Shown: positions 1 through 64,000 of the stretch, in pieces
Numbering within the stretch: position 1 is the first letter of the stretch
How the letters are laid out: every line of letters begins with the position of its first letter
Translations under genes and position numbers: made by a program
From: an archaeon
GTDB lineage: Archaea > Nanobdellota > Nanobdellia > Pacearchaeales > GW2011-AR1
Direction of reading: 5' to 3'
NCBI GenBank assembly: GCA_021107855.1
Contig: JAIORZ010000011.1
Span: forward strand, 263,686 to 327,685
Length of the DNA: 64,000 nucleotides
The notes under the pieces: model-generated
Database searches by the model: none
Seen by the model: the letters and a program-made list of their open reading frames with translations, nothing else
Told to the model about the DNA's origin: nothing

Positions 1-933
1 TTCTTTTGTTGGTGGTTCTTCTGGGCTGGGTAGTATTGGAGGTATTGTTGTATTTTGCTCTGTTGTTGAATTAGATGTTTCGTTTATTATTTCGGGGATT
101 GTAGTGTTTTGTTGAATTTGTATGGTGAATACGTTGTTATTGTCGGAGAATTCTTCGTAGTTTCCAGTGTTGGGATTATAATCGTATTCTATTGCGAAAA
201 TAATTTGTTGTTCTGTTGTCGTTAGATTACTTGGTGCTGTGAATCCGAAGGTTATGTTCCTAGCTTCTTCAATTGCTAAATTAAATATTTCTTCCTCTTG
301 TCTTAATTGGAGGGCGGAATTAAAGACTTTTACTAATATTTGGCTCTCGGGAATATTTCCGAGATTAATTATTTCGGCGATGTATTCCATGGTTGAGCCT
401 GGTGTTATTTCTTCTGGTCCGTATATTTCTTTTATTACAATTAGCCTTTCTTGACCTTTCATTTCTACTAGTATTTCGTCACCTATGTCTCTTGCTTTTA
501 ATTCTGTGCAGTAGAGACTTTCGTTGTTTTTGTCGTAGAGTTTTGCGAAGAGGAAATAATTTCCGGCGTTGAATTCGTTTAGCTGGAAGGAAAAATTTAA
601 TGTTTGGCTCTCTTCTATTTCTAGGGAGACGGTTTTTATGATATCATTGTCGGATGTTGTGAAGTTTTCTATTATACCGTAGTTTTCTTTTAAGAGGAAT
701 AATTTTACTTCGAAATCTCTTTCGGTGTAGTTCTCGTTTTTTACTTTGACCTGAATACTTATGTTTTCGTTTAGTGACCACGTCCATTCGTCTTCGCCTA
801 ATCGGTTTGAATCTTCAATATCCATTACTTCGAGTTCGTCGTCCCCGACCATGTTTTCACAGAGATATGCTGCATTCACTAAGGTTGCAAGCATTAAAAA
901 GAGCATAAGAGGTATCACGATTCTTTTTCTCAT
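1..933 (-). CDS. secreted CARDB-like surface protein, 3' end cut off by the window edge
   Basis: The reading frame is open from an ATG at 933 to the left edge (311 codons, no stop), so the C-terminus is missing. The N-terminus is a signal peptide: basic MRKR, a hydrophobic stretch of about 15 residues, then a small-residue cleavage region before a CENMVGDD-type segment. The body reads as beta-rich immunoglobulin-like repeats with N-glycosylation-type Asn-X-Thr/Ser sites, ending in a Pro/Thr/Glu-rich linker that would precede a C-terminal anchor. It is a paralog of the gene at 1664-3139: both start with a signal peptide, Cys-Glu-Asn, and an E/W-T-W-S motif. A TATA-like TTTAAATAA lies about 25 bp upstream. 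Function unknown; probably cell-surface. Confidence 0.75.
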   Translation of the reverse strand, partial: MRKRIVIPLMLFLMLATLVNAAYLCENMVGDDELEVMDIEDSNRLGEDEWTWSLNENISIQVKVKNENYTERDFEVKLFLLKENYGIIENFTTSDNDIIKTVSLEIEESQTLNFSFQLNEFNAGNYFLFAKLYDKNNESLYCTELKARDIGDEILVEMKGQERLIVIKEIYGPEEITPGSTMEYIAEIINLGNIPESQILVKVFNSALQLRQEEEIFNLAIEEARNITFGFTAPSNLTTTEQQIIFAIEYDYNPNTGNYEEFSDNNNVFTIQIQQNTTIPEIINETSNSTTEQNTTIPPILPSPEEPPTKE

Positions 934-997
934 AGGGGTTTGTGGTGTTCTGGTTATTTAAATTTAATTAAAAAAAATAAAAATGTTTGTTTTGGAT

Positions 998-1567
998 TTA
1001 TTCAGATTTAGCTTCTTTCTTTTCTTTAGCTTCTTCTTCTTCCTCAGCTTCTTCCTCAGCTTTTTCTTCCTCAGCTTCTACTGTTTCTTCGACTTCTTTC
1101 TCGATTTCAGCTTCTGTTGCTTCTTCAGCCTCTGTTGCTTCTTCAGCCTCTGTTGCTTCTTCTGTCGCTGGCTCGTCTGAGCTGGCGTCTTCTTTAGCTT
1201 CCTCAGCTGTTTCGATTTCTTCGCTATTGTCTTCTTCTGCGCTCTGATTGATTGCGGAAGGGTCTGCCATTGGAGCTTCAGATGGTTCCTCGTGGTCTCT
1301 TTCTCTTGGTGCGTTGTCTCTTGGAACCATTGGTCTAGCTTCGCTTACTGTTAGTGGTCTGCCGTCAACATCTTTTTCGTGCATTTCTTTGATGGCTTTT
1401 TCACCTGCATCGTCATCTGTAAAAGTTATGAATCCGAATCCTTTTGATCTGCCCGAGAATTTATCTTTGATTAAAACTGCCTCTTCTATGTCTCCGTATG
1501 AGCTGAATAGGTCTTTAAGTGATTTATCGTCGATTGACCAGGGTAGATTTCCTACATATAGTTTCAT
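998..1567 (-). CDS. RRM-domain RNA-binding protein with long acidic tail
   Basis: Residues 1-78 form a single RNA recognition motif: RNP2 is KLYVGNLPW at residues 2-10 and RNP1 is SKGFGFITF around residues 41-49, with the aromatic residues that stack on RNA. Residues about 90-189 are a disordered tail dominated by Glu and Ala, including a near-perfect TEAEEA repeat. The layout resembles the small glycine- or acid-tailed RRM proteins of cyanobacteria and other bacteria; RRMs are uncommon in archaea. The family binds single-stranded RNA, and RNA chaperoning or post-transcriptional control is an inference. Unlike most genes here it has a leader of about 60 nt and a perfect Shine-Dalgarno AGGAGG 5 nt before the ATG. 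Confidence 0.88.
   Translation of the reverse strand: MKLYVGNLPWSIDDKSLKDLFSSYGDIEEAVLIKDKFSGRSKGFGFITFTDDDAGEKAIKEMHEKDVDGRPLTVSEARPMVPRDNAPRERDHEEPSEAPMADPSAINQSAEEDNSEEIETAEEAKEDASSDEPATEEATEAEEATEAEEATEAEIEKEVEETVEAEEEKAEEEAEEEEEAKEKKEAKSE
1113..1166. repeat. 18-bp tandem repeat coding the Glu/Ala tail
   Basis: The unit TCTGTTGCTTCTTCAGCC occurs at 1113-1130 and 1131-1148, with a partial third copy at 1149-1166. It encodes the repeated TEAEEA segment of the RRM protein, so slippage could change tail length between strains. Confidence 0.85.
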
Positions 1568-1661
1568 GTTTTCCTCCTGTGTTATTTAATAATTTTGATA
1601 GAATATTCATTGGGTTCTTGGCTCGCTTTGCATAATTGGGTCGGTAGATGGGTATTTAAGT
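1568..1661 (-). promoter_or_regulatory. TATA box, leader and Shine-Dalgarno of the RRM gene
   Basis: On the minus strand, CTTAAATACC at 1652-1661 is a TATA-like element only a few bp past the stop of the 1664-3139 gene. AGGAGG at 1573-1578 lies 5 nt before the ATG at 1567. A start site about 26 bp from the TATA would give a leader of roughly 60 nt. The presence of a leader and SD sets this gene apart from the leaderless pattern common in the window. Confidence 0.55.
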
Positions 1662-1663
1662 CT

Positions 1664-3139
1664 TTAGCTCAGTCTGGCGGTGTATCTTCTTGTGATTTTT
1701 GGTTCGATGTGTTTTGGTTGTTTGTGTTTTTTGGGCTTGATGAAAAAATAGCCTCCTGTTAGTGCTAGGGCTAAAAGTCCGATTGCGATTATCCAATTAA
1801 ATGTTCCATTTGAGTCTTTTACAACGTTTCCTGATATTGTGGTTGTTGGGATGTCGGTTTCATTTTGTGTCGGTTCTGTGATTGTTTTGTTTGCTATTTC
1901 TTCTTCTGCTGTTCCTTGTGATATTGTTATGTAGTGCCTTATGCTGTCTTCGTCTTCTGATTCGCTTTCGTAGTAGTCTAGTCTTGAATTATATTCGTAT
2001 CCTACTGAGAATGAGATTGCTTGTTTTGAGAGTGAAGCGTTTTCTGGGATTGCGAAATTGAATGTTAGGTTTTCTGTTTCTCCTGAATCTAAGTTTGAGA
2101 TTTCTTTTATTTCTTTTATTCCTAGCTTGTAATTATATGCTAAGACGGATACTTTTTCTTCGTCTTTACTTCCGAGGTTTGTTATTATTACTTTGTAATC
2201 TATTTTTTCGGATGTTTTGACTTCTGTTGGTCCTGAGACGTCGATTACTGCGACTTTTCTTTGGGGTCGTTTTATTGTGATTATTTTTGGGTCTGAGTTG
2301 CTTTCGGCTTTTTGGCTTGTGCATATATTCTCGTCGCTTTCATCGTAAGCTTTTGCGTAGAGGGTGTATTCTCCTTCTTCGATTTCGGATGAGAGTGTGA
2401 AGTATAGTTTTACGTCGTCGCTTTCATCTTCATCTAATGTGACTTCTTTACTTGGGTTTTCGGAATTTTCTGTAAATATTATTTCTTTATTGTTTTCGTC
2501 AAACATTATTAATTCTACTACGAATGTTCGTGAAGAGTATTCTTCGTTTTTGAGGTCTACTGCTATCCCCACGTCGCTGCCTGGTTTCCATTCCCATGTT
2601 ATTTCGTTGTCGTCTTGTTCGTCTGTTATCCCTTTTATTTCTAAGTCGTCTTCATCTACGTTGCCGTTTTCGCATAATTCTATTTTTTCAATTTTTATTT
2701 GTTCTTCTGAATTTTCTACGCATTCTTCGTCTTCACTTCCTTTTTTGTAAAATTTTATGTATAAGTCGTAGGTGTCTTCCTCTGTGTCTTCATCGATTTG
2801 AAAGTTTAGTGAGACGCTTTTTCTTTCGTTGGCTGAGAGTGAGAATTCTTTTTTTAGGTCGTCGGAGTCTTTTGCGATTATTATTTCGTCGTCTCCGTCC
2901 ATAAAGATGGCTTCGAGGATGTATGTTTCTGATTCGTCGTTTTTGTTTTCTACTCGTGCTTCGATTTCGATTTTTTCTGATGTTGACCATGTCCATTCTT
3001 TTGAGTTGTCTTTTAGCATGTCGTCGATTGAGATTAGTCTTAGGTTGGATTCGCCTACTTGTCCGTTTTCGCAGAATTCGAATGCGGAGGTTTGTGCTAA
3101 GAAGAAAATTGCCAGGATTGTCGAGAATGTTTTTATCAT
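1664..3139 (-). CDS. secreted, C-terminally anchored surface protein with internal duplication
   Basis: 491 aa. A signal peptide (about residues 1-19, ending TSAFEF) is followed by two homologous segments, about 20-150 and 155-290. Each begins Cys-Glu-Asn-Gly and contains a W-x-W motif and a DLYIKFY/TLYAKAY-type strand. A third, CARDB-like segment follows at about 295-410. The C-terminus has a Thr/Asn linker, one transmembrane helix (about 450-468) and a basic tail, so the body faces outside. It is the full-length paralog of the truncated gene at 1-933. TATA-like TATTTAAATAATA lies about 27 bp before the ATG. Exact role unknown; surface attachment or envelope structure is inferred. Confidence 0.8.
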   Translation of the reverse strand: MIKTFSTILAIFFLAQTSAFEFCENGQVGESNLRLISIDDMLKDNSKEWTWSTSEKIEIEARVENKNDESETYILEAIFMDGDDEIIIAKDSDDLKKEFSLSANERKSVSLNFQIDEDTEEDTYDLYIKFYKKGSEDEECVENSEEQIKIEKIELCENGNVDEDDLEIKGITDEQDDNEITWEWKPGSDVGIAVDLKNEEYSSRTFVVELIMFDENNKEIIFTENSENPSKEVTLDEDESDDVKLYFTLSSEIEEGEYTLYAKAYDESDENICTSQKAESNSDPKIITIKRPQRKVAVIDVSGPTEVKTSEKIDYKVIITNLGSKDEEKVSVLAYNYKLGIKEIKEISNLDSGETENLTFNFAIPENASLSKQAISFSVGYEYNSRLDYYESESEDEDSIRHYITISQGTAEEEIANKTITEPTQNETDIPTTTISGNVVKDSNGTFNWIIAIGLLALALTGGYFFIKPKKHKQPKHIEPKITRRYTARLS

Positions 3140-3177
3140 GGTGGTTGAGAGTTTATTATTATTTAAATATTGTGGGG

Positions 3178-4293
3178 TTAGGGCATGAATTCTATTATGA
3201 TGCCGGCGATGAAGATGAGGGAGAGGATGATTATTATGGGAAGGCTGATTGGCATTTGGATTTCTGGGTCTTTTTTGTTTCGGGTGTTGGCTTTGGCTCT
3301 CTTTGCTATTAGTAGTATGAGTACGCCAGTTACACCGCCGGAGATGACACCACCGATTCCTAAAATGAATGTGAATTTGATGAATTCGAATTGGGTCAAT
3401 ATAAGGTAGAGGGCGAAGGGGAGTAGGGATGTGAGGGCGAAGTTTGTTTTGCGGGATGTTTTGATGTCGTAGGTGAATGTGGCGTGGAGGGAGTAAGAGA
3501 GGACGAAGTAGGAGGTTAGCATTGTGAAGATTCCGAGGAGTGTCATTAGGGGTCCGAATGAGAGGGTTGCGACTTCTGTTATGTTGGTGCCGAGGATGCC
3601 GATGAATACGGCGGAGAATACTACGTAAAGTGCGATTGGAATGAGGGTGCCGACGAGGATTGCTTTTTTTAGGAGTTTTTCTTGGCCTTTGATTTCCTTT
3701 CTTAGTTCGGGGATTGAAGTGAATCCGAGGAGGGCGAAGAGGACGACCCCGAATGGTGTGGCGAAATTTGTGGGCTGGATGGCTGTGAGGTATGAGAGGT
3801 TAATGGATGGTAGGACTTTTACAAAGATTCCGAGGACGATTATGATAATTGCCATGACTCCGTATGTTTCGATTCGCTTTAGCCCTTTTAGCCCGCGTTT
3901 TAGCAAGAGGGTCATGATAATCCAGAAGAACATTGCGAAGAAGATTGGGGGGGTGTCGCCTGGGATGAGTTTAGCGAGGGATTCGCCTTCTCCGATAAGG
4001 TAGGCTAATAGGGCAGAGTAGATTCCGAAGGCGACGGCGAAGAACATGATTCGTTTGCCCCAGATGCCTAGGTATTTTCCTGCGTAGCCTGTGAGTTGGT
4101 GTCTGCCTCGGGTTCTTAGTGTGATTTCCCCGAGTGTTAGGTTTACGAAAATCATCATGGCTCCTAGTGCTATTAACCAGAAGAGACCGGCGAGGAATCC
4201 GGATTGTGCGAAAACATATGGAAGACCTAAAATACCGGCTCCGACAGTTGTACCGGTTAGTGTGAATGCTGCTGCCCAGAATTTTTTGTTCAT
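3178..4293 (-). CDS. amino-acid permease, tyrosine/tryptophan (HAAAP/APC) type
   Basis: 371 aa with about 11 predicted transmembrane helices. The N-terminus TLTGTTVGAGILGLPYVF (residues 12-29) is the glycine-rich unwound first helix typical of the APC superfamily and closest to the aromatic amino-acid/H+ symporters (TyrP/Mtr) and Aa_trans permeases. The family imports amino acids using the proton or sodium gradient, which suits an organism with poor biosynthesis. Substrate is not determinable from sequence alone. It is transcribed away from the SNF2 helicase. Its upstream region (4294-4368) is shared with that divergent gene. Confidence 0.85.
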   Translation of the reverse strand: MNKKFWAAAFTLTGTTVGAGILGLPYVFAQSGFLAGLFWLIALGAMMIFVNLTLGEITLRTRGRHQLTGYAGKYLGIWGKRIMFFAVAFGIYSALLAYLIGEGESLAKLIPGDTPPIFFAMFFWIIMTLLLKRGLKGLKRIETYGVMAIIIIVLGIFVKVLPSINLSYLTAIQPTNFATPFGVVLFALLGFTSIPELRKEIKGQEKLLKKAILVGTLIPIALYVVFSAVFIGILGTNITEVATLSFGPLMTLLGIFTMLTSYFVLSYSLHATFTYDIKTSRKTNFALTSLLPFALYLILTQFEFIKFTFILGIGGVISGGVTGVLILLIAKRAKANTRNKKDPEIQMPISLPIIIILSLIFIAGIIIEFMP

Positions 4294-4383
4294 TTGTCAC
4301 CTCTTTGTTTTTAGGGATATTGTTTTTATAAGGTTTATCACAGGAATTCTTTTAAAGAGGCTGAATTTGTGTTTCTTGTTAAG

Positions 4384-6168
4384 ATGGTTGATGTTATTGT
4401 GAACGAGAATTTTGAGGATGATGCGGATGAGTTGTTTGCTGATTTGGAGAATGGGGGTTTTGATTCGTCGGAGTTGTTTAAGTTGAGGATGGACGCGGAA
4501 GAGGTTTCGAGTGATTCTGAGATTAGTGAGTTGATTTCTTATGGGGAGATTAGTAAGAATTTGGCTTATGATTTGCCGTATCAGCGTGAGGGTGCGTTGA
4601 GGTTGCTTCGGGATTTGAATGCGACAGCCTTGTTGGCTGATGAGGTTGGGCTGGGGAAGACGATTACTGCTGGGATGGTTATTAAGGAGGGTGTGGTTCG
4701 GGGTTTTTTGAAGAGTGTTGTGATTTTGTGTCCGCCGAGTTTGGTTGACCAGTGGGTTGTTGAGATGAGGGAGAAGTTTGAGTTGGAGTTTGGGATTATT
4801 GAGTCTGTTGAGGATTGGGGTAAGTTTGATTTTGCTATTGCGTCGATTGATAGGGTGAAGGGTTTTGATAGGAAGAATCACGAGTTTCGGCATAAGGCGG
4901 CGCATGGGGTGTCGTGGGATTTGGTGATTGTGGATGAGGCGCATAAGTTGAAGGAGCGGAATACGGTTCGGTGGCGGTTTGTTGATAGGTTGCAGAAGAA
5001 GAGGTTTTTGTTGTTGACAGCGACGCCGTTTCAGAATGATTTGTTGGAGTTGTATAATTTGTTGCATATTTTGAAGAGGGGGCATCTTGGGACGTTGAGG
5101 GAGTTTCGGAGGAAGTTTTTGTTTCGTGGGAACAAGAGGCATCCGTTGAATCCGTTGGAGTTGAAGAAAAAGTTGGAAGAGGTGATGGTTCGGCGGCGGC
5201 GGGATGAGACTGGAATTGAGTATAAGTTGCGTATACCGAAGATTGTGACGGTTGAGATGAGTGAGCGGGAGAAGATGATTTATGATAATACGGTGCGGTT
5301 GTTGAGGTCGAATTATTTTAGGAAGAACGGGAATGTGATTAGTGGGGCGTTGATTGTTTTTGCGATTTTGCCGAAGGTGACGAGTTCGAGTCGGAGTGCG
5401 GTTGAGAGTTTGACGAAGATTGTTGAGAGTGAGTTGTATAGTGATAGGACGCGGGATTTTGCGCAGGGTATACTTGATGATTATGCTGAGTTGAAGGTGG
5501 ATTCGAAGATTGAGAAGTTGGTTTCTCTTGTGAAGGAGATTCGGTCGCGGAGTTCGGATGAGAAGATTTTGATTTATACAAGGCATCCTACTACTCTTCG
5601 TTATATTGTTGAGAAGTTGGCGCCGCAGAATTTAAAAATTATTGAGTTTATGGGAGGGCTGGATAGGGAGGAGAAGTCGAGGAGGATTGAGAGTTTTAAG
5701 AAGGGCGAGGCGGATATTTTGATTTCGACTGATACTGGGGCGGAGGGTTTGAATTTTCAGTTTTGTCGGAATTTGATTAATTATGATTTGCCTTGGAATC
5801 CGATGGCGGTTGAGCAGAGAATTGGGAGGTTGGACCGGATTGGGCAGAAGAGAGATATGTATATTTATTCGTTTGCGACGAAGGGGACGATGGAGGAGCA
5901 CGTGGTTGATTTGATTATTAATAAGATGTGTTGTGTTGGGTTGGTGATTGGGGAGTTGCCGATTATTCTTTTTAATTTGGGGTTGGATGGTGAGGGGAAG
6001 AGTGGGCGGAATAAGATTGAGGAGAAGTTGATGGCGTCGTTTATTGAGGGGAAGGGGAATTTGGATTTTTTTGCGAGGGGGGTGGATGAGATTGCGGCGG
6101 AGATTTCTTTGGGGATGGAGGAGTATGGGGAGGAGAAGAGGGAGAACACTTGTTTTTTTGATGGGTGA
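4384..6168 (+). CDS. SNF2/RapA-family DNA helicase (Swi2/Snf2 ATPase)
   Basis: 594 aa from the ATG at 4384; a GTG at 4369 in the same frame, with GAGG 8 nt upstream, is an alternative start. Helicase motifs appear in order: motif I ADEVGLGKT (about 85-93), motif II VDEAH (about 183-187), motif III LTATPFQND, then the second RecA lobe with STDTGAEGLNFQ and motif VI EQRIGRLDRIGQ. These are diagnostic for SNF2 ATPases, nearest the RapA/HepA and archaeal Rad54-like group. They translocate on double-stranded DNA to remodel protein-DNA complexes. The C-terminus ends soon after the core. A role with the Cys-cluster protein at 7685-9076 is possible, since only one apparently foreign gene separates them. 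Confidence 0.9.
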   Translation: MVDVIVNENFEDDADELFADLENGGFDSSELFKLRMDAEEVSSDSEISELISYGEISKNLAYDLPYQREGALRLLRDLNATALLADEVGLGKTITAGMVIKEGVVRGFLKSVVILCPPSLVDQWVVEMREKFELEFGIIESVEDWGKFDFAIASIDRVKGFDRKNHEFRHKAAHGVSWDLVIVDEAHKLKERNTVRWRFVDRLQKKRFLLLTATPFQNDLLELYNLLHILKRGHLGTLREFRRKFLFRGNKRHPLNPLELKKKLEEVMVRRRRDETGIEYKLRIPKIVTVEMSEREKMIYDNTVRLLRSNYFRKNGNVISGALIVFAILPKVTSSSRSAVESLTKIVESELYSDRTRDFAQGILDDYAELKVDSKIEKLVSLVKEIRSRSSDEKILIYTRHPTTLRYIVEKLAPQNLKIIEFMGGLDREEKSRRIESFKKGEADILISTDTGAEGLNFQFCRNLINYDLPWNPMAVEQRIGRLDRIGQKRDMYIYSFATKGTMEEHVVDLIINKMCCVGLVIGELPIILFNLGLDGEGKSGRNKIEEKLMASFIEGKGNLDFFARGVDEIAAEISLGMEEYGEEKRENTCFFDG

Positions 6169-6272
6169 GGAGAGGCTGTATCGGGTTTATGTGAAGTCGT
6201 ACGTAGCACGATTTGGGCGAAACGGAGACCGATTACGTGACGGGAAGGAGATTTTTAATCTAAAATTCAGTA

Positions 6273-6283
6273 CATTTAAATAT
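6273..6283 (+). promoter_or_regulatory. TATA box of the SDH proteinase gene
   Basis: CATTTAAATAT is centred about 27 bp before the ATG at 6305. This spacing places transcription start at or next to the start codon, so the mRNA is probably leaderless. Confidence 0.5.
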
Positions 6284-6304
6284 CTTGATGCCACCTCTTG
6301 ATTT

Positions 6305-7432
6305 ATGAGAAAGGATAGGCTAGAAATTATTAAGAAAATTGAACAAATTAGAGAATCTAAGATACTGGTATATATAACTGGCGACAGACTAGGTGCTGAA
6401 GCTAGTATTGCAGAAGATTCTGTGCGACCTATGTATGAGCATTTACTCAAATTTGGAAAAGTTAAAAATATTGATTTATTTCTATATAGTAGGGGAGGAA
6501 ATGTAAGTACTCCTTGGAAGATTATAAGTATGTTAAGAGAATACTGTGAGACTCTAACTGTACTGATTCCTAGTAAGGCGCATAGTGCAACTACCTTAAT
6601 TGCTTTAGGTGCAGATAAAATAATTATGGGTCCAAAAGGAGAGCTGGGTCCAATTGATCCTACTTTGGAAATACCCTCAACAGGACAGATAAACAAAGCT
6701 ATAAACACAGAAGATGTTACGGCATATGTGTCATTTATGAAAGAAAAGGTAAATCTAAATGATCAAGCTGCACTATCTCAAGTTATTTCTCAATTGGCTC
6801 AAGATATCACTCCCTTGACATTGGGGACAATTTATAGAACTTATTCCCATATAAGATTAGTTGCCAAAAAGATGCTAGATTCTCATAAAGAAAAAATCGA
6901 TGAAAGTAAAGCACAAACTATTATTGAATCATTAACTGAAAAGATGTTCTCTCATGGTCATGGGATTAATAGAAAAGAGGGGAAAGAAATTGGCTTAAAT
7001 ATTGAACCTGCAGATGAGGAATTAAGTAAGTTAATGTGGGAATTATTAATTGATTATGAAAAAGAGTTAGATTTGTTGAATCCAATACAGTTTAATGAAT
7101 TATTACTTAAAAATGAAGAGATAGAATTAACTGATTTGAAGATAGCACTAATTGAATCGTTAAATAAAATTCATTATTTTAGAAATTCAATCAAAGTTAG
7201 AAAGATCAGACAGATCCCCGAAGCACCTCAAATTAATGTAAATCTGAATTTAGCATTACCTGCTGAAATTGATGTTTCGGTAATCCCCGAAGAGACACAA
7301 AGATTGATTCAGCAACTTTTACAAGATGCTACTGGTTTAGTTACTGAGCAAGTTAGAGAAGAGATCATTAGGCAATCTCCTCAGATAGATATACAAATGT
7401 TGGCAGTAAGGGGGGGTTGGAATGAAGGGTAA
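6305..7432 (+). CDS. Clp-fold serine proteinase of the SDH (serine dehydrogenase proteinase) family
   Basis: 375 aa. The N-terminal half has the ClpP/crotonase fold pattern of this family: YSRGGNVSTPW (residues 61-71), the Ser-containing SKAHSATTLIALGAD with candidate nucleophile Ser94, then MGPKGELGPIDP (from residue 109), a signature of the SDH proteinase family. No signal peptide or membrane helix is seen, so it is probably cytoplasmic. The C-terminal 100 residues are an Asn/Ile/Gln-rich extension not typical of the core. Codon use is A-rich, unlike the G/T-rich genes on either side, suggesting transfer. A short ORF overlaps its 3' end. Substrate unknown; the family includes SppA-like proteases. 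Confidence 0.82.
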   Translation: MRKDRLEIIKKIEQIRESKILVYITGDRLGAEASIAEDSVRPMYEHLLKFGKVKNIDLFLYSRGGNVSTPWKIISMLREYCETLTVLIPSKAHSATTLIALGADKIIMGPKGELGPIDPTLEIPSTGQINKAINTEDVTAYVSFMKEKVNLNDQAALSQVISQLAQDITPLTLGTIYRTYSHIRLVAKKMLDSHKEKIDESKAQTIIESLTEKMFSHGHGINRKEGKEIGLNIEPADEELSKLMWELLIDYEKELDLLNPIQFNELLLKNEEIELTDLKIALIESLNKIHYFRNSIKVRKIRQIPEAPQINVNLNLALPAEIDVSVIPEETQRLIQQLLQDATGLVTEQVREEIIRQSPQIDIQMLAVRGGWNEG

Positions 7433-7568
7433 AAGGGAGATGAAGATAATTCCAAAAGTAAGGTTACACAAATTTAATCAAGTTAGTGTAAGCATTGTGG
7501 ATATTAATCCAAAAACAAAAATTAAGAAAAAAAGATATAGTTTTTCAAAAACGACTTCCAATTGTTAG
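7422..7568 (+). CDS. 48-aa basic protein overlapping the SDH proteinase 3' end
   Basis: The ATG at 7422 lies 11 bp inside the end of the proteinase gene, in another frame, and the ORF ends in TAG at 7566-7568. The product is very basic: about 14 Lys/Arg in 48 residues, ending KKKRYSFSKTTSNC. The overlap suggests translational coupling. It shares the A-rich composition of its neighbour. No family recognised; it could be an accessory or substrate-delivery factor, or a chance ORF. Confidence 0.45.
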   Translation: MKGKREMKIIPKVRLHKFNQVSVSIVDINPKTKIKKKRYSFSKTTSNC

Positions 7569-7684
7569 ATTAAAAGTTTTCCATAGCTGTTATCCACTTG
7601 ATTTGCAATAAAAGCGATTTTTTTGAAATGAAAAGTCATCCCCAACACAATAATATTCTTAAACTGATTTTTTGATTTCCACAT

Positions 7685-9076
7685 ATGAATCAAATCAAAA
7701 AGTTCAGCGAAGAGTTTTTTAGGAATTTGAAATGTGGTGTTGTTTGGGACAGAGATGTTTTGATTGTTAAAAATGTGCCTAGAAGTTTTGAAGATTTGTC
7801 TGGAAAGACTGCGCCGTATCGTTTGAGTTTTGTTTTTGGGGAAGACGATTCTATTTTTGTTGGAAAGGGGAGTCCGATGCTGGTTGCGATGATGAAGTTT
7901 TTGGAGGGGGCTGGGAAGACGACGCTTTTGAAGATTGATTTCGAGGTAAATCCTGAGGTCGAGATTAGGAAGAGGATTAATTTTAAGAATTGTGAGATTG
8001 GGGAGCTGGAGAAGAGTTATCGGAATAATTTTTTTTCGCGGTTTAGTTTTGTGACGAGCTTTGGTTATTTGAATGAGTGTGAGCGGGTTGTGAGTGAGGT
8101 TTATGTGCATGATGGGAAAGTTGTTGAGGGGGATTTGGATGGGTATAGGGTTGTTGAGGGGGCTCGGTTGACGGTTGACGGTGATAGTGTTAAGAAAGAT
8201 TATGGGATTGCTAAGGAGAGGGCTGTTGAGTTGACTACTAAGAAACAAAGGGAGATTGGAGATATTTTGAAGGGGAGGGTCGATGCTGAGGTTGCTAGGA
8301 TTCGGGGGCATTATGATAGGCAGTTGGGGGAGGTTGGTGGGGATTTAAATGGGAGGTTGGAGAGGATGAAGAGATTGGAGTTGGAATTGAGGAGCGCGGG
8401 GGATGGAGAGCGAGGGGGATTGAGGGAGAGGTTAGATAGGATGAGAGCGGGCTTGGTTAAGGCTGGGGAGGATGAGGTTCGGGGGAGGATTTTGAGGGAG
8501 ATGGAGACGACGATTCAGGATGTGAGGCAGAAATTTAGTTTGAATGTGTCTCGGAAGCTTGTGAATACGACGGTGATTTATTATCCGGTTTATTTGTTTC
8601 AGCTTTGTGTTAAGGGTGGCGATGTTAAGAGTTGTATTGAGGTTAGTTATGACCCTTTAACTAAGAGTTTTGATGGGTTGAATTGTGAGGGCTGTGGTGC
8701 GGAGATTGTGAATTTGAGTTTGTGTGCGGGTGGGCATGTTACGTGTGGTGAGTGTTTGGATGTTTGTGGTGAGTGTGGAAAGAGGTTTTGTGTGAAGTGT
8801 TTGGGGAGAAGTTGTGAGAGTTGTGGGAGGAAGGTTTGTGCGGATTGTGCTGTTTTGTGTTTGGGGTGTGAGAGGTATTTTTGTGGAGCGCATGTTAGGA
8901 GTGATTGTGTTTCGGGGGAAGACCGATGTGTTTTGTGTTTGAGGGCGTGTTTGAGGTGTCATGGTATGGCGGAGGAAAAGTTTTTTGGGGAGGCGAGGGA
9001 TGGGAGCAAGGTTTGTTTGAAGTGTGTTGGGGAGGAGAAGAGAGGGAAGGTTATGGAGAGGGTTTTTAGGCAGTGA
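7685..9076 (+). CDS. coiled-coil protein with large C-terminal cysteine (zinc-ribbon) cluster
   Basis: 463 aa, family not recognised. Residues 1-180 are a mixed alpha/beta domain. Residues about 180-285 are rich in Glu/Arg/Leu heptads and predict a coiled coil. Residues about 320-440 contain some 28 cysteines, mostly as CxxC pairs (CEGC, CGEC, CGEC, CVKC, CESC, CADC, CLGC, CVLC, CLRC, CLKC) with interspersed His, so several treble-clef or RING/ribbon zinc sites are likely. Cytoplasmic, with no signal. Its codon use matches the SNF2 helicase upstream, from which it is separated only by the A-rich proteinase gene. A nucleic-acid or protein-docking role is inferred. Confidence 0.7.
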   Translation: MNQIKKFSEEFFRNLKCGVVWDRDVLIVKNVPRSFEDLSGKTAPYRLSFVFGEDDSIFVGKGSPMLVAMMKFLEGAGKTTLLKIDFEVNPEVEIRKRINFKNCEIGELEKSYRNNFFSRFSFVTSFGYLNECERVVSEVYVHDGKVVEGDLDGYRVVEGARLTVDGDSVKKDYGIAKERAVELTTKKQREIGDILKGRVDAEVARIRGHYDRQLGEVGGDLNGRLERMKRLELELRSAGDGERGGLRERLDRMRAGLVKAGEDEVRGRILREMETTIQDVRQKFSLNVSRKLVNTTVIYYPVYLFQLCVKGGDVKSCIEVSYDPLTKSFDGLNCEGCGAEIVNLSLCAGGHVTCGECLDVCGECGKRFCVKCLGRSCESCGRKVCADCAVLCLGCERYFCGAHVRSDCVSGEDRCVLCLRACLRCHGMAEEKFFGEARDGSKVCLKCVGEEKRGKVMERVFRQ

Positions 9077-9093
9077 TGTTTCTAGTATAATAA

Positions 9094-9104
9094 TTTTTAT
9101 AAAG
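9094..9104 (+). promoter_or_regulatory. TATA box of the 171-aa gene
   Basis: TTTTTATAAAG is centred about 25 bp upstream of the ATG at 9124, the spacing expected for a leaderless archaeal transcript. Confidence 0.5.
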
Positions 9105-9123
9105 ATGAGTTCGGTTTAGTGTT

Positions 9124-9639
9124 ATGGAATTTCGTTTTTTTAGGTCGCCGGAAGAGATTGTGAATGGGATGAATGGAGCGTTGAAATATTCTGAGGTTGA
9201 TAGTTTGAGGTTGGGAAAATGGAGAGATATGAAGGTTCCTTTTTGGGAGAAACTAGGAAAGAAGTTGGCTAGAGATGCTTCGGAGGTTATTAAGAGGGGT
9301 AGTTTTGACTTGCTTATGACTAACGAGATAGGACTGTTCCATTTTGGGGAAGAGAGAACTGTTGGGAATATTCTTGTGAATAAGGGATATTATAGTCCAC
9401 TCTATGGTGATGGGTTTTATGAGAAGGTAAGCATTGCTATTCGTGATAATTTAGATTTCGGGGACGGGGAAGGCAGGACTCTTTATCCTTTTAGAATAGA
9501 GATGGAGAAAAGTGAGATTGGGGATAAGTTGACTAGAAAAAATCAGTTTTATGGTGGGAATTGGGGTGTTAATTTTTTGGGAAATTTTTTTGGGGATGAA
9601 TGTTTTGTTAAGCAACGCCCTCATAAAGTTAATAAATAG
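9124..9639 (+). CDS. hypothetical protein, 171 aa
   Basis: No family recognised. The product is soluble, without signal or membrane helix, and is rich in aromatic residues toward the C-terminus (NQFYGGNWGVNFLGNFF). A TATA box lies 25 bp before the ATG. It ends 31 bp before the small gene that opens the Tad-like cluster. Codon use matches the G/T-rich neighbours, so it is probably a real native gene. Confidence 0.6.
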   Translation: MEFRFFRSPEEIVNGMNGALKYSEVDSLRLGKWRDMKVPFWEKLGKKLARDASEVIKRGSFDLLMTNEIGLFHFGEERTVGNILVNKGYYSPLYGDGFYEKVSIAIRDNLDFGDGEGRTLYPFRIEMEKSEIGDKLTRKNQFYGGNWGVNFLGNFFGDECFVKQRPHKVNK

Positions 9640-9670
9640 GGTTTTCTTTTATTGCTTTGAGGTGATTAAG

Positions 9671-9826
9671 ATGAATGTTGAATTTATTGGGCAGTTGGTT
9701 GATTCTATGGAGCAGGCGGTGACTAGGTTGGAGTGGGCTATTGGGGCTAATAATAAAGAGGAGGCGAATAAGATGAAGGTTTTTATTTTTGATTTGCAGG
9801 GGAAAATGACGGAGGCGTTGAAGTAA
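9671..9826 (+). CDS. 51-aa helical protein heading the Tad-like operon
   Basis: The start at 9671 is chosen because GAGGTGAT at 9659-9666 is a good ribosome-binding site 4-5 nt away and TAAATAGG-type A/T sequence lies further upstream; the frame extends further 5' but over the preceding gene. The product is a predicted two-helix amphipathic protein with Met/Glu/Ala-rich helices. It ends one base before the ATG of the TadC-like gene, so the two are co-translated. Function unknown; an assembly accessory is a guess from position. Confidence 0.6.
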   Translation: MNVEFIGQLVDSMEQAVTRLEWAIGANNKEEANKMKVFIFDLQGKMTEALK

Positions 9827-9827
9827 A

Positions 9828-11087
9828 ATGTTTGAGGATTTGAAGAGTAATGTTGAGCAGGAGAAGAAAATTGTGGCGGAGATGAGGACGATTTCGGTTA
9901 ATTTGCAGAATGACCCTGGGAACGGGGAGTTTTATAATGAGAGTTTGAGAGCTTTGGCAGATCAGTTGAGGTTGTTGAATAATGTGGTTCCGGGGCTGTT
10001 GAAGGAGTGGACGTCGATTGTGAGCGAGGATGTTGGGGTTGCGGCGACGGGAGATAAGAAACAGGAGGCGGTGAGAATGAGTTATGTTGCTCCGGAGTCG
10101 AAGGAGAAGAAGTTGATTACGGTTAATAAGGGGGATAAAAAAGATTTTTTGAAGAAATTGAAATTGAATGATGATGCGATTAAGAAAATTAAGAAGATAA
10201 AGAATAAGGCTGATGGAGTTGTGGTTCAGAAACCGAATTTATATGTTTCTTTTTCGAATAAGATTTTTAGGGGAATTTCTGATGGGTTGGCGCACCAGTT
10301 TGACGAGTTGAATAAGGATTTGAAGAGGGCGAATATTCGATTTTTGTTGTCGAGTTATTTGTCTATGTCGATGATGTCGATGCTAATTGCGTTTCTTGTG
10401 GGCGGTTCGATTTTTGGGTTTATGTTGTATTTGAATCCGAATAATTGGATTTATTTTGTTGTGCCACTTGGTTTGATAGGGCTTGTTATGGCTGCGTTTT
10501 ATTTGTATCCTTCGACTGAAGCTGGCGCGGTTGATAAGGAGATTTCGTATGAGTTGCCGTTTGCTACGATTCATATGGCGGCTATTGCTGGGTCGGACAT
10601 TTCTCCGTCGAAGATTTTTAAGATTCTTGTGGTTTCGGGTGAGTATAAGAATGTTGCTGCGGAGGTTCGTAAGGTTCTTGCGCAGGTCGATGTTTATGGT
10701 TATGACTTGGTGACGTCGTTGAAGAATGTTGCGACTCGGACTTCTAATAAGAGATTGGCGGAGTTGTTTTCGGGGTTGGCTACGAATATTAGTAGTGGTG
10801 GTGCGTTGAAGAATTATTTAGATAAGAAGTCGGAGAATTTTTTGGTTGATTATCGTCTTGAGCGGCAGAAGTATTCGGCTTTGGCTGGGACTTTTATGGA
10901 TGTTTATATTTCGATTTTGATTGCGGCTCCGTTGGTTTTGATGATGATGTTTATTGTTATGAATGTTGCTGGACTTGGGATGGGCGGGCTTGGGATTACG
11001 AGTTTGATGTTTTTGGCGATTGGGGGAATTATCGTTACGAATATTATTTTTATTGTGGTATTAAATATGAAGCAACCTAAAGTATAA
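9828..11087 (+). CDS. TadC/ArlJ-type pilus assembly membrane platform protein
   Basis: 419 aa. The cytoplasmic N-terminus (1-165) includes helical, Lys-rich segments. Hydrophobic helices lie at about 180-230, followed by the type II secretion GspF-like cytoplasmic domain with DKEISYELPFATIHMAAIAGSDISPSKIF (given here only as the family-diagnostic region around residues 225-255). Two further helices close the C-terminus. The family forms the inner-membrane core on which a secretion ATPase polymerises type IV pilins. The stop of this gene overlaps the ATG of the next, a second GspF-like protein, so they likely form a heteromeric platform. No TadA/GspE ATPase is in the window. Confidence 0.82.
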   Translation: MFEDLKSNVEQEKKIVAEMRTISVNLQNDPGNGEFYNESLRALADQLRLLNNVVPGLLKEWTSIVSEDVGVAATGDKKQEAVRMSYVAPESKEKKLITVNKGDKKDFLKKLKLNDDAIKKIKKIKNKADGVVVQKPNLYVSFSNKIFRGISDGLAHQFDELNKDLKRANIRFLLSSYLSMSMMSMLIAFLVGGSIFGFMLYLNPNNWIYFVVPLGLIGLVMAAFYLYPSTEAGAVDKEISYELPFATIHMAAIAGSDISPSKIFKILVVSGEYKNVAAEVRKVLAQVDVYGYDLVTSLKNVATRTSNKRLAELFSGLATNISSGGALKNYLDKKSENFLVDYRLERQKYSALAGTFMDVYISILIAAPLVLMMMFIVMNVAGLGMGGLGITSLMFLAIGGIIVTNIIFIVVLNMKQPKV

Positions 11088-11908
11088 TGAAATTTGGATT
11101 TATGCACGTGTTGGCAATTATGGCGGCGATTGGTTTAGGTGGGTTTTCGTTTGTCACTTTTTCTGGGAATTTACTTGGTCTTTTATTGGTTGTTTCGTTG
11201 CTTGTGGCCGTTATTCCTTTTATGATTACGTTTTTGTTGGGGCAGAATAAGCAGCGAGAGAGGGAGGAGAAATTTTTGGAGTTTATACGAGATTTGGTTG
11301 AATCGGTTCGTTCGGGGACGCCTGTTGGGAAGGGGATTATTAATTTGAGGACTCGGAACTATGGTGCACTTAGTCCTCATGTTGAGAAGTTGGCGAATCA
11401 GTTATCTATTGGGCTTACGTTGACGGATTCGCTTCATAATTTTGCTAAGGAGACGAATAGTAAGGTTATTTCTAGGGCGGTTGGTTTGATTAGTGAGGCT
11501 GAAAGGGCGGGTGGTAAGATTGAGGTGATTTTGGAATCGGTTGCTAATTCGGTTAATCAGGTTGAGAAGTTGAGGAAGGAGAGGATGGCTTCGGTTTCGA
11601 ATTTGGTGACGCAGGGATATATGATTTTCTTTGTGTTTATTATTATTATGTTGGTTTTGGAGTTTAAGATTTTGCCGTTGGTTTCGGATTTGCAGCAGAG
11701 TGAGGGGCTGAGCTTGAAGGTTAGTGAGATGAAATCTTCGGATTTTTCGATGCCTCTTTTTTCGATGCTTTTGGTTCAGTCGTTTTTTGCTGGGCTTGTG
11801 ATTGGGAAGATTTCGGAGGGGAGTGTTTGGGCGGGGGTTAGACATTCGTTTATTTTATTGACGGTGACGTTGCTGGTGACTACTGGGGCTCGGGTTTTGT
11901 TTGGATAG
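11087..11908 (+). CDS. second TadC/GspF-like pilus assembly membrane protein
   Basis: 273 aa, starting at the last base of the preceding stop codon. Two helices at residues about 5-45 are followed by a GspF domain: FIRDLVESVRSG, then LSIGLTLTDSLHNFA, then a helical bundle, then three C-terminal helices. This is the TadC half of a TadB/TadC-type pair. Together with the preceding gene it would make the membrane platform of a type IV pilus-like machine. The missing motor ATPase must be encoded elsewhere. Confidence 0.82.
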   Translation: MKFGFMHVLAIMAAIGLGGFSFVTFSGNLLGLLLVVSLLVAVIPFMITFLLGQNKQREREEKFLEFIRDLVESVRSGTPVGKGIINLRTRNYGALSPHVEKLANQLSIGLTLTDSLHNFAKETNSKVISRAVGLISEAERAGGKIEVILESVANSVNQVEKLRKERMASVSNLVTQGYMIFFVFIIIMLVLEFKILPLVSDLQQSEGLSLKVSEMKSSDFSMPLFSMLLVQSFFAGLVIGKISEGSVWAGVRHSFILLTVTLLVTTGARVLFG

Positions 11909-11909
11909 T

Positions 11910-11917
11910 TATATAAA
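11910..11917 (+). promoter_or_regulatory. TATA box of the minor-pilin-like gene
   Basis: TATATAAA overlaps the region just after the stop of the TadC gene and is centred 26 bp before the ATG at 11939, so the pilin-like gene has its own, probably leaderless, transcript. Confidence 0.5.
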
Positions 11918-11938
11918 TGGGCGAAGTATTTTGTTTGT

Positions 11939-12643
11939 ATGAGGTCGAAAAAAGGTGCAGCGCATTTTGAGATGATTATTGGTTTCGTGTTTTTTATTGG
12001 TTTTATCTTTTTTTTGTTTTTGTTTTTGAGTCCGTGGGATAGTTCTTCATTACAGGTTTCTGCTTTGTCTGGGCTTTACAATTCTTTTGAGGAGATGGCT
12101 TGCACTAATTTATCGAGTGTTTTTGTGGAAGCTAATTATACCGGGGCTGCGAGTTGTTTTTATATTGAATTGCCGGAAGAGATTTTTCGTTATGGGGTTC
12201 AGGATGAGAGTAGTTTTGTGACGCGGCTTGGGGGTGTTTCGATTGATTCTGGTCTGACTGGAGGGGATTTGAATTTGAATAGTGGTGGTGATTTTTTTAG
12301 GGTTGCGATTTCTCCGGAGTTTAGCGATGAGAATGTTAATTCTTGTGATAATTTGAGTAATTTTGAGTTGGGTGGAGTTGTTGAGTTGAGGATTTTTTCT
12401 TATAGTGCTTTGATTGATATGAATAATAGTTATTATAGTGATTATAATGGGTTGAAGAGAGACTTGAGGGTGCCGGATGTTTTTGATTTTGCGATTGTGC
12501 CGGAAGGGATGCCTGAGATTGTGATGAGTCCGGTGGATGGGGTTCCGGATGATTTGGAGATTTTGGCGAAAGATTATGTGATTAAGGTTTTGAAGAGTGA
12601 TGGTTCTGTTAGTAATGAGAGATTTAGTTTGAGAATCTGGTAG
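11939..12643 (+). CDS. minor pilin-like secreted protein
   Basis: 234 aa. The N-terminus MRSKKGAAHFEMIIGFVFFIGF has the layout of an archaeal class III (prepilin) signal: a short basic leader, then a Gly-Ala region and a Glu before a hydrophobic helix of about 22 residues. The rest is a predicted beta-rich extracellular domain with paired cysteines and N-glycosylation-type sites. Position directly after the two TadC-like genes supports a pilus subunit or tip role. No subfamily is recognised. Confidence 0.65.
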   Translation: MRSKKGAAHFEMIIGFVFFIGFIFFLFLFLSPWDSSSLQVSALSGLYNSFEEMACTNLSSVFVEANYTGAASCFYIELPEEIFRYGVQDESSFVTRLGGVSIDSGLTGGDLNLNSGGDFFRVAISPEFSDENVNSCDNLSNFELGGVVELRIFSYSALIDMNNSYYSDYNGLKRDLRVPDVFDFAIVPEGMPEIVMSPVDGVPDDLEILAKDYVIKVLKSDGSVSNERFSLRIW

Positions 12644-12689
12644 GCCTCTTTTTAGAAAAAAGACCCCTGGGAGAAAAACTTAGTTAGCG

Positions 12690-12771
12690 ATAATTAAAAA
12701 TCAATTTTCTATTTAGCCGCTCGGCACACCCCAAATTGCGGAGTACTGGGGCGAAATCAATTTTTAATTAT
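12690..12771. repeat. intergenic long hairpin A (12-bp A/T arms with inner GC hairpin)
   Basis: ATAATTAAAAAT at 12690-12701 is a perfect inverted repeat of 12760-12771. The 58-nt loop contains CCCCA/TGGGG (12729-12733 with 12747-12751). It sits in the non-coding gap 12644-12895 together with hairpin B. Possible structured RNA, terminator or 3'-end protector. Confidence 0.7.
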
Positions 12772-12781
12772 AGTATTTGAT

Positions 12782-12843
12782 GCAAATTAAAATTTCTTGA
12801 CGGTTCCGTCCAAAGGACACCTGAACCTAAAATTTTAATTTGC
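12782..12843. repeat. intergenic long hairpin B (14-bp perfect arms with inner hairpin)
   Basis: GCAAATTAAAATTT at 12782-12795 pairs perfectly with 12830-12843. Inside are GACGG/CCGTC (12799-12803, 12806-12810). It lies just before the HerA promoter and shares the layout of hairpins A, C and D but not their arm sequence. Confidence 0.7.
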
Positions 12844-12866
12844 GGACTTGGCGGCTTGAGGGTAAT

Positions 12867-12876
12867 TTTATATATT
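12867..12876 (+). promoter_or_regulatory. TATA box of the HerA-like gene
   Basis: TTTTATATAT is centred about 25 bp upstream of the ATG at 12896 and supports that start over the in-frame start at 12881. Confidence 0.5.
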
Positions 12877-12895
12877 ATGTTTGTTAGTTTTTGTC

Positions 12896-14206
12896 ATGCC
12901 GTTTGATTTAATTGTTGGGAGGAATGCGAGTGATAAGAAGGATTTTGGTGAGAGGGGTCTTGCGTTTTTGGGGAAGAGTTTTGTGACGATGGGGAACTAT
13001 ACGAGTTTGTCGAATCCGATTTATATGGATGTTGCGCGGAGTCATGTTGTTTTGGTTTCTGGGAAGAGGGGAAGTGGGAAGAGTTATACGTTGGGTGTTA
13101 TGGCTGAGGCTTTGGGTGATTTGGGAGCTGAGGAGTCGGGGAATATTGCGTCGGTTATTTTTGATACTATGGGAATTTATTGGACGATGAAATATAAGAA
13201 TGCGAAGGACGAGGAGTTGTTGGATGAGTGGGGGCTGGGTTCTAAGAATGTTAATGTTAAGGTTTTCGCGCCGTTTGGTTATTATCAGGAGTTTAAAGAT
13301 AAGGGGGTTGATGTTGATGCGGAGTTTGCGATTAAGATTTCGGAACTTGAGGCTAGTGATTGGGTGAGTTTGTTTGAATTGCGGTTTACGGACCCTGTTG
13401 CGGTTTTGATTGAGTCGGTGATTGGGCAGTTGAGGGAGGAGGGTGGGGGTTTTGGGTTTAAGGAGATTTATGATTTGATTGAGAGGGTGAAGAATGTTTC
13501 TCCTGATGTGAAGAATGCGGTGATTGCGCTTTTTGATGCGGCGAAGACTTGGAAGGTTTTTGATGAGGCGAAGGGGACGACTGTTCGGGCTTTGATTGAG
13601 TCTGGTGTGACGACGGTTATTGATTTGTCGATGTATGCTTCTCTCGGGGCTTTTAATGTTCGGGCTTTGATTATTGGGTTGGTTTCGAAGAAGATTTTTA
13701 ATGAGAGAATGGCGGCTCGGAAGTTGGAGGAGATTTCGGCGGTTCAGCATGGGGCGGATTATGCTCGGTATCGGGTGAAGAGGGAGATGCCCTTGGTTTG
13801 GATTTTTATTGACGAGGCGCATGAGTTTTTGCCACATGAGTCGGTTGGGAAGACGCCGGCGACGGATGCTTTGGTTCAGTTGCTTCGGGAGGGGCGGCAG
13901 CCTGGTGTTTCTATGGTTTTGGCTACACAACAGCCGGGGAAGATTCATAGTGATGTGATGACGCAGAGTGATATTGTGGTTTCGCATAGGGTGACGGCTC
14001 GGTTGGATGTTAATGCTTTGAATGATGTGACGCAGAGTTATATGAAGAGTGATATTTCGGCGAAGTTGAATGGGTTGCCGCATTTGAAAGGGAGTGCGAT
14101 TATTTTGGATGATAATTCGGAGAGGATTTATCCGATGAGAGTTCGTCCGCGGTTCACATGGCATGGCGGAGAAGCTCCAATGGCCATTAAAAAGTCTGAT
14201 TTTTAG
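12896..14206 (+). CDS. HerA/DUF87-family ATPase
   Basis: 436 aa from the TATA-supported ATG at 12896. Walker A GKRGSGKS is at about residues 52-59 and Walker B WIFIDEAHEFLP at about 300-310; an ATQQPGKIHSD sensor-like motif and a conserved SDIVVSHRVTARLD segment follow. This is the hexameric HerA-FtsK superfamily. HerA proteins pump DNA or drive translocation, for example with NurA in end resection. No NurA gene is adjacent; instead the neighbours are pilus-like and secreted genes, so a DNA-translocation or envelope role cannot be separated from sequence. The stop codon lies inside hairpin C. Confidence 0.85.
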   Translation: MPFDLIVGRNASDKKDFGERGLAFLGKSFVTMGNYTSLSNPIYMDVARSHVVLVSGKRGSGKSYTLGVMAEALGDLGAEESGNIASVIFDTMGIYWTMKYKNAKDEELLDEWGLGSKNVNVKVFAPFGYYQEFKDKGVDVDAEFAIKISELEASDWVSLFELRFTDPVAVLIESVIGQLREEGGGFGFKEIYDLIERVKNVSPDVKNAVIALFDAAKTWKVFDEAKGTTVRALIESGVTTVIDLSMYASLGAFNVRALIIGLVSKKIFNERMAARKLEEISAVQHGADYARYRVKREMPLVWIFIDEAHEFLPHESVGKTPATDALVQLLREGRQPGVSMVLATQQPGKIHSDVMTQSDIVVSHRVTARLDVNALNDVTQSYMKSDISAKLNGLPHLKGSAIILDDNSERIYPMRVRPRFTWHGGEAPMAIKKSDF

Positions 14207-14298
14207 TGGCTTATACTTCGTTGAAAGAACGTTTGCGTACCATTCGTACGCGGCACAACCCTTCGCCTTGTCTAAGCCTGCTAAAAACCAGATTTTTG
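14188..14298. repeat. intergenic long hairpin C spanning the HerA stop codon
   Basis: The arms 14188-14213 and 14273-14298 pair with a few mismatches; the left arm contains the last HerA codons and its TAG at 14204-14206. The inner hairpin is GCGTAC/GTACGC (14235-14240, 14246-14251). The loop shares the motif CGGCACA with hairpin A. Confidence 0.6.
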
Positions 14299-14322
14299 TT
14301 TGGAGGGTTGTTTTGTGGGAAT

Positions 14323-14333
14323 ATTTATAAATA
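14323..14333 (+). promoter_or_regulatory. TATA box of the Cys-rich secreted protein
   Basis: ATTTATAAATA is centred about 27 bp before the ATG at 14355; the mRNA is probably leaderless. Confidence 0.5.
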
Positions 14334-14354
14334 AACTGTTCTTGGTAATTTGAG

Positions 14355-14885
14355 ATGGTGAAGATTGAATTGGGGAAATGGGATTCTGTTTGGATTGTTG
14401 TTTTGATTAGTTTGGTCGGTTTTGGTTTTGTTTATGGTTATGGCGGGAGTGAGCCTGTTGCTATGGGGCATAGTGCTGGGGAATTAGAGGGAGTTTGTTT
14501 GAGTGATGGAACTAATTGTGCTGAGGCGGCGGGTTCTTCTTATACTGTTTGTAGTTGGTATGACGGGAAGGCGTGTCCTGTTGAAGATGGTACTCCTCTT
14601 CTTTTGACTGCGTATTCTTCTACGCAGGTTAAGTGTTGTGGCGTAGCGGCTGTGGCATGTACGGCGTATGGTTGGACGACGTATAATACGTATTGTAGTG
14701 CGAGCTGTGGAGGGCAGGAATGTGGAGGCGCGGCTGGGGTTTGGAGATATGACCAGAGGAGAAGATTTGCTGATTGTGAGATAGAGTATCAGACAATTAG
14801 TGGCGCGGCTTGTTCGACTTCTTGTGGGAGTTGTCCTTATGGCGAGTATTGTTCATCGGGTAGTTGTATAATAAGTCCTAGGTGA
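14355..14885 (+). CDS. cysteine-rich secreted protein with N-terminal membrane helix
   Basis: 176 aa. After a short charged N-terminus, residues about 12-30 form one hydrophobic helix (signal or anchor). The external part contains about 18 cysteines in C-x-C, CGGQECGG and CSTSCGSCPYGEYC clusters, suggesting a disulfide-knotted domain. The segment PVAMGHSAGEL resembles a linker often seen in small secreted proteins of this archaeal group. Function unknown. The thioredoxin-CcdA protein at 19656-20699 could support disulfide formation in such proteins. Confidence 0.65.
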   Translation: MVKIELGKWDSVWIVVLISLVGFGFVYGYGGSEPVAMGHSAGELEGVCLSDGTNCAEAAGSSYTVCSWYDGKACPVEDGTPLLLTAYSSTQVKCCGVAAVACTAYGWTTYNTYCSASCGGQECGGAAGVWRYDQRRRFADCEIEYQTISGAACSTSCGSCPYGEYCSSGSCIISPR

Positions 14886-14898
14886 ATAGTAAATTTTT

Positions 14899-15684
14899 TT
14901 ATTTAATTTTAAATTGAGCTTGCCAACGGAATTTATGAGCTCCGATATCTCCAGCTTTTCGGATTTTGATTTTTCCTATTTTCCTTTTTGTGTTTTTTTT
15001 GATTTCGGCTAAGACTTCTTTTTTTGTTCCGAAACCGTGATAGAATATTGTTGTTCCTTTTTTGGAGAGTTTTAATGCGGTTTTTAGAAAGGTGTCTTTT
15101 AGGTTTGGTCGGGGCATTAGGATGATGTCGAATTTTTGTTCTAGTTTTGTTGGGAGTTTTTTTGCGTCGCCTGGGATGAGGGTTATTTGATTTTGGAGTT
15201 TGTTTAGGCGGATGTTTTCTTTTGCTGAGATGTTTGCTTCCTTGTTTAGTTCGTTTGATATTATGATTGCTGATTTTTTCGCTTGTTTCAGCTTTTTAGC
15301 TATGACGATTGGATAAGGTGCGATTCCTGCAAACATGACTAGAATTTTTGTATCTTTCTTTTTGGTAAGTTTAGCTACTTCGTCGGCTATGACTTTTCTT
15401 TCGTTTGAGAGTCTTGGGGAGAAATAGGTTTTGTTAATATCGAATTTAAAAATGCATTCGTTTTCTTTGTAGGTTGCTGTGGAGGTTTTGATTCCTGATA
15501 GGTGTTTTGTTTTTAGAGTCCGGAGTTCTCCGGAAAATCCTTCAGTTTTTTCTAGGATTGTTGTAACGTGAGGATGGAGTTTTAGGAATTTTTTTGCTTT
15601 GAGTTTCTTTATTATCCAGAAAGTTCGTTTTGGGAATTTTAGGAGTGCGATGTTTCCGATTATGTCTTGTGGGATTTTTTTCAT
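14899..15684 (-). CDS. Trm5-family tRNA methyltransferase (Met-10+ like)
   Basis: 261 aa from the ATG at 15684, preferred over an in-frame upstream start because a TATA box lies about 24 bp before it. The FDINKTYFSPRLSNERK region precedes SAM motif I VMFAGIAPYPIVIA, then NELNKEA, and the catalytic-loop position MPRPNLKDTFL corresponds to the (N/D)PP(Y/F)-like motif IV of the family. Trm5 makes m1G37 or related tricyclic bases in tRNA, preventing frameshifting. The variant MPRP motif should be compared with known archaeal Trm5 before assigning the exact base. Divergent from rubrerythrin with a shared TATA element. Confidence 0.8.
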   Translation of the reverse strand: MKKIPQDIIGNIALLKFPKRTFWIIKKLKAKKFLKLHPHVTTILEKTEGFSGELRTLKTKHLSGIKTSTATYKENECIFKFDINKTYFSPRLSNERKVIADEVAKLTKKKDTKILVMFAGIAPYPIVIAKKLKQAKKSAIIISNELNKEANISAKENIRLNKLQNQITLIPGDAKKLPTKLEQKFDIILMPRPNLKDTFLKTALKLSKKGTTIFYHGFGTKKEVLAEIKKNTKRKIGKIKIRKAGDIGAHKFRWQAQFKIK

Positions 15685-15703
15685 GGTTAACAAAGTTTCC
15701 AAA

Positions 15704-15715
15704 GATATAAAAAGG
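15704..15715. promoter_or_regulatory. single TATA element shared by two divergent genes
   Basis: GATATAAAAAGG is about 26 bp before the rubrerythrin ATG (15735, + strand) and about 24 bp before the Trm5-like ATG (15684, - strand). The 50-bp gap has no room for two separated core promoters, so one near-symmetric TATA box may serve both directions. Confidence 0.5.
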
Positions 15716-15734
15716 TTTTCGATTATTGGACATT

Positions 15735-16307
15735 ATGGAATTAAGGGGAAGTGAGACGGAGAAGAATTTGCTGAAGTCGTTTGCTGGTGAGAGTCAGGCG
15801 CGGAATCGTTATACTTATTTTGCTAGTGTTGCGAAGAAAGAGGGGTTTGAGCAGATTGCGGCGATTTTTAATGAGACTGCTGATAATGAGAAGGAGCATG
15901 CTGAGATTTTTTTTAAGTATTTGGAGGGTGGGGATTTGGAGATTGAGGCTGGTTATCCTGCTGGGAAGATTGGGATGACTGCTGAGAATTTGAAGGCTTC
16001 TGCCGAAGGTGAGAAGATGGAATGGAGCGAGATTTATCCGAAGTTTGAGAAGGTTGCGAGGGAAGAGGGCTTTAAAGATGTTGCTGATTCGTTTAAGGAG
16101 ATTGCTGAGGTTGAGGAGTATCATGAGAGGCGGTATAAGAAGTTGTTGAGGAATGTTGAGGAGGGGAAGGTGTTTGAGAAGGATTCTGAGGTTAAGTGGA
16201 AGTGTAGGAATTGTGGTTATGTTCACAGGGGCGAGAAGGCACCGTCGGTTTGTCCTGCGTGTAGGCATCCTATATCTTATTTTGAAATTTGGATCGAAAA
16301 TTATTGA
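15735..16307 (+). CDS. rubrerythrin
   Basis: 190 aa from the ATG at 15735; a TTG at 15726 is in frame but not needed. The ferritin-like four-helix domain has the di-iron ligands in FAGESQARNRY, ETADNEKEHAEIF and EVEEYHERRY. The C-terminal rubredoxin-like domain has CRNCGY and CPACRHP for one Fe(Cys)4 site. Rubrerythrin reduces hydrogen peroxide with electrons from rubredoxin or ferredoxin in anaerobes, protecting cytoplasmic enzymes. Full length and intact ligands suggest it is active. Its last codons form one arm of hairpin D. Confidence 0.95.
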   Translation: MELRGSETEKNLLKSFAGESQARNRYTYFASVAKKEGFEQIAAIFNETADNEKEHAEIFFKYLEGGDLEIEAGYPAGKIGMTAENLKASAEGEKMEWSEIYPKFEKVAREEGFKDVADSFKEIAEVEEYHERRYKKLLRNVEEGKVFEKDSEVKWKCRNCGYVHRGEKAPSVCPACRHPISYFEIWIENY

Positions 16308-16395
16308 TTTCTAGTGTCTATTTCTTGGTAAAACAAATTCTTACACGCTACGAATTTTTTTACGTTGCGAACTAAACTGCCAGAAATCAATAATT
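16299..16395. repeat. intergenic long hairpin D spanning the rubrerythrin stop codon
   Basis: AATTATTGATTTCT at 16299-16312 is perfectly complementary to 16382-16395. The left arm includes the TGA stop at 16305-16307. The 69-nt loop holds CGCTACG/CGTTGCG (16346-16352, 16363-16369). Confidence 0.7.
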
Positions 16396-16434
16396 GTTGG
16401 AGGGGTGGGTAATATAAATCTTTAAAAAGTTTGG

Positions 16435-16953
16435 ATGTCGTTTTTTTGGATGAGGTATAGGACATTGAGGAATGTTGAGGGGGTTGATAGGGGTAATCAT
16501 AAGAGTATTTTGGAGTTGTGTGATAAGGAAATGTTGCAATCGAGGTTTGAGTCTTATGTGGGGGAGAATATTGTTGTTTTGACAAAGCCGTCGTTTTCGA
16601 AAAATGATGAGATAATAAAAGGTAATTTTAGGGGAGGTGTTTTGAGGGGAGTTGAATTTTATAATACGGGGCGAAATTCTGGTGCGCATATTTGGTTTAA
16701 GAAAGGGAGTTTTGCGACAGGAATGGGTGATGTTTATGATGTGATGTTTATGGATTGGGTCAAGAGAGGTCGATTAGATAAATTAAAATTTTTTAATTTT
16801 TATGGATTTGTTGATGGTAAGTTGGAGCCTTCTACTGCGTTTCATGTGGATCCTTTTTTGGCTTATGTTTCTTTAAGACATGAGAAGAAAGGAAGTTCTG
16901 ATAAACAAACTCTGAAATCTGTAGGATTGCCAGAAAGAGGAAAAGTTCTTTGA
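16435..16953 (+). CDS. hypothetical protein, 172 aa
   Basis: Family not recognised. Soluble, basic, no signal or membrane helix. It contains the glycine-rich turn RGGVLRGVEFYNTG around residue 64 and an aromatic segment FYGFVDGKLEPSTAFHVDPF. TATAAATC about 20 bp upstream supports expression from its own promoter just after hairpin D. Codon use matches neighbouring genes. Confidence 0.55.
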   Translation: MSFFWMRYRTLRNVEGVDRGNHKSILELCDKEMLQSRFESYVGENIVVLTKPSFSKNDEIIKGNFRGGVLRGVEFYNTGRNSGAHIWFKKGSFATGMGDVYDVMFMDWVKRGRLDKLKFFNFYGFVDGKLEPSTAFHVDPFLAYVSLRHEKKGSSDKQTLKSVGLPERGKVL

Positions 16954-16963
16954 TAGTTTAGAA

Positions 16964-16974
16964 AGATATAAAAG
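16964..16974 (+). promoter_or_regulatory. TATA box of the 91-aa membrane protein gene
   Basis: AGATATAAAAG is centred about 27 bp before the ATG at 16996. Confidence 0.5.
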
Positions 16975-16995
16975 TTAGCTTGTCTTGTAGTTATA

Positions 16996-17271
16996 ATGTC
17001 AGTAAAAAAGAGGATTAAAAAAGTAGTGAATAAAAATCCCTGGTTTCGAAAGAGATTGGGAAATTTGAAGGGGGACTGGGGTTTCGTTCCGATTAATTGG
17101 GAAGGGTTTGTCTCTTTGGTTTTGCTTGTCGGTTTGAATATTTTTGCGGCTAATTATTTTAATTTGAATGATTTAGTGGTGGATAATTATTTGAAGATGG
17201 GAGTTGTTTTTTTGTTGTCGGTTTTTGTTTTTATTGAGATTGCGAAGAAGAAGACGATTGGAGTGAAGTAA
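16996..17271 (+). CDS. small two-helix membrane protein
   Basis: 91 aa. A basic N-terminal 35 residues (many Lys/Arg) precede two hydrophobic helices at about 37-55 and 65-84, with a short basic tail, so both ends are predicted cytoplasmic. No family recognised. A TATA box lies 27 bp upstream. Confidence 0.6.
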   Translation: MSVKKRIKKVVNKNPWFRKRLGNLKGDWGFVPINWEGFVSLVLLVGLNIFAANYFNLNDLVVDNYLKMGVVFLLSVFVFIEIAKKKTIGVK

Positions 17272-17358
17272 TAACTAAGAGAGGCGGGTTTTGAGGGCGA
17301 ATTTATACGATTTATAGACGAATTGAAAGGTATAAAAGGTGAGAAATTATGGTATTTT

Positions 17359-17766
17359 ATGGCTTATAGCTTTTTGGAGCACACGGCTGATGTGAAATTT
17401 CGGGCTTGGGGGGAGAGCTTAGAAGAAATGTTTGTTTTTGCTGCGGATGCATTTAATGAGACGGTTAGGGGAGAAATTAAGATTTTGGAGCAGGAAGAGA
17501 GAGCTTTTGAGGTTGAGGGTAAGGATAAGATGAGTTTGTTATATAATTTTTTGGAGGAATTTTTGGTTTTGTTGGAGAAGGATGATTTTTTGGTTTCGAA
17601 GATTAAGGAGATTGTGATTGATGAGGGTAAGTTGAAGTGTGTTGTTGTTGGGGATGCTGCTGGGAATTATAAGTTTACGAATGATGTTAAGGCGGTGACT
17701 TATAGCGAGATGTTTGTGAGGGAGAAGGAGGAGGGGTGGGAGTGTCAGGTTGTTTTGGATGTGTAG
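17359..17766 (+). CDS. archease, RtcB tRNA-ligase activator
   Basis: 135 aa from the ATG at 17359, which sits about 24 bp after the TATA element TATAAAAG. The N-terminal SFLEHTADVKFRAWG and C-terminal YSEMFVREKEEGWECQVVLDV are hallmarks of archease (MTH1598/TM1083 family), with the conserved acidic metal-binding residues in EHTAD and the terminal Asp. Archease promotes guanylylation of RtcB, which joins tRNA exon halves after intron removal. RtcB is not in this window. Convergent with the FAD oxidase gene, whose stop begins at the next base. Confidence 0.93.
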   Translation: MAYSFLEHTADVKFRAWGESLEEMFVFAADAFNETVRGEIKILEQEERAFEVEGKDKMSLLYNFLEEFLVLLEKDDFLVSKIKEIVIDEGKLKCVVVGDAAGNYKFTNDVKAVTYSEMFVREKEEGWECQVVLDV

Positions 17767-18879
17767 TTAGATTATTTTTCCTGTGTTGAACTTGTTTAAG
17801 GGGTCTGTTCTTTTTTTGATGTTTCTTATGATTTTTTGGTCGTTTATTTCGACAAATTTTCTTTTTAGAATTCCTATTCCGTGTTCTCCTGAGACCTGTC
17901 CTCCTAATCTTTTGACTAATTTTATCATATCGGGGATGAGTTTTTCTTGGTTAGTGTTGAAACACGGGTGTAAAATTCCGACGCCGATGTGTCCGAAAGT
18001 GGGTATGCTACGGGCTTCTAGCCATCTCATTAATTTAGGGAATTTGTTTATCATGATTTTTGGGTCTTCGATTCTTGTGTATCCTTCACCTGCTACGAAT
18101 GGATAGACTTCGTCTCTCATCCCAATTATTTTTCTATATTCACTTCCTTTCAGACTTCCCTCGTCTCCCTCGTATTCTACAATTAAATGATATCCTTCGC
18201 CGAATCCGATACCTTTCGAAACAATCTTATCTAAAAATTCAATCATTGAGACATTCTGTCTTCGTTTTAATTTTCTAACAACATCTTCGACTTCTTCCAA
18301 ATTTTTTAATCTAATTATGCTAGCGCTTCTTTCTCTAATATTGTTTAATTTTAAACATGCTCGGACAATTATCCCACTGATACCTTCCATTCCGACATAG
18401 TCACTCATTTCTGTGATTGTTTTTCTTTCTAATCTGCCTGCGGAATCTATGATATCAACCCACCTGACCCAATTGGATGTTTTTCCGTATTTTACTCCTC
18501 TGTTTCCTATTGCATTTGTAGCTATCATTCCTCCAATTGTTGCGACTTCGTGGCTTGATGGTTTTACTGGGAATTCTAAGCCGAATTTTTTTAGAAAATC
18601 CTGTAGGTCATCTAGGATAACGCCAGCTTCGGCTTCAATGGTTTTTTTCTTTTCGTCAAATTTGCCAACTCCTTTTAATTTTGATAAGTCTAAAACGACA
18701 TCGCCTTGTGGCACGGCTCCTCCGGCAAGACCGGTTCCAGCTCCTCGAATGGTGATTTTTGGGTTTTTTAGGACGGCGGTTTTAATCTCGTTTATAGATT
18801 TTGGGTGGATGACTCCTTTGATTTTTCCTTTTAATCTCGAAGCATCGCTTTGATAACTTCTGAGTAAATTGTTTCTCAT
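17767..18879 (-). CDS. FAD-linked 2-hydroxyacid dehydrogenase (GlcD/D-LDH family)
   Basis: 370 aa. The PCMH-type FAD-binding domain shows ITIRGAGTGLAGGAVPQGDVVLDLSKL (residues about 42-68) and SSHEVATIGGMIATNAIGNRGVKYG (about 108-132), the nucleotide-binding loops of GlcD, D-lactate and alkyldihydroxyacetone oxidases. The C-terminal cap ends with HIGVGILHPCF and GEHGIGILKRKF, the His-containing catalytic motifs. It is shorter than bacterial GlcD (about 480 aa), mostly through a reduced cap. It overlaps the upstream Fe-S subunit by 4 bp, so the two likely make one complex oxidising a 2-hydroxyacid such as D-lactate or glycolate. Substrate uncertain. Confidence 0.88.
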   Translation of the reverse strand: MRNNLLRSYQSDASRLKGKIKGVIHPKSINEIKTAVLKNPKITIRGAGTGLAGGAVPQGDVVLDLSKLKGVGKFDEKKKTIEAEAGVILDDLQDFLKKFGLEFPVKPSSHEVATIGGMIATNAIGNRGVKYGKTSNWVRWVDIIDSAGRLERKTITEMSDYVGMEGISGIIVRACLKLNNIRERSASIIRLKNLEEVEDVVRKLKRRQNVSMIEFLDKIVSKGIGFGEGYHLIVEYEGDEGSLKGSEYRKIIGMRDEVYPFVAGEGYTRIEDPKIMINKFPKLMRWLEARSIPTFGHIGVGILHPCFNTNQEKLIPDMIKLVKRLGGQVSGEHGIGILKRKFVEINDQKIIRNIKKRTDPLNKFNTGKII

Positions 18880-19616
18880 TTTTTTCCTCCTCGTAATTTA
18901 CCTAAAACAAAAGTTGAAAATTCGGTTGATTTATCGCTGGCTGACTTTAGGTTTGCGTAACAGAGTCCACAGGGAGAGATAATTTTTTTAACATTTCCGT
19001 CGAAACTTTTTATTCTTTCGTTTGCAATATTTTTTGCTAATTTTTCAAAATTTGCTCGGACTCCTCCACCTCCACCACAACAGAGGGCTTTTTCTTTGTT
19101 AAATCTGGATTCAACGATTTTTCTGCCTAAAATTTCTATAATTTCTCTGGGCTCATTATATATCTTGCAATATCTCCCTAAGTGGCAGGGGTCATGATAG
19201 GCGACAGCCTCTCTGTCTTTAATGGCTTTATTACACTCCCATCCTTTTTTTTTCAATGCTCTTAAAATCACAACTGTTGCGTGTTCAACTGGGATGTCCC
19301 ATTCTCGGATTAATTTGGGATAAACGTTTTTGAAGGTGTGTAAGCATGAGGGGCAGTTTGTGATGATTTTATCGATTCCTTTTTCTTTGAAAATTTTTAA
19401 GTTCTTTTTTATTAATTTTTTGACGTCTTTTTTGTATCCGGCATTTAGAACTGGCAATCCACAACAAACTTCTTTGTCACTTAATAGAACAAAATCAATT
19501 CCGAGTCGGTTAAAGATTTCTTTATAGTTTTCAAATTCATCTTTCAAAACTCCTTTTGTCAAGCACCCAGGGTAATACAAAACCTTCTCGCTTTTAATCC
19601 AATTCAATACTCTCAT
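18876..19616 (-). CDS. Fe-S heterodisulfide-reductase-like (CCG domain) subunit
   Basis: 246 aa with two cysteine-rich CCG domains: YYPGCLTKG with CCGLPVLNAGY, and YHDPCHLGRY with CCGGGGGVRANF. These bind the unusual 4Fe-4S centre of HdrB, GlpC, GlcF and LutA proteins. The N-terminal ferredoxin domain found in full GlcF is absent. It is the first gene of a two-gene operon, overlapping the FAD subunit gene by 4 bp, and would pass electrons from the flavin to an acceptor. Soluble, no membrane helix. Confidence 0.87.
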   Translation of the reverse strand: MRVLNWIKSEKVLYYPGCLTKGVLKDEFENYKEIFNRLGIDFVLLSDKEVCCGLPVLNAGYKKDVKKLIKKNLKIFKEKGIDKIITNCPSCLHTFKNVYPKLIREWDIPVEHATVVILRALKKKGWECNKAIKDREAVAYHDPCHLGRYCKIYNEPREIIEILGRKIVESRFNKEKALCCGGGGGVRANFEKLAKNIANERIKSFDGNVKKIISPCGLCYANLKSASDKSTEFSTFVLGKLRGGKK

Positions 19617-19655
19617 ATATATTTTAGTAAATCAGTCTACTTAAAAATTTATGTT

Positions 19656-20699
19656 CTAAATTATACCCAACAAACTCAGCCCCAACCCCAACATTACAAT
19701 ACCTGCGGCTAATCTCATGAATCTTTTATTTTTTTGAACCCATTTGTTTACGACATCGACTTTTGTTCCTCGATAGACGAAATATGAGATTAAGATTAAT
19801 GGTAAGACGAAAATTAAATTGTATAAAATTAAGTAGAAAGTTCCTTTTATTCCTGAATTGGCGATTAGGGAAAGGATTGCTAAGTAGATTCCGCCTGTGC
19901 ATGGTAATTCGACCAAGGCAACTAATGTTCCCAAAATAATTAGACTAAAAAAAGTCCCTCGTCGAGCGTATTTTTCTAACCATGGTTTTGCACTTTTCGG
20001 AATTGCTAAGCTGAAACCTTTTCCTTCCCAGAAGAAATCTTTGAATTCTATTAGGGCTCCAATTAGGACTATAATACCTACAAAAATTTTCACATTATCT
20101 AAAACTAAAAAAGAGCTGGCAAATTTCATGATGCCAAAACCTGCAGCTAGATAAACCAAAAAAATGACTCCTGTATAAATTATTCCAGACCGAAGTGCTC
20201 TTTTGGCTGATCCCATTGTCAGTAAGATTGCCATTAAAAAAAGTAAAACTCCAAATGCACACGGATTGACTGAATCTATTAGGGCGGCTATTATTATGAC
20301 CCATAGATTTAATTCGCCTCTAACTGGAGTAATGTTTCCGCCGTTATGTGCTCTAAAGTTCAGAACTGAATTTTCTAAATCTTCAATAATGGGAGTGTCG
20401 CCCATTAAATAGGAAAACTCTCCATTTTTTTCAATTACTAGGAATGGGATTCCTCCTCCTTTGATTCCAAACATTTCTAAATAGTCTAAGTATCTCTCCC
20501 GATTGATTGGGCTAGTAACTTCATATTTCTCGACGCTGACGCCTTCAATTTTGGAAATATTTTCTAGAATATTGCTATCTACAACTTCTTCGCAATGTGA
20601 ACAGCTGACGGAATAAAAATATGAGACTTCTGTTTCTGGAATAGCCGAGGCTAAACTGGCGAAAAATATAAAGATTAAAGTAAAAATTAATTTTTTCAT
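19656..20699 (-). CDS. thioredoxin-like domain fused to CcdA/DsbD membrane domain
   Basis: 347 aa from the ATG at 20699, chosen because it begins a clear signal peptide (MKKLIFTLIFIFFASLASA). The external domain (about 20-120) has the redox motif CSHC in YSVSCSHCEEV and a cis-Pro region GGGIPFLV. The membrane part (about 130-347) is CcdA-like, six to seven helices with paired cysteines in DSVNPCAFG and VELPCTGG. Such proteins move reducing or oxidising equivalents across the membrane for extracellular disulfide chemistry. This fits the many Cys-rich secreted proteins of the window. Confidence 0.88.
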   Translation of the reverse strand: MKKLIFTLIFIFFASLASAIPETEVSYFYSVSCSHCEEVVDSNILENISKIEGVSVEKYEVTSPINRERYLDYLEMFGIKGGGIPFLVIEKNGEFSYLMGDTPIIEDLENSVLNFRAHNGGNITPVRGELNLWVIIIAALIDSVNPCAFGVLLFLMAILLTMGSAKRALRSGIIYTGVIFLVYLAAGFGIMKFASSFLVLDNVKIFVGIIVLIGALIEFKDFFWEGKGFSLAIPKSAKPWLEKYARRGTFFSLIILGTLVALVELPCTGGIYLAILSLIANSGIKGTFYLILYNLIFVLPLILISYFVYRGTKVDVVNKWVQKNKRFMRLAAGIVMLGLGLSLLGII

Positions 20700-20816
20700 C
20701 TTATGAGTTGTCAAATATTCTTTAAAAACGTTAAGATGTGTTGTATTCGGCAATTTTTTAGCGGATAACAATAAAGCCTATAAACTCAGTGCTTCTCTCA
20801 AGCAAGAGACAATAAA

Positions 20817-22709
20817 ATGTGGTCGTTATATGAGAAAAAAGAGAACCGAGATTCGGAAAATTCTAATTTTCAATCTCCTGTTTCGTCTGATTCTCGGTTT
20901 TTAGACCCTTTGAAATTTTCTAATGGTAAGACGCAGGATGATGTTGTGGAGGAGATTCTTGGGGAAATTGAGAAAGGGAATAAGTTGATTTTTATTCATG
21001 GGGTTTGTGGGACTGGTAAGTCGGCAATTGCGTTGAATCTTGCGCGTCATTTTAAGAAGACTTCGATAGTAGTTCCGATAAAGTCTCTTCAGCAGCAGTA
21101 TGAGAGCGACTATACGAAGAAGAATTTTATTTTGGGGAAGGACGAGAAGCCGTTGAAGATTGCGGTTATTAAGGGTCGGAATAATTTTCGTTGTCCTTTT
21201 AATGGCGAGAGAGCTGATGATGGTGATTTGCCCTGTATGATAGAAATTCGGGAGAAAAATACGGAGCAGCTTTTGAAATATGTCGCTTTGAATCCTGCAG
21301 TTGAGAAAGAGAATTTTTCGAAGGCGTCTGATGTTAGGAGGATGAATATTGCGCCTGCTTGTCCTTATTGGGCTCCGATTATACCGTCGGAGATTAATCC
21401 TAAGGGGTTGTCTGGCGTGAAGAAGGTGAAGTATGATGCGATATGTGGTAAAGAATTTGCTCTTTTTCATCGGAAGAAAGGTTGTGGGTATTATGACCAA
21501 TATCAGGCTTATCGTGATGCGGATGTTTTGATATTTAATTCGATGAAGTATCAGATAGAATCTCAGATTGGCCGGAAGCCGAAGACGGACCTTGATATAA
21601 TAGATGAATGTGACGAATTTTTGGATTCTTTTTCAAGCGAGAGGAAAATTAATTTGAATCGTTTAGCTTCTTCTCTGATAAATCTTATGCCACAAGACCA
21701 AGAAAAAAGGACGGCAGTTAAAAATTTAATCCATCAGATTAATGATATTCTTTTTTCGCCGCCTTTGACTGATATTGAAAAACTTAATAAGTCTCCGGTT
21801 TTTGAAATTTTGGAAACTGTTCTTGAAAATCCGAATATAGCAGAGGACGAGGAGTTGAATTATTACAATGCTGTTGTTGAGATTGCTCGTTCGTTTGAAA
21901 ATCTCTTGAGCGAAACTTATATTTCTATTAAAAGAATTGAGAAAGACCAAAAGCAGTCTGGGTTGTTTGGTGGTAAGTCGGATGATAGTGTTATGGTGAC
22001 TTTGGTTTCAATTAATCTTGCGCAGAAACTTCAGGAGTTGATTGAGCAGAATAATGTTCTTGTTATGATGTCGGGGACGTTGCATTCTGAGCGAGTTTTG
22101 AAAGAGATTTTTGGGTTAGAAGATTTTAAGATAATTGAGGCTGAATCTAAAAGTCCGGGGAAGATAAATAAATGTCGGACGAATCTTGAGTTGAATTGTT
22201 CTTTTTCGAATTTTAAGAATGGCACGATTACAAGGGAGAGGTATTTGAAAGTTTTGGATATGGAACTTTCTCGTGCGACGCCACCGACTCTGGTTCATGT
22301 TTCGGCTTTCAAGGATTTGCCTAGTGAAGAGGAAAATGAGAAACTTATGTTGGATAATATTATGACTCGGGAAAGGTTGAAGGAGATGCAATCTAGAGGG
22401 AACATGGCGGTAGATGAGTTTACGAATGGAGAGGCGGATGTTCTTTTCACGACGAGATGTTCTAGGGGTGTGGATTTTGCTGGGGATTCTTGTAACTCGG
22501 TTCTTATTACGAAATTTCCTTATCCAAATATTCAGGGCCTTTTTTGGAAAATTCTGAAGCGGGAACAGCCTGATAAGTTTATGCAGTTTTATTTAGATAA
22601 GGCGCGAAGGGAGTTGATTCAAAAGATTTCTCGTGGGGTTAGATTTAAAGGTGATAAGGTGGATTTGTGGAGTCCAGATTCTAGGGTTTTGGGTGCGAAG
22701 TTTGATTAG
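20817..22709 (+). CDS. XPD/DinG-type Fe-S superfamily 2 helicase
   Basis: 630 aa. Walker A GVCGTGKSA is at about residues 61-69 and motif II is DECD at about 263, where the family usually has DEAH. Between them lie cysteines in FRCPF, DLPCM, APACPYW and KKGCGYY at the position of the 4Fe-4S cluster of XPD/FancJ/DinG. Motifs in lobe 2 include MMSGTLHS, SRGVDFAGD and QKISRGVRF. The family unwinds DNA 5'-3' in repair. An A/T-rich TATA region (CCTATAAAC) lies about 34 bp upstream. Probably functional; the DECD variant is also seen in some DinG-like proteins. Confidence 0.9.
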   Translation: MWSLYEKKENRDSENSNFQSPVSSDSRFLDPLKFSNGKTQDDVVEEILGEIEKGNKLIFIHGVCGTGKSAIALNLARHFKKTSIVVPIKSLQQQYESDYTKKNFILGKDEKPLKIAVIKGRNNFRCPFNGERADDGDLPCMIEIREKNTEQLLKYVALNPAVEKENFSKASDVRRMNIAPACPYWAPIIPSEINPKGLSGVKKVKYDAICGKEFALFHRKKGCGYYDQYQAYRDADVLIFNSMKYQIESQIGRKPKTDLDIIDECDEFLDSFSSERKINLNRLASSLINLMPQDQEKRTAVKNLIHQINDILFSPPLTDIEKLNKSPVFEILETVLENPNIAEDEELNYYNAVVEIARSFENLLSETYISIKRIEKDQKQSGLFGGKSDDSVMVTLVSINLAQKLQELIEQNNVLVMMSGTLHSERVLKEIFGLEDFKIIEAESKSPGKINKCRTNLELNCSFSNFKNGTITRERYLKVLDMELSRATPPTLVHVSAFKDLPSEEENEKLMLDNIMTRERLKEMQSRGNMAVDEFTNGEADVLFTTRCSRGVDFAGDSCNSVLITKFPYPNIQGLFWKILKREQPDKFMQFYLDKARRELIQKISRGVRFKGDKVDLWSPDSRVLGAKFD

Positions 22710-22714
22710 TTATT

Positions 22715-24274
22715 TTATAAAATTCTTCGAGTTAGCTGTCTGAATATGCAGTTTAACATAAAGAATATTACGAAGAATGCGAGTAATATTAAGAGTTCAA
22801 ACCAAACACTTCCGAACCCAAACCCGAACAGCATAACTTTTTTAAATGCTAAGTTGGAGAGGACTAACGGGTTAAATTTGAAGATGGTCATAAATCCAGA
22901 GGAAATATTCTCGAGTGGTAAAATTACATTTGAAAAGAACATGAGTAGTGCTGCGATAATCATGGAGGAGAAGATTATGGTTTCTTCGCTTCTAAATAAA
23001 TATCCAATAAACATTCCGATAGCTATGAAAACAGAGACTGTCATGAATAAAACTATTATCAAGGGAAATAGCATATCAAATATATTCATCTTTAGAATAT
23101 ATCTAACCCCAATTATGACTGGTATAAACTGAAGCAAGATAATAAACAAGCATGTTAAATATGTAGAAAAGATGAATGTGGTGTTTTTTACTGGAGCCAT
23201 AAAGTTTCTGAAAAATGCCTTGGTCTTTTTTTCTTTTAAGACGAAAGTTGAAGATAGTAAGATTGCGCCAAAGAGAGCGATTAGGGAAAAGACGATTGGA
23301 ATCATGTAATCTTTATTGGTGGAGTCAGTGTTTATTGCTTCGATTCTTGTGGTTATAGGGGAAACAACGTTGCCGGCGCTGACGACTCTTTGGGAGTTTA
23401 GGGAGCTAATGATAACACTCAGTTCGGTGGAAATTCTTCCTAAATCAGAAACAACTGCATTTTGTCTCGTGGTCATGTCTTCTATGTCATCAGATGCATC
23501 CAAACTACTTGTTTCGATAAGTCTCAAATTTACTAGGACATCTTCAATATCATCAACTTCACTAACATTAATTTCTAACACAATTGCTTCTAAATCTTCA
23601 ATAGCGAGAGAAATCTCATCAGTAGGGAAAACTATATTGGAATTAGCTTTCTTATTATTCAAAGCATCAGCCAGAGCCTTGTCGATTTTTTCCTTACTTG
23701 CGGGTAAAGATTCTTTAAGGGTCTCCAGGGAATCTATTAAATCTTGAGCTAATTCCTCACCAACTCCTGAAGTTCTGAGTAAAACACCTTTTTGGATTTC
23801 ATTAATTAGGGTGCCAGCTAAATTAACTCTGGAGTAATCCGCGTGGAAGATGATGTCTTCGCTGGATATATCTGGGCTTAAGTCTTTTGGAAAAATAACG
23901 CAAATTTGAGATTCGGATTTTTTAACAGATTCGATACATGCATCGACGGAGGGATATTTATGTGAAGCAAACCCGTTTCCTTCAAAATCGGAAATTAAAT
24001 CACTTGTGAAATTACTATAAGACTCTGAATAAATAGCGACATTAACATTGGATAAGTTGGATGAATTAAAAGCAAATCCGGTAAGCATTATAATCATAAA
24101 AGGAACTAAAATAACCGCAGCAGCAGATACCCTAGACCTGAAGAACATCTTTAAATTTTTCGCAATCAAAGATATAAGGGAACTGAAAAACGTGAGGAAT
24201 TTAAAAATTTTAAAGAACCTGAGAAGTTCAATGGCTTTCAGCTTTACGGGATCAAGATTTTTTACTTCCATCAT
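22715..24274 (-). CDS. ABC-2 type exporter permease with large external domain
   Basis: 519 aa. One helix near residues 50-70, then an external domain of about 230 residues rich in helical Asp/Leu/Ser segments, then five to six C-terminal helices (from about 325). This is the ABC2_membrane_3/YhgE-like topology. Its 5' end overlaps the ATPase gene by 23 bp, so the two form one transporter that exports an unknown lipid, peptide or drug-like substrate. An ATG at 24271 is an equally possible start. Convergent with the helicase gene, 5 bp apart. Confidence 0.85.
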   Translation of the reverse strand: MMEVKNLDPVKLKAIELLRFFKIFKFLTFFSSLISLIAKNLKMFFRSRVSAAAVILVPFMIIMLTGFAFNSSNLSNVNVAIYSESYSNFTSDLISDFEGNGFASHKYPSVDACIESVKKSESQICVIFPKDLSPDISSEDIIFHADYSRVNLAGTLINEIQKGVLLRTSGVGEELAQDLIDSLETLKESLPASKEKIDKALADALNNKKANSNIVFPTDEISLAIEDLEAIVLEINVSEVDDIEDVLVNLRLIETSSLDASDDIEDMTTRQNAVVSDLGRISTELSVIISSLNSQRVVSAGNVVSPITTRIEAINTDSTNKDYMIPIVFSLIALFGAILLSSTFVLKEKKTKAFFRNFMAPVKNTTFIFSTYLTCLFIILLQFIPVIIGVRYILKMNIFDMLFPLIIVLFMTVSVFIAIGMFIGYLFRSEETIIFSSMIIAALLMFFSNVILPLENISSGFMTIFKFNPLVLSNLAFKKVMLFGFGFGSVWFELLILLAFFVIFFMLNCIFRQLTRRIL

Positions 24275-25133
24275 CCTTTGTGGTCTTTTTTAATTCTTGA
24301 AGAAAATCGGTTTTATCTAGTGCTTCGATTTTTAGTGATTCATCGTGACTCTTTAAACTGAAAGCCGTTTTCTTGTCGCTGGATTCCAGATATGCTTTAC
24401 GTCCTTTTTTGGAGAATATCTTGGTAAAAATTGTATTCATTTTTTTTGTGCCGTATTTTTTGAATATGGATTCTAATCTTCCATCTTCAATTATTTTTTC
24501 ATTATATAGGATAGCGACATAATCACATAGGACGTCTATTTCTTCTAGCATTTGTGTGGTGAAGATGACGGTTGTTCCGTTGGCGTTGATTTTCTTTATT
24601 AGTCTAAGCATTTGGGTACGGAGTAGTGGGTCTAGGTCTGCGGTTGGTTCGTCTAAGATTAAAACGCTAGGTTTATGGACGAGTGCACAGGCTAAATCGA
24701 GACGTTTTTTCATTCCAAGAGAGAGGTTTTTTGCTAAGACGTCTTTAGCGTAGCTGATTCCGACGAAATAAATGATTCCTTGTATTCTTTTTTCTAAGAC
24801 TTCTTTGTTGACTTTGTATAGTCTGCCGAAATGGCGAAGATTTTCATGAACGGTTAGGTCTTCGTAAAATGAGCCGGACTCTATGGCGACGCCGAAAGAT
24901 TTTTTGATGCCTTCTATGTCGGAGTTGACGTCTCTTCTGAAATAGAGGACTTCTCCTGAAGTGGCTTTGTAGAATGAGGAAATTAATTTTAGGATGGTGG
25001 ATTTTCCTTCGCCTGAAGCTCCGATGATTCCGGTGATTTTTCCTTCGGGGATATTTAAGTCAATCTCGTCGAGAACTATGTTCTTCCCGAAAATTTTTGT
25101 CACCTTTTTTAACTGAATAAACTGGTCATCCAT
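24252..25133 (-). CDS. ABC transporter ATP-binding protein
   Basis: 293 aa. Walker A is GASGEGKST (about residues 35-43), the signature motif is LSLGMKKRLDLA, Walker B is VLILDEPTADLDP and the H-loop region is TVIFTTQM. The family is the CcmA/DrrA group that pairs with ABC-2 permeases. The C-terminal 70 residues are an extra regulatory-type extension. It is translated just before the permease gene with a 23-bp overlap. Confidence 0.93.
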   Translation of the reverse strand: MDDQFIQLKKVTKIFGKNIVLDEIDLNIPEGKITGIIGASGEGKSTILKLISSFYKATSGEVLYFRRDVNSDIEGIKKSFGVAIESGSFYEDLTVHENLRHFGRLYKVNKEVLEKRIQGIIYFVGISYAKDVLAKNLSLGMKKRLDLACALVHKPSVLILDEPTADLDPLLRTQMLRLIKKINANGTTVIFTTQMLEEIDVLCDYVAILYNEKIIEDGRLESIFKKYGTKKMNTIFTKIFSKKGRKAYLESSDKKTAFSLKSHDESLKIEALDKTDFLQELKKTTKDDGSKKS

Positions 25134-25201
25134 AGTTTTTCTATGTATTTTTAGTTTTTAAATATATTCAAAATGAGGTTTGGGGATTTCGGGGGTAGAA
25201 T

Positions 25202-25504
25202 TTATTTGCTGTGATGAGTTTTTGTGGTGAAGGTATTTTGGTTTTTGTTGTAAGATATTTTTGATCCTGTTATATTGAAGAACTCTCGTCCTTCGTAGTT
25301 TATTGTATGGCAATAGTACTGTCCAGCCTCTATGTTAAGACTACTTTGTTTTTCTCTTATTTCTGACTTTAGTAGTCCTAGTAAGAATTCCATATCTCTC
25401 AATTGAATCATTGTTTGTTTCCTTGGTCCTTCTTCTTTACCTAATATTTCAGAGAGTTTTTCCTTGCTTCCTTTTCCAGTTTTGACATAAATATCTTTAA
25501 TCAT
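25202..25504 (-). CDS. hypothetical protein, 100 aa
   Basis: No family recognised. Soluble, charged; a helical first half (LRDMEFLLGLLKSEIREKQ) and a beta-like second half (GQYYCHTINYEGREFFNITGSKI). It lies alone between the ABC genes and tRNA-Ser. Confidence that it is expressed is moderate. Confidence 0.45.
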   Translation of the reverse strand: MIKDIYVKTGKGSKEKLSEILGKEEGPRKQTMIQLRDMEFLLGLLKSEIREKQSSLNIEAGQYYCHTINYEGREFFNITGSKISYNKNQNTFTTKTHHSK

Positions 25505-25574
25505 TATCGATGAAGATATTTTTTGTTTTTAAGAATTGTCGTGGTTTGATATGATGGTTTAAGTTTTAGAATAC

Positions 25575-25654
25575 GCCCAGGCCCGGAGTCGAACCGGGGC
25601 GCCCCGAGGGGCCAAGAGTTCCAGTCTTGTGCAATACCGTTATGCGACCTAGGC
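25575..25654 (-). tRNA. tRNA-Ser (anticodon GGA)
   Basis: The minus strand folds as an 80-nt class II tRNA: acceptor GCCTAGG with CCTGGGC, anticodon stem CAAGA/TCTTG around the loop CTGGAAC (anticodon GGA), a variable arm GCCCC-TC-GGGGC and a T arm CCCGG-TTCGACT-CCGGG. The long variable arm is the identity element of Ser tRNAs. CCA is not encoded. It lies directly downstream of rps10 on the same strand, a linkage known in many archaea. Confidence 0.93.
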
Positions 25655-25702
25655 TTAAAGGTTACAGAAAAATCTTGTTTAAAAAACTACCTCTCAGATA
25701 AT

Positions 25703-26011
25703 TTAATCGACCATTTCAATCTTGATTTTGACGGTTCTTGGGATAGAAATTCTCATGATGTTGTGTAGGATTCTGTCGTTGGCTGGGAGGTCGACGATTC
25801 TTTTGTGGATTCGCATTTCATATCTGTCGAAAGTTGCTGTGCCACCTCCGTCGGGGCCTTTTCTTGTTGTAACTTTAAGTCTTTTGGTGGGTAATGGGAT
25901 TGGTCCAGAAATTGGGATGCCGGCTCCACTAGCGATTGTCTTTATCCGGTCGATAACTGCGTTCAATTTATCGATCTCTACGCTCTGTAATTTAATCCGT
26001 ACTGTCGTCAT
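25703..26011 (-). CDS. rps10: ribosomal protein uS10
   Basis: 102 aa, normal length for archaeal S10. The signature GPIPLPTKRLKVTTRKGP and the KRIVDL stretch match the loop that enters the 30S head. It is followed by tRNA-Ser on the same strand. In many archaea the EF-1 alpha gene is immediately upstream; here the upstream gene is a divergent nuclease, so that linkage is broken. Confidence 0.97.
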   Translation of the reverse strand: MTTVRIKLQSVEIDKLNAVIDRIKTIASGAGIPISGPIPLPTKRLKVTTRKGPDGGGTATFDRYEMRIHKRIVDLPANDRILHNIMRISIPRTVKIKIEMVD

Positions 26012-26061
26012 AATTTAAAGATAAAAATTACGCTTTTAAACTTTGCTATCTTCAAAATTTT

Positions 26062-26748
26062 ATGTCGGTGAAAAACGTAATTTTTTTAATATTGTTTCTG
26101 GCGTCGGGTGTTTTTTATTATGAAATTACGGTGCCGAGAAGTGATCTTCAGACTCATGATGTTTCTAAAATAATTGATGGTGACACGATTAGGCTTGAGA
26201 ATAACCAGACCTTGCGACTTCTTGGGATAAATACTCCGGAGAAAAACGAATTGTATTATCAGGAGGCTAAGGATTTTCTTGTTCAGAGAATTCAAAATCG
26301 GACGGTTCAGATAGAGACTTTTGGTGTTGGTAAGTATGACAGGACTCTTGCGTATGTGTTTCTTGATGGTCGGAATGTGAATGCGGAGATTTTGCTTCAG
26401 GGTTTGGCGACTCTTTATTATTATGATAAGGATTGTTATTATGAGAGTCTTAAGGAGGCGGAGGAGTTTGCGAGGTTGAATGAGAAGGGGCTTTGGAAAA
26501 AATCTCGGAATTTTGGTTGTTTGGAGATGTTAGAATTTGAGACTGATGAGCCGGAGAGTTTGGTTCTTCGGAATAACTGTGATAGAATTCTTGATATTAG
26601 TTACAAAGACGATGCGACTCATATTTACCATGTGACGATTCAGCCCGGTTCGCAATATTCAGAATCTTTTTCTCATATATGGAATACCGACGGGGATTCT
26701 CTTTATGCTTATGACGCGGATGGGTTGGTTTTGTTTTATAGGTATTGA
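26062..26748 (+). CDS. exported thermonuclease (SNase-like) with C-terminal beta domain
   Basis: 228 aa. An N-terminal hydrophobic helix (residues about 5-20) directs export. The staphylococcal-nuclease fold follows: DGDTIRL, LRLLGINTPE and YDRTLAYVFLDGRNVNAEILLQGLA carry the calcium-binding Asp and catalytic Arg-Glu-Arg positions. The last 70 residues (LVLRNNCDRILDISY...) look like a lamin-tail-type beta domain. A nuclease outside the cell could feed nucleotide salvage in a host-dependent archaeon; that role is inferred. Confidence 0.87.
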   Translation: MSVKNVIFLILFLASGVFYYEITVPRSDLQTHDVSKIIDGDTIRLENNQTLRLLGINTPEKNELYYQEAKDFLVQRIQNRTVQIETFGVGKYDRTLAYVFLDGRNVNAEILLQGLATLYYYDKDCYYESLKEAEEFARLNEKGLWKKSRNFGCLEMLEFETDEPESLVLRNNCDRILDISYKDDATHIYHVTIQPGSQYSESFSHIWNTDGDSLYAYDADGLVLFYRY

Positions 26749-26800
26749 GTAGTTGGTGTTTAATCATCACACTTTTAAAAACAGTTTTCTTTGTAATTTT

Positions 26801-27328
26801 ATGACATTAGATAGTGCTGTATTTCAGTTTTTTGAATCTATTCAGAGTTCTGCTCTTACGTCGTTTTCGAAATTTGTTGCGATTGTGACTGAGCCTCTTC
26901 TTCTTTTGATTTTGGCTATTGTAATTTCGGGGTTTTTTTATTTCAATGATAAAAGACCTCAGGCTGTTTTTTTGTTCTCGGTGTCTGCGATAACTGCTTT
27001 GGTGAATGAGAGTTTGAAACAAATTTTTAAAATTTCTCGTCCAGTTTCTACTCTAATCCAAGAGACGGGTTTTTCTTTTCCTTCGGGGCATACTACATTC
27101 GCTGTTGTGTTTTTTACGTTGATAACTTATATTTTTACTAGGGGTTCGTCTTTGAGAACTAGGGTCTTTGCTTATGTTGTCTCGTCGGTGATTGTGTTGA
27201 TTGTGGTTTTTACGAGGATTTATCTTCAGGTTCATTGGTTGACGGATGTTTTGGGTGGGTTGGTTTTGGGTGGGATTATTTTGGTAATAGGTATTTTGAT
27301 TCATAAAAAAATCATTTCTTCAGATTGA
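26801..27328 (+). CDS. PAP2-family membrane phosphatase
   Basis: 175 aa, about five membrane helices. The three phosphatase motifs are present: KxxxxxxRP as KQIFKISRP, PSGHT, and a terminal SRxxxxxHxxxD-like RIYLQVHWLTD. These residues dephosphorylate lipid phosphates such as undecaprenyl or archaeal polyprenyl diphosphate. The ATG at 26801 is used; the frame extends upstream without a better start. The 3' end overlaps the convergent MscS gene by 17 bp. Confidence 0.9.
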   Translation: MTLDSAVFQFFESIQSSALTSFSKFVAIVTEPLLLLILAIVISGFFYFNDKRPQAVFLFSVSAITALVNESLKQIFKISRPVSTLIQETGFSFPSGHTTFAVVFFTLITYIFTRGSSLRTRVFAYVVSSVIVLIVVFTRIYLQVHWLTDVLGGLVLGGIILVIGILIHKKIISSD

Positions 27329-28346
27329 CATCCATTTGTGGGAATGGAATTTCGAGTCCAGCTTCGTTCAAAGCATTGTAAATTCGAGTGTTTGCATCGT
27401 CGACTGCTGATGGTACATTATCAAAAGATTCAATGTAAAAATATGCCTTAAAGTTTAAACTTGAATCTGCCATTTCCGTAAATCTGACAATTGGTTTTTT
27501 ATCTTTTAGTGTCCCTTTAACTTTTTTGATTTCTCCTAAAATTAATTTTTTAACTTTTTTTATGTCGCTTCCATAGGCAACGCCAAACGGCACAACAACA
27601 CGTGTGGCTGGTTCGGGTAAAGCGACATTTTTGATATTTGACTCACTTAGTTTTCCGTTTGGGACGATAATTAATTTGTTATTTAGTGTTTTGATTTTGG
27701 TACTTCTTAAATTAATCTTCAAAATATGTCCCCTCGTTCCGTCTTCCAAATCAATTAAATCTCCGACGCTGATCGACCTATCTAATAGCATGGAGATTCC
27801 GCCGAATACATTACTTAAAGTAGATTGTAAGGCAAACGCAATTGCAATACCAGCAACTCCTAGTCCGGCTAATAGCGGCCCGATTTCAATGCCCCAACTG
27901 GATAGGATGACTAAAAGCATTGCGAAGATTACAAGGATTTTTAACATACTGTGAAAAAACTGTAGCAGACTTTCGTTCACTTTGCCTCGGACTTTTTTCC
28001 CGAAATCCTTATATCCGATTGTGACTAATGCATCAATAATATAATAAACTAGAATTGAACCAAATACAATCATCAAACTTAAAATAATGCCTTCAATCGT
28101 TTCACCTAAACTTTCCTCGATATTAATTTCTCCGATTCCAAATCTTATTCCAGCTAGAAGTGCTAACAAGGTTAAAGGCATCGACGCCTTCTTTAAAATT
28201 TCATCGTCTAGAGTTGTTTTCGTTTTTTTGGTAAAAAATGGAATCACCCTTGATAAAATAAACATTAAAATTCGAATTGCCAAAAATACAATTAAGAAAA
28301 CGGCGCCAGCCCTCAAATAGGTATTAGTGATATATTCTTCTAACAT
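27312..28346 (-). CDS. small-conductance mechanosensitive channel (MscS family)
   Basis: 344 aa. Four to five N-terminal helices end in the pore-lining helix LAGLGVAGIAIAFALQSTLSNVFGG (within about residues 152-178), rich in Gly/Ala packing. The cytoplasmic beta domain contains GDLIDLEDGTRGHILKINLRSTKIKT and IVPNGKLSES, standard for MscS. It releases solutes on hypo-osmotic shock. The N-terminus is longer than minimal MscS. Confidence 0.93.
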   Translation of the reverse strand: MLEEYITNTYLRAGAVFLIVFLAIRILMFILSRVIPFFTKKTKTTLDDEILKKASMPLTLLALLAGIRFGIGEINIEESLGETIEGIILSLMIVFGSILVYYIIDALVTIGYKDFGKKVRGKVNESLLQFFHSMLKILVIFAMLLVILSSWGIEIGPLLAGLGVAGIAIAFALQSTLSNVFGGISMLLDRSISVGDLIDLEDGTRGHILKINLRSTKIKTLNNKLIIVPNGKLSESNIKNVALPEPATRVVVPFGVAYGSDIKKVKKLILGEIKKVKGTLKDKKPIVRFTEMADSSLNFKAYFYIESFDNVPSAVDDANTRIYNALNEAGLEIPFPQMDVNLKK

Positions 28347-28347
28347 T

Positions 28348-28860
28348 TTAATTTTTTAATTTTTTATAACCAAGCCAGATTAGAATGGCTAAGACTGTCC
28401 CGAGCATTAATGTTCTCCAGACGTCTGATAATTTACCCCAATATCTTATCGAGCCGTAGACAATCAGCATTACGGCTCCGCTCATTAGTCCGCTTGAGAC
28501 GGCTTCGAGTCCTAGGAAAAATGCGACGACGAAGACTATGATCCCGATGATTAAGTTTGCAAAGAATACGTTTCTTTCGTAGGTATCTCTTACGGTATCG
28601 TATTCTTTATTGCATTCGAAATTAATATCGCACCAGCCTTTAATTTCTACGGGCATTTCTCTGCTGGGGGCGCTCATCCATTTTCCGCCGTTGGTCTCGC
28701 AATCGATAGAGTTATTAATATTCTCAGAATTTTCTCTGTCGCAGAAATCTTCGTATTCGGGGGCTGGGTAGACGGCTTGGACTGCGTAGGCGAAAAAGAA
28801 GACGGAGATGAAAGCTATTGCTACGCTGAAAAGTATTAGTTTGGATTTTGTCACCTTCAT
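28348..28860 (-). CDS. membrane protein with external Cys-containing loop
   Basis: 170 aa with about four helices: one at residues 8-27, then an external segment of about 65 residues with several Cys (CDREN, CETNGGKW, CDINFEC), then three helices to the C-terminus. No family recognised. TATA-like AAATAAAAACC about 26 bp upstream. It is the gene after MscS in reverse order but has its own promoter. Confidence 0.65.
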   Translation of the reverse strand: MKVTKSKLILFSVAIAFISVFFFAYAVQAVYPAPEYEDFCDRENSENINNSIDCETNGGKWMSAPSREMPVEIKGWCDINFECNKEYDTVRDTYERNVFFANLIIGIIVFVVAFFLGLEAVSSGLMSGAVMLIVYGSIRYWGKLSDVWRTLMLGTVLAILIWLGYKKLKN

Positions 28861-28900
28861 GGTAGGTTAAGGTGTTGGAGGTTTTTATTTGTTTCGAAAG

Positions 28901-29515
28901 TTATTGGCAGGATTTTAGGTCTTCGCCTAGTTCCTCAAGCCTAGAGCTTCTTCTTAGATTGCCCCTGATTTTTCGTAGAGCTTTCTTCTCGATTTGTTCT
29001 ATTCTTGCTCCGGTCACGACGTAGTCTTCAGCGATTTCGTCCAGTTCTAGTTCACTATAAAATCGTTTTTTTAATACGTCTATTTCTCTGGGAGTTAATT
29101 TGTTGTTCATCTGTTCCCAGAATTTTTTAAAGACTAATTTATTGTTAATAGCATCAATTACGGATTTTTCGTCACTTATATCGTGGTTTTCGTCGTCATA
29201 TATTAAAAAATTATCTCTTCGGTCTATCTCGCAAGCGTATTTGGAGAATAATTCAGAAACGGTCATTCCGAAAAGAAATGCCATTGTTTTAACGTAGGGC
29301 TTAGTATCTCCAATTTTATATGAGGTTTCATTTACTGTTACGTCTTTTTCGTAGAGGGGGCTTGCCGTTCCATTTTGTAACCCAATAGTCTCATCAATAC
29401 TACATTCACATATTTCTGCAAGTTCTTTAACTGTAAAACCATACTTTACTCTAAATTCAGCTATTCGGCTTTCATGCTCAACTTTTTCATCTAATCTTGC
29501 TCCGCGTTTGCCCAT
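28901..29515 (-). CDS. HTH regulator with bacterial sigma-70 region 4-like domain
   Basis: 204 aa. Residues about 15-50 (FRVKYGFTVKELAEICECSIDETIGLQNG) form an Xre-like helix-turn-helix. The C-terminal part, LTPREIDVLKKRF...LDEIAE...ARIEQIEKKALRKIR (about 145-190), has the exact layout of sigma-70 region 4.2, which binds the -35 element in bacteria. Archaea use TBP/TFB, so it is more likely a DNA-binding regulator than an initiation factor. No region 2 (-10 binding) is seen. Possible bacterial or viral origin. Confidence 0.75.
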   Translation of the reverse strand: MGKRGARLDEKVEHESRIAEFRVKYGFTVKELAEICECSIDETIGLQNGTASPLYEKDVTVNETSYKIGDTKPYVKTMAFLFGMTVSELFSKYACEIDRRDNFLIYDDENHDISDEKSVIDAINNKLVFKKFWEQMNNKLTPREIDVLKKRFYSELELDEIAEDYVVTGARIEQIEKKALRKIRGNLRRSSRLEELGEDLKSCQ

Positions 29516-29563
29516 GGAATCATTTCATTAAATTAACTTATAAAACTTTCTAAAAGATACCAC

Positions 29564-30751
29564 TTAAAAATTACGTCTATTTTTTCGAATCACGTAAATT
29601 TCAGCTTTATTCCCAATTTTCTTTCCAAAGTCAACTCCGACGTCATCTCCTTTTTTTGCTACGTCAACTCGTTTTCCTTTTAGCTCGATAGTTTTAACAA
29701 TGGCTTTCTTGATTCCTATTTCGTCTGAAATTAAATAGACGTCATCTCCGACCTTTAACTTCCCGGTATTTATCAAAACCGAATGTGCTCCGGCCTTCTT
29801 CCAGTATTTATACACTTTGCCGACGAATTCTTTCTTTTCTTTTTGTTCTCCGTGCTCGCTGAATGAGAAATCGTCTGCGGTGGGTGTTCCTAAATAGAAA
29901 CCTGAACTAAATCCGCGGTGGTATACCTTTTTTAAATTTTGTATACCTGTTATGATTTCTTCTTTAGATAGTTTTTTGTTTAAGGCTTTTTTATATTCGC
30001 TGACGACTGTGTTTACGTATTCTGGTCCGCGGTTTCTTCCTTCAATTTTGAAGCTTTTTATTCCTGCCTTTTTCATTTTCTCGATGAAAGGTAAAGTGCA
30101 TAGGTCTTTCGCTGACATTACTCTGGAATTTTCTAGTTTTAATTCGTTTCCGGAATCGTCTTTTATTTGCCATGCTCTTCGGCAGAGTTGGGTGCATTTC
30201 CCACGGTTGGCTGATAGTTTATTGATGTGTTGTGACATGAAGCATCTACCTGAAATGGCGACGCACATTGCTCCGTGGATGAAGCATTCAACGTCGATGA
30301 TTTTTGAAATTTCTTTGATTTGTTTTAGGGATAATTCTCTTGCTAAGACGATTCGTTCTGCTCCTAGGTTTTTGTAGAATTTTGCTGCTTTTGAATTTGA
30401 AACTGATGCTTGAGTTGAGATGTGGAAGGAGATTTTGTATTTTTTACAGAGTTCGATTACTGCTAGATCCCAGCAAATAATTGCGTCGATTTTCCCTTTG
30501 ACTTTTTTGATGATTTCCTCGACTTGTTTTAGTTCTTTGTTGTAGATTATTGTGTTTAGGGTGAGATACATCTTTACATTTTTGCAGATTTTTTTTATTT
30601 TGTCTAAATCTTTTAGAGTGAAATTTTTTGCTGTGTCTCTCATGTTGAAGCCGCGGATTCCGAAGTATACTGCGTCTGCTCCTGCGTCTATTGCGGCTCT
30701 TAGGTTGCGGAAATCTCCGACCGGGGCTAGGAGTTCGTGGGGTTGTTTCAT
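29564..30751 (-). CDS. peptidase U32 family protein
   Basis: 395 aa, full length. A TIM-barrel N-terminus (ELLAPVGDFRNLRAAIDAGADAVYFG) is followed by the U32 signature FIHGAMCVAISGRCFMSQH and the cysteines of GKCTQLCRRAW that bind an Fe-S cluster in relatives. A beta-barrel C-terminal domain (about 310-390) resembles a translation-factor barrel. Characterised relatives (RlhA, TrhP) hydroxylate rRNA or tRNA rather than cut protein, so RNA modification is a likely role. Confidence 0.93.
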   Translation of the reverse strand: MKQPHELLAPVGDFRNLRAAIDAGADAVYFGIRGFNMRDTAKNFTLKDLDKIKKICKNVKMYLTLNTIIYNKELKQVEEIIKKVKGKIDAIICWDLAVIELCKKYKISFHISTQASVSNSKAAKFYKNLGAERIVLARELSLKQIKEISKIIDVECFIHGAMCVAISGRCFMSQHINKLSANRGKCTQLCRRAWQIKDDSGNELKLENSRVMSAKDLCTLPFIEKMKKAGIKSFKIEGRNRGPEYVNTVVSEYKKALNKKLSKEEIITGIQNLKKVYHRGFSSGFYLGTPTADDFSFSEHGEQKEKKEFVGKVYKYWKKAGAHSVLINTGKLKVGDDVYLISDEIGIKKAIVKTIELKGKRVDVAKKGDDVGVDFGKKIGNKAEIYVIRKNRRNF

Positions 30752-30785
30752 AGAATGGAGAGGGAGAACTATATTTTAAAGATAA

Positions 30786-31352
30786 CTAATTATAATTAAA
30801 AGAGGATAGTATTTTTTCTTCTAAGTGCCCGTTTTTTGTTAAAATATGGATTCTTTCGTGTGGGCTTATGGGTTTGTAGCAATCGTAACAGAGTTTTAAG
30901 TGTGCCCAAGTTTGTTTGTCTCCTCCGAAAATATTCCCTGCTTTACTTTCTATTAATTGGACAAAGGTGTCGTGTCTTGGGTTTTTTCTTTTTGGAGAGT
31001 TGTTAAAATAAGCTTTGACGATGCTGAATGGGAATAGAAATAAGGATTTTAAATCTAGTGCGTCTTCTAGGGCTTCTTGGGTTGGATAGTTTTTTCTCAT
31101 ATCTTTCAATATTGAATGGTAAGCGAAAGCGTAGAATCTTTTTTTATTTGTTTTTTTATCATATCTAAATAGTTGTCTTTTGTTTATTACGCCTCCGTTT
31201 GTGTAAGAAGATGCTTTAACTTCGATGCAAAAAGAATTGAATATTATATCTGGTACTGTATTTGGATTATTTATGATCGGTGAAGATGATCCAAACAAAT
31301 TTTTAACTTTTTTTTCAAATAAATTTCCAACAATCATTCTTACATCTTTCAT
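30786..31352 (-). CDS. putative PD-(D/E)XK nuclease-like protein
   Basis: 188 aa. GNLFEKKVKNLFG, PDIIFNSFCIEVKAS (about residues 37-52) give the Glu, Asp and E-x-K arrangement of the restriction-endonuclease-like fold. A CYDCYKP segment near the C-terminus may bind metal. Soluble, no partner gene on the same strand. It lies just outside the predicted island boundary. Target unknown. Confidence 0.55.
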   Translation of the reverse strand: MKDVRMIVGNLFEKKVKNLFGSSSPIINNPNTVPDIIFNSFCIEVKASSYTNGGVINKRQLFRYDKKTNKKRFYAFAYHSILKDMRKNYPTQEALEDALDLKSLFLFPFSIVKAYFNNSPKRKNPRHDTFVQLIESKAGNIFGGDKQTWAHLKLCYDCYKPISPHERIHILTKNGHLEEKILSSFNYN

Positions 31353-31448
31353 AGAAATTTTAGACTAAGTTTGGTTAAATACATTTCTGTCTTAATTATA
31401 GAGTTACGAAGTTACAAAACTTTATAAACTTAGAAATCATAAATTGGT

Positions 31449-31697
31449 ATGGAAAAAACAGCGATGCAGGTCGAGAAAAATGTTTCTGCGAGTTTCGGTT
31501 ATGTGAAGAAGGATATGTTGATGTTGAATGATGCGTTTTCGGATTTGCATGAAAAGGTTCAGGAGCTTTCTTTGAATTATTCGATGCTTCTTGAGAAAGT
31601 GGAGAAACTTCAGGCGAAATCTGTTCCTTTGGTTAAGAAAAATATTGTTATAAAGAGAGTTCCGGTGAGGAAAAAGGTTGTAAAAAAAAAGAAATAA
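31449..31697 (+). CDS. small coiled-coil protein with basic tail
   Basis: 82 aa. Residues about 15-58 have heptad-like hydrophobic spacing (coiled coil), followed by a Lys/Arg/Val tail ending in KKVVKKKK. TTTATAAAC about 26 bp upstream gives a leaderless promoter. Family unknown; nucleic-acid or membrane-surface binding is possible from charge. Confidence 0.6.
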   Translation: MEKTAMQVEKNVSASFGYVKKDMLMLNDAFSDLHEKVQELSLNYSMLLEKVEKLQAKSVPLVKKNIVIKRVPVRKKVVKKKK

Positions 31698-31768
31698 TTC
31701 GGGATATTAGGAAGCAGTTTTTTGGGTAAGGAAAATGTTTAAAAAGTGATTAGGTGGTTAGTATTTAT

Positions 31769-31840
31769 GCCTCAATAGTATAGTGGTTAGTACACGGCCC
31801 TGTCGCGGCCGAGATCCGGGTTCAATCCCCGGTTGGGGCG
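31769..31840 (+). tRNA. tRNA-Asp (anticodon GUC)
   Basis: 72 nt. Acceptor GCCTCAA pairs with TTGGGGC; anticodon stem CGGCC/GGCCG closes the loop CTGTCGC with anticodon GTC; T arm CCGGG-TTCAATC-CCCGG. CCA is not encoded. A tyrosine recombinase gene starts 89 bp downstream, so the tRNA 3' end is a candidate attachment site. Confidence 0.95.
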
Positions 31841-31929
31841 TTCGGAACAAAAATGGAAATCGATGGGCGTCACGTCGATATACAGCATTTATACAATGGC
31901 TTTTTATTTAATATTCTCTTCTAAAACAA

Positions 31930-33114
31930 ATGAAAGTAGATCCCTATAAACATAAAGAGAGATATCTTTCTTGGAAAGAATCTGTTAAAGATGGGATTCC
32001 TAATCTCTCAAAAGAGAACTCCGACATTATTTTAGATTATATTTTTGACATGGAACATGGTCTTAACATATCTGGGAAAAACAAAAAAGGGTCTAGAAGT
32101 TATACTCGTCTAAATAGTTTAAGGCAAAGGATGATATTTCTTTCTAAAAAATTCGACGAACTTTATGATTTAAAAGACATTACAAAAGTTAGCGAGAGAA
32201 CCTTGCATATATTTTTTAGTGGGATGAGAAATGGCACAATTGAAAGGGTTGATGGTGGAATCTATAAAGATCCTGCAAACTTTGTTAAAATATTCAAAGC
32301 ATTCTGGCACTGGCACCAAAAGGTTAACCGGAAAAAAGGAATAAATATCGACGACATCACAGTTGACTTAGATACAAGCAAAGAAAAACCATCCTGGGTA
32401 TACCTAACCGAAGAACAAATAGCTAGATTATGCGAGAGTGTTAATTTAAAATACAAAACTCTAATCACCTTTCTTTTCGATACAGGGATGAGAGCGCCAA
32501 GCGAACTAATAAATATAAAAGTTTCAGATTTGCACAATAATTGTCGAGAGCTTACTGTGAGAGACGAAGTTAGTAAAACTTTTGGAAGAAGGATTAAGTT
32601 AATGTTTTGTTCCAGAATCCTAAAAGAATATATCGAAACAAAAGGTCTTCAGCAAGAAGATTATTTGTTTCCTATTAAACCAAATACTGTCAATGAATAT
32701 CTAAAGAAATATGGTAGAAAATTATTTGGTGATGTAAAAAGTCAGGCGGGTCAGAAATATTCGGAGCTTACAATGTATGACTTTAGGCATTGCTCTTGCT
32801 GTTATTGGTTGCCAAGATATAAATCCGAATCAGCTTTGAAATATAGATTTGGCTGGAAAAAATCCGATAAAATTCATTATTATTCTGATATGCTTGGCAT
32901 GAGGGATACAATTAATGAAGATGATATGTTGATTGATTTGACGAAGACTGAGATTGAAAAGAAATTGGTTAAGGCTAGAAATGAAAAAGAAATTTTGCAG
33001 GATAGGGTTGAATTTTTAGAGAAACAAATGAATGCTATTGTGCCTGAGATTGACGAAATGAAATTGATGATTAAGAAATTCCAGTTATTGAGAGTCCCAA
33101 TGGTGAGCTGCTGA
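31930..33114 (+). CDS. tyrosine recombinase (integrase family)
   Basis: 394 aa. The N-terminal DNA-binding part (1-150) precedes the catalytic domain: Arg near 187 in DTGMRAPSELI, the RH pair in MYDFRHCSC (about 285-286; Tyr replaces the usual His of HxxR), and the nucleophile Tyr in KIHYYSDM (about 317-318). The last 60 residues are a coiled coil. The gene is intact beside the tRNA rather than split across the attachment site, unlike SSV-type integrases. It is the likely integration enzyme of the island. Confidence 0.85.
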   Translation: MKVDPYKHKERYLSWKESVKDGIPNLSKENSDIILDYIFDMEHGLNISGKNKKGSRSYTRLNSLRQRMIFLSKKFDELYDLKDITKVSERTLHIFFSGMRNGTIERVDGGIYKDPANFVKIFKAFWHWHQKVNRKKGINIDDITVDLDTSKEKPSWVYLTEEQIARLCESVNLKYKTLITFLFDTGMRAPSELINIKVSDLHNNCRELTVRDEVSKTFGRRIKLMFCSRILKEYIETKGLQQEDYLFPIKPNTVNEYLKKYGRKLFGDVKSQAGQKYSELTMYDFRHCSCCYWLPRYKSESALKYRFGWKKSDKIHYYSDMLGMRDTINEDDMLIDLTKTEIEKKLVKARNEKEILQDRVEFLEKQMNAIVPEIDEMKLMIKKFQLLRVPMVSC

Positions 33115-33162
33115 TGTTCTATATAATTTTCTCTAACCAAATAATCGTACAAAGTGTACAAA

Positions 33163-34155
33163 TTAGGTAAGCTTTTGATTCATTTCTTCTATTAATGATA
33201 TTTCTTTATCACAATTTTCTATTAATTCATTAAATGTTATAATTTTTATGTGAGGTGCTAGGTGATAGTTTAATTGTTTTAAAAAATCTTTATGGGGTTT
33301 AGTTATATTATACCCAATTATTATTAATCCAGAGGGTTTTTTTATTTTATATGTACCTTCTTGAGAAAGAGAAGAATAAAAGTCTGTTTTATCCATGTAA
33401 GACAATAATTCACCTATTGCTTCACTTAGCTCTGATGTAAATTCAAATCGCCCTTCCTTCCTTTTCCTCTTAAATATCTTCTTATTAGGACTTTTTAATT
33501 CAATAATCCTATTCTGACCAAAGCTATTTATTATATGTAAATCAATTTGAGCCTGGGTATCAATATTTTTATTTTTGGCTCTTACCTCGCAATCTAACCC
33601 CAAAATCCATCTATTAGATTTTATTTTCTCTGAAATTTCATTCTCAACATTTTTATTTTCTTTGACAGAATCTTCAACAAATTTTTCAAAAGCTTGCAAA
33701 GTATGTTTATAATTAATTCTTTTCGAGGTAACTTCTTTAATTAATTCTTTTTTTGCCTTATCTTCTCCAAAGTTCTTTCCCATGTCTTCCCCTTTTTTTC
33801 TTTCCTCGAAAAGCTGTTCTTCTAAAGTTTTTATTTTATTATTTTGAATAATTAAATCTTCTTCAGATATTATTTCCTTTCCATACCATTTTTTAAATAG
33901 TTCATATAATGCTAGCTTTAATTTTACTAACCAGTTTGAAACATCTAAATTGGAAGGTATCCATGCGCATTTTTTCCATTCAGTATATTTTTCAGACTTA
34001 ATTTTACCTGTTCTAATATTTATCCAACTAGTTTCGCCATCTTTTATTTTTGATAATTGTAACTGTGTTTCTATACTTCCCTCAGTAAAGGATTTTCTGT
34101 CTAGGTTTTCAAATTTAACGGCTTTCTTCTTCTTCGATACTTTCTTTTTAGGCAT
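33163..34155 (-). CDS. Shedu-like antiviral nuclease (SduA, DUF4263)
   Basis: 330 aa. The C-terminal half matches the DUF4263/Shedu PD-(D/E)XK pattern: a Glu in LDCEVRAKN, QAQIDLHII (about 200), RIIELKSPNKK with the E-x-K (about 217), FTSELSEAIGELLSYM, GLIIIGY and a terminal IKIITFNELIE. The N-terminal half has a Lys-rich start and a coiled coil. Shedu proteins are single-gene phage-defence nucleases. It lies just after the Gabija pair on the same strand with its own TATA box (TATTTAAGTATT about 27 bp before the ATG). Confidence 0.75.
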   Translation of the reverse strand: MPKKKVSKKKKAVKFENLDRKSFTEGSIETQLQLSKIKDGETSWINIRTGKIKSEKYTEWKKCAWIPSNLDVSNWLVKLKLALYELFKKWYGKEIISEEDLIIQNNKIKTLEEQLFEERKKGEDMGKNFGEDKAKKELIKEVTSKRINYKHTLQAFEKFVEDSVKENKNVENEISEKIKSNRWILGLDCEVRAKNKNIDTQAQIDLHIINSFGQNRIIELKSPNKKIFKRKRKEGRFEFTSELSEAIGELLSYMDKTDFYSSLSQEGTYKIKKPSGLIIIGYNITKPHKDFLKQLNYHLAPHIKIITFNELIENCDKEISLIEEMNQKLT

Positions 34156-34188
34156 GAAAATTAATAGATGTTATAATACTTAAATATT

Positions 34189-34221
34189 GCCCACAGAATC
34201 TGTACATGGTTAAAGGTGGGC
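34189..34221. promoter_or_regulatory. inverted repeat just upstream of the Shedu-like TATA box
   Basis: GCCCAC at 34189-34194 pairs with GTGGGC at 34216-34221; CAGA/TCTG nests inside. It adjoins the TATA element at about 34175-34188 and may be an operator or RNA hairpin in the 179-bp gap. Nothing else is recognised there. Confidence 0.35.
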
Positions 34222-34334
34222 GAAGTTACATTCGGCTTAATGTTTTGATTGAAAGACAGCTTACTAAATAAGAAAGTGAAAATAAAATGGCAATAAAAGA
34301 TACCAAAATTTTGGTTACTAAAGAATGTTAAAAA

Positions 34335-35945
34335 TCATTTCTTAGTTATGTCCAAAAAGGGTAAATCAAAAAAACTACTCGGCTCTTTATTGTCCCCATT
34401 ATTTAAGGAAAAAAACACTTTTCCTCTAGATCTAGTTATAGCAACATAAAAAAGTCTTAAATTCTCCAAGTTTTTACTTACAGTACTCGCGTCGTAATTT
34501 AATACCCCTTTATTCATATTAATAATAAAAAGATTATCCCACTCAAGGCCTTTAGATTTATGAACAGTTATTAAAACAATTTTATCAGTAACACAATCAA
34601 CAAATTTAATCAAATCATTTTTTTTAAAAACTTCTTCCAAAAAATCATTTCTTTCTGAATAATAAACTCTTTTCATAAGATAGTTTTCTATAAAAGAATT
34701 AAGCAAATGAATATAATTTTTTTCATAAGGGTAGTTTTTCAATTGATACTTATCTTTAAAATATTTTGCAAAAAACCTCAAGTTATTCCGATGAGGATAT
34801 TTATCTAAAAAATCATGGAATATGTTTAATGACGCTTCGTTAAAACTAAAATAATTATCTTTATTATTTCCATCTTCAAATAATGCATTAAAAAACACAC
34901 TTTCATTTAATTTATTTGCAACTCCTCCGGTTCGATTGCCAACGAGTATAGCACAAGTTTTGTCGACCTTAAAATACTTTTTTGATTCATCAATAATGAA
35001 CTTAGACTCTTCAAAATCGGAATCAAAGACATTAAGGTCTATTTTTACCTCATGATTAAATTTCCCGGTTCGATAATAAGTTCTCAAATAAATTTCTAAA
35101 TATTTTAAAGATTCGTCGTTTAGCCTATGGGACTTTTTTAATTTAAGATAATTCTCCGGAAAATCTTTGCAATATTTTTCAACCAATTCGGGATTCGACC
35201 CACTAAATTCGAAAATTGTTTGTAATGAGTCTCCGAAGAGATAGCGATCCGATTTTCTTTTATTAATAGACTCTATAATTTTATTAACAAGAAAATTGGT
35301 ATCCTGGAATTCATCAATAAATATATTTTCGTAGTAATGATTGTAAAAACTTCTAACAGATTTAAAATCTCCGAACAATTTAAGCAATAGGAGAATTGGT
35401 CCAAAATAAGGAAGTGTTTTTTGGTCACAGCTTTTTATTAATGCAGGATAAACATCATTAAAATTATGGTCAAATTCTTGCTCCTGTCTTTTTTTGATAT
35501 AATTTTCAAGACCATTAAATAAAGGGTTTCCAAGAGAATTTGTTTGAACAAAATCAAACTTGTAAATATCCTTTAAATTTGGATGAATCAAATAACCGTA
35601 TTTACTCAAAATTTTTTTAGATAATGAATGGAAATTAACAATATGTATCTTACCCCTAAAAAAACGTTTCTCATTAGAAGATAACTCTAATTTATCAAGA
35701 TAAATGTTTAGATCATTTTTCAACCTAGAAACCCCGTTATTTGTATATGTTACAATTAAGGTTCTCCTATAATCATTACTATTTTTTTGAGAAATAATAT
35801 AGAGACATTTTAATAAAAGAGTTCTTGTCTTACCATATCCCGCAGGAGCCTCGACTAATAATGGATTTTTATCAGACTGTATAGCTTTCTTTTGTGACTC
35901 ATCTCCTTCACAAAAATCAATGATCTTATTCTGTATTTGGTTCAT
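34335..35945 (-). CDS. gajB: Gabija protein GajB, UvrD-like helicase
   Basis: 536 aa. Superfamily 1 motifs: Walker A APAGYGKT (33-40), DEFQDTN (about 211), GDSLQTIFEFSGS, TVHKSKGLEWDNLFI and LRLFYVAITRSRGKVFFS. The OLD-family gene upstream overlaps it by 20 bp in the order of gajA-gajB. In Gabija, GajA is a nucleotide-sensing nuclease complex that GajB joins and activates when phage depletes nucleotides. Motifs are complete, so it looks active. A weak 3' inverted repeat follows the stop. Confidence 0.83.
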   Translation of the reverse strand: MNQIQNKIIDFCEGDESQKKAIQSDKNPLLVEAPAGYGKTRTLLLKCLYIISQKNSNDYRRTLIVTYTNNGVSRLKNDLNIYLDKLELSSNEKRFFRGKIHIVNFHSLSKKILSKYGYLIHPNLKDIYKFDFVQTNSLGNPLFNGLENYIKKRQEQEFDHNFNDVYPALIKSCDQKTLPYFGPILLLLKLFGDFKSVRSFYNHYYENIFIDEFQDTNFLVNKIIESINKRKSDRYLFGDSLQTIFEFSGSNPELVEKYCKDFPENYLKLKKSHRLNDESLKYLEIYLRTYYRTGKFNHEVKIDLNVFDSDFEESKFIIDESKKYFKVDKTCAILVGNRTGGVANKLNESVFFNALFEDGNNKDNYFSFNEASLNIFHDFLDKYPHRNNLRFFAKYFKDKYQLKNYPYEKNYIHLLNSFIENYLMKRVYYSERNDFLEEVFKKNDLIKFVDCVTDKIVLITVHKSKGLEWDNLFIINMNKGVLNYDASTVSKNLENLRLFYVAITRSRGKVFFSLNNGDNKEPSSFFDLPFLDITKK

Positions 35946-37608
35946 TTTCTTCTACCTTTAACATAATTTTATCCATTACTCTATCAAAACAAGGAGGAAC
36001 CACATTCAAACATTCAGCACATTTAAATCTAAAAACTCTATCTTTATGACTTTCTAACTTTCTTAATATTACCTCATCTGAAATTTCGGAAGTTGTACCA
36101 TTCTCCACTTGATTGATTTGCTTTGTGAAAATAAGATTTTCTTTTGCTTTTACCATAAAATAAGTTTTATCCAATACGCCCATAAATTCTTCTTCAAAGT
36201 CTTTTCTGTCTGTACAATAAATATCGTCCGATACTAGTGCACTTACCTGCTCAGCAGAAAGATTATCCCTATCTCTTATACCAATGGAGGGTATTCCAAA
36301 TTTATTACATAATTCTTTTATTTTCGAGATATTGTCGCAAGAACCAGCAGGCAGAATAGAGATCCCAAGATCATCTAAATCCTTACCCTTTTTATTAAAA
36401 AAGGACATTAGAGATCCTATTTCTGTATCTCCCTCGCATATTATCAATCCTTTGCAAAAAAAAGCTTCTTTAAACTCTTTTATATGTTGCAGATAATGTT
36501 TTAGCTCCTTCTCTTCAGATATATCTATATTTTCCCCAGAAACTATTTTTAATTCTCCTCTCGATCTATAAAAACGGGTAATTTGTTTATACTTATCTGA
36601 AAGAATATCTGCAGAATGAGTAGCTACAAAAATTTGCCTGTCCAATGATTTTATATCAAAAAGATCAGAAACTAAATCTTTGAACTTATTATCCGTTGAA
36701 TCTTCCTTAAATTTAAAAGCTTTAAGTAAATATTTAATAAAACATCTCTGCTGATAATTATGTAAATGAACTTCTGGCTCATCAATTGCAATAATACTAT
36801 TAAAATTAGATATAGGAATTCTATTTTGTTTTTGAATTTTGAGTAATTTGTACAATATTGCTAATTCCAGATAGAGGAGAGATTTTAACCCCTGTCCAGA
36901 CATCTCTAAACCTATACCAGTAGACTCTTTTAATGAAAAGAGATTGCATATGAGATTTTCCAAATCCTCAAAACCAACGCAAACCTGATGTTTATTCGAG
37001 ATATATAGCTTAGAAAAATGGTTATTAACTTTTGCTAGGAGACTCTTAAGTTCATCAAACTCTTTTATTCCTCCTAGTTCCGCTATGAGTTTAGACTTAT
37101 CCCCAGAATTCATGCATTTTTCAAGCAGTCTTCCAAGAGAACCATCAACGCCATATTTTCTAATAAATTTAAGATGGGTATTTTTGTTTCCAGTAGAATC
37201 GATATAGAAAAGATTGAATTTTTTTAGATCAAATCTCTTAATTTGAGCATCCGTATCAATACAGCTAATAATAGTCTCTTCGTCTAAATTTTGAGTTATT
37301 CGCAAGCCCACAGTAATTGATTTTCCTTCCTCCTCAGGAGAAAAATTATCCTCAAATATACCCAATTCTTCATTGCTATCCAACTTCAACTTCAACTTAA
37401 TTATAATTTCTTTTTCCGAATTATAAAAATCCTCGTCATTAAACAGAGATAAAGAATTAGAATTGAAAATTTTATCAAATAATTTTAGTATATTCGATTT
37501 ACCTAGATTATTCTCACCAATAATAAAATTTATCTCATCATTGAATTTAAATGTAGCCTCTTTTTCAAAATTTCTATAATTTTCTAAAGATAATTTAACT
37601 ATTTTCAT
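35926..37608 (-). CDS. gajA: Gabija protein GajA, OLD-family ATPase with TOPRIM nuclease
   Basis: 560 aa, close to the usual length of about 580. The ABC-type ATPase has Walker A GENNLGKSN (31-39), a signature-like EMSGQGLKSLLYLE, Walker B IIAIDEPEVHLHN and the switch FVATHSADIL. The TOPRIM domain has the catalytic Glu in IICEGDTEIGS (about 389) and the D-x-D in GIRDRDN (about 448). The final segment has Cys pairs (CAEC...). It is the nuclease half of Gabija and directly precedes gajB. Confidence 0.85.
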   Translation of the reverse strand: MKIVKLSLENYRNFEKEATFKFNDEINFIIGENNLGKSNILKLFDKIFNSNSLSLFNDEDFYNSEKEIIIKLKLKLDSNEELGIFEDNFSPEEEGKSITVGLRITQNLDEETIISCIDTDAQIKRFDLKKFNLFYIDSTGNKNTHLKFIRKYGVDGSLGRLLEKCMNSGDKSKLIAELGGIKEFDELKSLLAKVNNHFSKLYISNKHQVCVGFEDLENLICNLFSLKESTGIGLEMSGQGLKSLLYLELAILYKLLKIQKQNRIPISNFNSIIAIDEPEVHLHNYQQRCFIKYLLKAFKFKEDSTDNKFKDLVSDLFDIKSLDRQIFVATHSADILSDKYKQITRFYRSRGELKIVSGENIDISEEKELKHYLQHIKEFKEAFFCKGLIICEGDTEIGSLMSFFNKKGKDLDDLGISILPAGSCDNISKIKELCNKFGIPSIGIRDRDNLSAEQVSALVSDDIYCTDRKDFEEEFMGVLDKTYFMVKAKENLIFTKQINQVENGTTSEISDEVILRKLESHKDRVFRFKCAECLNVVPPCFDRVMDKIMLKVEENEPNTE

Positions 37609-37648
37609 AGAAATAGCAACGATTCCCTCTTTAAATTATTTATCTTAA

Positions 37649-38284
37649 TTAAACAACCTTAAAATCCATCCCAATCCACCGCCCATCCAACTCAATCCCA
37701 ACCCACTTCCTTCCAATCTCCTCACAAGCCCTACAAGTCGACCCACTCCCAGCAAAAGGATCTAAAACTAAATCACCCTCAGAAGAACTATGAATAATTA
37801 TCTTCTTCAACAAATCCAACGGCTTCTCATGAGGATGATTCAACTTATTATGATTAATATGTGACGCAGTCTGAACATCCGAAAAATTCTTCAAATTATA
37901 TTTAGGCTTTCCTTTCTCAAGAACCAGTATCAATTCATACTGATGCCGAAATGCCCACCCAAGCCCAAAATTGTGTTTCCTCCAAACTACCAAATGTCTG
38001 ATTTTAAATTTAGTATATCTAGAAATAAATTCCGTCAAAAAAGGATAATGCTTCCAATTGGTAAACAAATAAAGACTCCGATTCAACTTCAAAATCCGAT
38101 ACATCTCAACCAAAGCCAAACAATTAATCAGGGGATTTTCATTATTCTTTATAGTTTTATTATTAAAACCATAAGCTACATTATCTCCGTATGGTGGATC
38201 CGTAACAATCAAATCAACACAGCGCCCTGGCATTCCTCTCATAACTTCAATGCAATCCCCCTGAATTATCTTATTTAATTCCAT
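37649..38284 (-). CDS. orphan DNA methyltransferase, beta-type (N6-adenine or N4-cytosine)
   Basis: 211 aa. Motif IV TDPPYG (about residues 29-34) precedes the SAM motif I DPFAGSGST (about 172-180), the order of beta-class amino-methyltransferases. No target-recognition domain beyond a small insert. A 61-aa RHH-like gene overlaps its start by 14 bp, but no restriction nuclease is adjacent. It may protect the element or regulate it. Target sequence unknown. Confidence 0.88.
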   Translation of the reverse strand: MELNKIIQGDCIEVMRGMPGRCVDLIVTDPPYGDNVAYGFNNKTIKNNENPLINCLALVEMYRILKLNRSLYLFTNWKHYPFLTEFISRYTKFKIRHLVVWRKHNFGLGWAFRHQYELILVLEKGKPKYNLKNFSDVQTASHINHNKLNHPHEKPLDLLKKIIIHSSSEGDLVLDPFAGSGSTCRACEEIGRKWVGIELDGRWIGMDFKVV

Positions 38285-38456
38285 TTTTCTTCAAGAGTTT
38301 GTTTAATTTTTCTTCAATAATAATTAATTGGGGTTTTGAATAAATCTTAGATAAACAATAATTATTCAAGCTAGTATTCTCCTCCCTTGCCAATTGCTTT
38401 AATTTTTCAAGCCGGCAAGTTTCTAATACAAGATGGATTTGTGCATTCTTCTTCAT
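38271..38456 (-). CDS. small ribbon-helix-helix-like protein
   Basis: 61 aa from the ATG at 38456 (an in-frame start at 38468 is possible). A beta strand AQIHLVLE is followed by helices ETCRLEKLKQLAREENTSLNNYCLSKIYS, the layout of Arc/MetJ, MobC or antitoxin DNA-binding proteins. It overlaps the methyltransferase start and the small ORF upstream, so all three are probably co-translated. A repressor acting on the nearby 20-bp palindrome is plausible but unproven. Confidence 0.55.
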   Translation of the reverse strand: MKKNAQIHLVLETCRLEKLKQLAREENTSLNNYCLSKIYSKPQLIIIEEKLNKLLKKNGIK

Positions 38457-38550
38457 ATTTCCCCCCAATAATCTCTCTCAAGATTTTGTTTAATTCCTTC
38501 AACTTCGCAATTATCTCCTCGCCAATGTCTTCTGAAATTTCGTTCTCCAT
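38407..38550 (-). CDS. 47-aa ORF upstream of the RHH-like gene
   Basis: ATG at 38550, stop at 38407-38409; overlaps the RHH-like gene by 50 bp in another frame. The first 30 residues are an acidic amphipathic helix (EISEDIGEEIIAKLKELNKI) and a C-x4-C pair follows. It could be a coupled leader peptide or small partner protein. Real translation is uncertain. Confidence 0.35.
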   Translation of the reverse strand: MENEISEDIGEEIIAKLKELNKILREIIGGKYEEECTNPSCIRNLPA

Positions 38551-38580
38551 AAAAAAAACTATTCAAATAAACTTTATAAT

Positions 38581-38632
38581 AAATCGGAGACTTTTTTTGT
38601 ATCTTTTTTTGGACAAAAAAAGTCTCCGATTT
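38581..38632. repeat. perfect 20-bp inverted repeat with 12-nt loop
   Basis: AAATCGGAGACTTTTTTTGT at 38581-38600 is the exact reverse complement of 38613-38632. It lies in the gap between the divergent methyltransferase operon and the DNA-transfer operon. It could be an operator for both, a transcription terminator or a transfer-origin-like hairpin. A 20-bp perfect match by chance is very unlikely. Confidence 0.8.
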
Positions 38633-38661
38633 TATTTATAACCAATCCATCTAGAGCAAAC

Positions 38662-38820
38662 ATGAAAACAAAATGTAATCTCTGCGGTATACGAACAAAA
38701 AAAGATTTCTGTGAGATCTGTCTAGCTTTCTTAAAACAAAAGTATCCAAACAAAAAAGACCTCAAGCAAGCATTACAATGGCACATAAACCATACCAAAA
38801 AACTAAACGAAGAAGATTGA
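38662..38820 (+). CDS. 52-aa zinc-ribbon protein at the head of the DNA-transfer operon
   Basis: The product starts MKTKCNLCG and has a second CEIC pair at residues 17-20, so one Zn(Cys)4 site is likely, followed by a basic helix KQKYPNKKDLKQ. Its last 43 bp overlap the VirB2-like ORF in another frame. A small DNA-binding regulator is inferred. A/C-rich codon use matches the next genes. Confidence 0.6.
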   Translation: MKTKCNLCGIRTKKDFCEICLAFLKQKYPNKKDLKQALQWHINHTKKLNEED

Positions 38821-39119
38821 ATCTTTTGCCAGTTGCAATATTCTTATTTCTGACAGTAGCCCAAATAGGATTAGTCGTAGCGGCAACCGATGCCGATTTT
38901 GAAGAGATACTAGCTCCACTAACAGTAATCTACGACCTCATCAAATATGCAGCAACGATAGTCGCAGGACTAGTGATGCTTTTCGCAGGCGTCACCTATA
39001 TTGCAAGTGGTTCAGATCCAGGCAAACGGGAGAAAGCCAAGAACATGGTGATGTACGTCATCGTCGGGCTCATGGTGATATGGGCAGCTCCTTTTGTCGT
39101 CAACCTAATCCTCGGATAG
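38778..39119 (+). CDS. VirB2/TrbC-like pilin of a type IV secretion-type system
   Basis: 113 aa. A basic start (KPYQKTKRRR) and hydrophobic signal end near AA, leaving a mature part with two helices: IYDLIKYAATIVAGLVMLFAGVTYIA and the region after SGSDPGKREKAKNMV (loop), which continues VIVGLMVIWAAPFVVN. The two-helix design with a charged loop GSDPGKREKA is the T4SS-pilin pattern also found in archaeal DNA-import (CedA1/Ted) proteins. It would form the pilus or pore lining. Confidence 0.75.
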   Translation: MAHKPYQKTKRRRLNLLPVAIFLFLTVAQIGLVVAATDADFEEILAPLTVIYDLIKYAATIVAGLVMLFAGVTYIASGSDPGKREKAKNMVMYVIVGLMVIWAAPFVVNLILG

Positions 39120-39130
39120 TTCAAAACAAA

Positions 39131-39508
39131 ATGAGAAAGATATTTGTTTTTTTTATGGCAGTTGCTTTGGCCCTGCCCTTAGCAACTGCCTTTAATTGCA
39201 CTAAGCTCGACGGAGAAGAACATAAAATTTGTGACTATATTGAAGATATGGATTGGACTCAAGATGAAAAAGATGAAGTTATCCAAGATATGGTTGACTC
39301 TGGCGACGCCTCTCTTGATGGAAACTTTGATTCAATACTAGGCAATATTCCAGAAGACACAATCCAATTAAATAAACTCGAAGAAGTAGAACTAAAGATT
39401 AGCGACGAGAATAGAGAGTTTTTAATAGATTTCTCTTCAATCTCGCTTTTCGGATATATTGTTTATTCTTTTCTTAAGAGATACTATCTTCTACTACATC
39501 TATTATGA
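39131..39508 (+). CDS. secreted acidic protein in the DNA-transfer operon
   Basis: 125 aa from the ATG at 39131, which starts a clear signal peptide (KIFVFFMAVALALPLATA). The mature part is acidic with two Cys in FNCTKLDGEEHKICDY and ends with a hydrophobic segment (residues about 100-120). The stop overlaps the next ATG (ATGA). No family recognised; position suggests a component of the transfer channel. Confidence 0.65.
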   Translation: MRKIFVFFMAVALALPLATAFNCTKLDGEEHKICDYIEDMDWTQDEKDEVIQDMVDSGDASLDGNFDSILGNIPEDTIQLNKLEEVELKISDENREFLIDFSSISLFGYIVYSFLKRYYLLLHLL

Positions 39509-40329
39509 GTACCTGCGGAATTACAAATTTAGGGTCTTGCCTTGTAGAAAATTTATTCGAATTTATAATCTACATTCTAAACCTACCAATCAAAGCTCTC
39601 CTAATCCTAATCAACAACTTAATGATAGAGCCAGTCAACATCCAAATCTTCGCCAGCACATGGTCAATAATGATCTACATTCTCTCGTTATTTTACGGTA
39701 TACTTCTCCTAATCACGGGTTTCAGATTCATGCTTTCAGGACATTCCCCAGAACAACGAGAAAAAGCAAAGCGAGAATTAATGAACACAATATTAATGAT
39801 AGTGTTCATCCAAGCGAGTTTCTTCCTATACAAACTAATCTTAGAAATTATATCTTCAATGTCAGCAGTAATTTTCAATTTAATCCAAGATGATTTCTTC
39901 TTAATAACAATAGACAATCTAGGAAATATAGGCCTAGAGCTAGTATTAATCATCCCCTACATCACAGTATTAGTCACAACACTAATTTTTCTAACCTTAA
40001 GATACATCTGCGTCGGAATAGGAGTAATATTTTTCGCAATAGGAATTTTTCTCTACTTTATAGAACCACTAAATCAATACGGGAAATTGATCTTAAATTA
40101 TCTCTTCGTCCTAATGGCACTCCCACTCATCTATTCAATAATTTTCCTAGCCTCTTCAAAATTTCTAGAGCTACCAATTTTTACAAATATGAAAATAATA
40201 GTAATGATTGGAGCATTCGCACTAGTAGATATAACAACAATGTTTCTAGCGCTATTCGTAATAATCAAAGCGGCAAGTAGCCTATCAGGACCCATCACAA
40301 CCATAACAAAAGTTACAGGAGCTCTATAG
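39505..40329 (+). CDS. VirB6/TrbL/CedA-like polytopic membrane protein
   Basis: 274 aa with about six to seven helices. LITGFRMLSGHSPEQREKAKRELMNTI (around residue 85) has the same GxSPEQREKAKR-type loop as the VirB2-like protein's SDPGKREKAK, a feature of T4SS membrane proteins in archaea and Gram-positives. It lies between the pilin and VirB4 genes, as in T4SS operons, and starts within the previous stop codon. Confidence 0.72.
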   Translation: MSTCGITNLGSCLVENLFEFIIYILNLPIKALLILINNLMIEPVNIQIFASTWSIMIYILSLFYGILLLITGFRFMLSGHSPEQREKAKRELMNTILMIVFIQASFFLYKLILEIISSMSAVIFNLIQDDFFLITIDNLGNIGLELVLIIPYITVLVTTLIFLTLRYICVGIGVIFFAIGIFLYFIEPLNQYGKLILNYLFVLMALPLIYSIIFLASSKFLELPIFTNMKIIVMIGAFALVDITTMFLALFVIIKAASSLSGPITTITKVTGAL

Positions 40330-40330
40330 A

Positions 40331-43300
40331 ATGTATGAAATTCCACAGCAACTAGAATACAAAGAAAAAATAGTCTTTGGCCTAACTTTTTCCCAATTAT
40401 TCTACGCCCTAATTTTCTTTCCAATAATTTTCGGTATATTTTTCAAACTCCAAGCAAATCTAACAGTCCGTATTTTTCTCGCATCGATTCCAATGCTTCT
40501 AGCAGTAGGCTTTATGTTTTTTGACCTTTCAGATAATCTAAAAATTTGGTATACCTGGCTTAAAACTAGAAACCTAGATACAAAAGAAAAATTAGAAAAA
40601 GCCTTGGCGCTGGGAGAGGTTAAAAATAATTTGATTTTTGCCAACAATAAAAGAATTGCGGTCATAAAAGTAGAGTCGATAAATTTTTCTATCAAAACTC
40701 AAAAAGAAAAAGAGACCATTGGGTACGCTTTTCAAAAACTCCTTAATTCAATAGATTTCCCAATTCAAATTCTAATGGCAACAGAGACTCTGAATCTAGA
40801 TTCTTATCTGGGCGTTCTGGAGAAAAAGATGATTGACAATAATCATAAAAAAATATTCGATTCATACCAAAACCATATGAAAAATTTAGTTGAAGATAAT
40901 AGTGCCATGAACAGAAATTTCTATGTAGTAATCCCAGAAACAAGCGATATTGGTATCCAAATAAAATTAATTGAAGACAGGCTTCATAGCCTAAACCTGA
41001 AAACCTCGAGGATGAAGAATGATACTTTAGAGAAAATGCATTTAGGGGTCTTTGACAAAAATAGATTTCCTAATTTAATAAAAAATTCTCCAGATTTCTT
41101 AATGGTTAATAAGAAAAAAGCCATGCCTAAGACGATAATAAACGAGGTAGAAGAAATAATTCTCGAAGAAATAATCGAGGAATTAGGAGATTTGAATAGG
41201 GCAATGAATGAATGTCTTCTTGAAGAAATAGATGATCTGACAAATGATTATAATCGTAATGAAAAGTTTCACAAAATAATCTATGCTTATGGCTACCCCA
41301 GATCAGTTGAAAACGGATTCCTTGATAAATTAGTTAGTTGCTCTGGAAATTTTGATTTCTCACTACACATCAATCCTCATCAGATAGAACAAACGTTAAT
41401 TATGTTAAACAGGGAATTGCAAAAACAAAGAGCTGATCTTTATGCTGCAAAATTAAAAAACCAGCTTAGTCCAAGTTTAGAAATAAAATATCAGGACACT
41501 AGGGCAATTCTGGCCAACTTACAAAAAGGAAATGAGAAATTATTTGACGTAAGTCTATACATTAATTGCAGAGCTGACAGCCTAAAAGAATTAAATTTAC
41601 TAACAAGGAAAATAGAATCTGAATTAAATTCTTTATTGATTATTCCAAGAAAACCTATCTTTAGAATGTTAGATGGATTCAAGTCGTGCTTACCTTTAGC
41701 AAAAAACTTTCTAGATGTTAATAGAAATATCACAACTCCAGCACTTTCTGCCTTCTTTCCCTTTACCTCATCTTTTTCGAGATTTGACGAAACCGGAATT
41801 TGGCTTGGTTTGGATAAAAACAACATCCCAATAATAAAGGACATCTTCAATCTTTCAAACCCAAATGGTATAGTCCTCTCCCAATCTGGCGGAGGAAAAT
41901 CGTATTTCTGCAAATTATTGATAACTCGATATTTACTCAACGGCACAAAAGTCATGGTAATCGACCCGCAAGGAGAGTACGGCGCCCTTGTCTCGCATTT
42001 TGAGGGCCAGAGAATCGATCTTTCTAGAGATTCTAAGACAATCATAAACCCGCTAGATTTAATGGGACACGACTATATAGAAAAGCGATTGTCTTTAATG
42101 GATTTAATGAAGGTTATGCTCGGAGATTTAACCGATATCCAAAGAGCTTTCATCGATAAAGCGATAAATCTAACATACAAGAAAAAAGGTATAACAAATA
42201 ACCCAGACAGCTGGAATAATGAGCCTCCAATTCTAGGAGATTTAATGAAAGTTTTTAAGCAAATGGAAACCGAAGCCTCGAAGTTAGAAAAAACCACAAT
42301 CAACAGCTTAGCAAGTCGTCTTGACATGTATGTTTCAGGTGTTTTTGGTTTTATGAATAGAAAAACTAATTTGGATTTTAACAATAATTTAGTTTGTTTC
42401 GACATTGGTAATCTGCCCTCTCAAGTTAAGCCCGCAATAATGTTTCTAGTTTTAGATTATATCTATATGAAGATGAAATCTGATCTCACTAGGAAAATAT
42501 TGTTAATTGATGAGGCTTGGACATTGCTTTCAAAAACTGAGGAGGCCGGTTATATTTTTGAGATTGTAAAAACTTGTAGGAAATTTAATTTAGGACTTCT
42601 TTTGATAAATCAGGAAGTTGAAGGATTGTTAGATTCGAGAGCTGGCAAGTCGGTTTTGGCAAATTCTGCGTATACCATTCTAATGAAACAAAAGCCTGCG
42701 GTAATTGATAGTATTTGTAGAACTTTTCATCTGAGCGAAGGTGAGAGAAGACATCTTTTGACATCAAATATTGGAGAAGGTCTCTTGATGATGGAAGATG
42801 ACCACTCTGAGTTGAAAGTTATTGCTTCGCCTGCAGAGCATAAGTTGATTACTACAAATCCTGATGAGTTGAATGTAATTAAAAAGAAAAAAGAACCACA
42901 GAAAAAAGTTGATATTGGAATCGATCCGAACAAAAGGTTCTTTCATAAAAAGGGTTTGAAGAAAGATGAAATTAAATTCCTTTTAGGTGAGGGCTATCAA
43001 GTTAAAAAATATAAAAGCTTGGTAACTGATAAGATGGGGGATTTTCTTTTGCAGCCAAGACATAATGAGAGTTTGACGCATTTGTTTATGGTTCATAATA
43101 TTTCGGAATTTTTGGAGAAGAATGGAATTGAGACGAAGTTATATACAACTAAAAAACCAGATATTGTTTTTGAGATTGGTGGGAAGAGGTTTGCGATTGA
43201 GATTGAGACTGGGAGTATGCTTAGTAGAAAGAAAGCGCTAATTGAAAGAGTAAAATTTTTGAATAAAAATTATGATAAGTGGTTTTTTGTTGTAACTGAT

Positions 43301-43402
43301 AAGAATAAGGTTCCAAAATATAAAGAACTCGGGGATACGATGAATAGTAGATTTGTAAAACGGCGATTAGACAGGCTCATAAAATCTGTGAAAAAGAGCT
43401 AA
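40331..43402 (+). CDS. PrgI-VirB4 fusion ATPase with C-terminal nuclease-like domain
   Basis: 1023 aa. Residues 1-85 are a PrgI-like two-helix membrane domain. Residues about 110-480 are the CagE/TrbE/VirB4 N-terminal domain. The ATPase core has Walker A SQSGGGKSYF (about 517-526), Walker B ILLIDEAWTLL (about 723) and INQEVEGLL. Residues 870-1023 form an extra domain with PDIVFEIGGKRFAIEIETG (about 943-961), resembling PD-(D/E)XK-type 'PD...EIE' nucleases seen in replication-relaxation proteins. VirB4 powers pilus assembly and DNA transfer. The fused nuclease-like domain is unusual, and its lysine position is Thr. Confidence 0.85.
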   Translation: MYEIPQQLEYKEKIVFGLTFSQLFYALIFFPIIFGIFFKLQANLTVRIFLASIPMLLAVGFMFFDLSDNLKIWYTWLKTRNLDTKEKLEKALALGEVKNNLIFANNKRIAVIKVESINFSIKTQKEKETIGYAFQKLLNSIDFPIQILMATETLNLDSYLGVLEKKMIDNNHKKIFDSYQNHMKNLVEDNSAMNRNFYVVIPETSDIGIQIKLIEDRLHSLNLKTSRMKNDTLEKMHLGVFDKNRFPNLIKNSPDFLMVNKKKAMPKTIINEVEEIILEEIIEELGDLNRAMNECLLEEIDDLTNDYNRNEKFHKIIYAYGYPRSVENGFLDKLVSCSGNFDFSLHINPHQIEQTLIMLNRELQKQRADLYAAKLKNQLSPSLEIKYQDTRAILANLQKGNEKLFDVSLYINCRADSLKELNLLTRKIESELNSLLIIPRKPIFRMLDGFKSCLPLAKNFLDVNRNITTPALSAFFPFTSSFSRFDETGIWLGLDKNNIPIIKDIFNLSNPNGIVLSQSGGGKSYFCKLLITRYLLNGTKVMVIDPQGEYGALVSHFEGQRIDLSRDSKTIINPLDLMGHDYIEKRLSLMDLMKVMLGDLTDIQRAFIDKAINLTYKKKGITNNPDSWNNEPPILGDLMKVFKQMETEASKLEKTTINSLASRLDMYVSGVFGFMNRKTNLDFNNNLVCFDIGNLPSQVKPAIMFLVLDYIYMKMKSDLTRKILLIDEAWTLLSKTEEAGYIFEIVKTCRKFNLGLLLINQEVEGLLDSRAGKSVLANSAYTILMKQKPAVIDSICRTFHLSEGERRHLLTSNIGEGLLMMEDDHSELKVIASPAEHKLITTNPDELNVIKKKKEPQKKVDIGIDPNKRFFHKKGLKKDEIKFLLGEGYQVKKYKSLVTDKMGDFLLQPRHNESLTHLFMVHNISEFLEKNGIETKLYTTKKPDIVFEIGGKRFAIEIETGSMLSRKKALIERVKFLNKNYDKWFFVVTDKNKVPKYKELGDTMNSRFVKRRLDRLIKSVKKS

Positions 43403-43523
43403 AAACGACACCCTGTTTTTCTGGTATAAATATCGTCTTGTCGTCTATAAAATTTGTTAAATATCCAGAAACGCCCGTAGACTTAATATGTATGTATGTG
43501 GATAGGGATCGTGGGGAACTATC

Positions 43524-45881
43524 TCAAAAGAACTTATCCAAAAATTCAAATTCCTTCCCTGAATCTTCATAATTATAGGTATCTTTTGAATTAATTTTCC
43601 ATATATTGGAAAATTCAACTACTATTCCTCCAATAAGAGTTTTGTTTTTTTGTTTTTTAATCCACTCTTGTAATGCTTCCGCTTTCCATTTCGTTTCATT
43701 CTCACTTGCGGTTTTCCCCTTCTTGGTATCAACTATCAAGGTAATTCCATTCTTTAATTTGATAATCCAATCTGGGTAAAATAGTCGTTCCCTATGTTTA
43801 TTATGATCATAGTAAGGTATCGCGAAATAATCACTACCTTCATCTCCATTCTTATGCCACCACTCAACATTATCCTTACCTTCAAGATATTTAATGAATC
43901 TTGTTTCATTTATCTTTCCAAGGTATTCTTTTTGTAAATAAAAGGGCTTCATTGAGCATCTATTTACACCTTTCTTAATTTCCTCGTAATCTTCATTATA
44001 TTCTAAAATCTCATTTGGAATATCCAAGAGTGTAGTTCCTTTGGATCTTGATGCCTTTTGATGAACTTCCTCTTCTCGTATTGGTCTATATTTTAGAAGA
44101 GCATCGCTGATAATTTTAACCAATTCACTATCTAATTTGAGTAAATCCTTAACTATTAACTTGTAATAGTTGTCTCTGTCTTCTTTTGACGCCTTTTTGA
44201 TCCAGACGTTTAATGCAGTTTTTAATTTCCCCCATGATCTTGCAGGTGCAAATCTTCTCTTTTCATCTTCTTGTTTTGCAAGAATATCAAAACATCTCAT
44301 ATTGTATGTCCTAATTAAATCATTCTTTGAAGTTTCTCTGTTTAAATCTGTTCCATGATCAACCAATTCTTGAATAAAATTATCAAAGTTTTCAATTTCT
44401 GCATCAACAATCATATTGTTATCTATATTTAATGAATCAAAAGACAGTCCTTTCTGCTCTAATTTTTTCTTTACTACCGCTGGAGAATCCCCTTTTTCGA
44501 TTTCAAAATGTTTATTCGCAATTTTTTCAAAAATATTTTGGAAGGAATCTCCAAGGTCATTATAATTAGGTCTACTCATGTAAGTGGATTCCAGTTTTAT
44601 TGGAGTAATTCCCTTTTTTCTCTTACTTGTATAGATAAATGGCTTATTTGTACCTAATTTGCCCCAGTTTTCTCTGACCTGATTTCTTTCATAATTGGTA
44701 TAAAGGTATGCTTTGTTTAGTTCTTGCTCTGAATAAAATCTTGCCTCAGGCATTCTTAAAACTCTTCCAACAGTTTGGGTATGAAATACTGGATTTCTTA
44801 TTTCTCTAAACATAACTAAGATGGAGGCTCTAGGGCAATCCCATCCTGTTGCGGCCGCTTGTTTAAATATTAAGAAATCAACTTCTGAATCATTCTCTTC
44901 AATATCTTCTAAATTCTCTTTTGGTCCCGCTAACCAAATAGCAACTTTGTGACCAGGAACCCCCTTCTCTCTTAAGTAGTTCTTCACTAATTCCATTTTT
45001 GTTTGATCTAGGGTTTCCTTTGTGGAAATATCATCATTAGGCAATTGTATTAATGCAAGAGGATTTATGTCTAGTTCAAAATCTTTATATTTTTTCAAAA
45101 GCTCTTCTCTTTTATTGTATGCTAAATCCAAGAGCAATATATCCTGATCAATTTCTTTTTTCTTTACATTCTCTAAATCCTCTTTGGTTTGAGTTATTAT
45201 TTTTTCTTTGATTAATTCTGCTTCAACCACATCCTCTCTTGTTACATTAACGAATCCTTTTGTTTTCATTTGTATTTCTAATGCATTTGGAATTGCTTTC
45301 GGAGTGGCAGTTACTTTAAGAATAATTTTTGGATCAATTAAGTTAATTAACTCATCTGCAAGGTTTGTATCAGTGTCTCTGTGGGCCTCATCAACAATTA
45401 ATATTATTTCTCTTCCATCTTTTTGGGTTTTTTTGATTAATTCATCAAATTGCCCGTCATCTCCTTCGGTATATTCTGTAGGGTTTCTTAGTTTTCTGCC
45501 TTCTTTTGTGGATGATTTCAGTTTCTGCCAATTTATAAAAAAAATATTATTTTTTTCGAGTTTCTTTTTATTCGCCAAATCTATTAAATCCAACAAATTA
45601 AGCTCTCCTGCGCCACCATAGTAATTTAATAATTTATTTTTGCTTTGTAAATAAGAAGGTTCATTAAAACTAAACCACAAAAAACATTTATCTGCATCAA
45701 ATTGAGGATCTCCAGTAAGGTCTCTTAAAAATTGGGCCATCATAATTGTTTTCCCTGATCCGGTGGGAGATTTTAAGATTAACTCTGTTTTTCTGTTGTT
45801 GGATTTCCAAAGCGTAAGAAATTGATTTCTTAATTCTGCAATTGCATTCTCTTGAAATGGTTTGAGTATTATCTTGCTCAT
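43524..45881 (-). CDS. res: type III restriction enzyme, Res subunit
   Basis: 785 aa. Walker A SPTGSGKT (38-45), DEAH in IVDEAHRDTDTN (about 165), KVTATP, and lobe-2 motif AAATGWDCPRA...VGRVLRMPEA. The C-terminal nuclease shows PDWIIKL (about 702) and the D-x-K of IVDTKKGKT (about 715). It translocates and cuts DNA with the Mod subunit when target sites are unmethylated. It overlaps mod by 4 bp. It ends the eight-gene minus-strand run, and a convergent gap of 121 bp separates it from the VirB4 gene. Confidence 0.92.
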   Translation of the reverse strand: MSKIILKPFQENAIAELRNQFLTLWKSNNRKTELILKSPTGSGKTIMMAQFLRDLTGDPQFDADKCFLWFSFNEPSYLQSKNKLLNYYGGAGELNLLDLIDLANKKKLEKNNIFFINWQKLKSSTKEGRKLRNPTEYTEGDDGQFDELIKKTQKDGREIILIVDEAHRDTDTNLADELINLIDPKIILKVTATPKAIPNALEIQMKTKGFVNVTREDVVEAELIKEKIITQTKEDLENVKKKEIDQDILLLDLAYNKREELLKKYKDFELDINPLALIQLPNDDISTKETLDQTKMELVKNYLREKGVPGHKVAIWLAGPKENLEDIEENDSEVDFLIFKQAAATGWDCPRASILVMFREIRNPVFHTQTVGRVLRMPEARFYSEQELNKAYLYTNYERNQVRENWGKLGTNKPFIYTSKRKKGITPIKLESTYMSRPNYNDLGDSFQNIFEKIANKHFEIEKGDSPAVVKKKLEQKGLSFDSLNIDNNMIVDAEIENFDNFIQELVDHGTDLNRETSKNDLIRTYNMRCFDILAKQEDEKRRFAPARSWGKLKTALNVWIKKASKEDRDNYYKLIVKDLLKLDSELVKIISDALLKYRPIREEEVHQKASRSKGTTLLDIPNEILEYNEDYEEIKKGVNRCSMKPFYLQKEYLGKINETRFIKYLEGKDNVEWWHKNGDEGSDYFAIPYYDHNKHRERLFYPDWIIKLKNGITLIVDTKKGKTASENETKWKAEALQEWIKKQKNKTLIGGIVVEFSNIWKINSKDTYNYEDSGKEFEFLDKFF

Positions 45882-47569
45882 AAATTTGCCACCTCTTTAT
45901 AAACATCAATTAGGGGTTCAGGGATATCTTTAACTTTAATTTTTTTGTATTCTGCAAATTCATTTACATATTCATTCTTTCCCCAACTAAAAATATAGAG
46001 GTTTATTTTTTTACCCATCTTGTCTAATTTCTCAACTAACTTTTGTAGCTTACCCTTATCCTCTTTAAAATATATTGCGGTAACCTCTTTCTCATTTGAA
46101 AAAATCTGCCACCAATCATCCCTTTCAACTTCTTCAAAAGTTTCCTCTCTAACTGCAATCATCTCTCCGGCCCTACGGGTTAATTCAAGTTTATCTTGAT
46201 CTGTTGCATTATCAAGGTTTTCTGTTTCTACAAAATTGGTTTTATAATATCTAAGATTCCCTCCAAACCCCTCAATCTTATTTTTATTATTGTCAGAGTA
46301 GCCTTTTATGACCTTTTTCAAACGGGGATAGCAAATATTCTCTGCAATTTTATTACCCTGATTATTATTGTCTTCGTTGTTGGTACATAGAATAAATTTT
46401 CTATTTCCACCATCTTCTTTGTTGAGGTCCATTACGGCATGCCCGGTTGTCCCACTTCCTGCAAAAAAGTCCAGGACAGTAATATTATCCTTGCCATTCC
46501 CACTAGATATATCAAGAAGTTTTTTTATTAATTTCGTAGGTTTTGGAAACTTAAAAACATTGTCCCCTAAAATCGAGTTAATTTCTTTAGTCCCATCTTG
46601 GGTATATACGTCATCAATTATAGAAAATGGCTTTGTTCTTCTGGTTACTCCAGTCTCATCTTTTAAATACTGTTTGAATCTTATGGACCACTTAGCAGAT
46701 TTATTTTTTTTAAAGTCTAATTCTCCCTTTTCGAGCGCATTCTCTACCCTTTCCTTGCCCCATACCCACTGTCTTTTTGGCATGATTTCTGAGCCGTCAG
46801 GTGCTTGAACTGGATAAACTAGATTTGGACGGGGGTCCATAGACTTGCCTGCTTCTAGTGGCTGTGTCCTATAGCCACCTCTTAGCTCATAATTTTCATC
46901 TTTATTCTTAAAATATTTATCAATAAATTCAGGGCTTGTTTTAATGCTAAATTCTTGGAGGGACTTTTTGTCTTTTGCATATACAAAAATGTATTCATGT
47001 ATTGCGGCGTGATATTTTTCTTTTGCTCCCTGATATCTTTTTTTCCAAACAATTGAATCTACAAAATTATCTTCTCCGAAGATTTCATCACATAAAAGCT
47101 TTAATTGAGCAAATTCATGATCATCTATACTAATAAAAATTACTCCTGTTTTTCGAAGTAATCTTTTCCCAAGTTTCAATCTTTTTTCTATAAAATTTAA
47201 CCATTTACTGTGTCTCCAACGATCTTCCGCGTCAATCCATATATCATTATATTTCCACTCCTTAGAATTTCCAGTATTATATGGGGGATCAATATAAATC
47301 ACGTCAATTTTTTCTTTATGAGTATAACTTAAGGCAGAAAGAGAGTGGTAATTATCTCCCTCAATTATGAAGTTATTGGGTTCATCCACTTCTCCTTTTA
47401 TTTTTCTTTTCTTATCCTCACTAAAAATAGGTAAATTTTTTCTACAATCCAAAACAACTTTTTCTGGCTCCTTTTCGGCATCCCAAACCAGGCCATACTT
47501 TTTCCTCTGTTTTAATTTTTCTATTTCTCTTATTAGATCTTCTTTAGATGCTTTGTCATAATCTTTCAT
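45878..47569 (-). CDS. mod: type III modification methyltransferase, Mod subunit
   Basis: 563 aa. Motif IV IDPPYNTG (about 93-100) precedes SAM motif I DFFAGSGTTGHAVMDLN (about 368-384); the first 30 residues are a Lys-rich helix. The N6-adenine beta class and length fit type III Mod. The central region (about 190-330) would carry target recognition. It overlaps the EVE gene upstream and res downstream by 4 bp each. Confidence 0.93.
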   Translation of the reverse strand: MKDYDKASKEDLIREIEKLKQRKKYGLVWDAEKEPEKVVLDCRKNLPIFSEDKKRKIKGEVDEPNNFIIEGDNYHSLSALSYTHKEKIDVIYIDPPYNTGNSKEWKYNDIWIDAEDRWRHSKWLNFIEKRLKLGKRLLRKTGVIFISIDDHEFAQLKLLCDEIFGEDNFVDSIVWKKRYQGAKEKYHAAIHEYIFVYAKDKKSLQEFSIKTSPEFIDKYFKNKDENYELRGGYRTQPLEAGKSMDPRPNLVYPVQAPDGSEIMPKRQWVWGKERVENALEKGELDFKKNKSAKWSIRFKQYLKDETGVTRRTKPFSIIDDVYTQDGTKEINSILGDNVFKFPKPTKLIKKLLDISSGNGKDNITVLDFFAGSGTTGHAVMDLNKEDGGNRKFILCTNNEDNNNQGNKIAENICYPRLKKVIKGYSDNNKNKIEGFGGNLRYYKTNFVETENLDNATDQDKLELTRRAGEMIAVREETFEEVERDDWWQIFSNEKEVTAIYFKEDKGKLQKLVEKLDKMGKKINLYIFSWGKNEYVNEFAEYKKIKVKDIPEPLIDVYKEVANL

Positions 47570-47973
47570 TTTTTCTCCGAGCGTTTTTTTAATAAATTAT
47601 AATCTTTTTTAGTTATTTCTACACCAGATTTTCCCATTAATACGCCCCCCCAACTTTTTTTATCTTTAAATATTGAAATTCTGTCTACCAAATCCCTCGT
47701 AAACTCAAGAGGTTTATCTGGGAGATTGCTTTCGCTTAGTTTTACTTTAAATCCGTAATATCTCCCTTCAAATTTTAAATTAGAATCGATATTAATATCT
47801 GTAATTTTAAAAAATCCGACTATTTTCTTTGGAATAAGGTATAGTGCCACCAAATCCCCTTCCCTTATTTTTTTTGCGATTTTTGTAGATTTATCACTAA
47901 ATCCATAAATTTCATGTTTGATTATAGTTGGGAATGTGTCTTTACTCGCAATTAGAATCCAAAATTTATTCAT
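47566..47973 (-). CDS. EVE-domain protein (PUA-like modified-base reader)
   Basis: 135 aa. WILIASKDTF at the start, a YGF motif, REGDLVALYLIP and IVGFFKITDI match the EVE/PUA-like fold that flips out and binds modified bases such as 5-methylcytosine. EVE genes commonly sit beside restriction systems. It is translated between DUF2779 and Mod with 4-bp overlaps, so it probably works with this RM operon. The base it reads is unknown. Confidence 0.72.
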   Translation of the reverse strand: MNKFWILIASKDTFPTIIKHEIYGFSDKSTKIAKKIREGDLVALYLIPKKIVGFFKITDINIDSNLKFEGRYYGFKVKLSESNLPDKPLEFTRDLVDRISIFKDKKSWGGVLMGKSGVEITKKDYNLLKKRSEKK

Positions 47974-49442
47974 TTTATTTTATTTTTTAGCCCTTTAATT
48001 ATTTCAACTTCTGCGAGTGTATCAAGCTCACAATATCTTTCCAGAGCTCTCCTCGCTTTTAACCTTTCTGCTTCCTCAACATCACCGTAAGTCATTCTTT
48101 CATATTTCAAACTAGCCAAGGCGCCATCCTTAATATCCATCTTGTCATAACTTAGATCACTCAAAACGGGTAAAACATATTTTATCGAAGTAGACCCTTC
48201 CTGCTTAGGATCATAATAACTGAAGTCCTTGAATACATCCCAAAGGTCTTTTATCCTTGTAAAAATATTCTCATCATACCACTCTCTAAACTCTGGCAAG
48301 GCCCCAGAGCATTCATTCATAACACCCTTCTCAAATCCCTGATTATAAACCAAAATACTTCCCTTTTCTCCAAGGTTATCTTTTAGAGATTGCATAAATT
48401 TAGGCCGTGGGTCACTCATCCCCTCAGCCAAAAACGAAACATGCCTCAACTCTCCACTTTCCTCCTCCTGAACATGCAACGAAAACTGAAACGGAATTCT
48501 TTGATAGGGTCTCATTCCATCAAATTTCGGAATCGCCGGATTAATCGTTTCAAAATCTAAATAATAAACAGGATACTTCAAACTCTCAAGAAAATTCTTA
48601 ACCTGCAACTTATTAATATGCTTTCCGCCATCAAACGCCAATCGACGCTGTATTTGTTGTTTATCATTCAATTTCACATTCTCAGGAACATCATTCAACT
48701 TAACAATTCCAGAATCATATAACTCAAAAGTCTTCTTCTTCAACATCCTATAAAAATCAAACACACTGTCTTCAGGCACATCTTTCCAACATTCATCCTT
48801 TATAGGACAATCATAAGGATTTGAACAATTAAACCCAATTTTACAATTAGGCTCCTCCCTGGAATTAATAATTTTAGACATTTCCTCAATCCTAAATTCA
48901 AGCCCTTCAGAAAATTCCTCGACCTTTTCACTAATTTCCGTCTGCACAAACAACTCCGAAGGCTCAATCTCCCCATCACGAACATACTGATTATTAATAT
49001 GCATCAAAAAACATTTCCGAATCTTCAGCCCAGCTTTCTCATAGACATACTTCTGAAAAGCGACGTCATGCAGATTCGTCTCCTTGACCCTAGTCGCACT
49101 CTTAACCTCAACGATATCCCACTCATCCTCACCAACCGGCACCAAAACATCCGCCCTAGAATACAAACTATCAATCATAAAAGCTGGCTCAAATAAAGGA
49201 ATTCTTTTACTAATTAATTTTTTAGTATTTCTTAAATTTTCCATAAAATTATCGTCAGGGATATCCTGCCCCTCGGGAAAAACTTTCGTCGCCAACTCTC
49301 CAAGAATATGCCCATCAGAAAATTTCTTTAATGTAATCTCGTCATGCTCTGGAAGTCTTTGTTTGTCATTTTTTGTTACCCATAGAAGTTTTGGGCATTG
49401 TAGACCTAGAAGGTAGTTGGATTTTGTTAGGAGTTTTGCCAT
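47970..49442 (-). CDS. DUF2779 protein with Cas4-like and RNase H-like domains
   Basis: 490 aa from the ATG at 49442. An N-terminal PD-(D/E)XK domain has DVLVPVGEDEWDIVEVKSATRVKE, and cysteines at CPKLLW (residue about 17) plus CKIGFNCSNPYDCPIKDECW (C at about 203-221) probably hold an Fe-S cluster, as in Cas4. The C-terminal DUF2779 domain has YYLDFETINPAIPKF and a YCELDTLAEVE segment, i.e. an RNase H-like exonuclease active site. No cas genes or CRISPR array are present, so a CRISPR role is unlikely. It heads the EVE-Mod-Res series. Confidence 0.75.
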   Translation of the reverse strand: MAKLLTKSNYLLGLQCPKLLWVTKNDKQRLPEHDEITLKKFSDGHILGELATKVFPEGQDIPDDNFMENLRNTKKLISKRIPLFEPAFMIDSLYSRADVLVPVGEDEWDIVEVKSATRVKETNLHDVAFQKYVYEKAGLKIRKCFLMHINNQYVRDGEIEPSELFVQTEISEKVEEFSEGLEFRIEEMSKIINSREEPNCKIGFNCSNPYDCPIKDECWKDVPEDSVFDFYRMLKKKTFELYDSGIVKLNDVPENVKLNDKQQIQRRLAFDGGKHINKLQVKNFLESLKYPVYYLDFETINPAIPKFDGMRPYQRIPFQFSLHVQEEESGELRHVSFLAEGMSDPRPKFMQSLKDNLGEKGSILVYNQGFEKGVMNECSGALPEFREWYDENIFTRIKDLWDVFKDFSYYDPKQEGSTSIKYVLPVLSDLSYDKMDIKDGALASLKYERMTYGDVEEAERLKARRALERYCELDTLAEVEIIKGLKNKIK

Positions 49443-49477
49443 AATTATCGCAAGGAGCAAGAGCTTATAAAATTACT

Positions 49478-49888
49478 CTAACTTTCTCCAAAAATCCTAT
49501 TCAGTTTATCTTCAAGCTCTCTATCCCCATCAAACTCAAAAACCTCATCCGCAATTCCTTTCAATAAAAATCCCCTACAATCTTCTTTCGAAGCAACAAT
49601 CAACTTCTTCCCAAGTCCCTTCATATAACCACTCTCAATCAAGAGCCCCTCACCCTTCTCCGCACTCTCCAATACAACCAAGATAACATCGGATTTCTTC
49701 ATCTCAATCCTAGCCCTCTCCATAACTTCCTCAGGTTTCATTTCCCCAGGCTTCCAGTCCTGTACATCTCTAATAAAAATAAAGCTCTTATGCCCAAGTT
49801 TTTCAATTATTTTAGATATCTTCTCAAGCCTCAACCTAAGTTTCTCAACATTCGTCCCGCTCAACTTATACGCTACATAAATTCTCAT
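49478..49888 (-). CDS. nucleoside 2-deoxyribosyltransferase-like protein
   Basis: 136 aa. The Rossmann-like fold opens with RIYVAYKLSG; SDVILVVLESAEKGEGLLIESGYMKGLGKKLIV carries the Glu expected as nucleophile (ESGY). The family cleaves or transfers deoxyribose on nucleosides or nucleotides (NDT, DNPH1, DUF4406). It overlaps the B12-radical SAM gene by 4 bp. It may generate or recycle a modified base. Substrate unknown. Confidence 0.65.
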   Translation of the reverse strand: MRIYVAYKLSGTNVEKLRLRLEKISKIIEKLGHKSFIFIRDVQDWKPGEMKPEEVMERARIEMKKSDVILVVLESAEKGEGLLIESGYMKGLGKKLIVASKEDCRGFLLKGIADEVFEFDGDRELEDKLNRIFGES

Positions 49889-51132
49889 CCTTTTCTCCTA
49901 CTAAATCTACGGTAAGCACTAATTATATATTCATCTAATTTTTCTGGCGACACACCATTCAAAGACGAATTATTCATAACATGATATTTCACATAGGGAG
50001 CATCTATTTTCGACTGAGCATAATCGTCTAACTCTTCTCTAGAATATCCAGCTTCTTCAAGATTTTTATACAACCGAGTCCCAGGGAAAGCTCGAACAAC
50101 CATAAATCTCGCATCGTCTGGATTAAGATCCATAGCAAAATCAATAGTATCCTCAATCTCTTTTTCAGTTTCATTAGGATGTCCAACGGTGAAAAATGCT
50201 TTGGTCTCAACCCCCAATTTACGACACGAATCGAAAATAGATTTAGTTTTCTTAATATCAGAACTTTTTCCAATGTACTCCAAAACACTAGGTGTTGCGG
50301 ACTCAACCCCAATAGCGATTCTATAACATCCAGAATCTTTCATTCTGCTCAAGAGATTTTCATCCAAATTTTCAATCCTACAAAGTGCCCTCCAAGAAGG
50401 ATTCGCATCACTCTGACTCAATGCTTCCGTAAAAGAGATTACTCTATCTTTACTGAAATTAAATAAATCGTCAGTAAAATGGATACTTTTAACTCCCTTG
50501 GTAGATAAATTTTCAATTTCCCCAACAACATTCTCAATTGACCTTGCACGCATTTTTCTTCCGCCAATTGTAGGGACAGAACAATAAACACAATTAAAAG
50601 AGCACCCTCTAGAGGAATTTATCGACGCTTCTCTCTCCCCGTTGTCTGAAGAGTAGGGATCATTTACAAAAAACTTACGATTAACATATGGTAATGAATC
50701 AAGGTTTTGCACAAGTCCCGCATTTATGATCCCCATAGGTCTCTCTCTTAAAATCTTTGGAAATATTTTATCAGCCTCTCCTTTAACAACTGTATAACTC
50801 CCCTGCAATTCCTCTCCCCTAAGTGTGGCATGAGGTCCCCCAACCAATTTATAATTCCCAGAAGAATTTTCCAAAATATCCAAGGCAAGCCGATGATTAG
50901 TAGAAAAAATATTTATCCCAACGATATCCGGATTCAAATTGTCAATTCTTTTTACAACTTCACTAGGACTCAACTTCTCAGCCTCCGCATCAACAATTTC
51001 AACATCATACCCTTCTCTCGAAGCAACCGTCGCTAAATATCCAAGACCAAGAGGAGCTGTAGTAAAATAATTTGGCTTATTTTTTTCCGAATACTCTTGC
51101 ATTGGGCTATTAATTAAAACGAGATCTTTCAT
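49885..51132 (-). CDS. B12-binding domain radical SAM enzyme
   Basis: 415 aa. The N-terminal cobalamin-type domain has PLGLGYLATVASREGYDVEIVDAE and DIVGINIFS...LVGGPHATLRGEE. The radical SAM barrel has the CxxxCxxC of SSRGCSFNCVYCSVPTIGG (Cys at about 178, 182, 185), then a FTVGHPNET loop typical of BchE-like members. Such enzymes methylate, cyclise or rearrange unreactive carbons. It lies within the four-gene overlap series, so it likely acts on the same pathway as the TyrRS-like protein. Confidence 0.87.
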   Translation of the reverse strand: MKDLVLINSPMQEYSEKNKPNYFTTAPLGLGYLATVASREGYDVEIVDAEAEKLSPSEVVKRIDNLNPDIVGINIFSTNHRLALDILENSSGNYKLVGGPHATLRGEELQGSYTVVKGEADKIFPKILRERPMGIINAGLVQNLDSLPYVNRKFFVNDPYSSDNGEREASINSSRGCSFNCVYCSVPTIGGRKMRARSIENVVGEIENLSTKGVKSIHFTDDLFNFSKDRVISFTEALSQSDANPSWRALCRIENLDENLLSRMKDSGCYRIAIGVESATPSVLEYIGKSSDIKKTKSIFDSCRKLGVETKAFFTVGHPNETEKEIEDTIDFAMDLNPDDARFMVVRAFPGTRLYKNLEEAGYSREELDDYAQSKIDAPYVKYHVMNNSSLNGVSPEKLDEYIISAYRRFSRRKG

Positions 51133-52274
51133 CTTCCAATACTCCCCAGATTTAAAACTACATGTTCAATGGCTCTCTTCGGCTTTTTGTCTGCTGTCAA
51201 TAAACCCATATTTCTTAACTGGGTAATATAAGTCGAAACAGTACTCAATTTTAAACTAGATTTTTTAGAAATATCCAAGATTGAATTTGCTCCATCACAA
51301 TTCTTCAAAATAATTAGCTTAATATCATTCAATGGCTTAATCATCTTCCCGAATTCCTCAGGACCATCGATAAACCGACTTTTCATTTCGTCAGCAACGT
51401 TTATTTTACTAACAATTTTTTTTAGTTTATCAAAATATGAATAAAGACTTTGTGACACTACTTCCACAAACTCAAAATAATCCAAATCAGAAATCATCGT
51501 CTCGGCCTTACTTCTCCCCACCTTTCTATTTTCTAAAACGACCTTATCTAGAATAGAAAACAAGACATCAAATAATTCAGAAATTTCCTTTTCGTTAGGC
51601 TTGGTATTATTATAATGAGATTCTACTATTCTCTGAATACTATCTTTAGACATCTCCGAAGAAGGAATAACACGATCTTTCTTATGAATTATCACAGGAA
51701 CTCCAGTAACGTAAATACTCTTCGGGGGACTATATCTAGATTTCAATTTTAAAATATGATCCATATCTCCTTTAAAAATTTTGAATCTTTCAGAAGTTAA
51801 ATAATGAGTCGGCTGTCCACCACACACTTCTGGAAAAAGTTCTGGAAGAAATGTCGCCGCTAAATAATCCATGATAATATAATTTATTCGAGATAAACTA
51901 ATATCTCCGAATGGGATATACCTAAGAGAAAACCCTTTTCTTATTTTCTCAATATCAATAATCGACAAAGAATTATGATACAAATTCGTTATCTCTCTAT
52001 TCCTAAAGGCTCTTGACCAAAGCTCGGATAGGTATATCAATTTATAATTCAAACCAAGATACTTCATCAAAGCTTCAATCATCCGAACATTAGATTTTAA
52101 TTTTTCTTGCCTAGACTTCTCGCTAGAGGAATTAAGTATACGACTTTCAAGAACAAAGAGATCCCACACGCAGAGATAAACTTTTTGTGGCTTCTGTTTC
52201 TTTAAATAAAAAATATGATTAAAGTTTGTATATGCATTTGTCGTTGGGCTAATATTTGTATATATTATTTTCAT
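51129..52274 (-). CDS. TyrRS/TrpRS-like (class I aminoacyl-tRNA synthetase-like) protein with C-terminal winged helix
   Basis: 381 aa. The order of features follows the TyrRS catalytic domain: strand IIYTNIS, PTTNAYTNFNHIFYL at the HIGH position (only the second His, H20, remains), strand KVYLCVWDLFVLES, helix NVRMIEALMKYLGLNYKLIYLSELW, IMDYLAATFLPELFPEVCGGQ (139-154 area; GGQ as in TyrRS) and PSSEMSKD (204-211) at the KMSKS position. The anticodon-binding domain is replaced by a helical region and a winged HTH (about 310-370). It may adenylate or transfer an amino acid in a small-molecule or nucleotide pathway. Assignment is by eye and needs a structural check. Confidence 0.5.
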   Translation of the reverse strand: MKIIYTNISPTTNAYTNFNHIFYLKKQKPQKVYLCVWDLFVLESRILNSSSEKSRQEKLKSNVRMIEALMKYLGLNYKLIYLSELWSRAFRNREITNLYHNSLSIIDIEKIRKGFSLRYIPFGDISLSRINYIIMDYLAATFLPELFPEVCGGQPTHYLTSERFKIFKGDMDHILKLKSRYSPPKSIYVTGVPVIIHKKDRVIPSSEMSKDSIQRIVESHYNNTKPNEKEISELFDVLFSILDKVVLENRKVGRSKAETMISDLDYFEFVEVVSQSLYSYFDKLKKIVSKINVADEMKSRFIDGPEEFGKMIKPLNDIKLIILKNCDGANSILDISKKSSLKLSTVSTYITQLRNMGLLTADKKPKRAIEHVVLNLGSIGR

Positions 52275-52915
52275 TGCAAAACCTCCACAACTTCCGCTAA
52301 AGATTTCGCAAGAAAATTTTCCATTCTAACACCTTCCGCTCCCTTTACCTCCACCTCATCGTGAGATACAAATAAACTAGTTTCAGGGATACTTCCAGCC
52401 TTCTTCATCGCAATATTATAAATTTCAGGATGAGGTTTTCTAACTCCCACGTCGCCAGATAAAGTAAATGTTTTAAAAAATCCAAGCATATCATATTCAA
52501 CTAATTCTGTGTAGAGGGAATCATGAGGAATATTAGAGATTATATGTAAGTTTCTTTTCTTAGCCAACACAGGAAGCATTTCAGAAGTCGTCTCCATAGG
52601 ACAATAATCATGATCATTTAGTTTGTATATGTCAACTAATCTAGGAATGAGTTTTTTATCTAAACCAAGTATATCAGTAATATCTCTAATAATTTTATTC
52701 ATTGACCATTCGGAGTTATTTCTTTTTCTTGCTTGTAGATATGTTCCGATAGTTTGGTCATGAGCTTTTTTAAGATTATTTTTGTCTATGGTATACCCTT
52801 CAGATTCAACATAGTCAATAGTAAGTCCATGTGCTCTAGAGAGAGTTTCATTATTAAATTTATGATAAAATATCAATTCCCCATAATCTAGGAAGAGGTC
52901 CTTATTTTTTGCCAT
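52271..52915 (-). CDS. HAD-superfamily hydrolase
   Basis: 214 aa from the ATG at 52915 (a TTG at 52921 is in frame). Motif I LFLDYGELI has the nucleophile Asp with Gly at the +2 position, as in the DFGG/DYGG subgroup; motif II is IISNIPHD, motif III Lys is in GVRKPHPEIY, and motif IV is the HDEVEVKGAEGVRM region. The cap between motifs I and II is helical. Likely a phosphatase on a small metabolite. It is the first gene of the four-gene series and overlaps the next by 4 bp. Confidence 0.8.
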   Translation of the reverse strand: MAKNKDLFLDYGELIFYHKFNNETLSRAHGLTIDYVESEGYTIDKNNLKKAHDQTIGTYLQARKRNNSEWSMNKIIRDITDILGLDKKLIPRLVDIYKLNDHDYCPMETTSEMLPVLAKKRNLHIISNIPHDSLYTELVEYDMLGFFKTFTLSGDVGVRKPHPEIYNIAMKKAGSIPETSLFVSHDEVEVKGAEGVRMENFLAKSLAEVVEVLQ

Positions 52916-53071
52916 TGTCAATTTATCAAGAACTCTTTTCCCCTTGGGATAAAGTTATATGTTTTCTTTCTTTTTAAGGATTTGTATATTTTTATATATT
53001 TATGAACTTAGCATATATATAATTGTGAATCTTAATCCTAGTAAGAAAAGGGGAGGTGATAAAAATCGCAA

Positions 53072-53338
53072 ATGAAAAAAACCACACTCACCCCCAGAAC
53101 AAAAATAAATAGTGAAGGAAAAATTTTCTACAGTGAAAGTGCACAGGCATGGAATATTTTAAAATTTAAAAAGGAATTATTTTCTGAGTTTCCGCAGTTG
53201 AAGGAGAAACGATCCAAATTTTCTTATAAATTAACTTATTATAGAAATTCGGAAGAGCTGGAAAAAGAAATAGGGGTATTGGCGAAAAAGAGGAATCAGG
53301 TAATGCCGGTGTTGTTGTTTTTGTATAAGGAAGATTAA
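53072..53338 (+). CDS. small basic protein, 88 aa
   Basis: No family recognised. Lys/Glu-rich, soluble. A strong Shine-Dalgarno GGGAGGTGAT at 53051-53060 lies 11 nt before the ATG, and A/T-rich TATA sequence (CATATATATAA near 53017) precedes it. It is transcribed away from the HAD operon, sharing the 150-bp gap 52922-53071. Confidence 0.5.
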   Translation: MKKTTLTPRTKINSEGKIFYSESAQAWNILKFKKELFSEFPQLKEKRSKFSYKLTYYRNSEELEKEIGVLAKKRNQVMPVLLFLYKED

Positions 53339-53375
53339 TAATTGAAGTATTGTTTTATCTGAAAAATGATGTAAA

Positions 53376-53387
53376 GATATATAAAAC
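53376..53387 (+). promoter_or_regulatory. TATA box of the surface-protein operon
   Basis: GATATATAAAAC is centred about 26 bp before the ATG at 53408. No other strong promoter is seen until the window end, so it may drive the whole series of large secreted proteins. Confidence 0.5.
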
Positions 53388-53407
53388 AGTATTGTTAATA
53401 ATGTTAT

Positions 53408-56400
53408 ATGAGAGAGGGGTTGTTTATTTTACTGGTTGTTTTTGGGCTCATGTTTGTCGTTGCTGGAGAATTGGAAAGTAGTGATGTGAATATCAATTTG
53501 GATTCTATGGAGTTAGTCGAGAGGGGAATGGATTATGATATTTATTTTGATGAAGCTTCTGGGAAAAAAGTTGCTCAGGTTTCACCGACGGCTATTAATT
53601 ATTTTGATGGGGAGGGGTACTCGCCTATTAATAGAAATATAGTTAGGGGAAATTGTGAGTATGATTATTGTGTTAGGGAAGGAATTTATTATGCTGATTT
53701 TAGGGAGCGGCTCGAGGGGGAGGTCGTGAAGTTTTTATATAATGGAAGTTATATAAAATATTTGCCCCTTCCTTTGTCCTATATTAATGATGAAAGTGAG
53801 GAAGTTGTTGGGGAAATTGTGAATGTTTTGGGAAAAGCTTCTGAGAATGAGTTTGTTTATGTTGGTGCTTATGGAGAGGGGTTGGATTTAGGGTATGAGT
53901 ATAATAATATTTTATTGAAAGAAAATCTGATTATTGAAAGTTTATCTTCGTTGCCTGTGCCTAGTTTTTATGATGCGTTTTTGAAGTTAAGTTTTGAAGT
54001 AGATGACGGAAGCAAAAAAACAGATGGGAAAAATGAGAAAAATGAGATTCGTTTGAGTGGAAAGAAAATTGAGGAAGCTGGATTCGTTTCTAAGATGTTT
54101 GGTGGAGAAGATAAGGAGGTTAGTGTGGAAAAAGAGAAGTGGGAGAGAGATGGAAAATTTAAAATTAAAGGAAGGGCTGAATTTATAAAAGGTGATGGGA
54201 GTTTTGCTTTTGAGTTACCTAGAGCTTTTGCGATAGATTCGGCTGGAGAGGCAGTGGAGTTAGAGTATGAGTTTGAGGAAAAGGATGGGAAGACGATTGT
54301 TTCGGTTTTGACGCCTTATGATTGGCTGGCTGTTGAGGGGAGGGTTTATCCTGTTAGGGTTGATCCGAGTACGGGGACGCAATATTCCAGTAGTGAAGGG
54401 TATTTTATGAAGGATGGAAGTAATAATTTTTATGATATGGGAACATCTTTTACTTGGATTGAGGGTGGGTATACTTCTAATGGAGGATATACTAGCCGAT
54501 CTTATGAGAGATGGGCTTTAAGTTCTTCTGTTCGAGATGAATTAGAAAGTGCTAGTAGTATTGATGAATTCATCTTGACTTGGTATGATGACCAGGAATT
54601 TGGAACAGATGATACTGTTTATTTTTATTCTGTTGATGAGGATGATGTGAGTGATTGGACACCTGACAATGAAGGCGAGATAGAAGCTATTTTTGATGCG
54701 ATTGGAGATAGTAGTTTTGGTTATGTCTCGAATCCTTCTGAGGATTACAGTATGGCTACTTATTTTTCGTCTAGTGCTTCGATAAATTTGATTGAAAATG
54801 CAATTGATAATAATGAGGATTTTATTATTGGGTTTGGTGGAATTGAATCCGGGACAAGTGAGAGTAGAGTTAGAATTGGAGGAAGATTATCTAATAATAA
54901 ACCTAGGGTTTCGTTTAGTTATACCTGTGATCAGGCTTCTGGATGTCAGGCTTGTTTGAGCTTGTCTGAGGGGGTAAGTTGTGATTGTGATGGGGAATGT
55001 GATTCTGGTAATTGTTTGGATGGAACGTGTAGTGCGGCAGGTACGGAGTGTTATAGTGATGGTGATTGTGAAAAATATGGAGATTACGTTTGTGAGGATT
55101 ATATTTGTGTGAGTCCTGAAAATTGCGAGGGAACTGTTACTGTTTTTGGTTATGATAGTGAAAATGAATATTTGGAGGACGGAAATGCTAAGATTTATTT
55201 GAATGATGTGTTTGCTGGGAATATTAATGAAGGATATGTAGAAGTCGTTCTCAATAATGAAAATACGAAATGTGGAGCTTCACAAAAATTTGAAATGAAG
55301 TGTTCAGATGGAACAAGTTGTGATATCCAATATACCTCGATGGATACTAATCCCGATTATGATTCGTTGACTTTTGTTTGTGATGTTTGTAAATCTGGAT
55401 CTGATTTATTTATTAGTGAGAGTGATATTGGATTTGAGGATGCGGCTGATGGTGAGACTAGGATTAATGTTGATGTTCATGCTGTGAATATTTGGGCTTC
55501 TAATGTTAATGTTCAGTTTAGAAAGGTTTGTGGTGGGGTTGCCAGTATTATCGGAACAGAGACTATTCCCTCGATTGGTGGAACTGGAGTTTATGAGGCT
55601 AGTGTGACAGATGATTTAAGTGGGTGTTCGTTTGTGACTGTATTTGTTGATTCTAGCGATGTTGTTAATGAAAATCCTGATAATAATCAGGAGAATTCAA
55701 TCGTAATTAATCCTGTTTCCGTTTATTTGTATTCTGATACCGGTCTTTCTAAAGTGGACTCCGTCGTCGAGAACTATTTAGATAATTATGTTGATTTGGT
55801 TAGTTCAAGTGGAGAGGCTCAGATGATCTTACATATTGGGAAGAATACGCTTAACGAAGATATAAGAGTGGAGTATTTTCCTGATAAGGTCATTAAATAT
55901 AGTGGAAAGATTGAGGGGTTGCCTTATAATGGGATCATTATAAAAGATGATAATGATGTTCCGAATGTTTATGTTTTTGGGAATGATATTGATGGGACTA
56001 TTGCGGCCTTAAGGGAATTGGTTGTTAGGAGAAATTTATTTTTGAATGAGAATACTTTGGGGAATTTTTATCCTCCTGTTTATTTGGGAGAAGAAGATAT
56101 TGATGCAATTTCAGTTTTTGATTACTTTCATACAGATGAAAATCAGGGGGCGTATAAAACTGATATTTTGAGTTTTGCCAATGCTGTTGATTCTGCGTTG
56201 AGGAAGAAGACTTTTAATTTAGCCATAAAGAGAGTGATGACTAATAATGATGTGGCTGGCGATAGAGTAGCCTTGAGGTTAAAGCATATTAATTCGGAGA
56301 TGAGTCCAGAGTTTCGGGAATATAATGAGATTGAAAGACCAGTTGTACTAGCTAGAGGACTTTGGAGTAATCTGTTTACTTGGGAGGACTTTGGAGTTGA

Positions 56401-57280
56401 AATTGCTCGGGGGAAAATGGGAGTAGGATCAAAGGAAATTGATGGGGTTATTCATTTAAATGTACCCATCCGTGAATATATTCGGGATACTTGGTTGATT
56501 GAGATAACTGGAGGTCCAAATACTGAATGTGAAAATTGTCCGAATTATGACTTTGAGGATTTAGTTGATTATTATTGGCCTGCTTTGATTGGGGGAGTTC
56601 AGGCTTATACTGGGAAGGATGAGATTGATTATGTTGGATTTTCTAATGGATGTAGGACCGCATTGGCTTCGCTAGAAGAGTATCAAGAGGATGGGAAGGA
56701 GGATGTTGGGGAATATGTTAATCCGAAGACTGGGGCGTGGAAGGAGATGGATTTGAAGGGTGGGGATGTTGTGCATACATTTGTTGGAGTTGGGTGTCCG
56801 GGGGCGTTTGAGGGGGAGAGTTTGTTTGGCGACTGTATATTAAAACATGGGAAGGATATTCGGGAGTATTTTGAGGAGCAAGAGATAACTCATATATCTG
56901 GAGATATGCTTGCCGAGAGAATGGCTTACGAAGGGGGTATTCTTAGTCCTTATTGTTGGGTGCTTGGATCCTTTGGTCTTTCGGGAGAAAATATGATTTC
57001 TCAAAATTTATCATTAGATTATTTTGATTGGATAGAGAATGAAACAGATGTTCAACCAGGAAATTTTGCTGTAGAAAAATTTTTATTGATATATGGGACA
57101 GAGGGATGGCAATTTAATAATGATAATGATTATATTGTTACGGAAGAAGATTCTTTGGCAATTTATAATAGCATAAATGCAACTACAAAATCTGTAAAAG
57201 AATTTGATTTGAGACATCCAGATTTGCCAAAAGATAAGAGGATCAAAGAGATGATTAGGGAGAAACTAAATGAAAAATAA
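53408..57280 (+). CDS. giant secreted protein with DNRLRE-type, Cys-rich, CARDB and lipase-like domains
   Basis: 1290 aa. A signal peptide (1-19) leads into a beta-rich region to about 320 (RVDPSTGTQYSSSEGYF resembles the boundary before DNRLRE-type modules). A Cys-rich module lies at about 515-660 (CQACLSL, CDCDGECDSGNC), then a CARDB domain at about 665-770 (ENPDNNQENSI). The C-terminal 300 residues look like an alpha/beta hydrolase with the nucleophile elbow GFSNG in YVGFSNGCRTALASL (about 1080) after RPVVLARGLWSN. It overlaps the next gene by 11 bp. Probably a surface protein with lipase- or esterase-type activity. Confidence 0.72.
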   Translation: MREGLFILLVVFGLMFVVAGELESSDVNINLDSMELVERGMDYDIYFDEASGKKVAQVSPTAINYFDGEGYSPINRNIVRGNCEYDYCVREGIYYADFRERLEGEVVKFLYNGSYIKYLPLPLSYINDESEEVVGEIVNVLGKASENEFVYVGAYGEGLDLGYEYNNILLKENLIIESLSSLPVPSFYDAFLKLSFEVDDGSKKTDGKNEKNEIRLSGKKIEEAGFVSKMFGGEDKEVSVEKEKWERDGKFKIKGRAEFIKGDGSFAFELPRAFAIDSAGEAVELEYEFEEKDGKTIVSVLTPYDWLAVEGRVYPVRVDPSTGTQYSSSEGYFMKDGSNNFYDMGTSFTWIEGGYTSNGGYTSRSYERWALSSSVRDELESASSIDEFILTWYDDQEFGTDDTVYFYSVDEDDVSDWTPDNEGEIEAIFDAIGDSSFGYVSNPSEDYSMATYFSSSASINLIENAIDNNEDFIIGFGGIESGTSESRVRIGGRLSNNKPRVSFSYTCDQASGCQACLSLSEGVSCDCDGECDSGNCLDGTCSAAGTECYSDGDCEKYGDYVCEDYICVSPENCEGTVTVFGYDSENEYLEDGNAKIYLNDVFAGNINEGYVEVVLNNENTKCGASQKFEMKCSDGTSCDIQYTSMDTNPDYDSLTFVCDVCKSGSDLFISESDIGFEDAADGETRINVDVHAVNIWASNVNVQFRKVCGGVASIIGTETIPSIGGTGVYEASVTDDLSGCSFVTVFVDSSDVVNENPDNNQENSIVINPVSVYLYSDTGLSKVDSVVENYLDNYVDLVSSSGEAQMILHIGKNTLNEDIRVEYFPDKVIKYSGKIEGLPYNGIIIKDDNDVPNVYVFGNDIDGTIAALRELVVRRNLFLNENTLGNFYPPVYLGEEDIDAISVFDYFHTDENQGAYKTDILSFANAVDSALRKKTFNLAIKRVMTNNDVAGDRVALRLKHINSEMSPEFREYNEIERPVVLARGLWSNLFTWEDFGVEIARGKMGVGSKEIDGVIHLNVPIREYIRDTWLIEITGGPNTECENCPNYDFEDLVDYYWPALIGGVQAYTGKDEIDYVGFSNGCRTALASLEEYQEDGKEDVGEYVNPKTGAWKEMDLKGGDVVHTFVGVGCPGAFEGESLFGDCILKHGKDIREYFEEQEITHISGDMLAERMAYEGGILSPYCWVLGSFGLSGENMISQNLSLDYFDWIENETDVQPGNFAVEKFLLIYGTEGWQFNNDNDYIVTEEDSLAIYNSINATTKSVKEFDLRHPDLPKDKRIKEMIREKLNEK

Positions 57281-57626
57281 AGAATTGAATAAAAATAGAA
57301 GGTCTAAGAAATTTTACTTTTTTATTAGTGGAATTATCGGAGCATTGTTCCCTTGGTTGTTTTACGGATTGATGTATTTAATTAATCTCTTATTTTTAAA
57401 GTTTGGATTTGAAAAAGATTTCATATTTTATTCGTCGAATAGTATTATGGAGAAAATTTTTTTAACTTCGTCTTCATTTAATATTATTAAGATTTTTTGT
57501 AGTGACTCTCCTGGGATTGGCTCTTGTATGGGCTATGTGTGGATTGTTCCTTTAGTTCCTATGTTTTTTTACGCTATTATTGGAGTATTAATTGGTTACA
57601 TCGTTTGGAGAATAAATAAAAAATGA
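57270..57626 (+). CDS. small membrane protein, three helices
   Basis: 118 aa. Basic start (KNKELNKNRRSKK), a helix at about 15-38, a loop with two Cys (CSDSPGIGSC), and a last helix at about 90-112 with basic tail; a mid-chain hydrophobic stretch may make a third. It is in a four-gene overlapping series between two giant secreted proteins. Family unknown. Confidence 0.65.
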   Translation: MKNKELNKNRRSKKFYFFISGIIGALFPWLFYGLMYLINLLFLKFGFEKDFIFYSSNSIMEKIFLTSSSFNIIKIFCSDSPGIGSCMGYVWIVPLVPMFFYAIIGVLIGYIVWRINKK

Positions 57627-60346
57627 AACAACAACAAACACAACAACTTGAAAGAGAATCCGGAAAGTATATCCTAAAACGAAATATTTCATTTATGTTT
57701 TTCCTATTCTGCATACCCTTTATTGCCGCTGAAAATTTGACTATTAGTTCTTCAACAACACTTTGTGGCAATTATGAATACGATAATGTTTTGATTGAGA
57801 GTGGGGTGACAGTGACGGTTTGTGACTATAATGGGACGGAAGGAACCGGTGTTTTGAATTTTAGTGCTGAAGACACGTTTACTTTAGAGAGTGGAGCAAC
57901 CATTAATGGAAATGGGAAGGGATATAGGGGAGGTGCCAAAGCCACTATGTGGGATAACGACGGATCTTCTGGGGAAGGAGATGGAGCCGGAGGAGCTGGG
58001 GTAAAGCATTCAACAGGAGATCCTTATTGGCTTGGCGGCGGCGGCGGAGCTGGATATGGAGGGGCAGGAGGAACTGGCGGAGAGGGGGGATTAAGTTCAG
58101 CATATGGAGGAACTGGCGGATCTAGTTATGGGAATCAAAGTGTCTTAGATGTAATGTTTTTAGGTTCTGGCGGAGGAAGTGGACCTACTGCTCCTGGTAG
58201 TGATGGGGATGGAGGAACTGGCGGAGATGGTGGTGGAGCGTTTATTTTGTATGCTAGGAATGTAAGTATAAATGGACAAATTCAAGCGTCTGGAAATAGT
58301 GGGCAATATGGGGAGCCTTATGGAGATGCTAGATTTGGCGGAAGCGGCGGCGGAAGCGGCGGAAGTATTTTTATTAAGGGGAAATTTGTCAATATCAATT
58401 CTGCGACATTACGAGCAAATGCTGGCAGTGGTTCTGATGCTTATTTTTATGTTACTAAGGATGGTGCTGCTGGCGGTGGCGGAGGAGGGGCAGGAGGAAG
58501 AATAACGATAGCTTATCAATATACTTTGCAAAATTCATCTTCTACTATTTCTGTTTCTGCTGGAAGCGGAGGAGATGAAGATGATGGAGGAAGTGATGGG
58601 AATAGCGGATCTTTAGGAGTTATTTACTATACTCAAGATGGGGATTTCCCAATCGAAACGATTGAAGAACTAATCAGTTTTTATTCTTTCGATTACTCCG
58701 AAGGTAATATTACAGTTTCACAAACTGGTGATTATATGATAGATTTGGATAGCAATGGGATAAATGATACCTTATTTTTTAATCTGACAATTGGGAATAC
58801 TACGAATGGAAATTATGAAATTTATGTGGATATAGATGATAATGGGACCGTTGTGACTGAGGGTATCGTTTCTGTTTTAGGGGCATCTTTTTCTAACGTT
58901 TCTTTGAACATTAGTACAGAATTACTTTCTGGGATTGATAGTTTTGAGTATACTATTAGAATTTATGATAATGAAAGTAATTTAGTTTATAGAAAAGGAG
59001 ATTTGGTTAGTAATAATTATAATTCATATGAAACTGGTCCAACTTTTATCAGTATTTCTGATTCAAATATTAATAATGATTCTATTATGTTTAATGTGAC
59101 TCTTAATTTATCTAGTGCTTCTGTTAGAAATATATCTGTTTATTTAAATTATGATTACGGTTCTTTATCTTCGATTAATGAGTCCGTTAATTTGAGTTCT
59201 GGTATAAATAATGTTTTAATATATTTTGATAATGAATCCATAAAGCGTACTCATTATAATGGAGGCTTTGTTATTAGCGGAATTTCTGTGGGCGAAAAAA
59301 ATATCCCTTTGAATATTTCTACTTCTAATTATAGTTATGAAGATTTTGCGAAGACATCTTATGTTAAATCTTATAATAGCTCAAAGATTGACCTTGATTC
59401 TAATAACTTGACCGACTATCTTGAAATTAATACAACAATTAATGTTTTAGATAGTGGAAATTATACACTTATTTTAGATGTTTATGATTTGTATGGAGAA
59501 TCCCTTATTACTTTAGAAAAAAATGCTACGCTGACTACAGGATTTCAACATGTTTTGATAAATATTTCCGGAGAACATATTTATTCTTCACAAGTTAGCG
59601 GACCTTATGAAATTGCTATTTCGAATTTGTTTTATGATTCGGAATTAATTGATTCGGAGTTAAGTGCTTATTTAATTGATACGGGGAATAGTAGTTATTT
59701 CGATTTTGAGCGTCCGCCTAGACCGGATTTGGAAATTATAAATATGACAACATCCTTTAATGATACGCATAATTCTTTTAATGTGACTGTTAAGAATATT
59801 GGAGAGGCTAAGGCATTCAATGTTGTTTTGGATTTGTTCGATGCATCATCTTTTGACTTTCAAGATTCTGTAGCTGAATTAGATGTGAATGAGAGCTATA
59901 TGTTCCAGAGCTCTGGTTCCGGCTTGATAGATAATACAACTGTTGTTGCTGTAGTAGATTTTGATAATTTAATTGATGAAGAGAATGAGACGAATAATAT
60001 TGATTTCGTTATTGTTACAGTTTACAATACTATTCCTGGAAACGTTAGTATTATTTCTCCTGAGAACAAAGAAATTACCGACGACAATTTGATTGAAATT
60101 ATTTGGGAATCTGTTTCGGATATTAATGGGGATTTTGTTAGATATTTTATTGATTATTCTCTTGATGAAGAAAGCTGGTTTTCTATTAAAAATAGTTTTG
60201 GATATGTCAATAGTTGGAACGATAGTAGCCAGAATCATTTGTTTAATTATTCTGCAGGTGGAGGGAATGAGACGATCTACTTGAGATTGCCTAAAAATGC
60301 TACTATTTCTAGTGCTAAAATAAATTTGATGGGAGTTACGAAATGA
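57623..60346 (+). CDS. large secreted glycine-rich protein with CARDB domain
   Basis: 907 aa. The ATG at 57623 is inside the previous stop; a start at 57692 would give a tighter signal peptide (MFFLFCIPFIAAEN). Residues about 90-320 are Gly-rich with GGAGG, TGGEGG and GGGGGAGG runs, a pattern of flexible or beta-solenoid coat proteins. Beta-rich repeats with many Asn-X-Ser/Thr sites follow, and a CARDB domain (RPDLEIINMTTSF...FNVTVKNIGEAKAF) lies near 695-790. It overlaps the next gene by 4 bp. Likely surface-exposed and glycosylated. Confidence 0.7.
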   Translation: MKQQQTQQLERESGKYILKRNISFMFFLFCIPFIAAENLTISSSTTLCGNYEYDNVLIESGVTVTVCDYNGTEGTGVLNFSAEDTFTLESGATINGNGKGYRGGAKATMWDNDGSSGEGDGAGGAGVKHSTGDPYWLGGGGGAGYGGAGGTGGEGGLSSAYGGTGGSSYGNQSVLDVMFLGSGGGSGPTAPGSDGDGGTGGDGGGAFILYARNVSINGQIQASGNSGQYGEPYGDARFGGSGGGSGGSIFIKGKFVNINSATLRANAGSGSDAYFYVTKDGAAGGGGGGAGGRITIAYQYTLQNSSSTISVSAGSGGDEDDGGSDGNSGSLGVIYYTQDGDFPIETIEELISFYSFDYSEGNITVSQTGDYMIDLDSNGINDTLFFNLTIGNTTNGNYEIYVDIDDNGTVVTEGIVSVLGASFSNVSLNISTELLSGIDSFEYTIRIYDNESNLVYRKGDLVSNNYNSYETGPTFISISDSNINNDSIMFNVTLNLSSASVRNISVYLNYDYGSLSSINESVNLSSGINNVLIYFDNESIKRTHYNGGFVISGISVGEKNIPLNISTSNYSYEDFAKTSYVKSYNSSKIDLDSNNLTDYLEINTTINVLDSGNYTLILDVYDLYGESLITLEKNATLTTGFQHVLINISGEHIYSSQVSGPYEIAISNLFYDSELIDSELSAYLIDTGNSSYFDFERPPRPDLEIINMTTSFNDTHNSFNVTVKNIGEAKAFNVVLDLFDASSFDFQDSVAELDVNESYMFQSSGSGLIDNTTVVAVVDFDNLIDEENETNNIDFVIVTVYNTIPGNVSIISPENKEITDDNLIEIIWESVSDINGDFVRYFIDYSLDEESWFSIKNSFGYVNSWNDSSQNHLFNYSAGGGNETIYLRLPKNATISSAKINLMGVTK

Positions 60347-63048
60347 AATTTAATTTAAAAACTGGGTTACTAATTGGTATGATAATTTTATTTTCTGGGC
60401 TTGTATTTGCTGATATTAATGATACTTTTGAAAATGAATCCGAGGAAGTTGAAGTTGTTTTGAATGAGACGATTAAAATTAATGAAAGTTTTTTGGAGTT
60501 AAATGAGAGTATAGAGGAAATAATTAATGAGAGTGAAAACTCTTCTGAGGATGATACGAATGTTTCTGAGGTTGTGAGTCCAAATAAAACTACGACTAAT
60601 GGAAGTGTTGTTGATTTAGGTAAGGTTGTAGATGTCGGGGTTATTTTTACTTTGCTTGAATTTGTTAAAGATTCTTTTGATTTCGCCTTGAATGGAATAT
60701 TAAAAGTTTCTGCTAGGCTTATTTCTGAAAATAAAACTCCTATTGCTGACCAAGAGATTAGTTTTTTTAAGAATGATGTATATGTTGAGTCTGGAATTAC
60801 GGATTCGGATGGGTATACCTATGTTGAAATTAATTCTTCAAATTGTGAAAATACGAGTTGTATTTTAAGAGCAGAATTTAATGGTTCTGTAAATTTAAGT
60901 TCTAGTTTTGCTACCTATGTTTTAGATTTGAGTTCTGATGATGAAAATGTCGAGTCGAATGAAACGAATGTTAGTGAGGAAATTATTCTTGATGATTTGA
61001 TGATTTTTGAAAGAGCAGAATTTTCGGATACTTATTATTTAGGTAATGGGAAATATAAGGCTGTGATTTATAGTGAGGCTGTTAATATGTTGGATTCTAA
61101 TGGGGAATATAAGCCATATGAAGAGGTGACCGATTTTAATTTTGATGGGGACAGTCTTATTTTAGAATGGAACAATAAGTCAGTTGAGATGCATTTGTAT
61201 ACTAAGGATTCTAGCGATGAGAAAGATGAATTTAAGGAAAAGGATTTAGTTGAAAAGGACAAATTAAATTTTATGACTAAGATTGAGAAGAAAAGAGGGA
61301 GTTATTATTTTGACCATACTTTAGACGAAGCTAATCAGCCGAAAAAACTTGGTTATGATATTAAAACTAAGAATGTTAAGTGTATTGCGGAAGGGAGAGC
61401 TCTTATTTGTGATGAGCAGAGAATTGATTTTGAAGAAGCGTTTGTAAAGCAGGGAATTAATGTTAGTGTGTCTAAAAACAATGTTGAATTTGAAGGAGAT
61501 AATTTGAGTTATATTGATCCAGAGATTGGATTAAATAGAGATTCATTCATTCCATTAAGAGCTCGTTGTAATCAGGATACTGAGATAGGAGGCAGTGAAC
61601 AATATGTTGGAACTTTACAGACTGCTGCTGGATATGAAAGAAGATTAGTGGAAATTTATGATACTTCGACAATTCCTGATGATGCTGTTGTCGACGAGGT
61701 GAAGGCAAATGGTTCATTTGGACAAGTAAATGATTGGGATTGTGTTGGACAGGTTTCTGTGAGATTTAAAAAGATGGATTTTGACGATGCTGATCCGGAG
61801 TGGTACGGGAATGATGTTTCTGATGCGAATGCTGTTTGGAGTGCGATGTCCAGTCATGGTGAATACACTTATATAAATGGCATAGGAGACGAAGACGATA
61901 ATTCTAATTTTAATGTTGATTTAGGTATTGCAGCAGTCTGGAAATTAGAAGAATTACTTTCTACAGACGAATCTTTTGTGCTTGGATTTGCTGGAAATCC
62001 AAGTTATAGCACTTGTGATGATAAGAGATGTGATGTTGAGATTACTTCTAGAAATTTAATTGTTACATATACTGCATATCCTCTAAACGCTTCTATTAGC
62101 GTAGGAGACTACCCCGCATGGAATTATTCTGGAAGATTAGATGAAGATATCGAGGCGGATATCAGTGATGCTATTAATTCTTATTTGGCGGATTGTACTG
62201 CTGACGATCTTGGGTATTGTGACGTTCCTGTTTCATTTACTTCTGAGAGTGCTGGAATAATTAACGTAAGTGGTCCCGAGGTTTATTTTGATGTTTCTAA
62301 ATATATATGGAATTCTACTGGGCTGTTTAGTGAAGGTGCTTTCTTGAGAATCCTTGCTAGTGATGGACTTGGGAATAGTAGTTGGACTGTTGTTGAGATA
62401 TTTAGAGAAGTTGCTAGACCATTTGTTAAGATATTTTCTCCCGAAGATAATTATATCGATGTCGACGGAATTGTAGATTTGTCTTGTTATGTCAATGATA
62501 CTTTGGGAATTTTGAACGTGAGTCTTTATGGGGATTTTAATGGAAGCTGGGGGATTAATGGAAGTCAAGATTTTAATAATACTGAAGGGACTGTTAGTTT
62601 TAACAGGGTTCTAAATAATGGAGAATATAGTTGGGCATGTGGAGTCTATGATAATCAGGGACTCTCAAATATTTCGGCTAATTTTAGTTTGAATGTTAAT
62701 ACGAGTCTCCCTCTCTTCGAATTTAGAGGAAATGGTAGTGAAGTTGTTGCGGCGTTTCTGGGAAATGGTGGTTTAAATTTGAAGGGGGATTGTTCGATTT
62801 CTGCTAATTGTACTGCACCTCAAAATTCTTTAATATTTCAAGATACGAGTAACACAACAGTTGCTTATATTGATTCTGATGGAAATATTTGCTTAGAATC
62901 GGGAAGCTGTAATGATAACCAAACCAGTTGTAATCCTAGTGAAGATGCATTTATTATCCAGGATGGCTTGGGCTTGAATTTAAGTTATGTTGATTTTAGT
63001 GGGGAGATGTGTTTGACGGGGGAATTAAATGAGGAGATTTATGCTTGA
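60343..63048 (+). CDS. large secreted surface protein, Asn/Ser-rich
   Basis: 901 aa with a signal peptide (about 1-22), a Glu-rich linker, then beta-rich domains with repeated Asn-X-Ser/Thr motifs and paired cysteines (CVGQ, CDDKRCDVE, CTAD...CDV). A C-terminal Cys-containing module (CSISANCTAPQN, CLESGSC) resembles that of other proteins in this series. Its stop overlaps the next start by one base. Function unknown; adhesion or envelope. Confidence 0.68.
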   Translation: MKFNLKTGLLIGMIILFSGLVFADINDTFENESEEVEVVLNETIKINESFLELNESIEEIINESENSSEDDTNVSEVVSPNKTTTNGSVVDLGKVVDVGVIFTLLEFVKDSFDFALNGILKVSARLISENKTPIADQEISFFKNDVYVESGITDSDGYTYVEINSSNCENTSCILRAEFNGSVNLSSSFATYVLDLSSDDENVESNETNVSEEIILDDLMIFERAEFSDTYYLGNGKYKAVIYSEAVNMLDSNGEYKPYEEVTDFNFDGDSLILEWNNKSVEMHLYTKDSSDEKDEFKEKDLVEKDKLNFMTKIEKKRGSYYFDHTLDEANQPKKLGYDIKTKNVKCIAEGRALICDEQRIDFEEAFVKQGINVSVSKNNVEFEGDNLSYIDPEIGLNRDSFIPLRARCNQDTEIGGSEQYVGTLQTAAGYERRLVEIYDTSTIPDDAVVDEVKANGSFGQVNDWDCVGQVSVRFKKMDFDDADPEWYGNDVSDANAVWSAMSSHGEYTYINGIGDEDDNSNFNVDLGIAAVWKLEELLSTDESFVLGFAGNPSYSTCDDKRCDVEITSRNLIVTYTAYPLNASISVGDYPAWNYSGRLDEDIEADISDAINSYLADCTADDLGYCDVPVSFTSESAGIINVSGPEVYFDVSKYIWNSTGLFSEGAFLRILASDGLGNSSWTVVEIFREVARPFVKIFSPEDNYIDVDGIVDLSCYVNDTLGILNVSLYGDFNGSWGINGSQDFNNTEGTVSFNRVLNNGEYSWACGVYDNQGLSNISANFSLNVNTSLPLFEFRGNGSEVVAAFLGNGGLNLKGDCSISANCTAPQNSLIFQDTSNTTVAYIDSDGNICLESGSCNDNQTSCNPSEDAFIIQDGLGLNLSYVDFSGEMCLTGELNEEIYA

Positions 63049-64000
63049 TGAAAGATTTTAAATTTTTTTATAGTAACGTATATAAGAGGGATGATATTGT
63101 TAATGGCAAGATGAGGAGGGATTTCCGTTTTGATAGAGTTTTTGGGATGTTGGTTGTGATTTTGTTTTTGGGAACGGTGAGTGTTTTTGCTGGGAATGTT
63201 TTGGTTAGTGAGGAGGGGATAGTCTCTACTTATTTTTCCAGTAGTGGAAATGCCGGAGTTACGCAGAATGTTAGTTATGAAAATGGAACCAAAGTGTTTG
63301 TTATCGAAGATGGGCTTATTGTTTTTGTCGATGAGAATGTTAGTGAGGGAAATGAAAATGAGTCTAGTTTTCCTTCTAACGGGTTGGTTTCATATTATCC
63401 TTTTGATGAATCTTCTGGGGATGCTCTAGATTCTTTTGGCTCAAATAATGGAACAATTTCAGGTGTTTCCCAGAATCAAGCTGGAAAAATTGGGACTGCT
63501 TATGATTTTACGGATGCAAGTAGTGATAAAATAAATTATGGGACATCTGCTTTTAATTATGCTATTGATGATTCTTACTCGTTCTCATTTTGGATAAAAC
63601 CTAATTTGTCTGTTGATAATTCAGACAAATATATTATTCAAAGAACAATGTCATCGTCGCCATGGAATGGATACAGTTTTTATTATAGAAATCAGACAGA
63701 TACTAAATTGTTTAGTTTTGATATATTAGGAAGTGGCTACCCAACCTATTATTTATCTGTGAGGTGGGATTATGAATTATCAAACTCACAGTGGTATCAT
63801 ATTGTTGTAACTAAGGGGAGTGGTGGTGCAGACACAGATGTTAAATTATATGTTAATGATGTATTGCAAACACAAAATTCAGGAGCAACAACACCCGCAA
63901 GTGGGAGTATGCCTTCAAGTCTAGAATTTGCGATTGGGGGGAGAATGACTACTTCTTCATGGGGTGGGATTTTAGATGAAGTTGGAATTTGGAATAGAAC
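63048..64000 (+). CDS. secreted LamG-domain protein, C-terminus beyond the window
   Basis: Partial, at least 317 codons. The ATG at 63048 shares a base with the previous stop; an in-frame ATG at 63111 would begin nearer the signal peptide (VFGMLVVILFLGTVSVFAG). From about residue 110, LVSYYPFDESSGDALDSFGSNNGTISG, SFSFWIKPNL, WYHIVVTKGSG and GILDEVGIWNR give the LamG/concanavalin-like lectin fold. Such domains bind sugars; it could be an adhesin. Confidence 0.8.
   Translation, partial: MKDFKFFYSNVYKRDDIVNGKMRRDFRFDRVFGMLVVILFLGTVSVFAGNVLVSEEGIVSTYFSSSGNAGVTQNVSYENGTKVFVIEDGLIVFVDENVSEGNENESSFPSNGLVSYYPFDESSGDALDSFGSNNGTISGVSQNQAGKIGTAYDFTDASSDKINYGTSAFNYAIDDSYSFSFWIKPNLSVDNSDKYIIQRTMSSSPWNGYSFYYRNQTDTKLFSFDILGSGYPTYYLSVRWDYELSNSQWYHIVVTKGSGGADTDVKLYVNDVLQTQNSGATTPASGSMPSSLEFAIGGRMTTSSWGGILDEVGIWNR

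What the first reader, a model, noticed from the sequence alone, without database searches (positions are those of the whole stretch)
43524..49442. Type III RM operon extended by EVE reader and DUF2779 nuclease
DUF2779 (Cas4-like plus RNase H-like), EVE, Mod and Res are co-oriented with 4-bp overlaps throughout. EVE domains read modified bases and DUF2779 has two nuclease-like folds, so the operon could combine methylation-dependent and methylation-blocked DNA cutting.
Basis: partly seen in the sequence, partly recalled or inferred. Interest (0 to 1): 0.7.

Follow-up and report, generated by a model that had tools for sequence, protein, structure and literature searches.

The report
Restriction operon led by dual nuclease
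In a tiny, uncultured archaeon, a DNA-cutting defence operon carried by a mobile element starts with a gene for a two-domain DNA-trimming enzyme, and in related archaea that same enzyme gene sits in front of many unrelated restriction systems, suggesting a general-purpose helper that destroys cut viral DNA.

Summary
In detail: DUF2779, EVE, Mod and Res lie on the minus strand (49442-43524) and every junction is an ATGA overlap. The reading changes. (1) The operon is cargo of an integrative element. The element begins at tRNA-Asp (att core CGGTTGGGGCGT, 31830-31841) and ends at a direct repeat about 2.8 kb beyond the window. It also carries an integrase, Shedu-like and Gabija-like genes, and VirB2/VirB6/VirB4. 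A second, inverted element lies next to it, with its own DUF2779 copy in front of a type I RM system. (2) DUF2779 is not tied to type III. In the window's archaeal family it precedes type I, II, III and IV restriction genes: 12 DNA methyltransferases lie within 5 kb downstream on the same strand against 0.22 expected, and none upstream. The link holds in genomes without this VirB4 and is absent around bacterial chromosomal DUF2779. (3) DUF2779 is a Cas4-like PD-(D/E)XK nuclease joined to a PolB-type 3'-5' exonuclease, with catalytic residues intact. (4) EVE is incidental: 2 of 369 related genomes have it. Best explanation: a restriction system plus a general end-degrading nuclease, with EVE as a private accessory. 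One sentence in a 2017 paper already noted solo-Cas4 beside RM in DPANN. No activity was tested.

The parts
47970..49442 (-). DUF2779 nuclease: Cas4/EXO5-like PD-(D/E)XK domain with four-Cys cluster (about 1-220) plus PolB-type DEDDy 3'-5' exonuclease domain (289-490); first gene of the operon
   Evidence: PF11074 6e-39; AF2 pLDDT 95.4; Foldseek to Cas4 8d3l E 3e-5; VIA Z 15-16 to PolB exonuclease domains; invariant C16, D98, E112, K114, D296, E371
47566..47973 (-). EVE-domain protein (UPF0310/PH1033-like), predicted modified-base reader
   Evidence: 2p5d 3.8e-10, 1wmm 1e-7; PRK00809 6e-17; PF01878 only 0.0054, below cut-off
45878..47569 (-). Mod: type III DNA adenine methyltransferase (DPPY at 94, FFAGSGT at 368)
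   Evidence: PADLOC MTase_III 1.4e-104; solved Mod 6k0w 3e-52, Mbo45V 1e-50, EcoP15I Mod 2e-36; motifs
43524..45881 (-). Res: SF2 helicase-nuclease (GSGKT, DEAH, TATP, QTVGRVLR; PD...DTK near the C-terminus)
   Evidence: ResIII 3e-19; REase_III 6e-17; motifs
49464..49471 (-). TATA-like box TTTATAAG, 22-29 nt before the DUF2779 ATG; also before the second copy and in G005, G008 and G009 copies
   Evidence: upstream sequences compared
31830..31841 (+). attL core CGGTTGGGGCGT = last 12 nt of tRNA-Asp; direct copies at genome C1:330480 and C1:357313
   Evidence: 0.001 expected by chance in 101 kb
31768..31841 (+). tRNA-Asp (GTC), insertion site of the element
   Evidence: ARAGORN, Rfam
31930..33114 (+). 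tyrosine integrase of the element
   Evidence: PF00589 1e-10; 65% identical copy in the neighbouring element
38778..39119 (+). VirB2-type pilin
   Evidence: T4SS_pilin 2e-13, TrbC 9e-9
39505..40329 (+). VirB6-like membrane protein with a weak pilin-like match
   Evidence: weak T4SS_pilin 2e-5; 93% identical copy in the neighbouring element
40331..43402 (+). VirB4-type ATPase with PrgI N-terminus; convergent with Res
   Evidence: TraG P-loop 1e-26, PrgI 4e-7; homologues beside RM genes in related genomes
37649..38284 (-). small N6/N4 DNA methyltransferase, part of the element backbone
   Evidence: PF01555 3e-33; present in most related elements
49478..52921 (-). HAD - HTH protein - radical SAM - deoxyribosyltransferase-like operon directly upstream of DUF2779, ATGA overlaps throughout; also a module in a G008 element

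Best explanation
This is a type III restriction-modification system (Mod, Res) carried as cargo by an integrative element of a Pacearchaeota-like archaeon. It is preceded by a general nuclease, DUF2779, that in this lineage is placed in front of restriction systems of every type. Most likely mechanism: Mod methylates its target in host DNA; Res translocates on and cuts unmethylated incoming DNA; DUF2779 then degrades the resulting ends from both directions, 5'-3' with its Cas4/EXO5-like domain and 3'-5' with its PolB-type exonuclease domain. It would thus stand in for the RecBCD-type clean-up used by many bacteria and stop repair of cut DNA. EVE is a private accessory that probably binds a modified base, on the element's own methylated DNA or on modified invader DNA. 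Shown here: operon structure, domain content, intact catalytic residues, recurrence with many RM types, cargo status. Inferred: all biochemical activities, the division of labour, the role of EVE.
For: Operon with ATGA overlaps and a promoter-like box before DUF2779. In family f1, 12 DNA MTases lie within 5 kb downstream on the same strand (0.22 expected), 3 downstream on the opposite strand, 0 upstream. In genomes without this VirB4, 6 genes at 5 of 14 loci against 0.10 expected, P about 1e-7 by loci. Partners differ in type: HsdR/S/M, NgoPII + C5, AspBHI-like + C5, SNF2-Mod-Res, AIPR, GmrSD. Two sister DUF2779 copies in this genome lead a type III and a type I system. IMG/VR contigs repeat DUF2779-SNF2-Mod and DUF2779 with GmrSD or HsdR. 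Structure and conserved residues. Cargo status: att repeats, integrase, second element.
Against: No activity, expression or defence data. About half of DUF2779 loci have no MTase within 8 kb. Bacterial chromosomal DUF2779 genes show no RM neighbours, so the family's basic job is not RM-specific. Two DPANN copies sit behind uvrB with degenerate exonuclease motifs. DUF2779 has its own promoter-like box, so co-transcription with an RM operon need not mean joint function. Association does not prove function.
Confidence: 0.5

Rival explanations
1. One reading: EVE and DUF2779 add a methylation-dependent cutting arm (EVE reads a modified base and recruits DUF2779), so that modified and unmodified invader DNA are both cut.
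For: Both genes are translationally coupled to Mod. EVE-type proteins in archaea are reported next to RM systems and as targeting modules of modification-dependent nucleases (PMC7641849). DUF2779 has two nuclease domains.
Against: Only two of 369 genomes, this one and G030, have a detectable EVE of this kind, while DUF2779 is found in 58. So almost all DUF2779 loci lack it, and G030 has this EVE without a DUF2779 match. They are separate proteins.
Confidence: 0.15
2. DUF2779 is a passenger: an element or host repair nuclease that simply lies next to the slot where RM cassettes are inserted, without acting with them.
For: No RM link in bacterial chromosomes. Own promoter-like box. Third-codon composition of DUF2779 differs from EVE/Mod/Res. 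It is present at 7 of the related VirB4 elements examined, not all; one G008 element has a different PD-(D/E)XK nuclease nearby.
Against: The one-sided, mostly same-strand pattern (12 against 0 upstream in f1) and its occurrence in genomes without VirB4. Upstream genes are mostly not shared between loci, so there is no single fixed landing site. Coupled overlaps occur in three loci.
Confidence: 0.25
3. DUF2779 serves DNA transfer: it trims DNA moved by the element's VirB2/VirB6/VirB4 apparatus, and RM is just the neighbouring cargo.
For: DUF2779 lies within about 10 kb of VirB4 in G000 (twice), G008, G009, G066, G273 and G264. Rad50 and HerA-like genes accompany the Ted DNA-import system (PMC9905601).
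Against: DUF2779-RM pairs occur in genomes with no VirB4 homologue found (G013, G148, G153, G163, G183), and several VirB4 elements lack DUF2779.
Confidence: 0.1

Closest known systems
Type III restriction-modification (EcoP15I, PstII, Mbo45V)
   Same: Mod with DPPY before FxGxG and strong matches to solved Mod subunits; Res with SF2 helicase motifs and PD...DxK near the C-terminus; mod-res overlap
   Different: Preceded by EVE and DUF2779 in one operon; carried by a DPANN integrative element
solo-Cas4 next to RM genes in DPANN archaea (Hudaiberdiev et al. 2017, PMC5704561)
   Same: A Cas4-like nuclease beside RM genes in small archaeal genomes; one sentence in that paper already infers a defence role from this
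   Different: Here the protein is DUF2779 with an added 3'-5' exonuclease domain; its lead position, enrichment, range of RM types and mobile-element setting are measured. Whether their examples include DUF2779 proteins was not checked
Standalone EVE proteins beside type I RM in archaea (Bell et al. 2020, PMC7641849)
   Same: Standalone EVE in an archaeal RM operon
   Different: Here the system is type III; that paper's text does not mention type III
Ced/Ted archaeal DNA-import systems (PMC9905601)
   Same: VirB2-, VirB6- and VirB4-like genes; no relaxase recognised among the genes scanned
   Different: Here on an integrative element with integrase and att repeats, in DPANN, with defence cargo
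COG2251 / TM0106-type RecB-RNase H fusions and human EXO5
   Same: PD-(D/E)XK nuclease joined to an RNase H-like exonuclease (COG2251), or the Cas4/EXO5 fold with Fe-S cysteines
   Different: PF11074 family, no helicase domain, RM context

Membership tests
Type III restriction-modification system | Mod: N6-adenine MTase with DPPY before FxGxG and type III similarity | tested here: met
   DPPY at 94, FFAGSGT at 368; PADLOC MTase_III 1e-104; 6k0w, 7dsu, 4zcf
Type III restriction-modification system | Res: SF2 helicase plus C-terminal PD-(D/E)XK nuclease, adjacent to Mod | tested here: met
   GSGKT, DEAH, TATP, QTVGRVLR and PD...DTK; ResIII; 4-bp overlap with mod
Type III restriction-modification system | Sequence-specific hemimethylation and cleavage between inversely oriented sites | not testable with these tools
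   needs methylome or enzyme assays
EVE domain family | Homology to EVE/UPF0310 proteins of known structure | tested here: met
   2p5d 3.8e-10, 1wmm 1e-7 over nearly the full length
EVE domain family | Score above the curated Pfam cut-off for PF01878 | tested here: not met
   17.2 against 23 bits: a divergent member at best; NCBIfam PRK00809 also below its cut-off
EVE domain family | Binding of a modified base | not testable with these tools
   needs binding assays
Cas4 family nuclease | PD-(D/E)XK catalytic residues and four-Cys Fe-S cluster | tested here: met
   D98, E112, K114 and C16 invariant in 54 members; C206, C212 and C218 present in the window protein but lost in some members; Foldseek to Cas4 E 3e-5
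Cas4 family nuclease | Association with Cas1/Cas2 | not tested
   no cas genes were noticed in the listed neighbourhoods, but no dedicated search was made
DEDD 3'-5' exonuclease (DnaQ/PolB type) | Fold and DEDD metal ligands | tested here: met
   VIA Z 15.6 to PolB of Pyrobaculum over 164 residues at 2.6 A; D296, E298, D474 with Y470; the Exo II ligand appears to be Glu371 instead of Asp
Integrative conjugative element | Integrase and direct att repeats at a tRNA gene | tested here: met
   four att copies delimit three elements in G008
Integrative conjugative element | Complete transfer machinery including relaxase and coupling protein | tested here: inconclusive
   VirB2/VirB6/VirB4 present; no relaxase among scanned genes, but not all genes were scanned, and archaeal conjugative elements are reported to lack recognisable ones (PMC9905601)

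The most novel reading that the evidence does not exclude
In Nanoarchaeota-type archaea a family of tRNA-Asp integrative elements, with a VirB2/VirB6/VirB4 (Ced/Ted-like) apparatus and no recognised relaxase, keeps an exchangeable slot for restriction systems of any type. A Cas4-exonuclease fusion (DUF2779) acts in it as a universal finisher that degrades whatever the resident restriction enzyme cuts, so DUF2779 plus restriction enzyme is a general two-step defence design not yet described.
Probability: 0.35. Interest if true: 0.75.

Novelty: new variant of a known kind. Interest (0 to 1): 0.58.

Why it matters
Restriction enzymes cut DNA but do not destroy it; bacteria often finish the job with RecBCD or AddAB. 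What finishes the job in minimal DPANN archaea is, as far as I know, an open question. A single nuclease placed in front of RM operons of four types would be a direct, testable candidate, would give DUF2779 (mentioned in only 6 papers of the searched library, none linking it to RM in what was read) a function, and would mark a readable signature for finding new restriction systems. The carrying elements would add a family of mobile, defence-loaded DNA-exchange elements to a group of symbionts whose gene exchange is poorly understood.

Tried and rejected
(a) Idea that the element ends between DUF2779 and EVE because third-codon composition changes there: dropped, since the distal att repeat lies 17 kb further on. 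(b) Search for att repeats inside the window alone found none; the repeat lies outside. (c) 62-kb single element with two inverted arms: replaced by two adjacent elements once a third att copy at C1:330480 was found. (d) General RM link of the DUF2779 family: rejected for bacterial chromosomes; my home-made HMMs missed some HsdR proteins, so the Pfam scans were added. (e) EVE-type III Mod as a recurring pair: not found in 369 relatives; nearest Mod relatives have no EVE beside them. (f) PADLOC tally of neighbours was dominated by redundant MTase models and not used for counts. (g) phmmer of Res against PDB gave nothing at E 0.01.
Full report
What is in the window. The window lies at C1:263686-327685 of a 936-kb, 14-contig genome. 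Named relatives found with DUF2779 are mostly 'Candidatus Pacearchaeota' and Nanoarchaeota at the top of the list, so the host is most likely a DPANN archaeon of that group. Mod and Res carry the expected type III motifs and matches. EVE is divergent: below Pfam's cut-off, but clearly related to UPF0310 proteins 2p5d and 1wmm.

DUF2779 as a protein. An AlphaFold2 model from 54 homologues has mean pLDDT 95.4. Its N-terminal part matches Cas4 (8d3l, E 3e-5), human EXO5 and AdnAB. Residues 289-490 match family-B polymerase 3'-5' exonuclease domains (Z 14-16). C16, D98, E112, K114, Q130, D296 and E371 are invariant in 54 members; E298, D399, Y470 and D474 nearly so. Catalytic competence of both domains is thus likely, not shown. 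A published fold classification predicted 3'-5' exonuclease activity for DUF2779 and noted a DUF83 (Cas4-like) domain in it (PMC3985635).

DUF2779 goes with restriction systems of all types in this lineage. The genome holds a second DUF2779 gene, 84% identical over 1.48 kb including 35 bp upstream. It lies 29 kb away and is followed by HsdR, HsdS and HsdM. The two are sisters in the tree yet head a type III and a type I system. I fetched 62 DUF2779 neighbourhoods from 54 related genomes and located DNA methyltransferases of three Pfam families in those genomes. In the window's family, within 5 kb, there are 12 MTases downstream on the same strand (0.22 expected), 3 downstream on the opposite strand (0.22) and none upstream (0.42). 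Pfam scans of neighbours give C5, N6_N4, N6 MTases and ResIII as leading families downstream. Upstream neighbours, mostly in other families of the class, are also enriched in RM genes, but less. Partners include NgoPII endonuclease with a C5 MTase, an AspBHI-like endonuclease with a C5 MTase and a PLD-helicase system, SNF2-Mod-Res, AIPR and GmrSD. In genomes without a VirB4 homologue, 6 same-strand MTases at 5 of 14 loci stand against 0.10 expected. In 73 loci from the genome-contig collection, mostly bacterial, RM neighbours are near absent. Among 13 IMG/VR loci, six have RM, GmrSD or HsdR genes beside DUF2779, one of them DUF2779-SNF2-Mod as in G183; two of the six lie on one contig.

EVE. 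Only this genome and G030 among 369 have a detectable copy. In G030 it overlaps the start of a different N6-type methyltransferase gene. Bell et al. describe standalone EVE beside archaeal type I RM (PMC7641849). So EVE is a rare add-on to RM operons; the four-gene combination was seen once.

The operon is cargo. The last 12 nt of tRNA-Asp (31830-31841) recur in direct orientation at C1:330480 and C1:357313. By composition 0.001 such matches are expected in 101 kb, and in 1.25 Mb of fetched sequence the 12-mer occurs only at a handful of places, most of them tRNA-Asp genes or element ends. This delimits element A (window 31842 to about 66806) and element B beyond it. A: integrase, Shedu-like SduA_C protein, UvrD + OLD (Gabija-like), small MTase, VirB2, VirB6-like, VirB4, then Res-Mod-EVE-DUF2779, the HAD/HTH/radical-SAM/deoxyribosyltransferase operon, and surface-protein genes. 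B repeats the backbone in inverted order with DUF2779 and the type I system in the same slot. G008 has tRNA-Asp plus three further att copies bounding three tandem elements, each with type I RM 3' of VirB4. One has DUF2779 and one a different Cas4-like PD-(D/E)XK nuclease just before its RM genes. G009, G066 and G273 show DUF2779, RM and VirB4 in the same arrangement. VirB2/VirB6/VirB4 without a recognised relaxase resembles the Ced/Ted DNA-import systems (PMC9905601).

How it most likely works. Shown: structure of the operon and element, recurrence, conserved active sites. From established family knowledge: Mod methylates, Res cuts unmethylated DNA, Cas4 and PolB exonuclease domains degrade DNA from the 5' and 3' end. 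Inferred: DUF2779 finishes off DNA cut by whichever restriction enzyme it is paired with, and EVE senses a modified base.

Known and new. A 2017 study already said in one sentence that solo-Cas4 in several DPANN genomes lies next to RM genes (PMC5704561). A search for DUF2779 found six papers, none of which links it to RM in the passages read or the abstracts. The measured, type-independent, one-sided association, the DUF2779 identity, and the element family with its att core were not found in the literature available here. That library is limited to open-licence papers, so absence is weak evidence.

Limits. Genomes are fragmented MAGs and many DUF2779 genes sit at contig ends. Expected counts assume uniform MTase density within a genome, so clustering of defence genes in islands makes the P values too small, although the upstream side of the same loci serves as an internal control. 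ORF calling was mechanical.

Noticed in passing
G000:C1:295527-357324 (window 31842-64000 and beyond): Two adjacent integrative elements at tRNA-Asp in opposite orientation share a 12-bp att core in direct orientation; how one integrase family yields both orientations is unexplained.
   Followed up: partly
window 33163-37608: The same element carries a Shedu-like SduA_C protein and an OLD + UvrD pair like Gabija, so three candidate defence systems share one element.
   Followed up: partly
window 38778-43402: VirB2, VirB6-like and VirB4 genes without a recognised relaxase, resembling Ced/Ted DNA import, on an integrative element in a DPANN archaeon.
   Followed up: partly
L070 3783-9831, L093 2652-7673, L094 8679-13587: Related multi-gene system behind DUF2779: DUF1232 protein, PLD-helicase and a large ATPase-like protein in all three loci, with a C5 MTase in two and an AspBHI-like endonuclease in one.
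   Followed up: no
L102, L103 (G006:C39, G013:C1): DUF2779 copies directly after uvrB look degenerate in the exonuclease motifs (E298 replaced and YxxxD gone in L102), a possible separate repair role.
   Followed up: no
L077, L099, L067, gene after or near DUF2779: A 185-187 aa family beginning with 'YKNFWSLN.DEAV.TGIL' recurs beside DUF2779 in three genera; the one member scanned had no Pfam match.
   Followed up: no
DUF2779 3' ends in L068, L074, L084, L101: Several contigs end at or just after the 3' end of DUF2779, which may reflect strain-level exchange of the RM cassette behind it or repeated copies.
   Followed up: no
L190:13393-14565 (G008:C6): A 390-aa PD-(D/E)XK/Cas4-like nuclease sits just before the type I RM genes in a third G008 element, roughly where DUF2779 lies in others.
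   Followed up: partly
window 53072-53338 and L033 10763-11044: An 86-114 aa family without a Pfam match marks the distal part of many of these elements.
   Followed up: no
L036 (G022:C13) 1655-2302 and 4699-5115: Another type III locus has a small Cas4-like nuclease gene and an uncharacterised 138-aa gene between or beside Mod and Res, possibly a parallel to EVE and DUF2779 here.
   Followed up: no

Follow-up and report, generated by a model that had tools for sequence, protein, structure and literature searches.

A four-gene operon in the window, the 64,000-nucleotide stretch of archaeal DNA analysed here, encodes a protein (P0003) that has the modelled fold of a class Ic aminoacyl-tRNA synthetase, has lost the HIGH and KMSKS motifs and ends in a winged helix. 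The best explanation, to which we give just short of an even chance, is that the operon is a self-regulated module concerned with a nucleotide-linked small molecule, in which P0003 would serve as a ligand sensor and transcription regulator built on a class I synthetase fold.

The genes lie on the minus strand from 52915 to 49478 in the order HAD hydrolase, synthetase-like protein, B12-type radical SAM enzyme and NDT-like protein (Table 1). The first-pass annotation had described four minus-strand genes with 4-bp overlaps, and all four ORFs were located where it had placed them, as were the three overlaps, each an ATGA (52271-52274, 51129-51132 and 49885-49888). Purifying selection acts on all five genes, the four of the operon and a divergent 88-aa gene (pN/pS 0.26-0.38 against the G008 orthologues). 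The co-occurrence of the set elsewhere, which had been proposed as a check, was also found: at least five further genomes of DPANN archaea share the gene order, the loci being those of G008, G021, G001, contig L019 and, with one extra ORF inserted, G066; these close loci are orthologous, so the co-occurrence counts are not all independent. A copy in G069 is interrupted by a contig end. L019 comes from a 'Babeliales' record with a bacterial label and is probably a misbinned contig, since its flanking genes look archaeal. The purifying selection and the recurrence of the order indicate that the operon is neither a chance arrangement nor an artefact of prediction. Across genomes of the same archaeal class the distribution of the synthetase-like family is patchy. 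Spread of P0003 by phages, viruses or plasmids was considered and rejected, as no relatives were found in the viral contigs or phages searched and a distant relative used as query gave no match in plasmids. Literature searches found no publication on the synthetase-like family.

Table 1. Features of the operon, the divergent promoter region and the neighbouring gene
Feature	Position	Strand	Basis
HAD-superfamily hydrolase, gene 1, 214 aa from ATG 52915	52271..52915	-	PF13419 4.5e-11; alignment A4; PDB relatives PH0459, YihX
Class Ic aminoacyl-tRNA-synthetase-fold protein with C-terminal winged helix, gene 2, 381 aa (P0003)	51129..52274	-	AlphaFold, Foldseek, hhalign, 22-member family
Place where HIGH would lie, P0003 residues 9-18; HxGH absent, its place taken by T/S12 and invariant Y15	52221..52250	-	Alignments
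EMSKD, P0003 residues 207-211; corresponds to the beginning of the post-KMSKS helix of TyrRS	51642..51656	-	hhalign alignment, model helix 210-221; K not conserved
Winged helix-turn-helix, P0003 residues 315-374	51153..51332	-	Pfam HTH matches, AlphaFold model, family charge
B12-binding-domain radical SAM enzyme, gene 3, 415 aa, CX3CX2C at C177/C181/C184	49885..51132	-	PF04055 3e-26, PF02310 2.3e-15
NMP N-glycosidase/NDT-fold protein, gene 4, 136 aa	49478..49888	-	PF05014 3.8e-7; PDB relatives; alignment A3
Conserved divergent promoter region	52916..53071	.	47 invariant columns against <=10 in shuffles
Putative operator repeat 1, TTCACAATTATATA	53016..53029	-	Sole exact TTCACANNTATAT in the host genome
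Putative operator repeat 2, TTCATAAATATATA	52993..53006	-	23 bp from repeat 1
88-aa divergent gene (p88)	53072..53338	+	Head-to-head arrangement with the operon at each of the seven close loci

Fold and motifs of P0003

Searches of Pfam and NCBIfam with P0003 gave weak matches to HTH families at the C-terminus and nothing else, and the evidence for its fold comes from structural and profile comparison. The AlphaFold model (pLDDT 87.2, pTM 0.80) was compared with the PDB by Foldseek and the 50 matches listed were nearly all Tyr- or TrpRSs, engineered M. jannaschii TyrRSs among them, with E values from 4e-9 to 1.3e-7 and TM scores of about 0.5 to 0.58 by target. Whole genomes from the archaeal class to which the host belongs supplied a P0003 family of 22 members. 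When a 19-member profile was aligned by hhalign with TyrRS/TrpRS genes from this class the probability was 88% over 274 columns (93% in a first run), falling to 77% with all 22 members (alignment A7); reversed or column-shuffled controls reached at most 0.24%. The closest seven members alone (alignment A1) gave no TyrRS/TrpRS match, and the synthetase signal therefore depends on a diverse family alignment. Model and profiles agree in confirming the predicted class Ic (Tyr/TrpRS) fold, as the annotation had claimed for a class I synthetase. The similarity covers the Rossmann catalytic fold and the helical region that follows it, some 300 aligned columns, and the host carries its own separate TyrRS and TrpRS genes.

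P0003 differs from the Tyr/TrpRSs in lacking HIGH, in the deletion of the KMSKS loop, in not keeping GGxDQ and in its additional C-terminal winged helix. Neither HxG[HYQFAT] nor KMSKS was found in any of the 22 family members, whereas the neighbouring Tyr/TrpRS proteins show an HxG-type motif in 11 of 17 cases and KMSKS in 15 of 17. The hhalign alignment places KKMSSSTEASKISLIDSPETIRKKV of the host TyrRS opposite KK-------DRVIPSSEMSKDSIQRIV, and the SSEMSK stretch, which had been taken for the KMSKS motif itself, aligns with DSPEEI, where the helix that comes next after KMSKS begins. This placement agrees with the helix modelled at 210-221, and it was on this basis that SSEMSK was reassigned to the start of that helix. 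Family versions of the site read EMSPESI, EMSVETI, TMSLRDI and EMNLEEI, so that the lysine is variable and the earlier equation of SSEMSK with KMSKS does not hold. The possibility that P0003 is a class I synthetase whose KMSKS still works was rejected on the same grounds, namely the deleted loop and the absence of the motif from the family. With HIGH and KMSKS both lost, attachment of an unusual group, as had been suggested for the pathway, becomes unlikely by aminoacyl-adenylate chemistry, and regulation is the better reading.

A different set of residues is conserved instead. Y15, W37, D38, S83 and R88 are invariant in the family, position 12 is always T or S and D136 is conserved in 95% of members. 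By comparison with TyrRS several of these residues probably face the amino-acid pocket. The winged helix carries a net positive charge in all 21 family members that reach that region. It had been thought to replace the anticodon domain; its presence was upheld, but an anticodon-type helical domain is aligned as well and the winged helix has been added after it.

Partner enzymes and neighbourhoods of relatives

In motif I of the HAD protein the nucleophile Asp is kept and the second Asp is replaced by Gly (LDYGG or LDYGE; alignment A4). In YihX, one of its PDB relatives, the second Asp is presumably not kept either. The radical SAM protein has invariant cluster cysteines and its B12-binding domain and CX3CX2C motif assign it to the class B (B12) type, with use of cobalamin predicted from the sequence. 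It shares this combination of domains and motif with enzymes of the AprD4/OxsB/HpnJ type, and AprD4, TsrM and OxsB are its solved relatives in the PDB search, but it falls far under every equivalog cut-off and AprD4-like relatives may differ in cobalamin use. The substrate of OxsB is a nucleotide.

The Nuc_deoxyrib_tr (PF05014) match of the NDT-like protein lies just above the cut-off. Its nearest PDB relative is the CMP N-glycosidase 4jen (2.6e-10), followed by BlsM, MilB and DNPH1, with which it shares the fold and the nucleophile Glu85, invariant within an ExG motif (alignment A3) and equivalent to E103 of MilB and E104 of DNPH1. The general-acid Asp of these enzymes (MilB D78, DNPH1 D80), read from the PDB-match alignment together with A3 at a column 8 residues ahead of a conserved Asp, is Ala or Thr in all six NDT-like sequences and Ala59 here, and ordinary hydrolysis by this protein is uncertain for that reason. 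The protein had been described as NDT-like; it stands closer to CMP/NMP N-glycosidases than to deoxyribosyltransferases and has lost a catalytic Asp.

Across loci the synthetase-like gene is the constant member and the enzymes around it vary, centring on nucleotide phosphates. The full set of HAD, synthetase-like, radical SAM and NDT-like genes is seen in the close loci; L053 has it too, with an NDT-like protein that differs from theirs. Elsewhere the synthetase-like gene lies beside radical SAM and CYTH genes (L015, L057), joined in L061 and L062 by a TMPK-like gene; beside genes for a MoaA-like radical SAM protein, CYTH and HAD (L124); beside NDT-like, NUDIX and TMPK-like genes (L060); or beside MoaA-like, amidinotransferase, NUDIX and sugar aminotransferase genes (L063, L064, the latter also with TMPK-like genes). 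The CYTH and TMPK (thymidylate-kinase-like) identities were assigned via Pfam. In L055, L056, L058 and L059 the synthetase-like gene stands alone or has an AsnC-type regulator as its sole companion. Within about 4 kb of the synthetase-like gene NDT-like genes occur in 8 of 20 genomes and CYTH genes in 5 of 20, and TMPK-like genes are near it in 4 of 20; by our own arithmetic for a genome of about 1 Mb, chance would account for less than one genome each for NDT-like and CYTH. These CYTH, TMPK-like, NUDIX, HAD and NMP-glycosidase-like neighbours, together with the PDB relatives, support the nucleotide or small-molecule theme that had been put forward for the operon.

The divergent promoter and competing explanations

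The region between the 88-aa and HAD genes holds TTCACAATTATAT and TTCATAAATATAT, 23 bp apart. Its invariant columns were counted over six genomes, among which mean identity is 69% compared with 45% in shuffles, and identity is 80% between G000 and G008, a pair in which synonymous sites are near saturation. The paired TTCACANNTATAT repeat is kept in the promoters of sister operons, and the exact sequence occurs once in the 936-kb host assembly. It was not found by eye upstream of the listed stand-alone p88 copies. In other families the synthetase-like gene is preceded by a different conserved block, and this holds for L057 as well, which has no adjacent AsnC-type gene. Such conservation is the trace that an autoregulator would be expected to leave, under a reading whose overall chance we put slightly below half. 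The conserved blocks, with their TATA/BRE-like sequence, could alternatively be core promoter and not operator, and the 88-aa neighbour could itself regulate the divergent promoter. Its standing as a dedicated part of the operon is doubtful because 23 of 128 genomes carry the gene, frequently more than once; the AlphaFold model of its product is poor.

Under the autoregulatory explanation, P0003 would be a former Tyr/TrpRS-type class I synthetase in which formation of the aminoacyl-adenylate has been lost. Its pocket would bind a pathway-related ligand through the new set of conserved residues and its winged helix would recognise the paired TTCACANNTATAT sites overlapping the divergent promoters, the ligand state setting expression of the operon as in BirA, where a class II synthetase fold is combined with a winged helix. 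The key chemistry, on a putative pathway substrate, would fall to the radical SAM enzyme, with the HAD and NMP-glycosidase-like proteins processing phosphorylated or glycosidic intermediates.

The strong conservation of the pocket could equally be compatible with catalysis, and the invariant residues and the unfailing hydroxyl at position 12 would also suit an enzyme that takes an aminoacyl group from aminoacyl-tRNA, as cyclodipeptide synthases (CDPSs) do, or that couples an amino acid to a nucleotide intermediate. In that case the winged helix would bind tRNA or a partner, and winged helices are able to bind tRNA or protein. CDPSs resemble Tyr/TrpRS in structure and their Y178 and E182 place the aminoacyl group (PMC4159871). 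They too have a Tyr/TrpRS-like fold without HIGH and KMSKS, and the spacing of Y132 and D136 in P0003 equals that of Y178 and E182. Of the positions compared with Y178, E182 and the CDPS nucleophile Ser37, the acid at 136 is conserved in the family and T/S12 is always present, but Y132 and S9 are not conserved. P0003 also has a winged helix of DNA-binding type which, with the operator-like conserved region, favours regulation. The profile match between P0003 and CDPSs is 0.05%, the level of the nulls, against 88% for the aaRSs; CDPSs compared with aaRSs are likewise null, so this point weighs little. P0003 as a cyclodipeptide synthase was set aside for want of profile support, and we consider the enzymatic reading as a whole unlikely.

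An antiviral module, with the radical SAM enzyme producing a toxic nucleotide analogue much as viperin does and its partners phosphorylating, processing or sensing the product, would suit the patchy distribution and the surroundings of the operon. In the window a type III RM operon lies at a distance of 1.9 kb and Gabija-like genes at about 12 kb; RM genes are also near the relatives in G008, G381 and G520, but genes of both kinds are common. Matches to PDC-M51B, a PADLOC candidate, and to the viperin-associated VakA were obtained for partner kinases in G381 and G189, and the radical SAM and thymidylate-kinase-like genes of L061 and L062 recall the PDC-M51 and pVip/VakA pairs. The window operon differs from these in having no kinase, and its radical SAM protein (P0002) matches the generic class B model far more strongly than PDC-M51A (3.9e-39 against 1.6e-14), for which reason it was rejected as a PDC-M51 member. 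Viperin identity was likewise rejected for the proteins of L063, L064 and L124 because MoaA scores better, and an antiviral role seems to us improbable. Nucleotide sanitation or salvage appears more improbable still. Clearance of damaged nucleotides by the HAD and the NMP glycosidase, with the radical SAM enzyme repairing or recycling the product, would agree with the closeness of the NDT-like protein to CMP/NMP N-glycosidases and DNPH1 and with the membership of the HAD in a family IA group that includes YjjG-type nucleotidases, but the catalytic Asp is replaced in the NDT-like family, and the radical SAM and synthetase-fold genes and the amidinotransferase and sugar-aminotransferase neighbours of relatives are left unexplained.

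A possible class I counterpart of BirA

BirA, the biotin protein ligase and repressor, is a class II-related protein with an N-terminal winged helix that remains an active ligase and controls its own pathway. P0003 resembles it in joining a synthetase-fold domain to a winged helix, with putative regulation, but is of class I, carries the winged helix at the C-terminus and has lost the activity motifs. More tentatively, and with a chance well short of even, P0003 may represent a class I counterpart of BirA, a DNA-binding sensor of DPANN archaea acting as the constant switch of varied radical-SAM/nucleotide clusters that would make nucleotide-derived molecules, possibly antiviral. If so, class I synthetases would have been recruited as transcription sensors, a step that to our knowledge is known only for class II (BirA). 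The operon further suggests that some of the smallest archaeal genomes encode small-molecule or nucleotide pathways, and we know of hardly any description of biosynthetic clusters in genomes so small. In four genomes (G000, G008, G001 and G381) the single B12-binding-domain match of the genome adjoins the synthetase-like gene, and where the cluster holds the only B12-domain protein found, the module would explain why B12-type chemistry has been retained.

Gene run downstream of the operon

The operon ends 17 bp from the start of a minus-strand gene run encoding a DUF2779/Cas4-like nuclease, a protein with a weak EVE-domain match, and type III Mod and Res. These genes are likewise linked by 4-bp overlaps, and may be transcribed by read-through out of the operon. 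A Gabija-like pair lies elsewhere in the window. In the host genome, four copies of CTCACATATATAT, spaced by exactly 40 bp, form a tandem repeat (G000:C1:153418-153550).

Coordinates of features in the window and at loci of synthetase-like relatives
Feature	Locus	Coordinates	Strand	Match
DUF2779/Cas4-like nuclease, EVE-domain protein (weak), type III Mod, Res	window	43524-49460	-	
Gabija-like pair	window	34335-37608	-	GajB model E 4.3e-98; GajA model E 1.2e-107
Conserved upstream block	L056	8319-8506		
Conserved upstream block	L058, L059, L057, L060			
Cluster adjoining synthetase-like gene	L063	4700-11200		
Cluster adjoining synthetase-like gene	L064	2721-9437		

Variants and related genes in other contigs

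The operon is also carried by contig L019 (JAIPGS010000062.1), labelled in its record as Candidatus Babeliales bacterium but probably misbinned, as its neighbour genes look archaeal. At locus L012 an additional 183-aa ORF with no Pfam match (13409-13960) separates the synthetase-like gene from the one for the radical SAM enzyme. In another genome an apparent single open frame of 388 aa (G048:C97:3438-4448) has thymidylate-kinase-like and NDT-like matches, possibly representing a fusion protein. Genome G066 has five PF00579 (Tyr/TrpRS-type) genes, three of them in tandem (L095, L108 and L123; G066:C6:21630-24817).

Neighbourhoods of synthetase-like relatives

Upstream of the synthetase-like gene, a conserved block around TAAGTTTTTA...TTTGACAA...CATAAA-TTTA is common to three archaeal families. 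The clusters at L063 and L064 contain genes for a MoaA-like radical SAM protein, an inosamine-phosphate/glycine-type amidinotransferase, a DegT/StrS-type aminotransferase and a NUDIX protein, with TMPK-like genes additionally present at L064, and may represent a DPANN small-molecule cluster.
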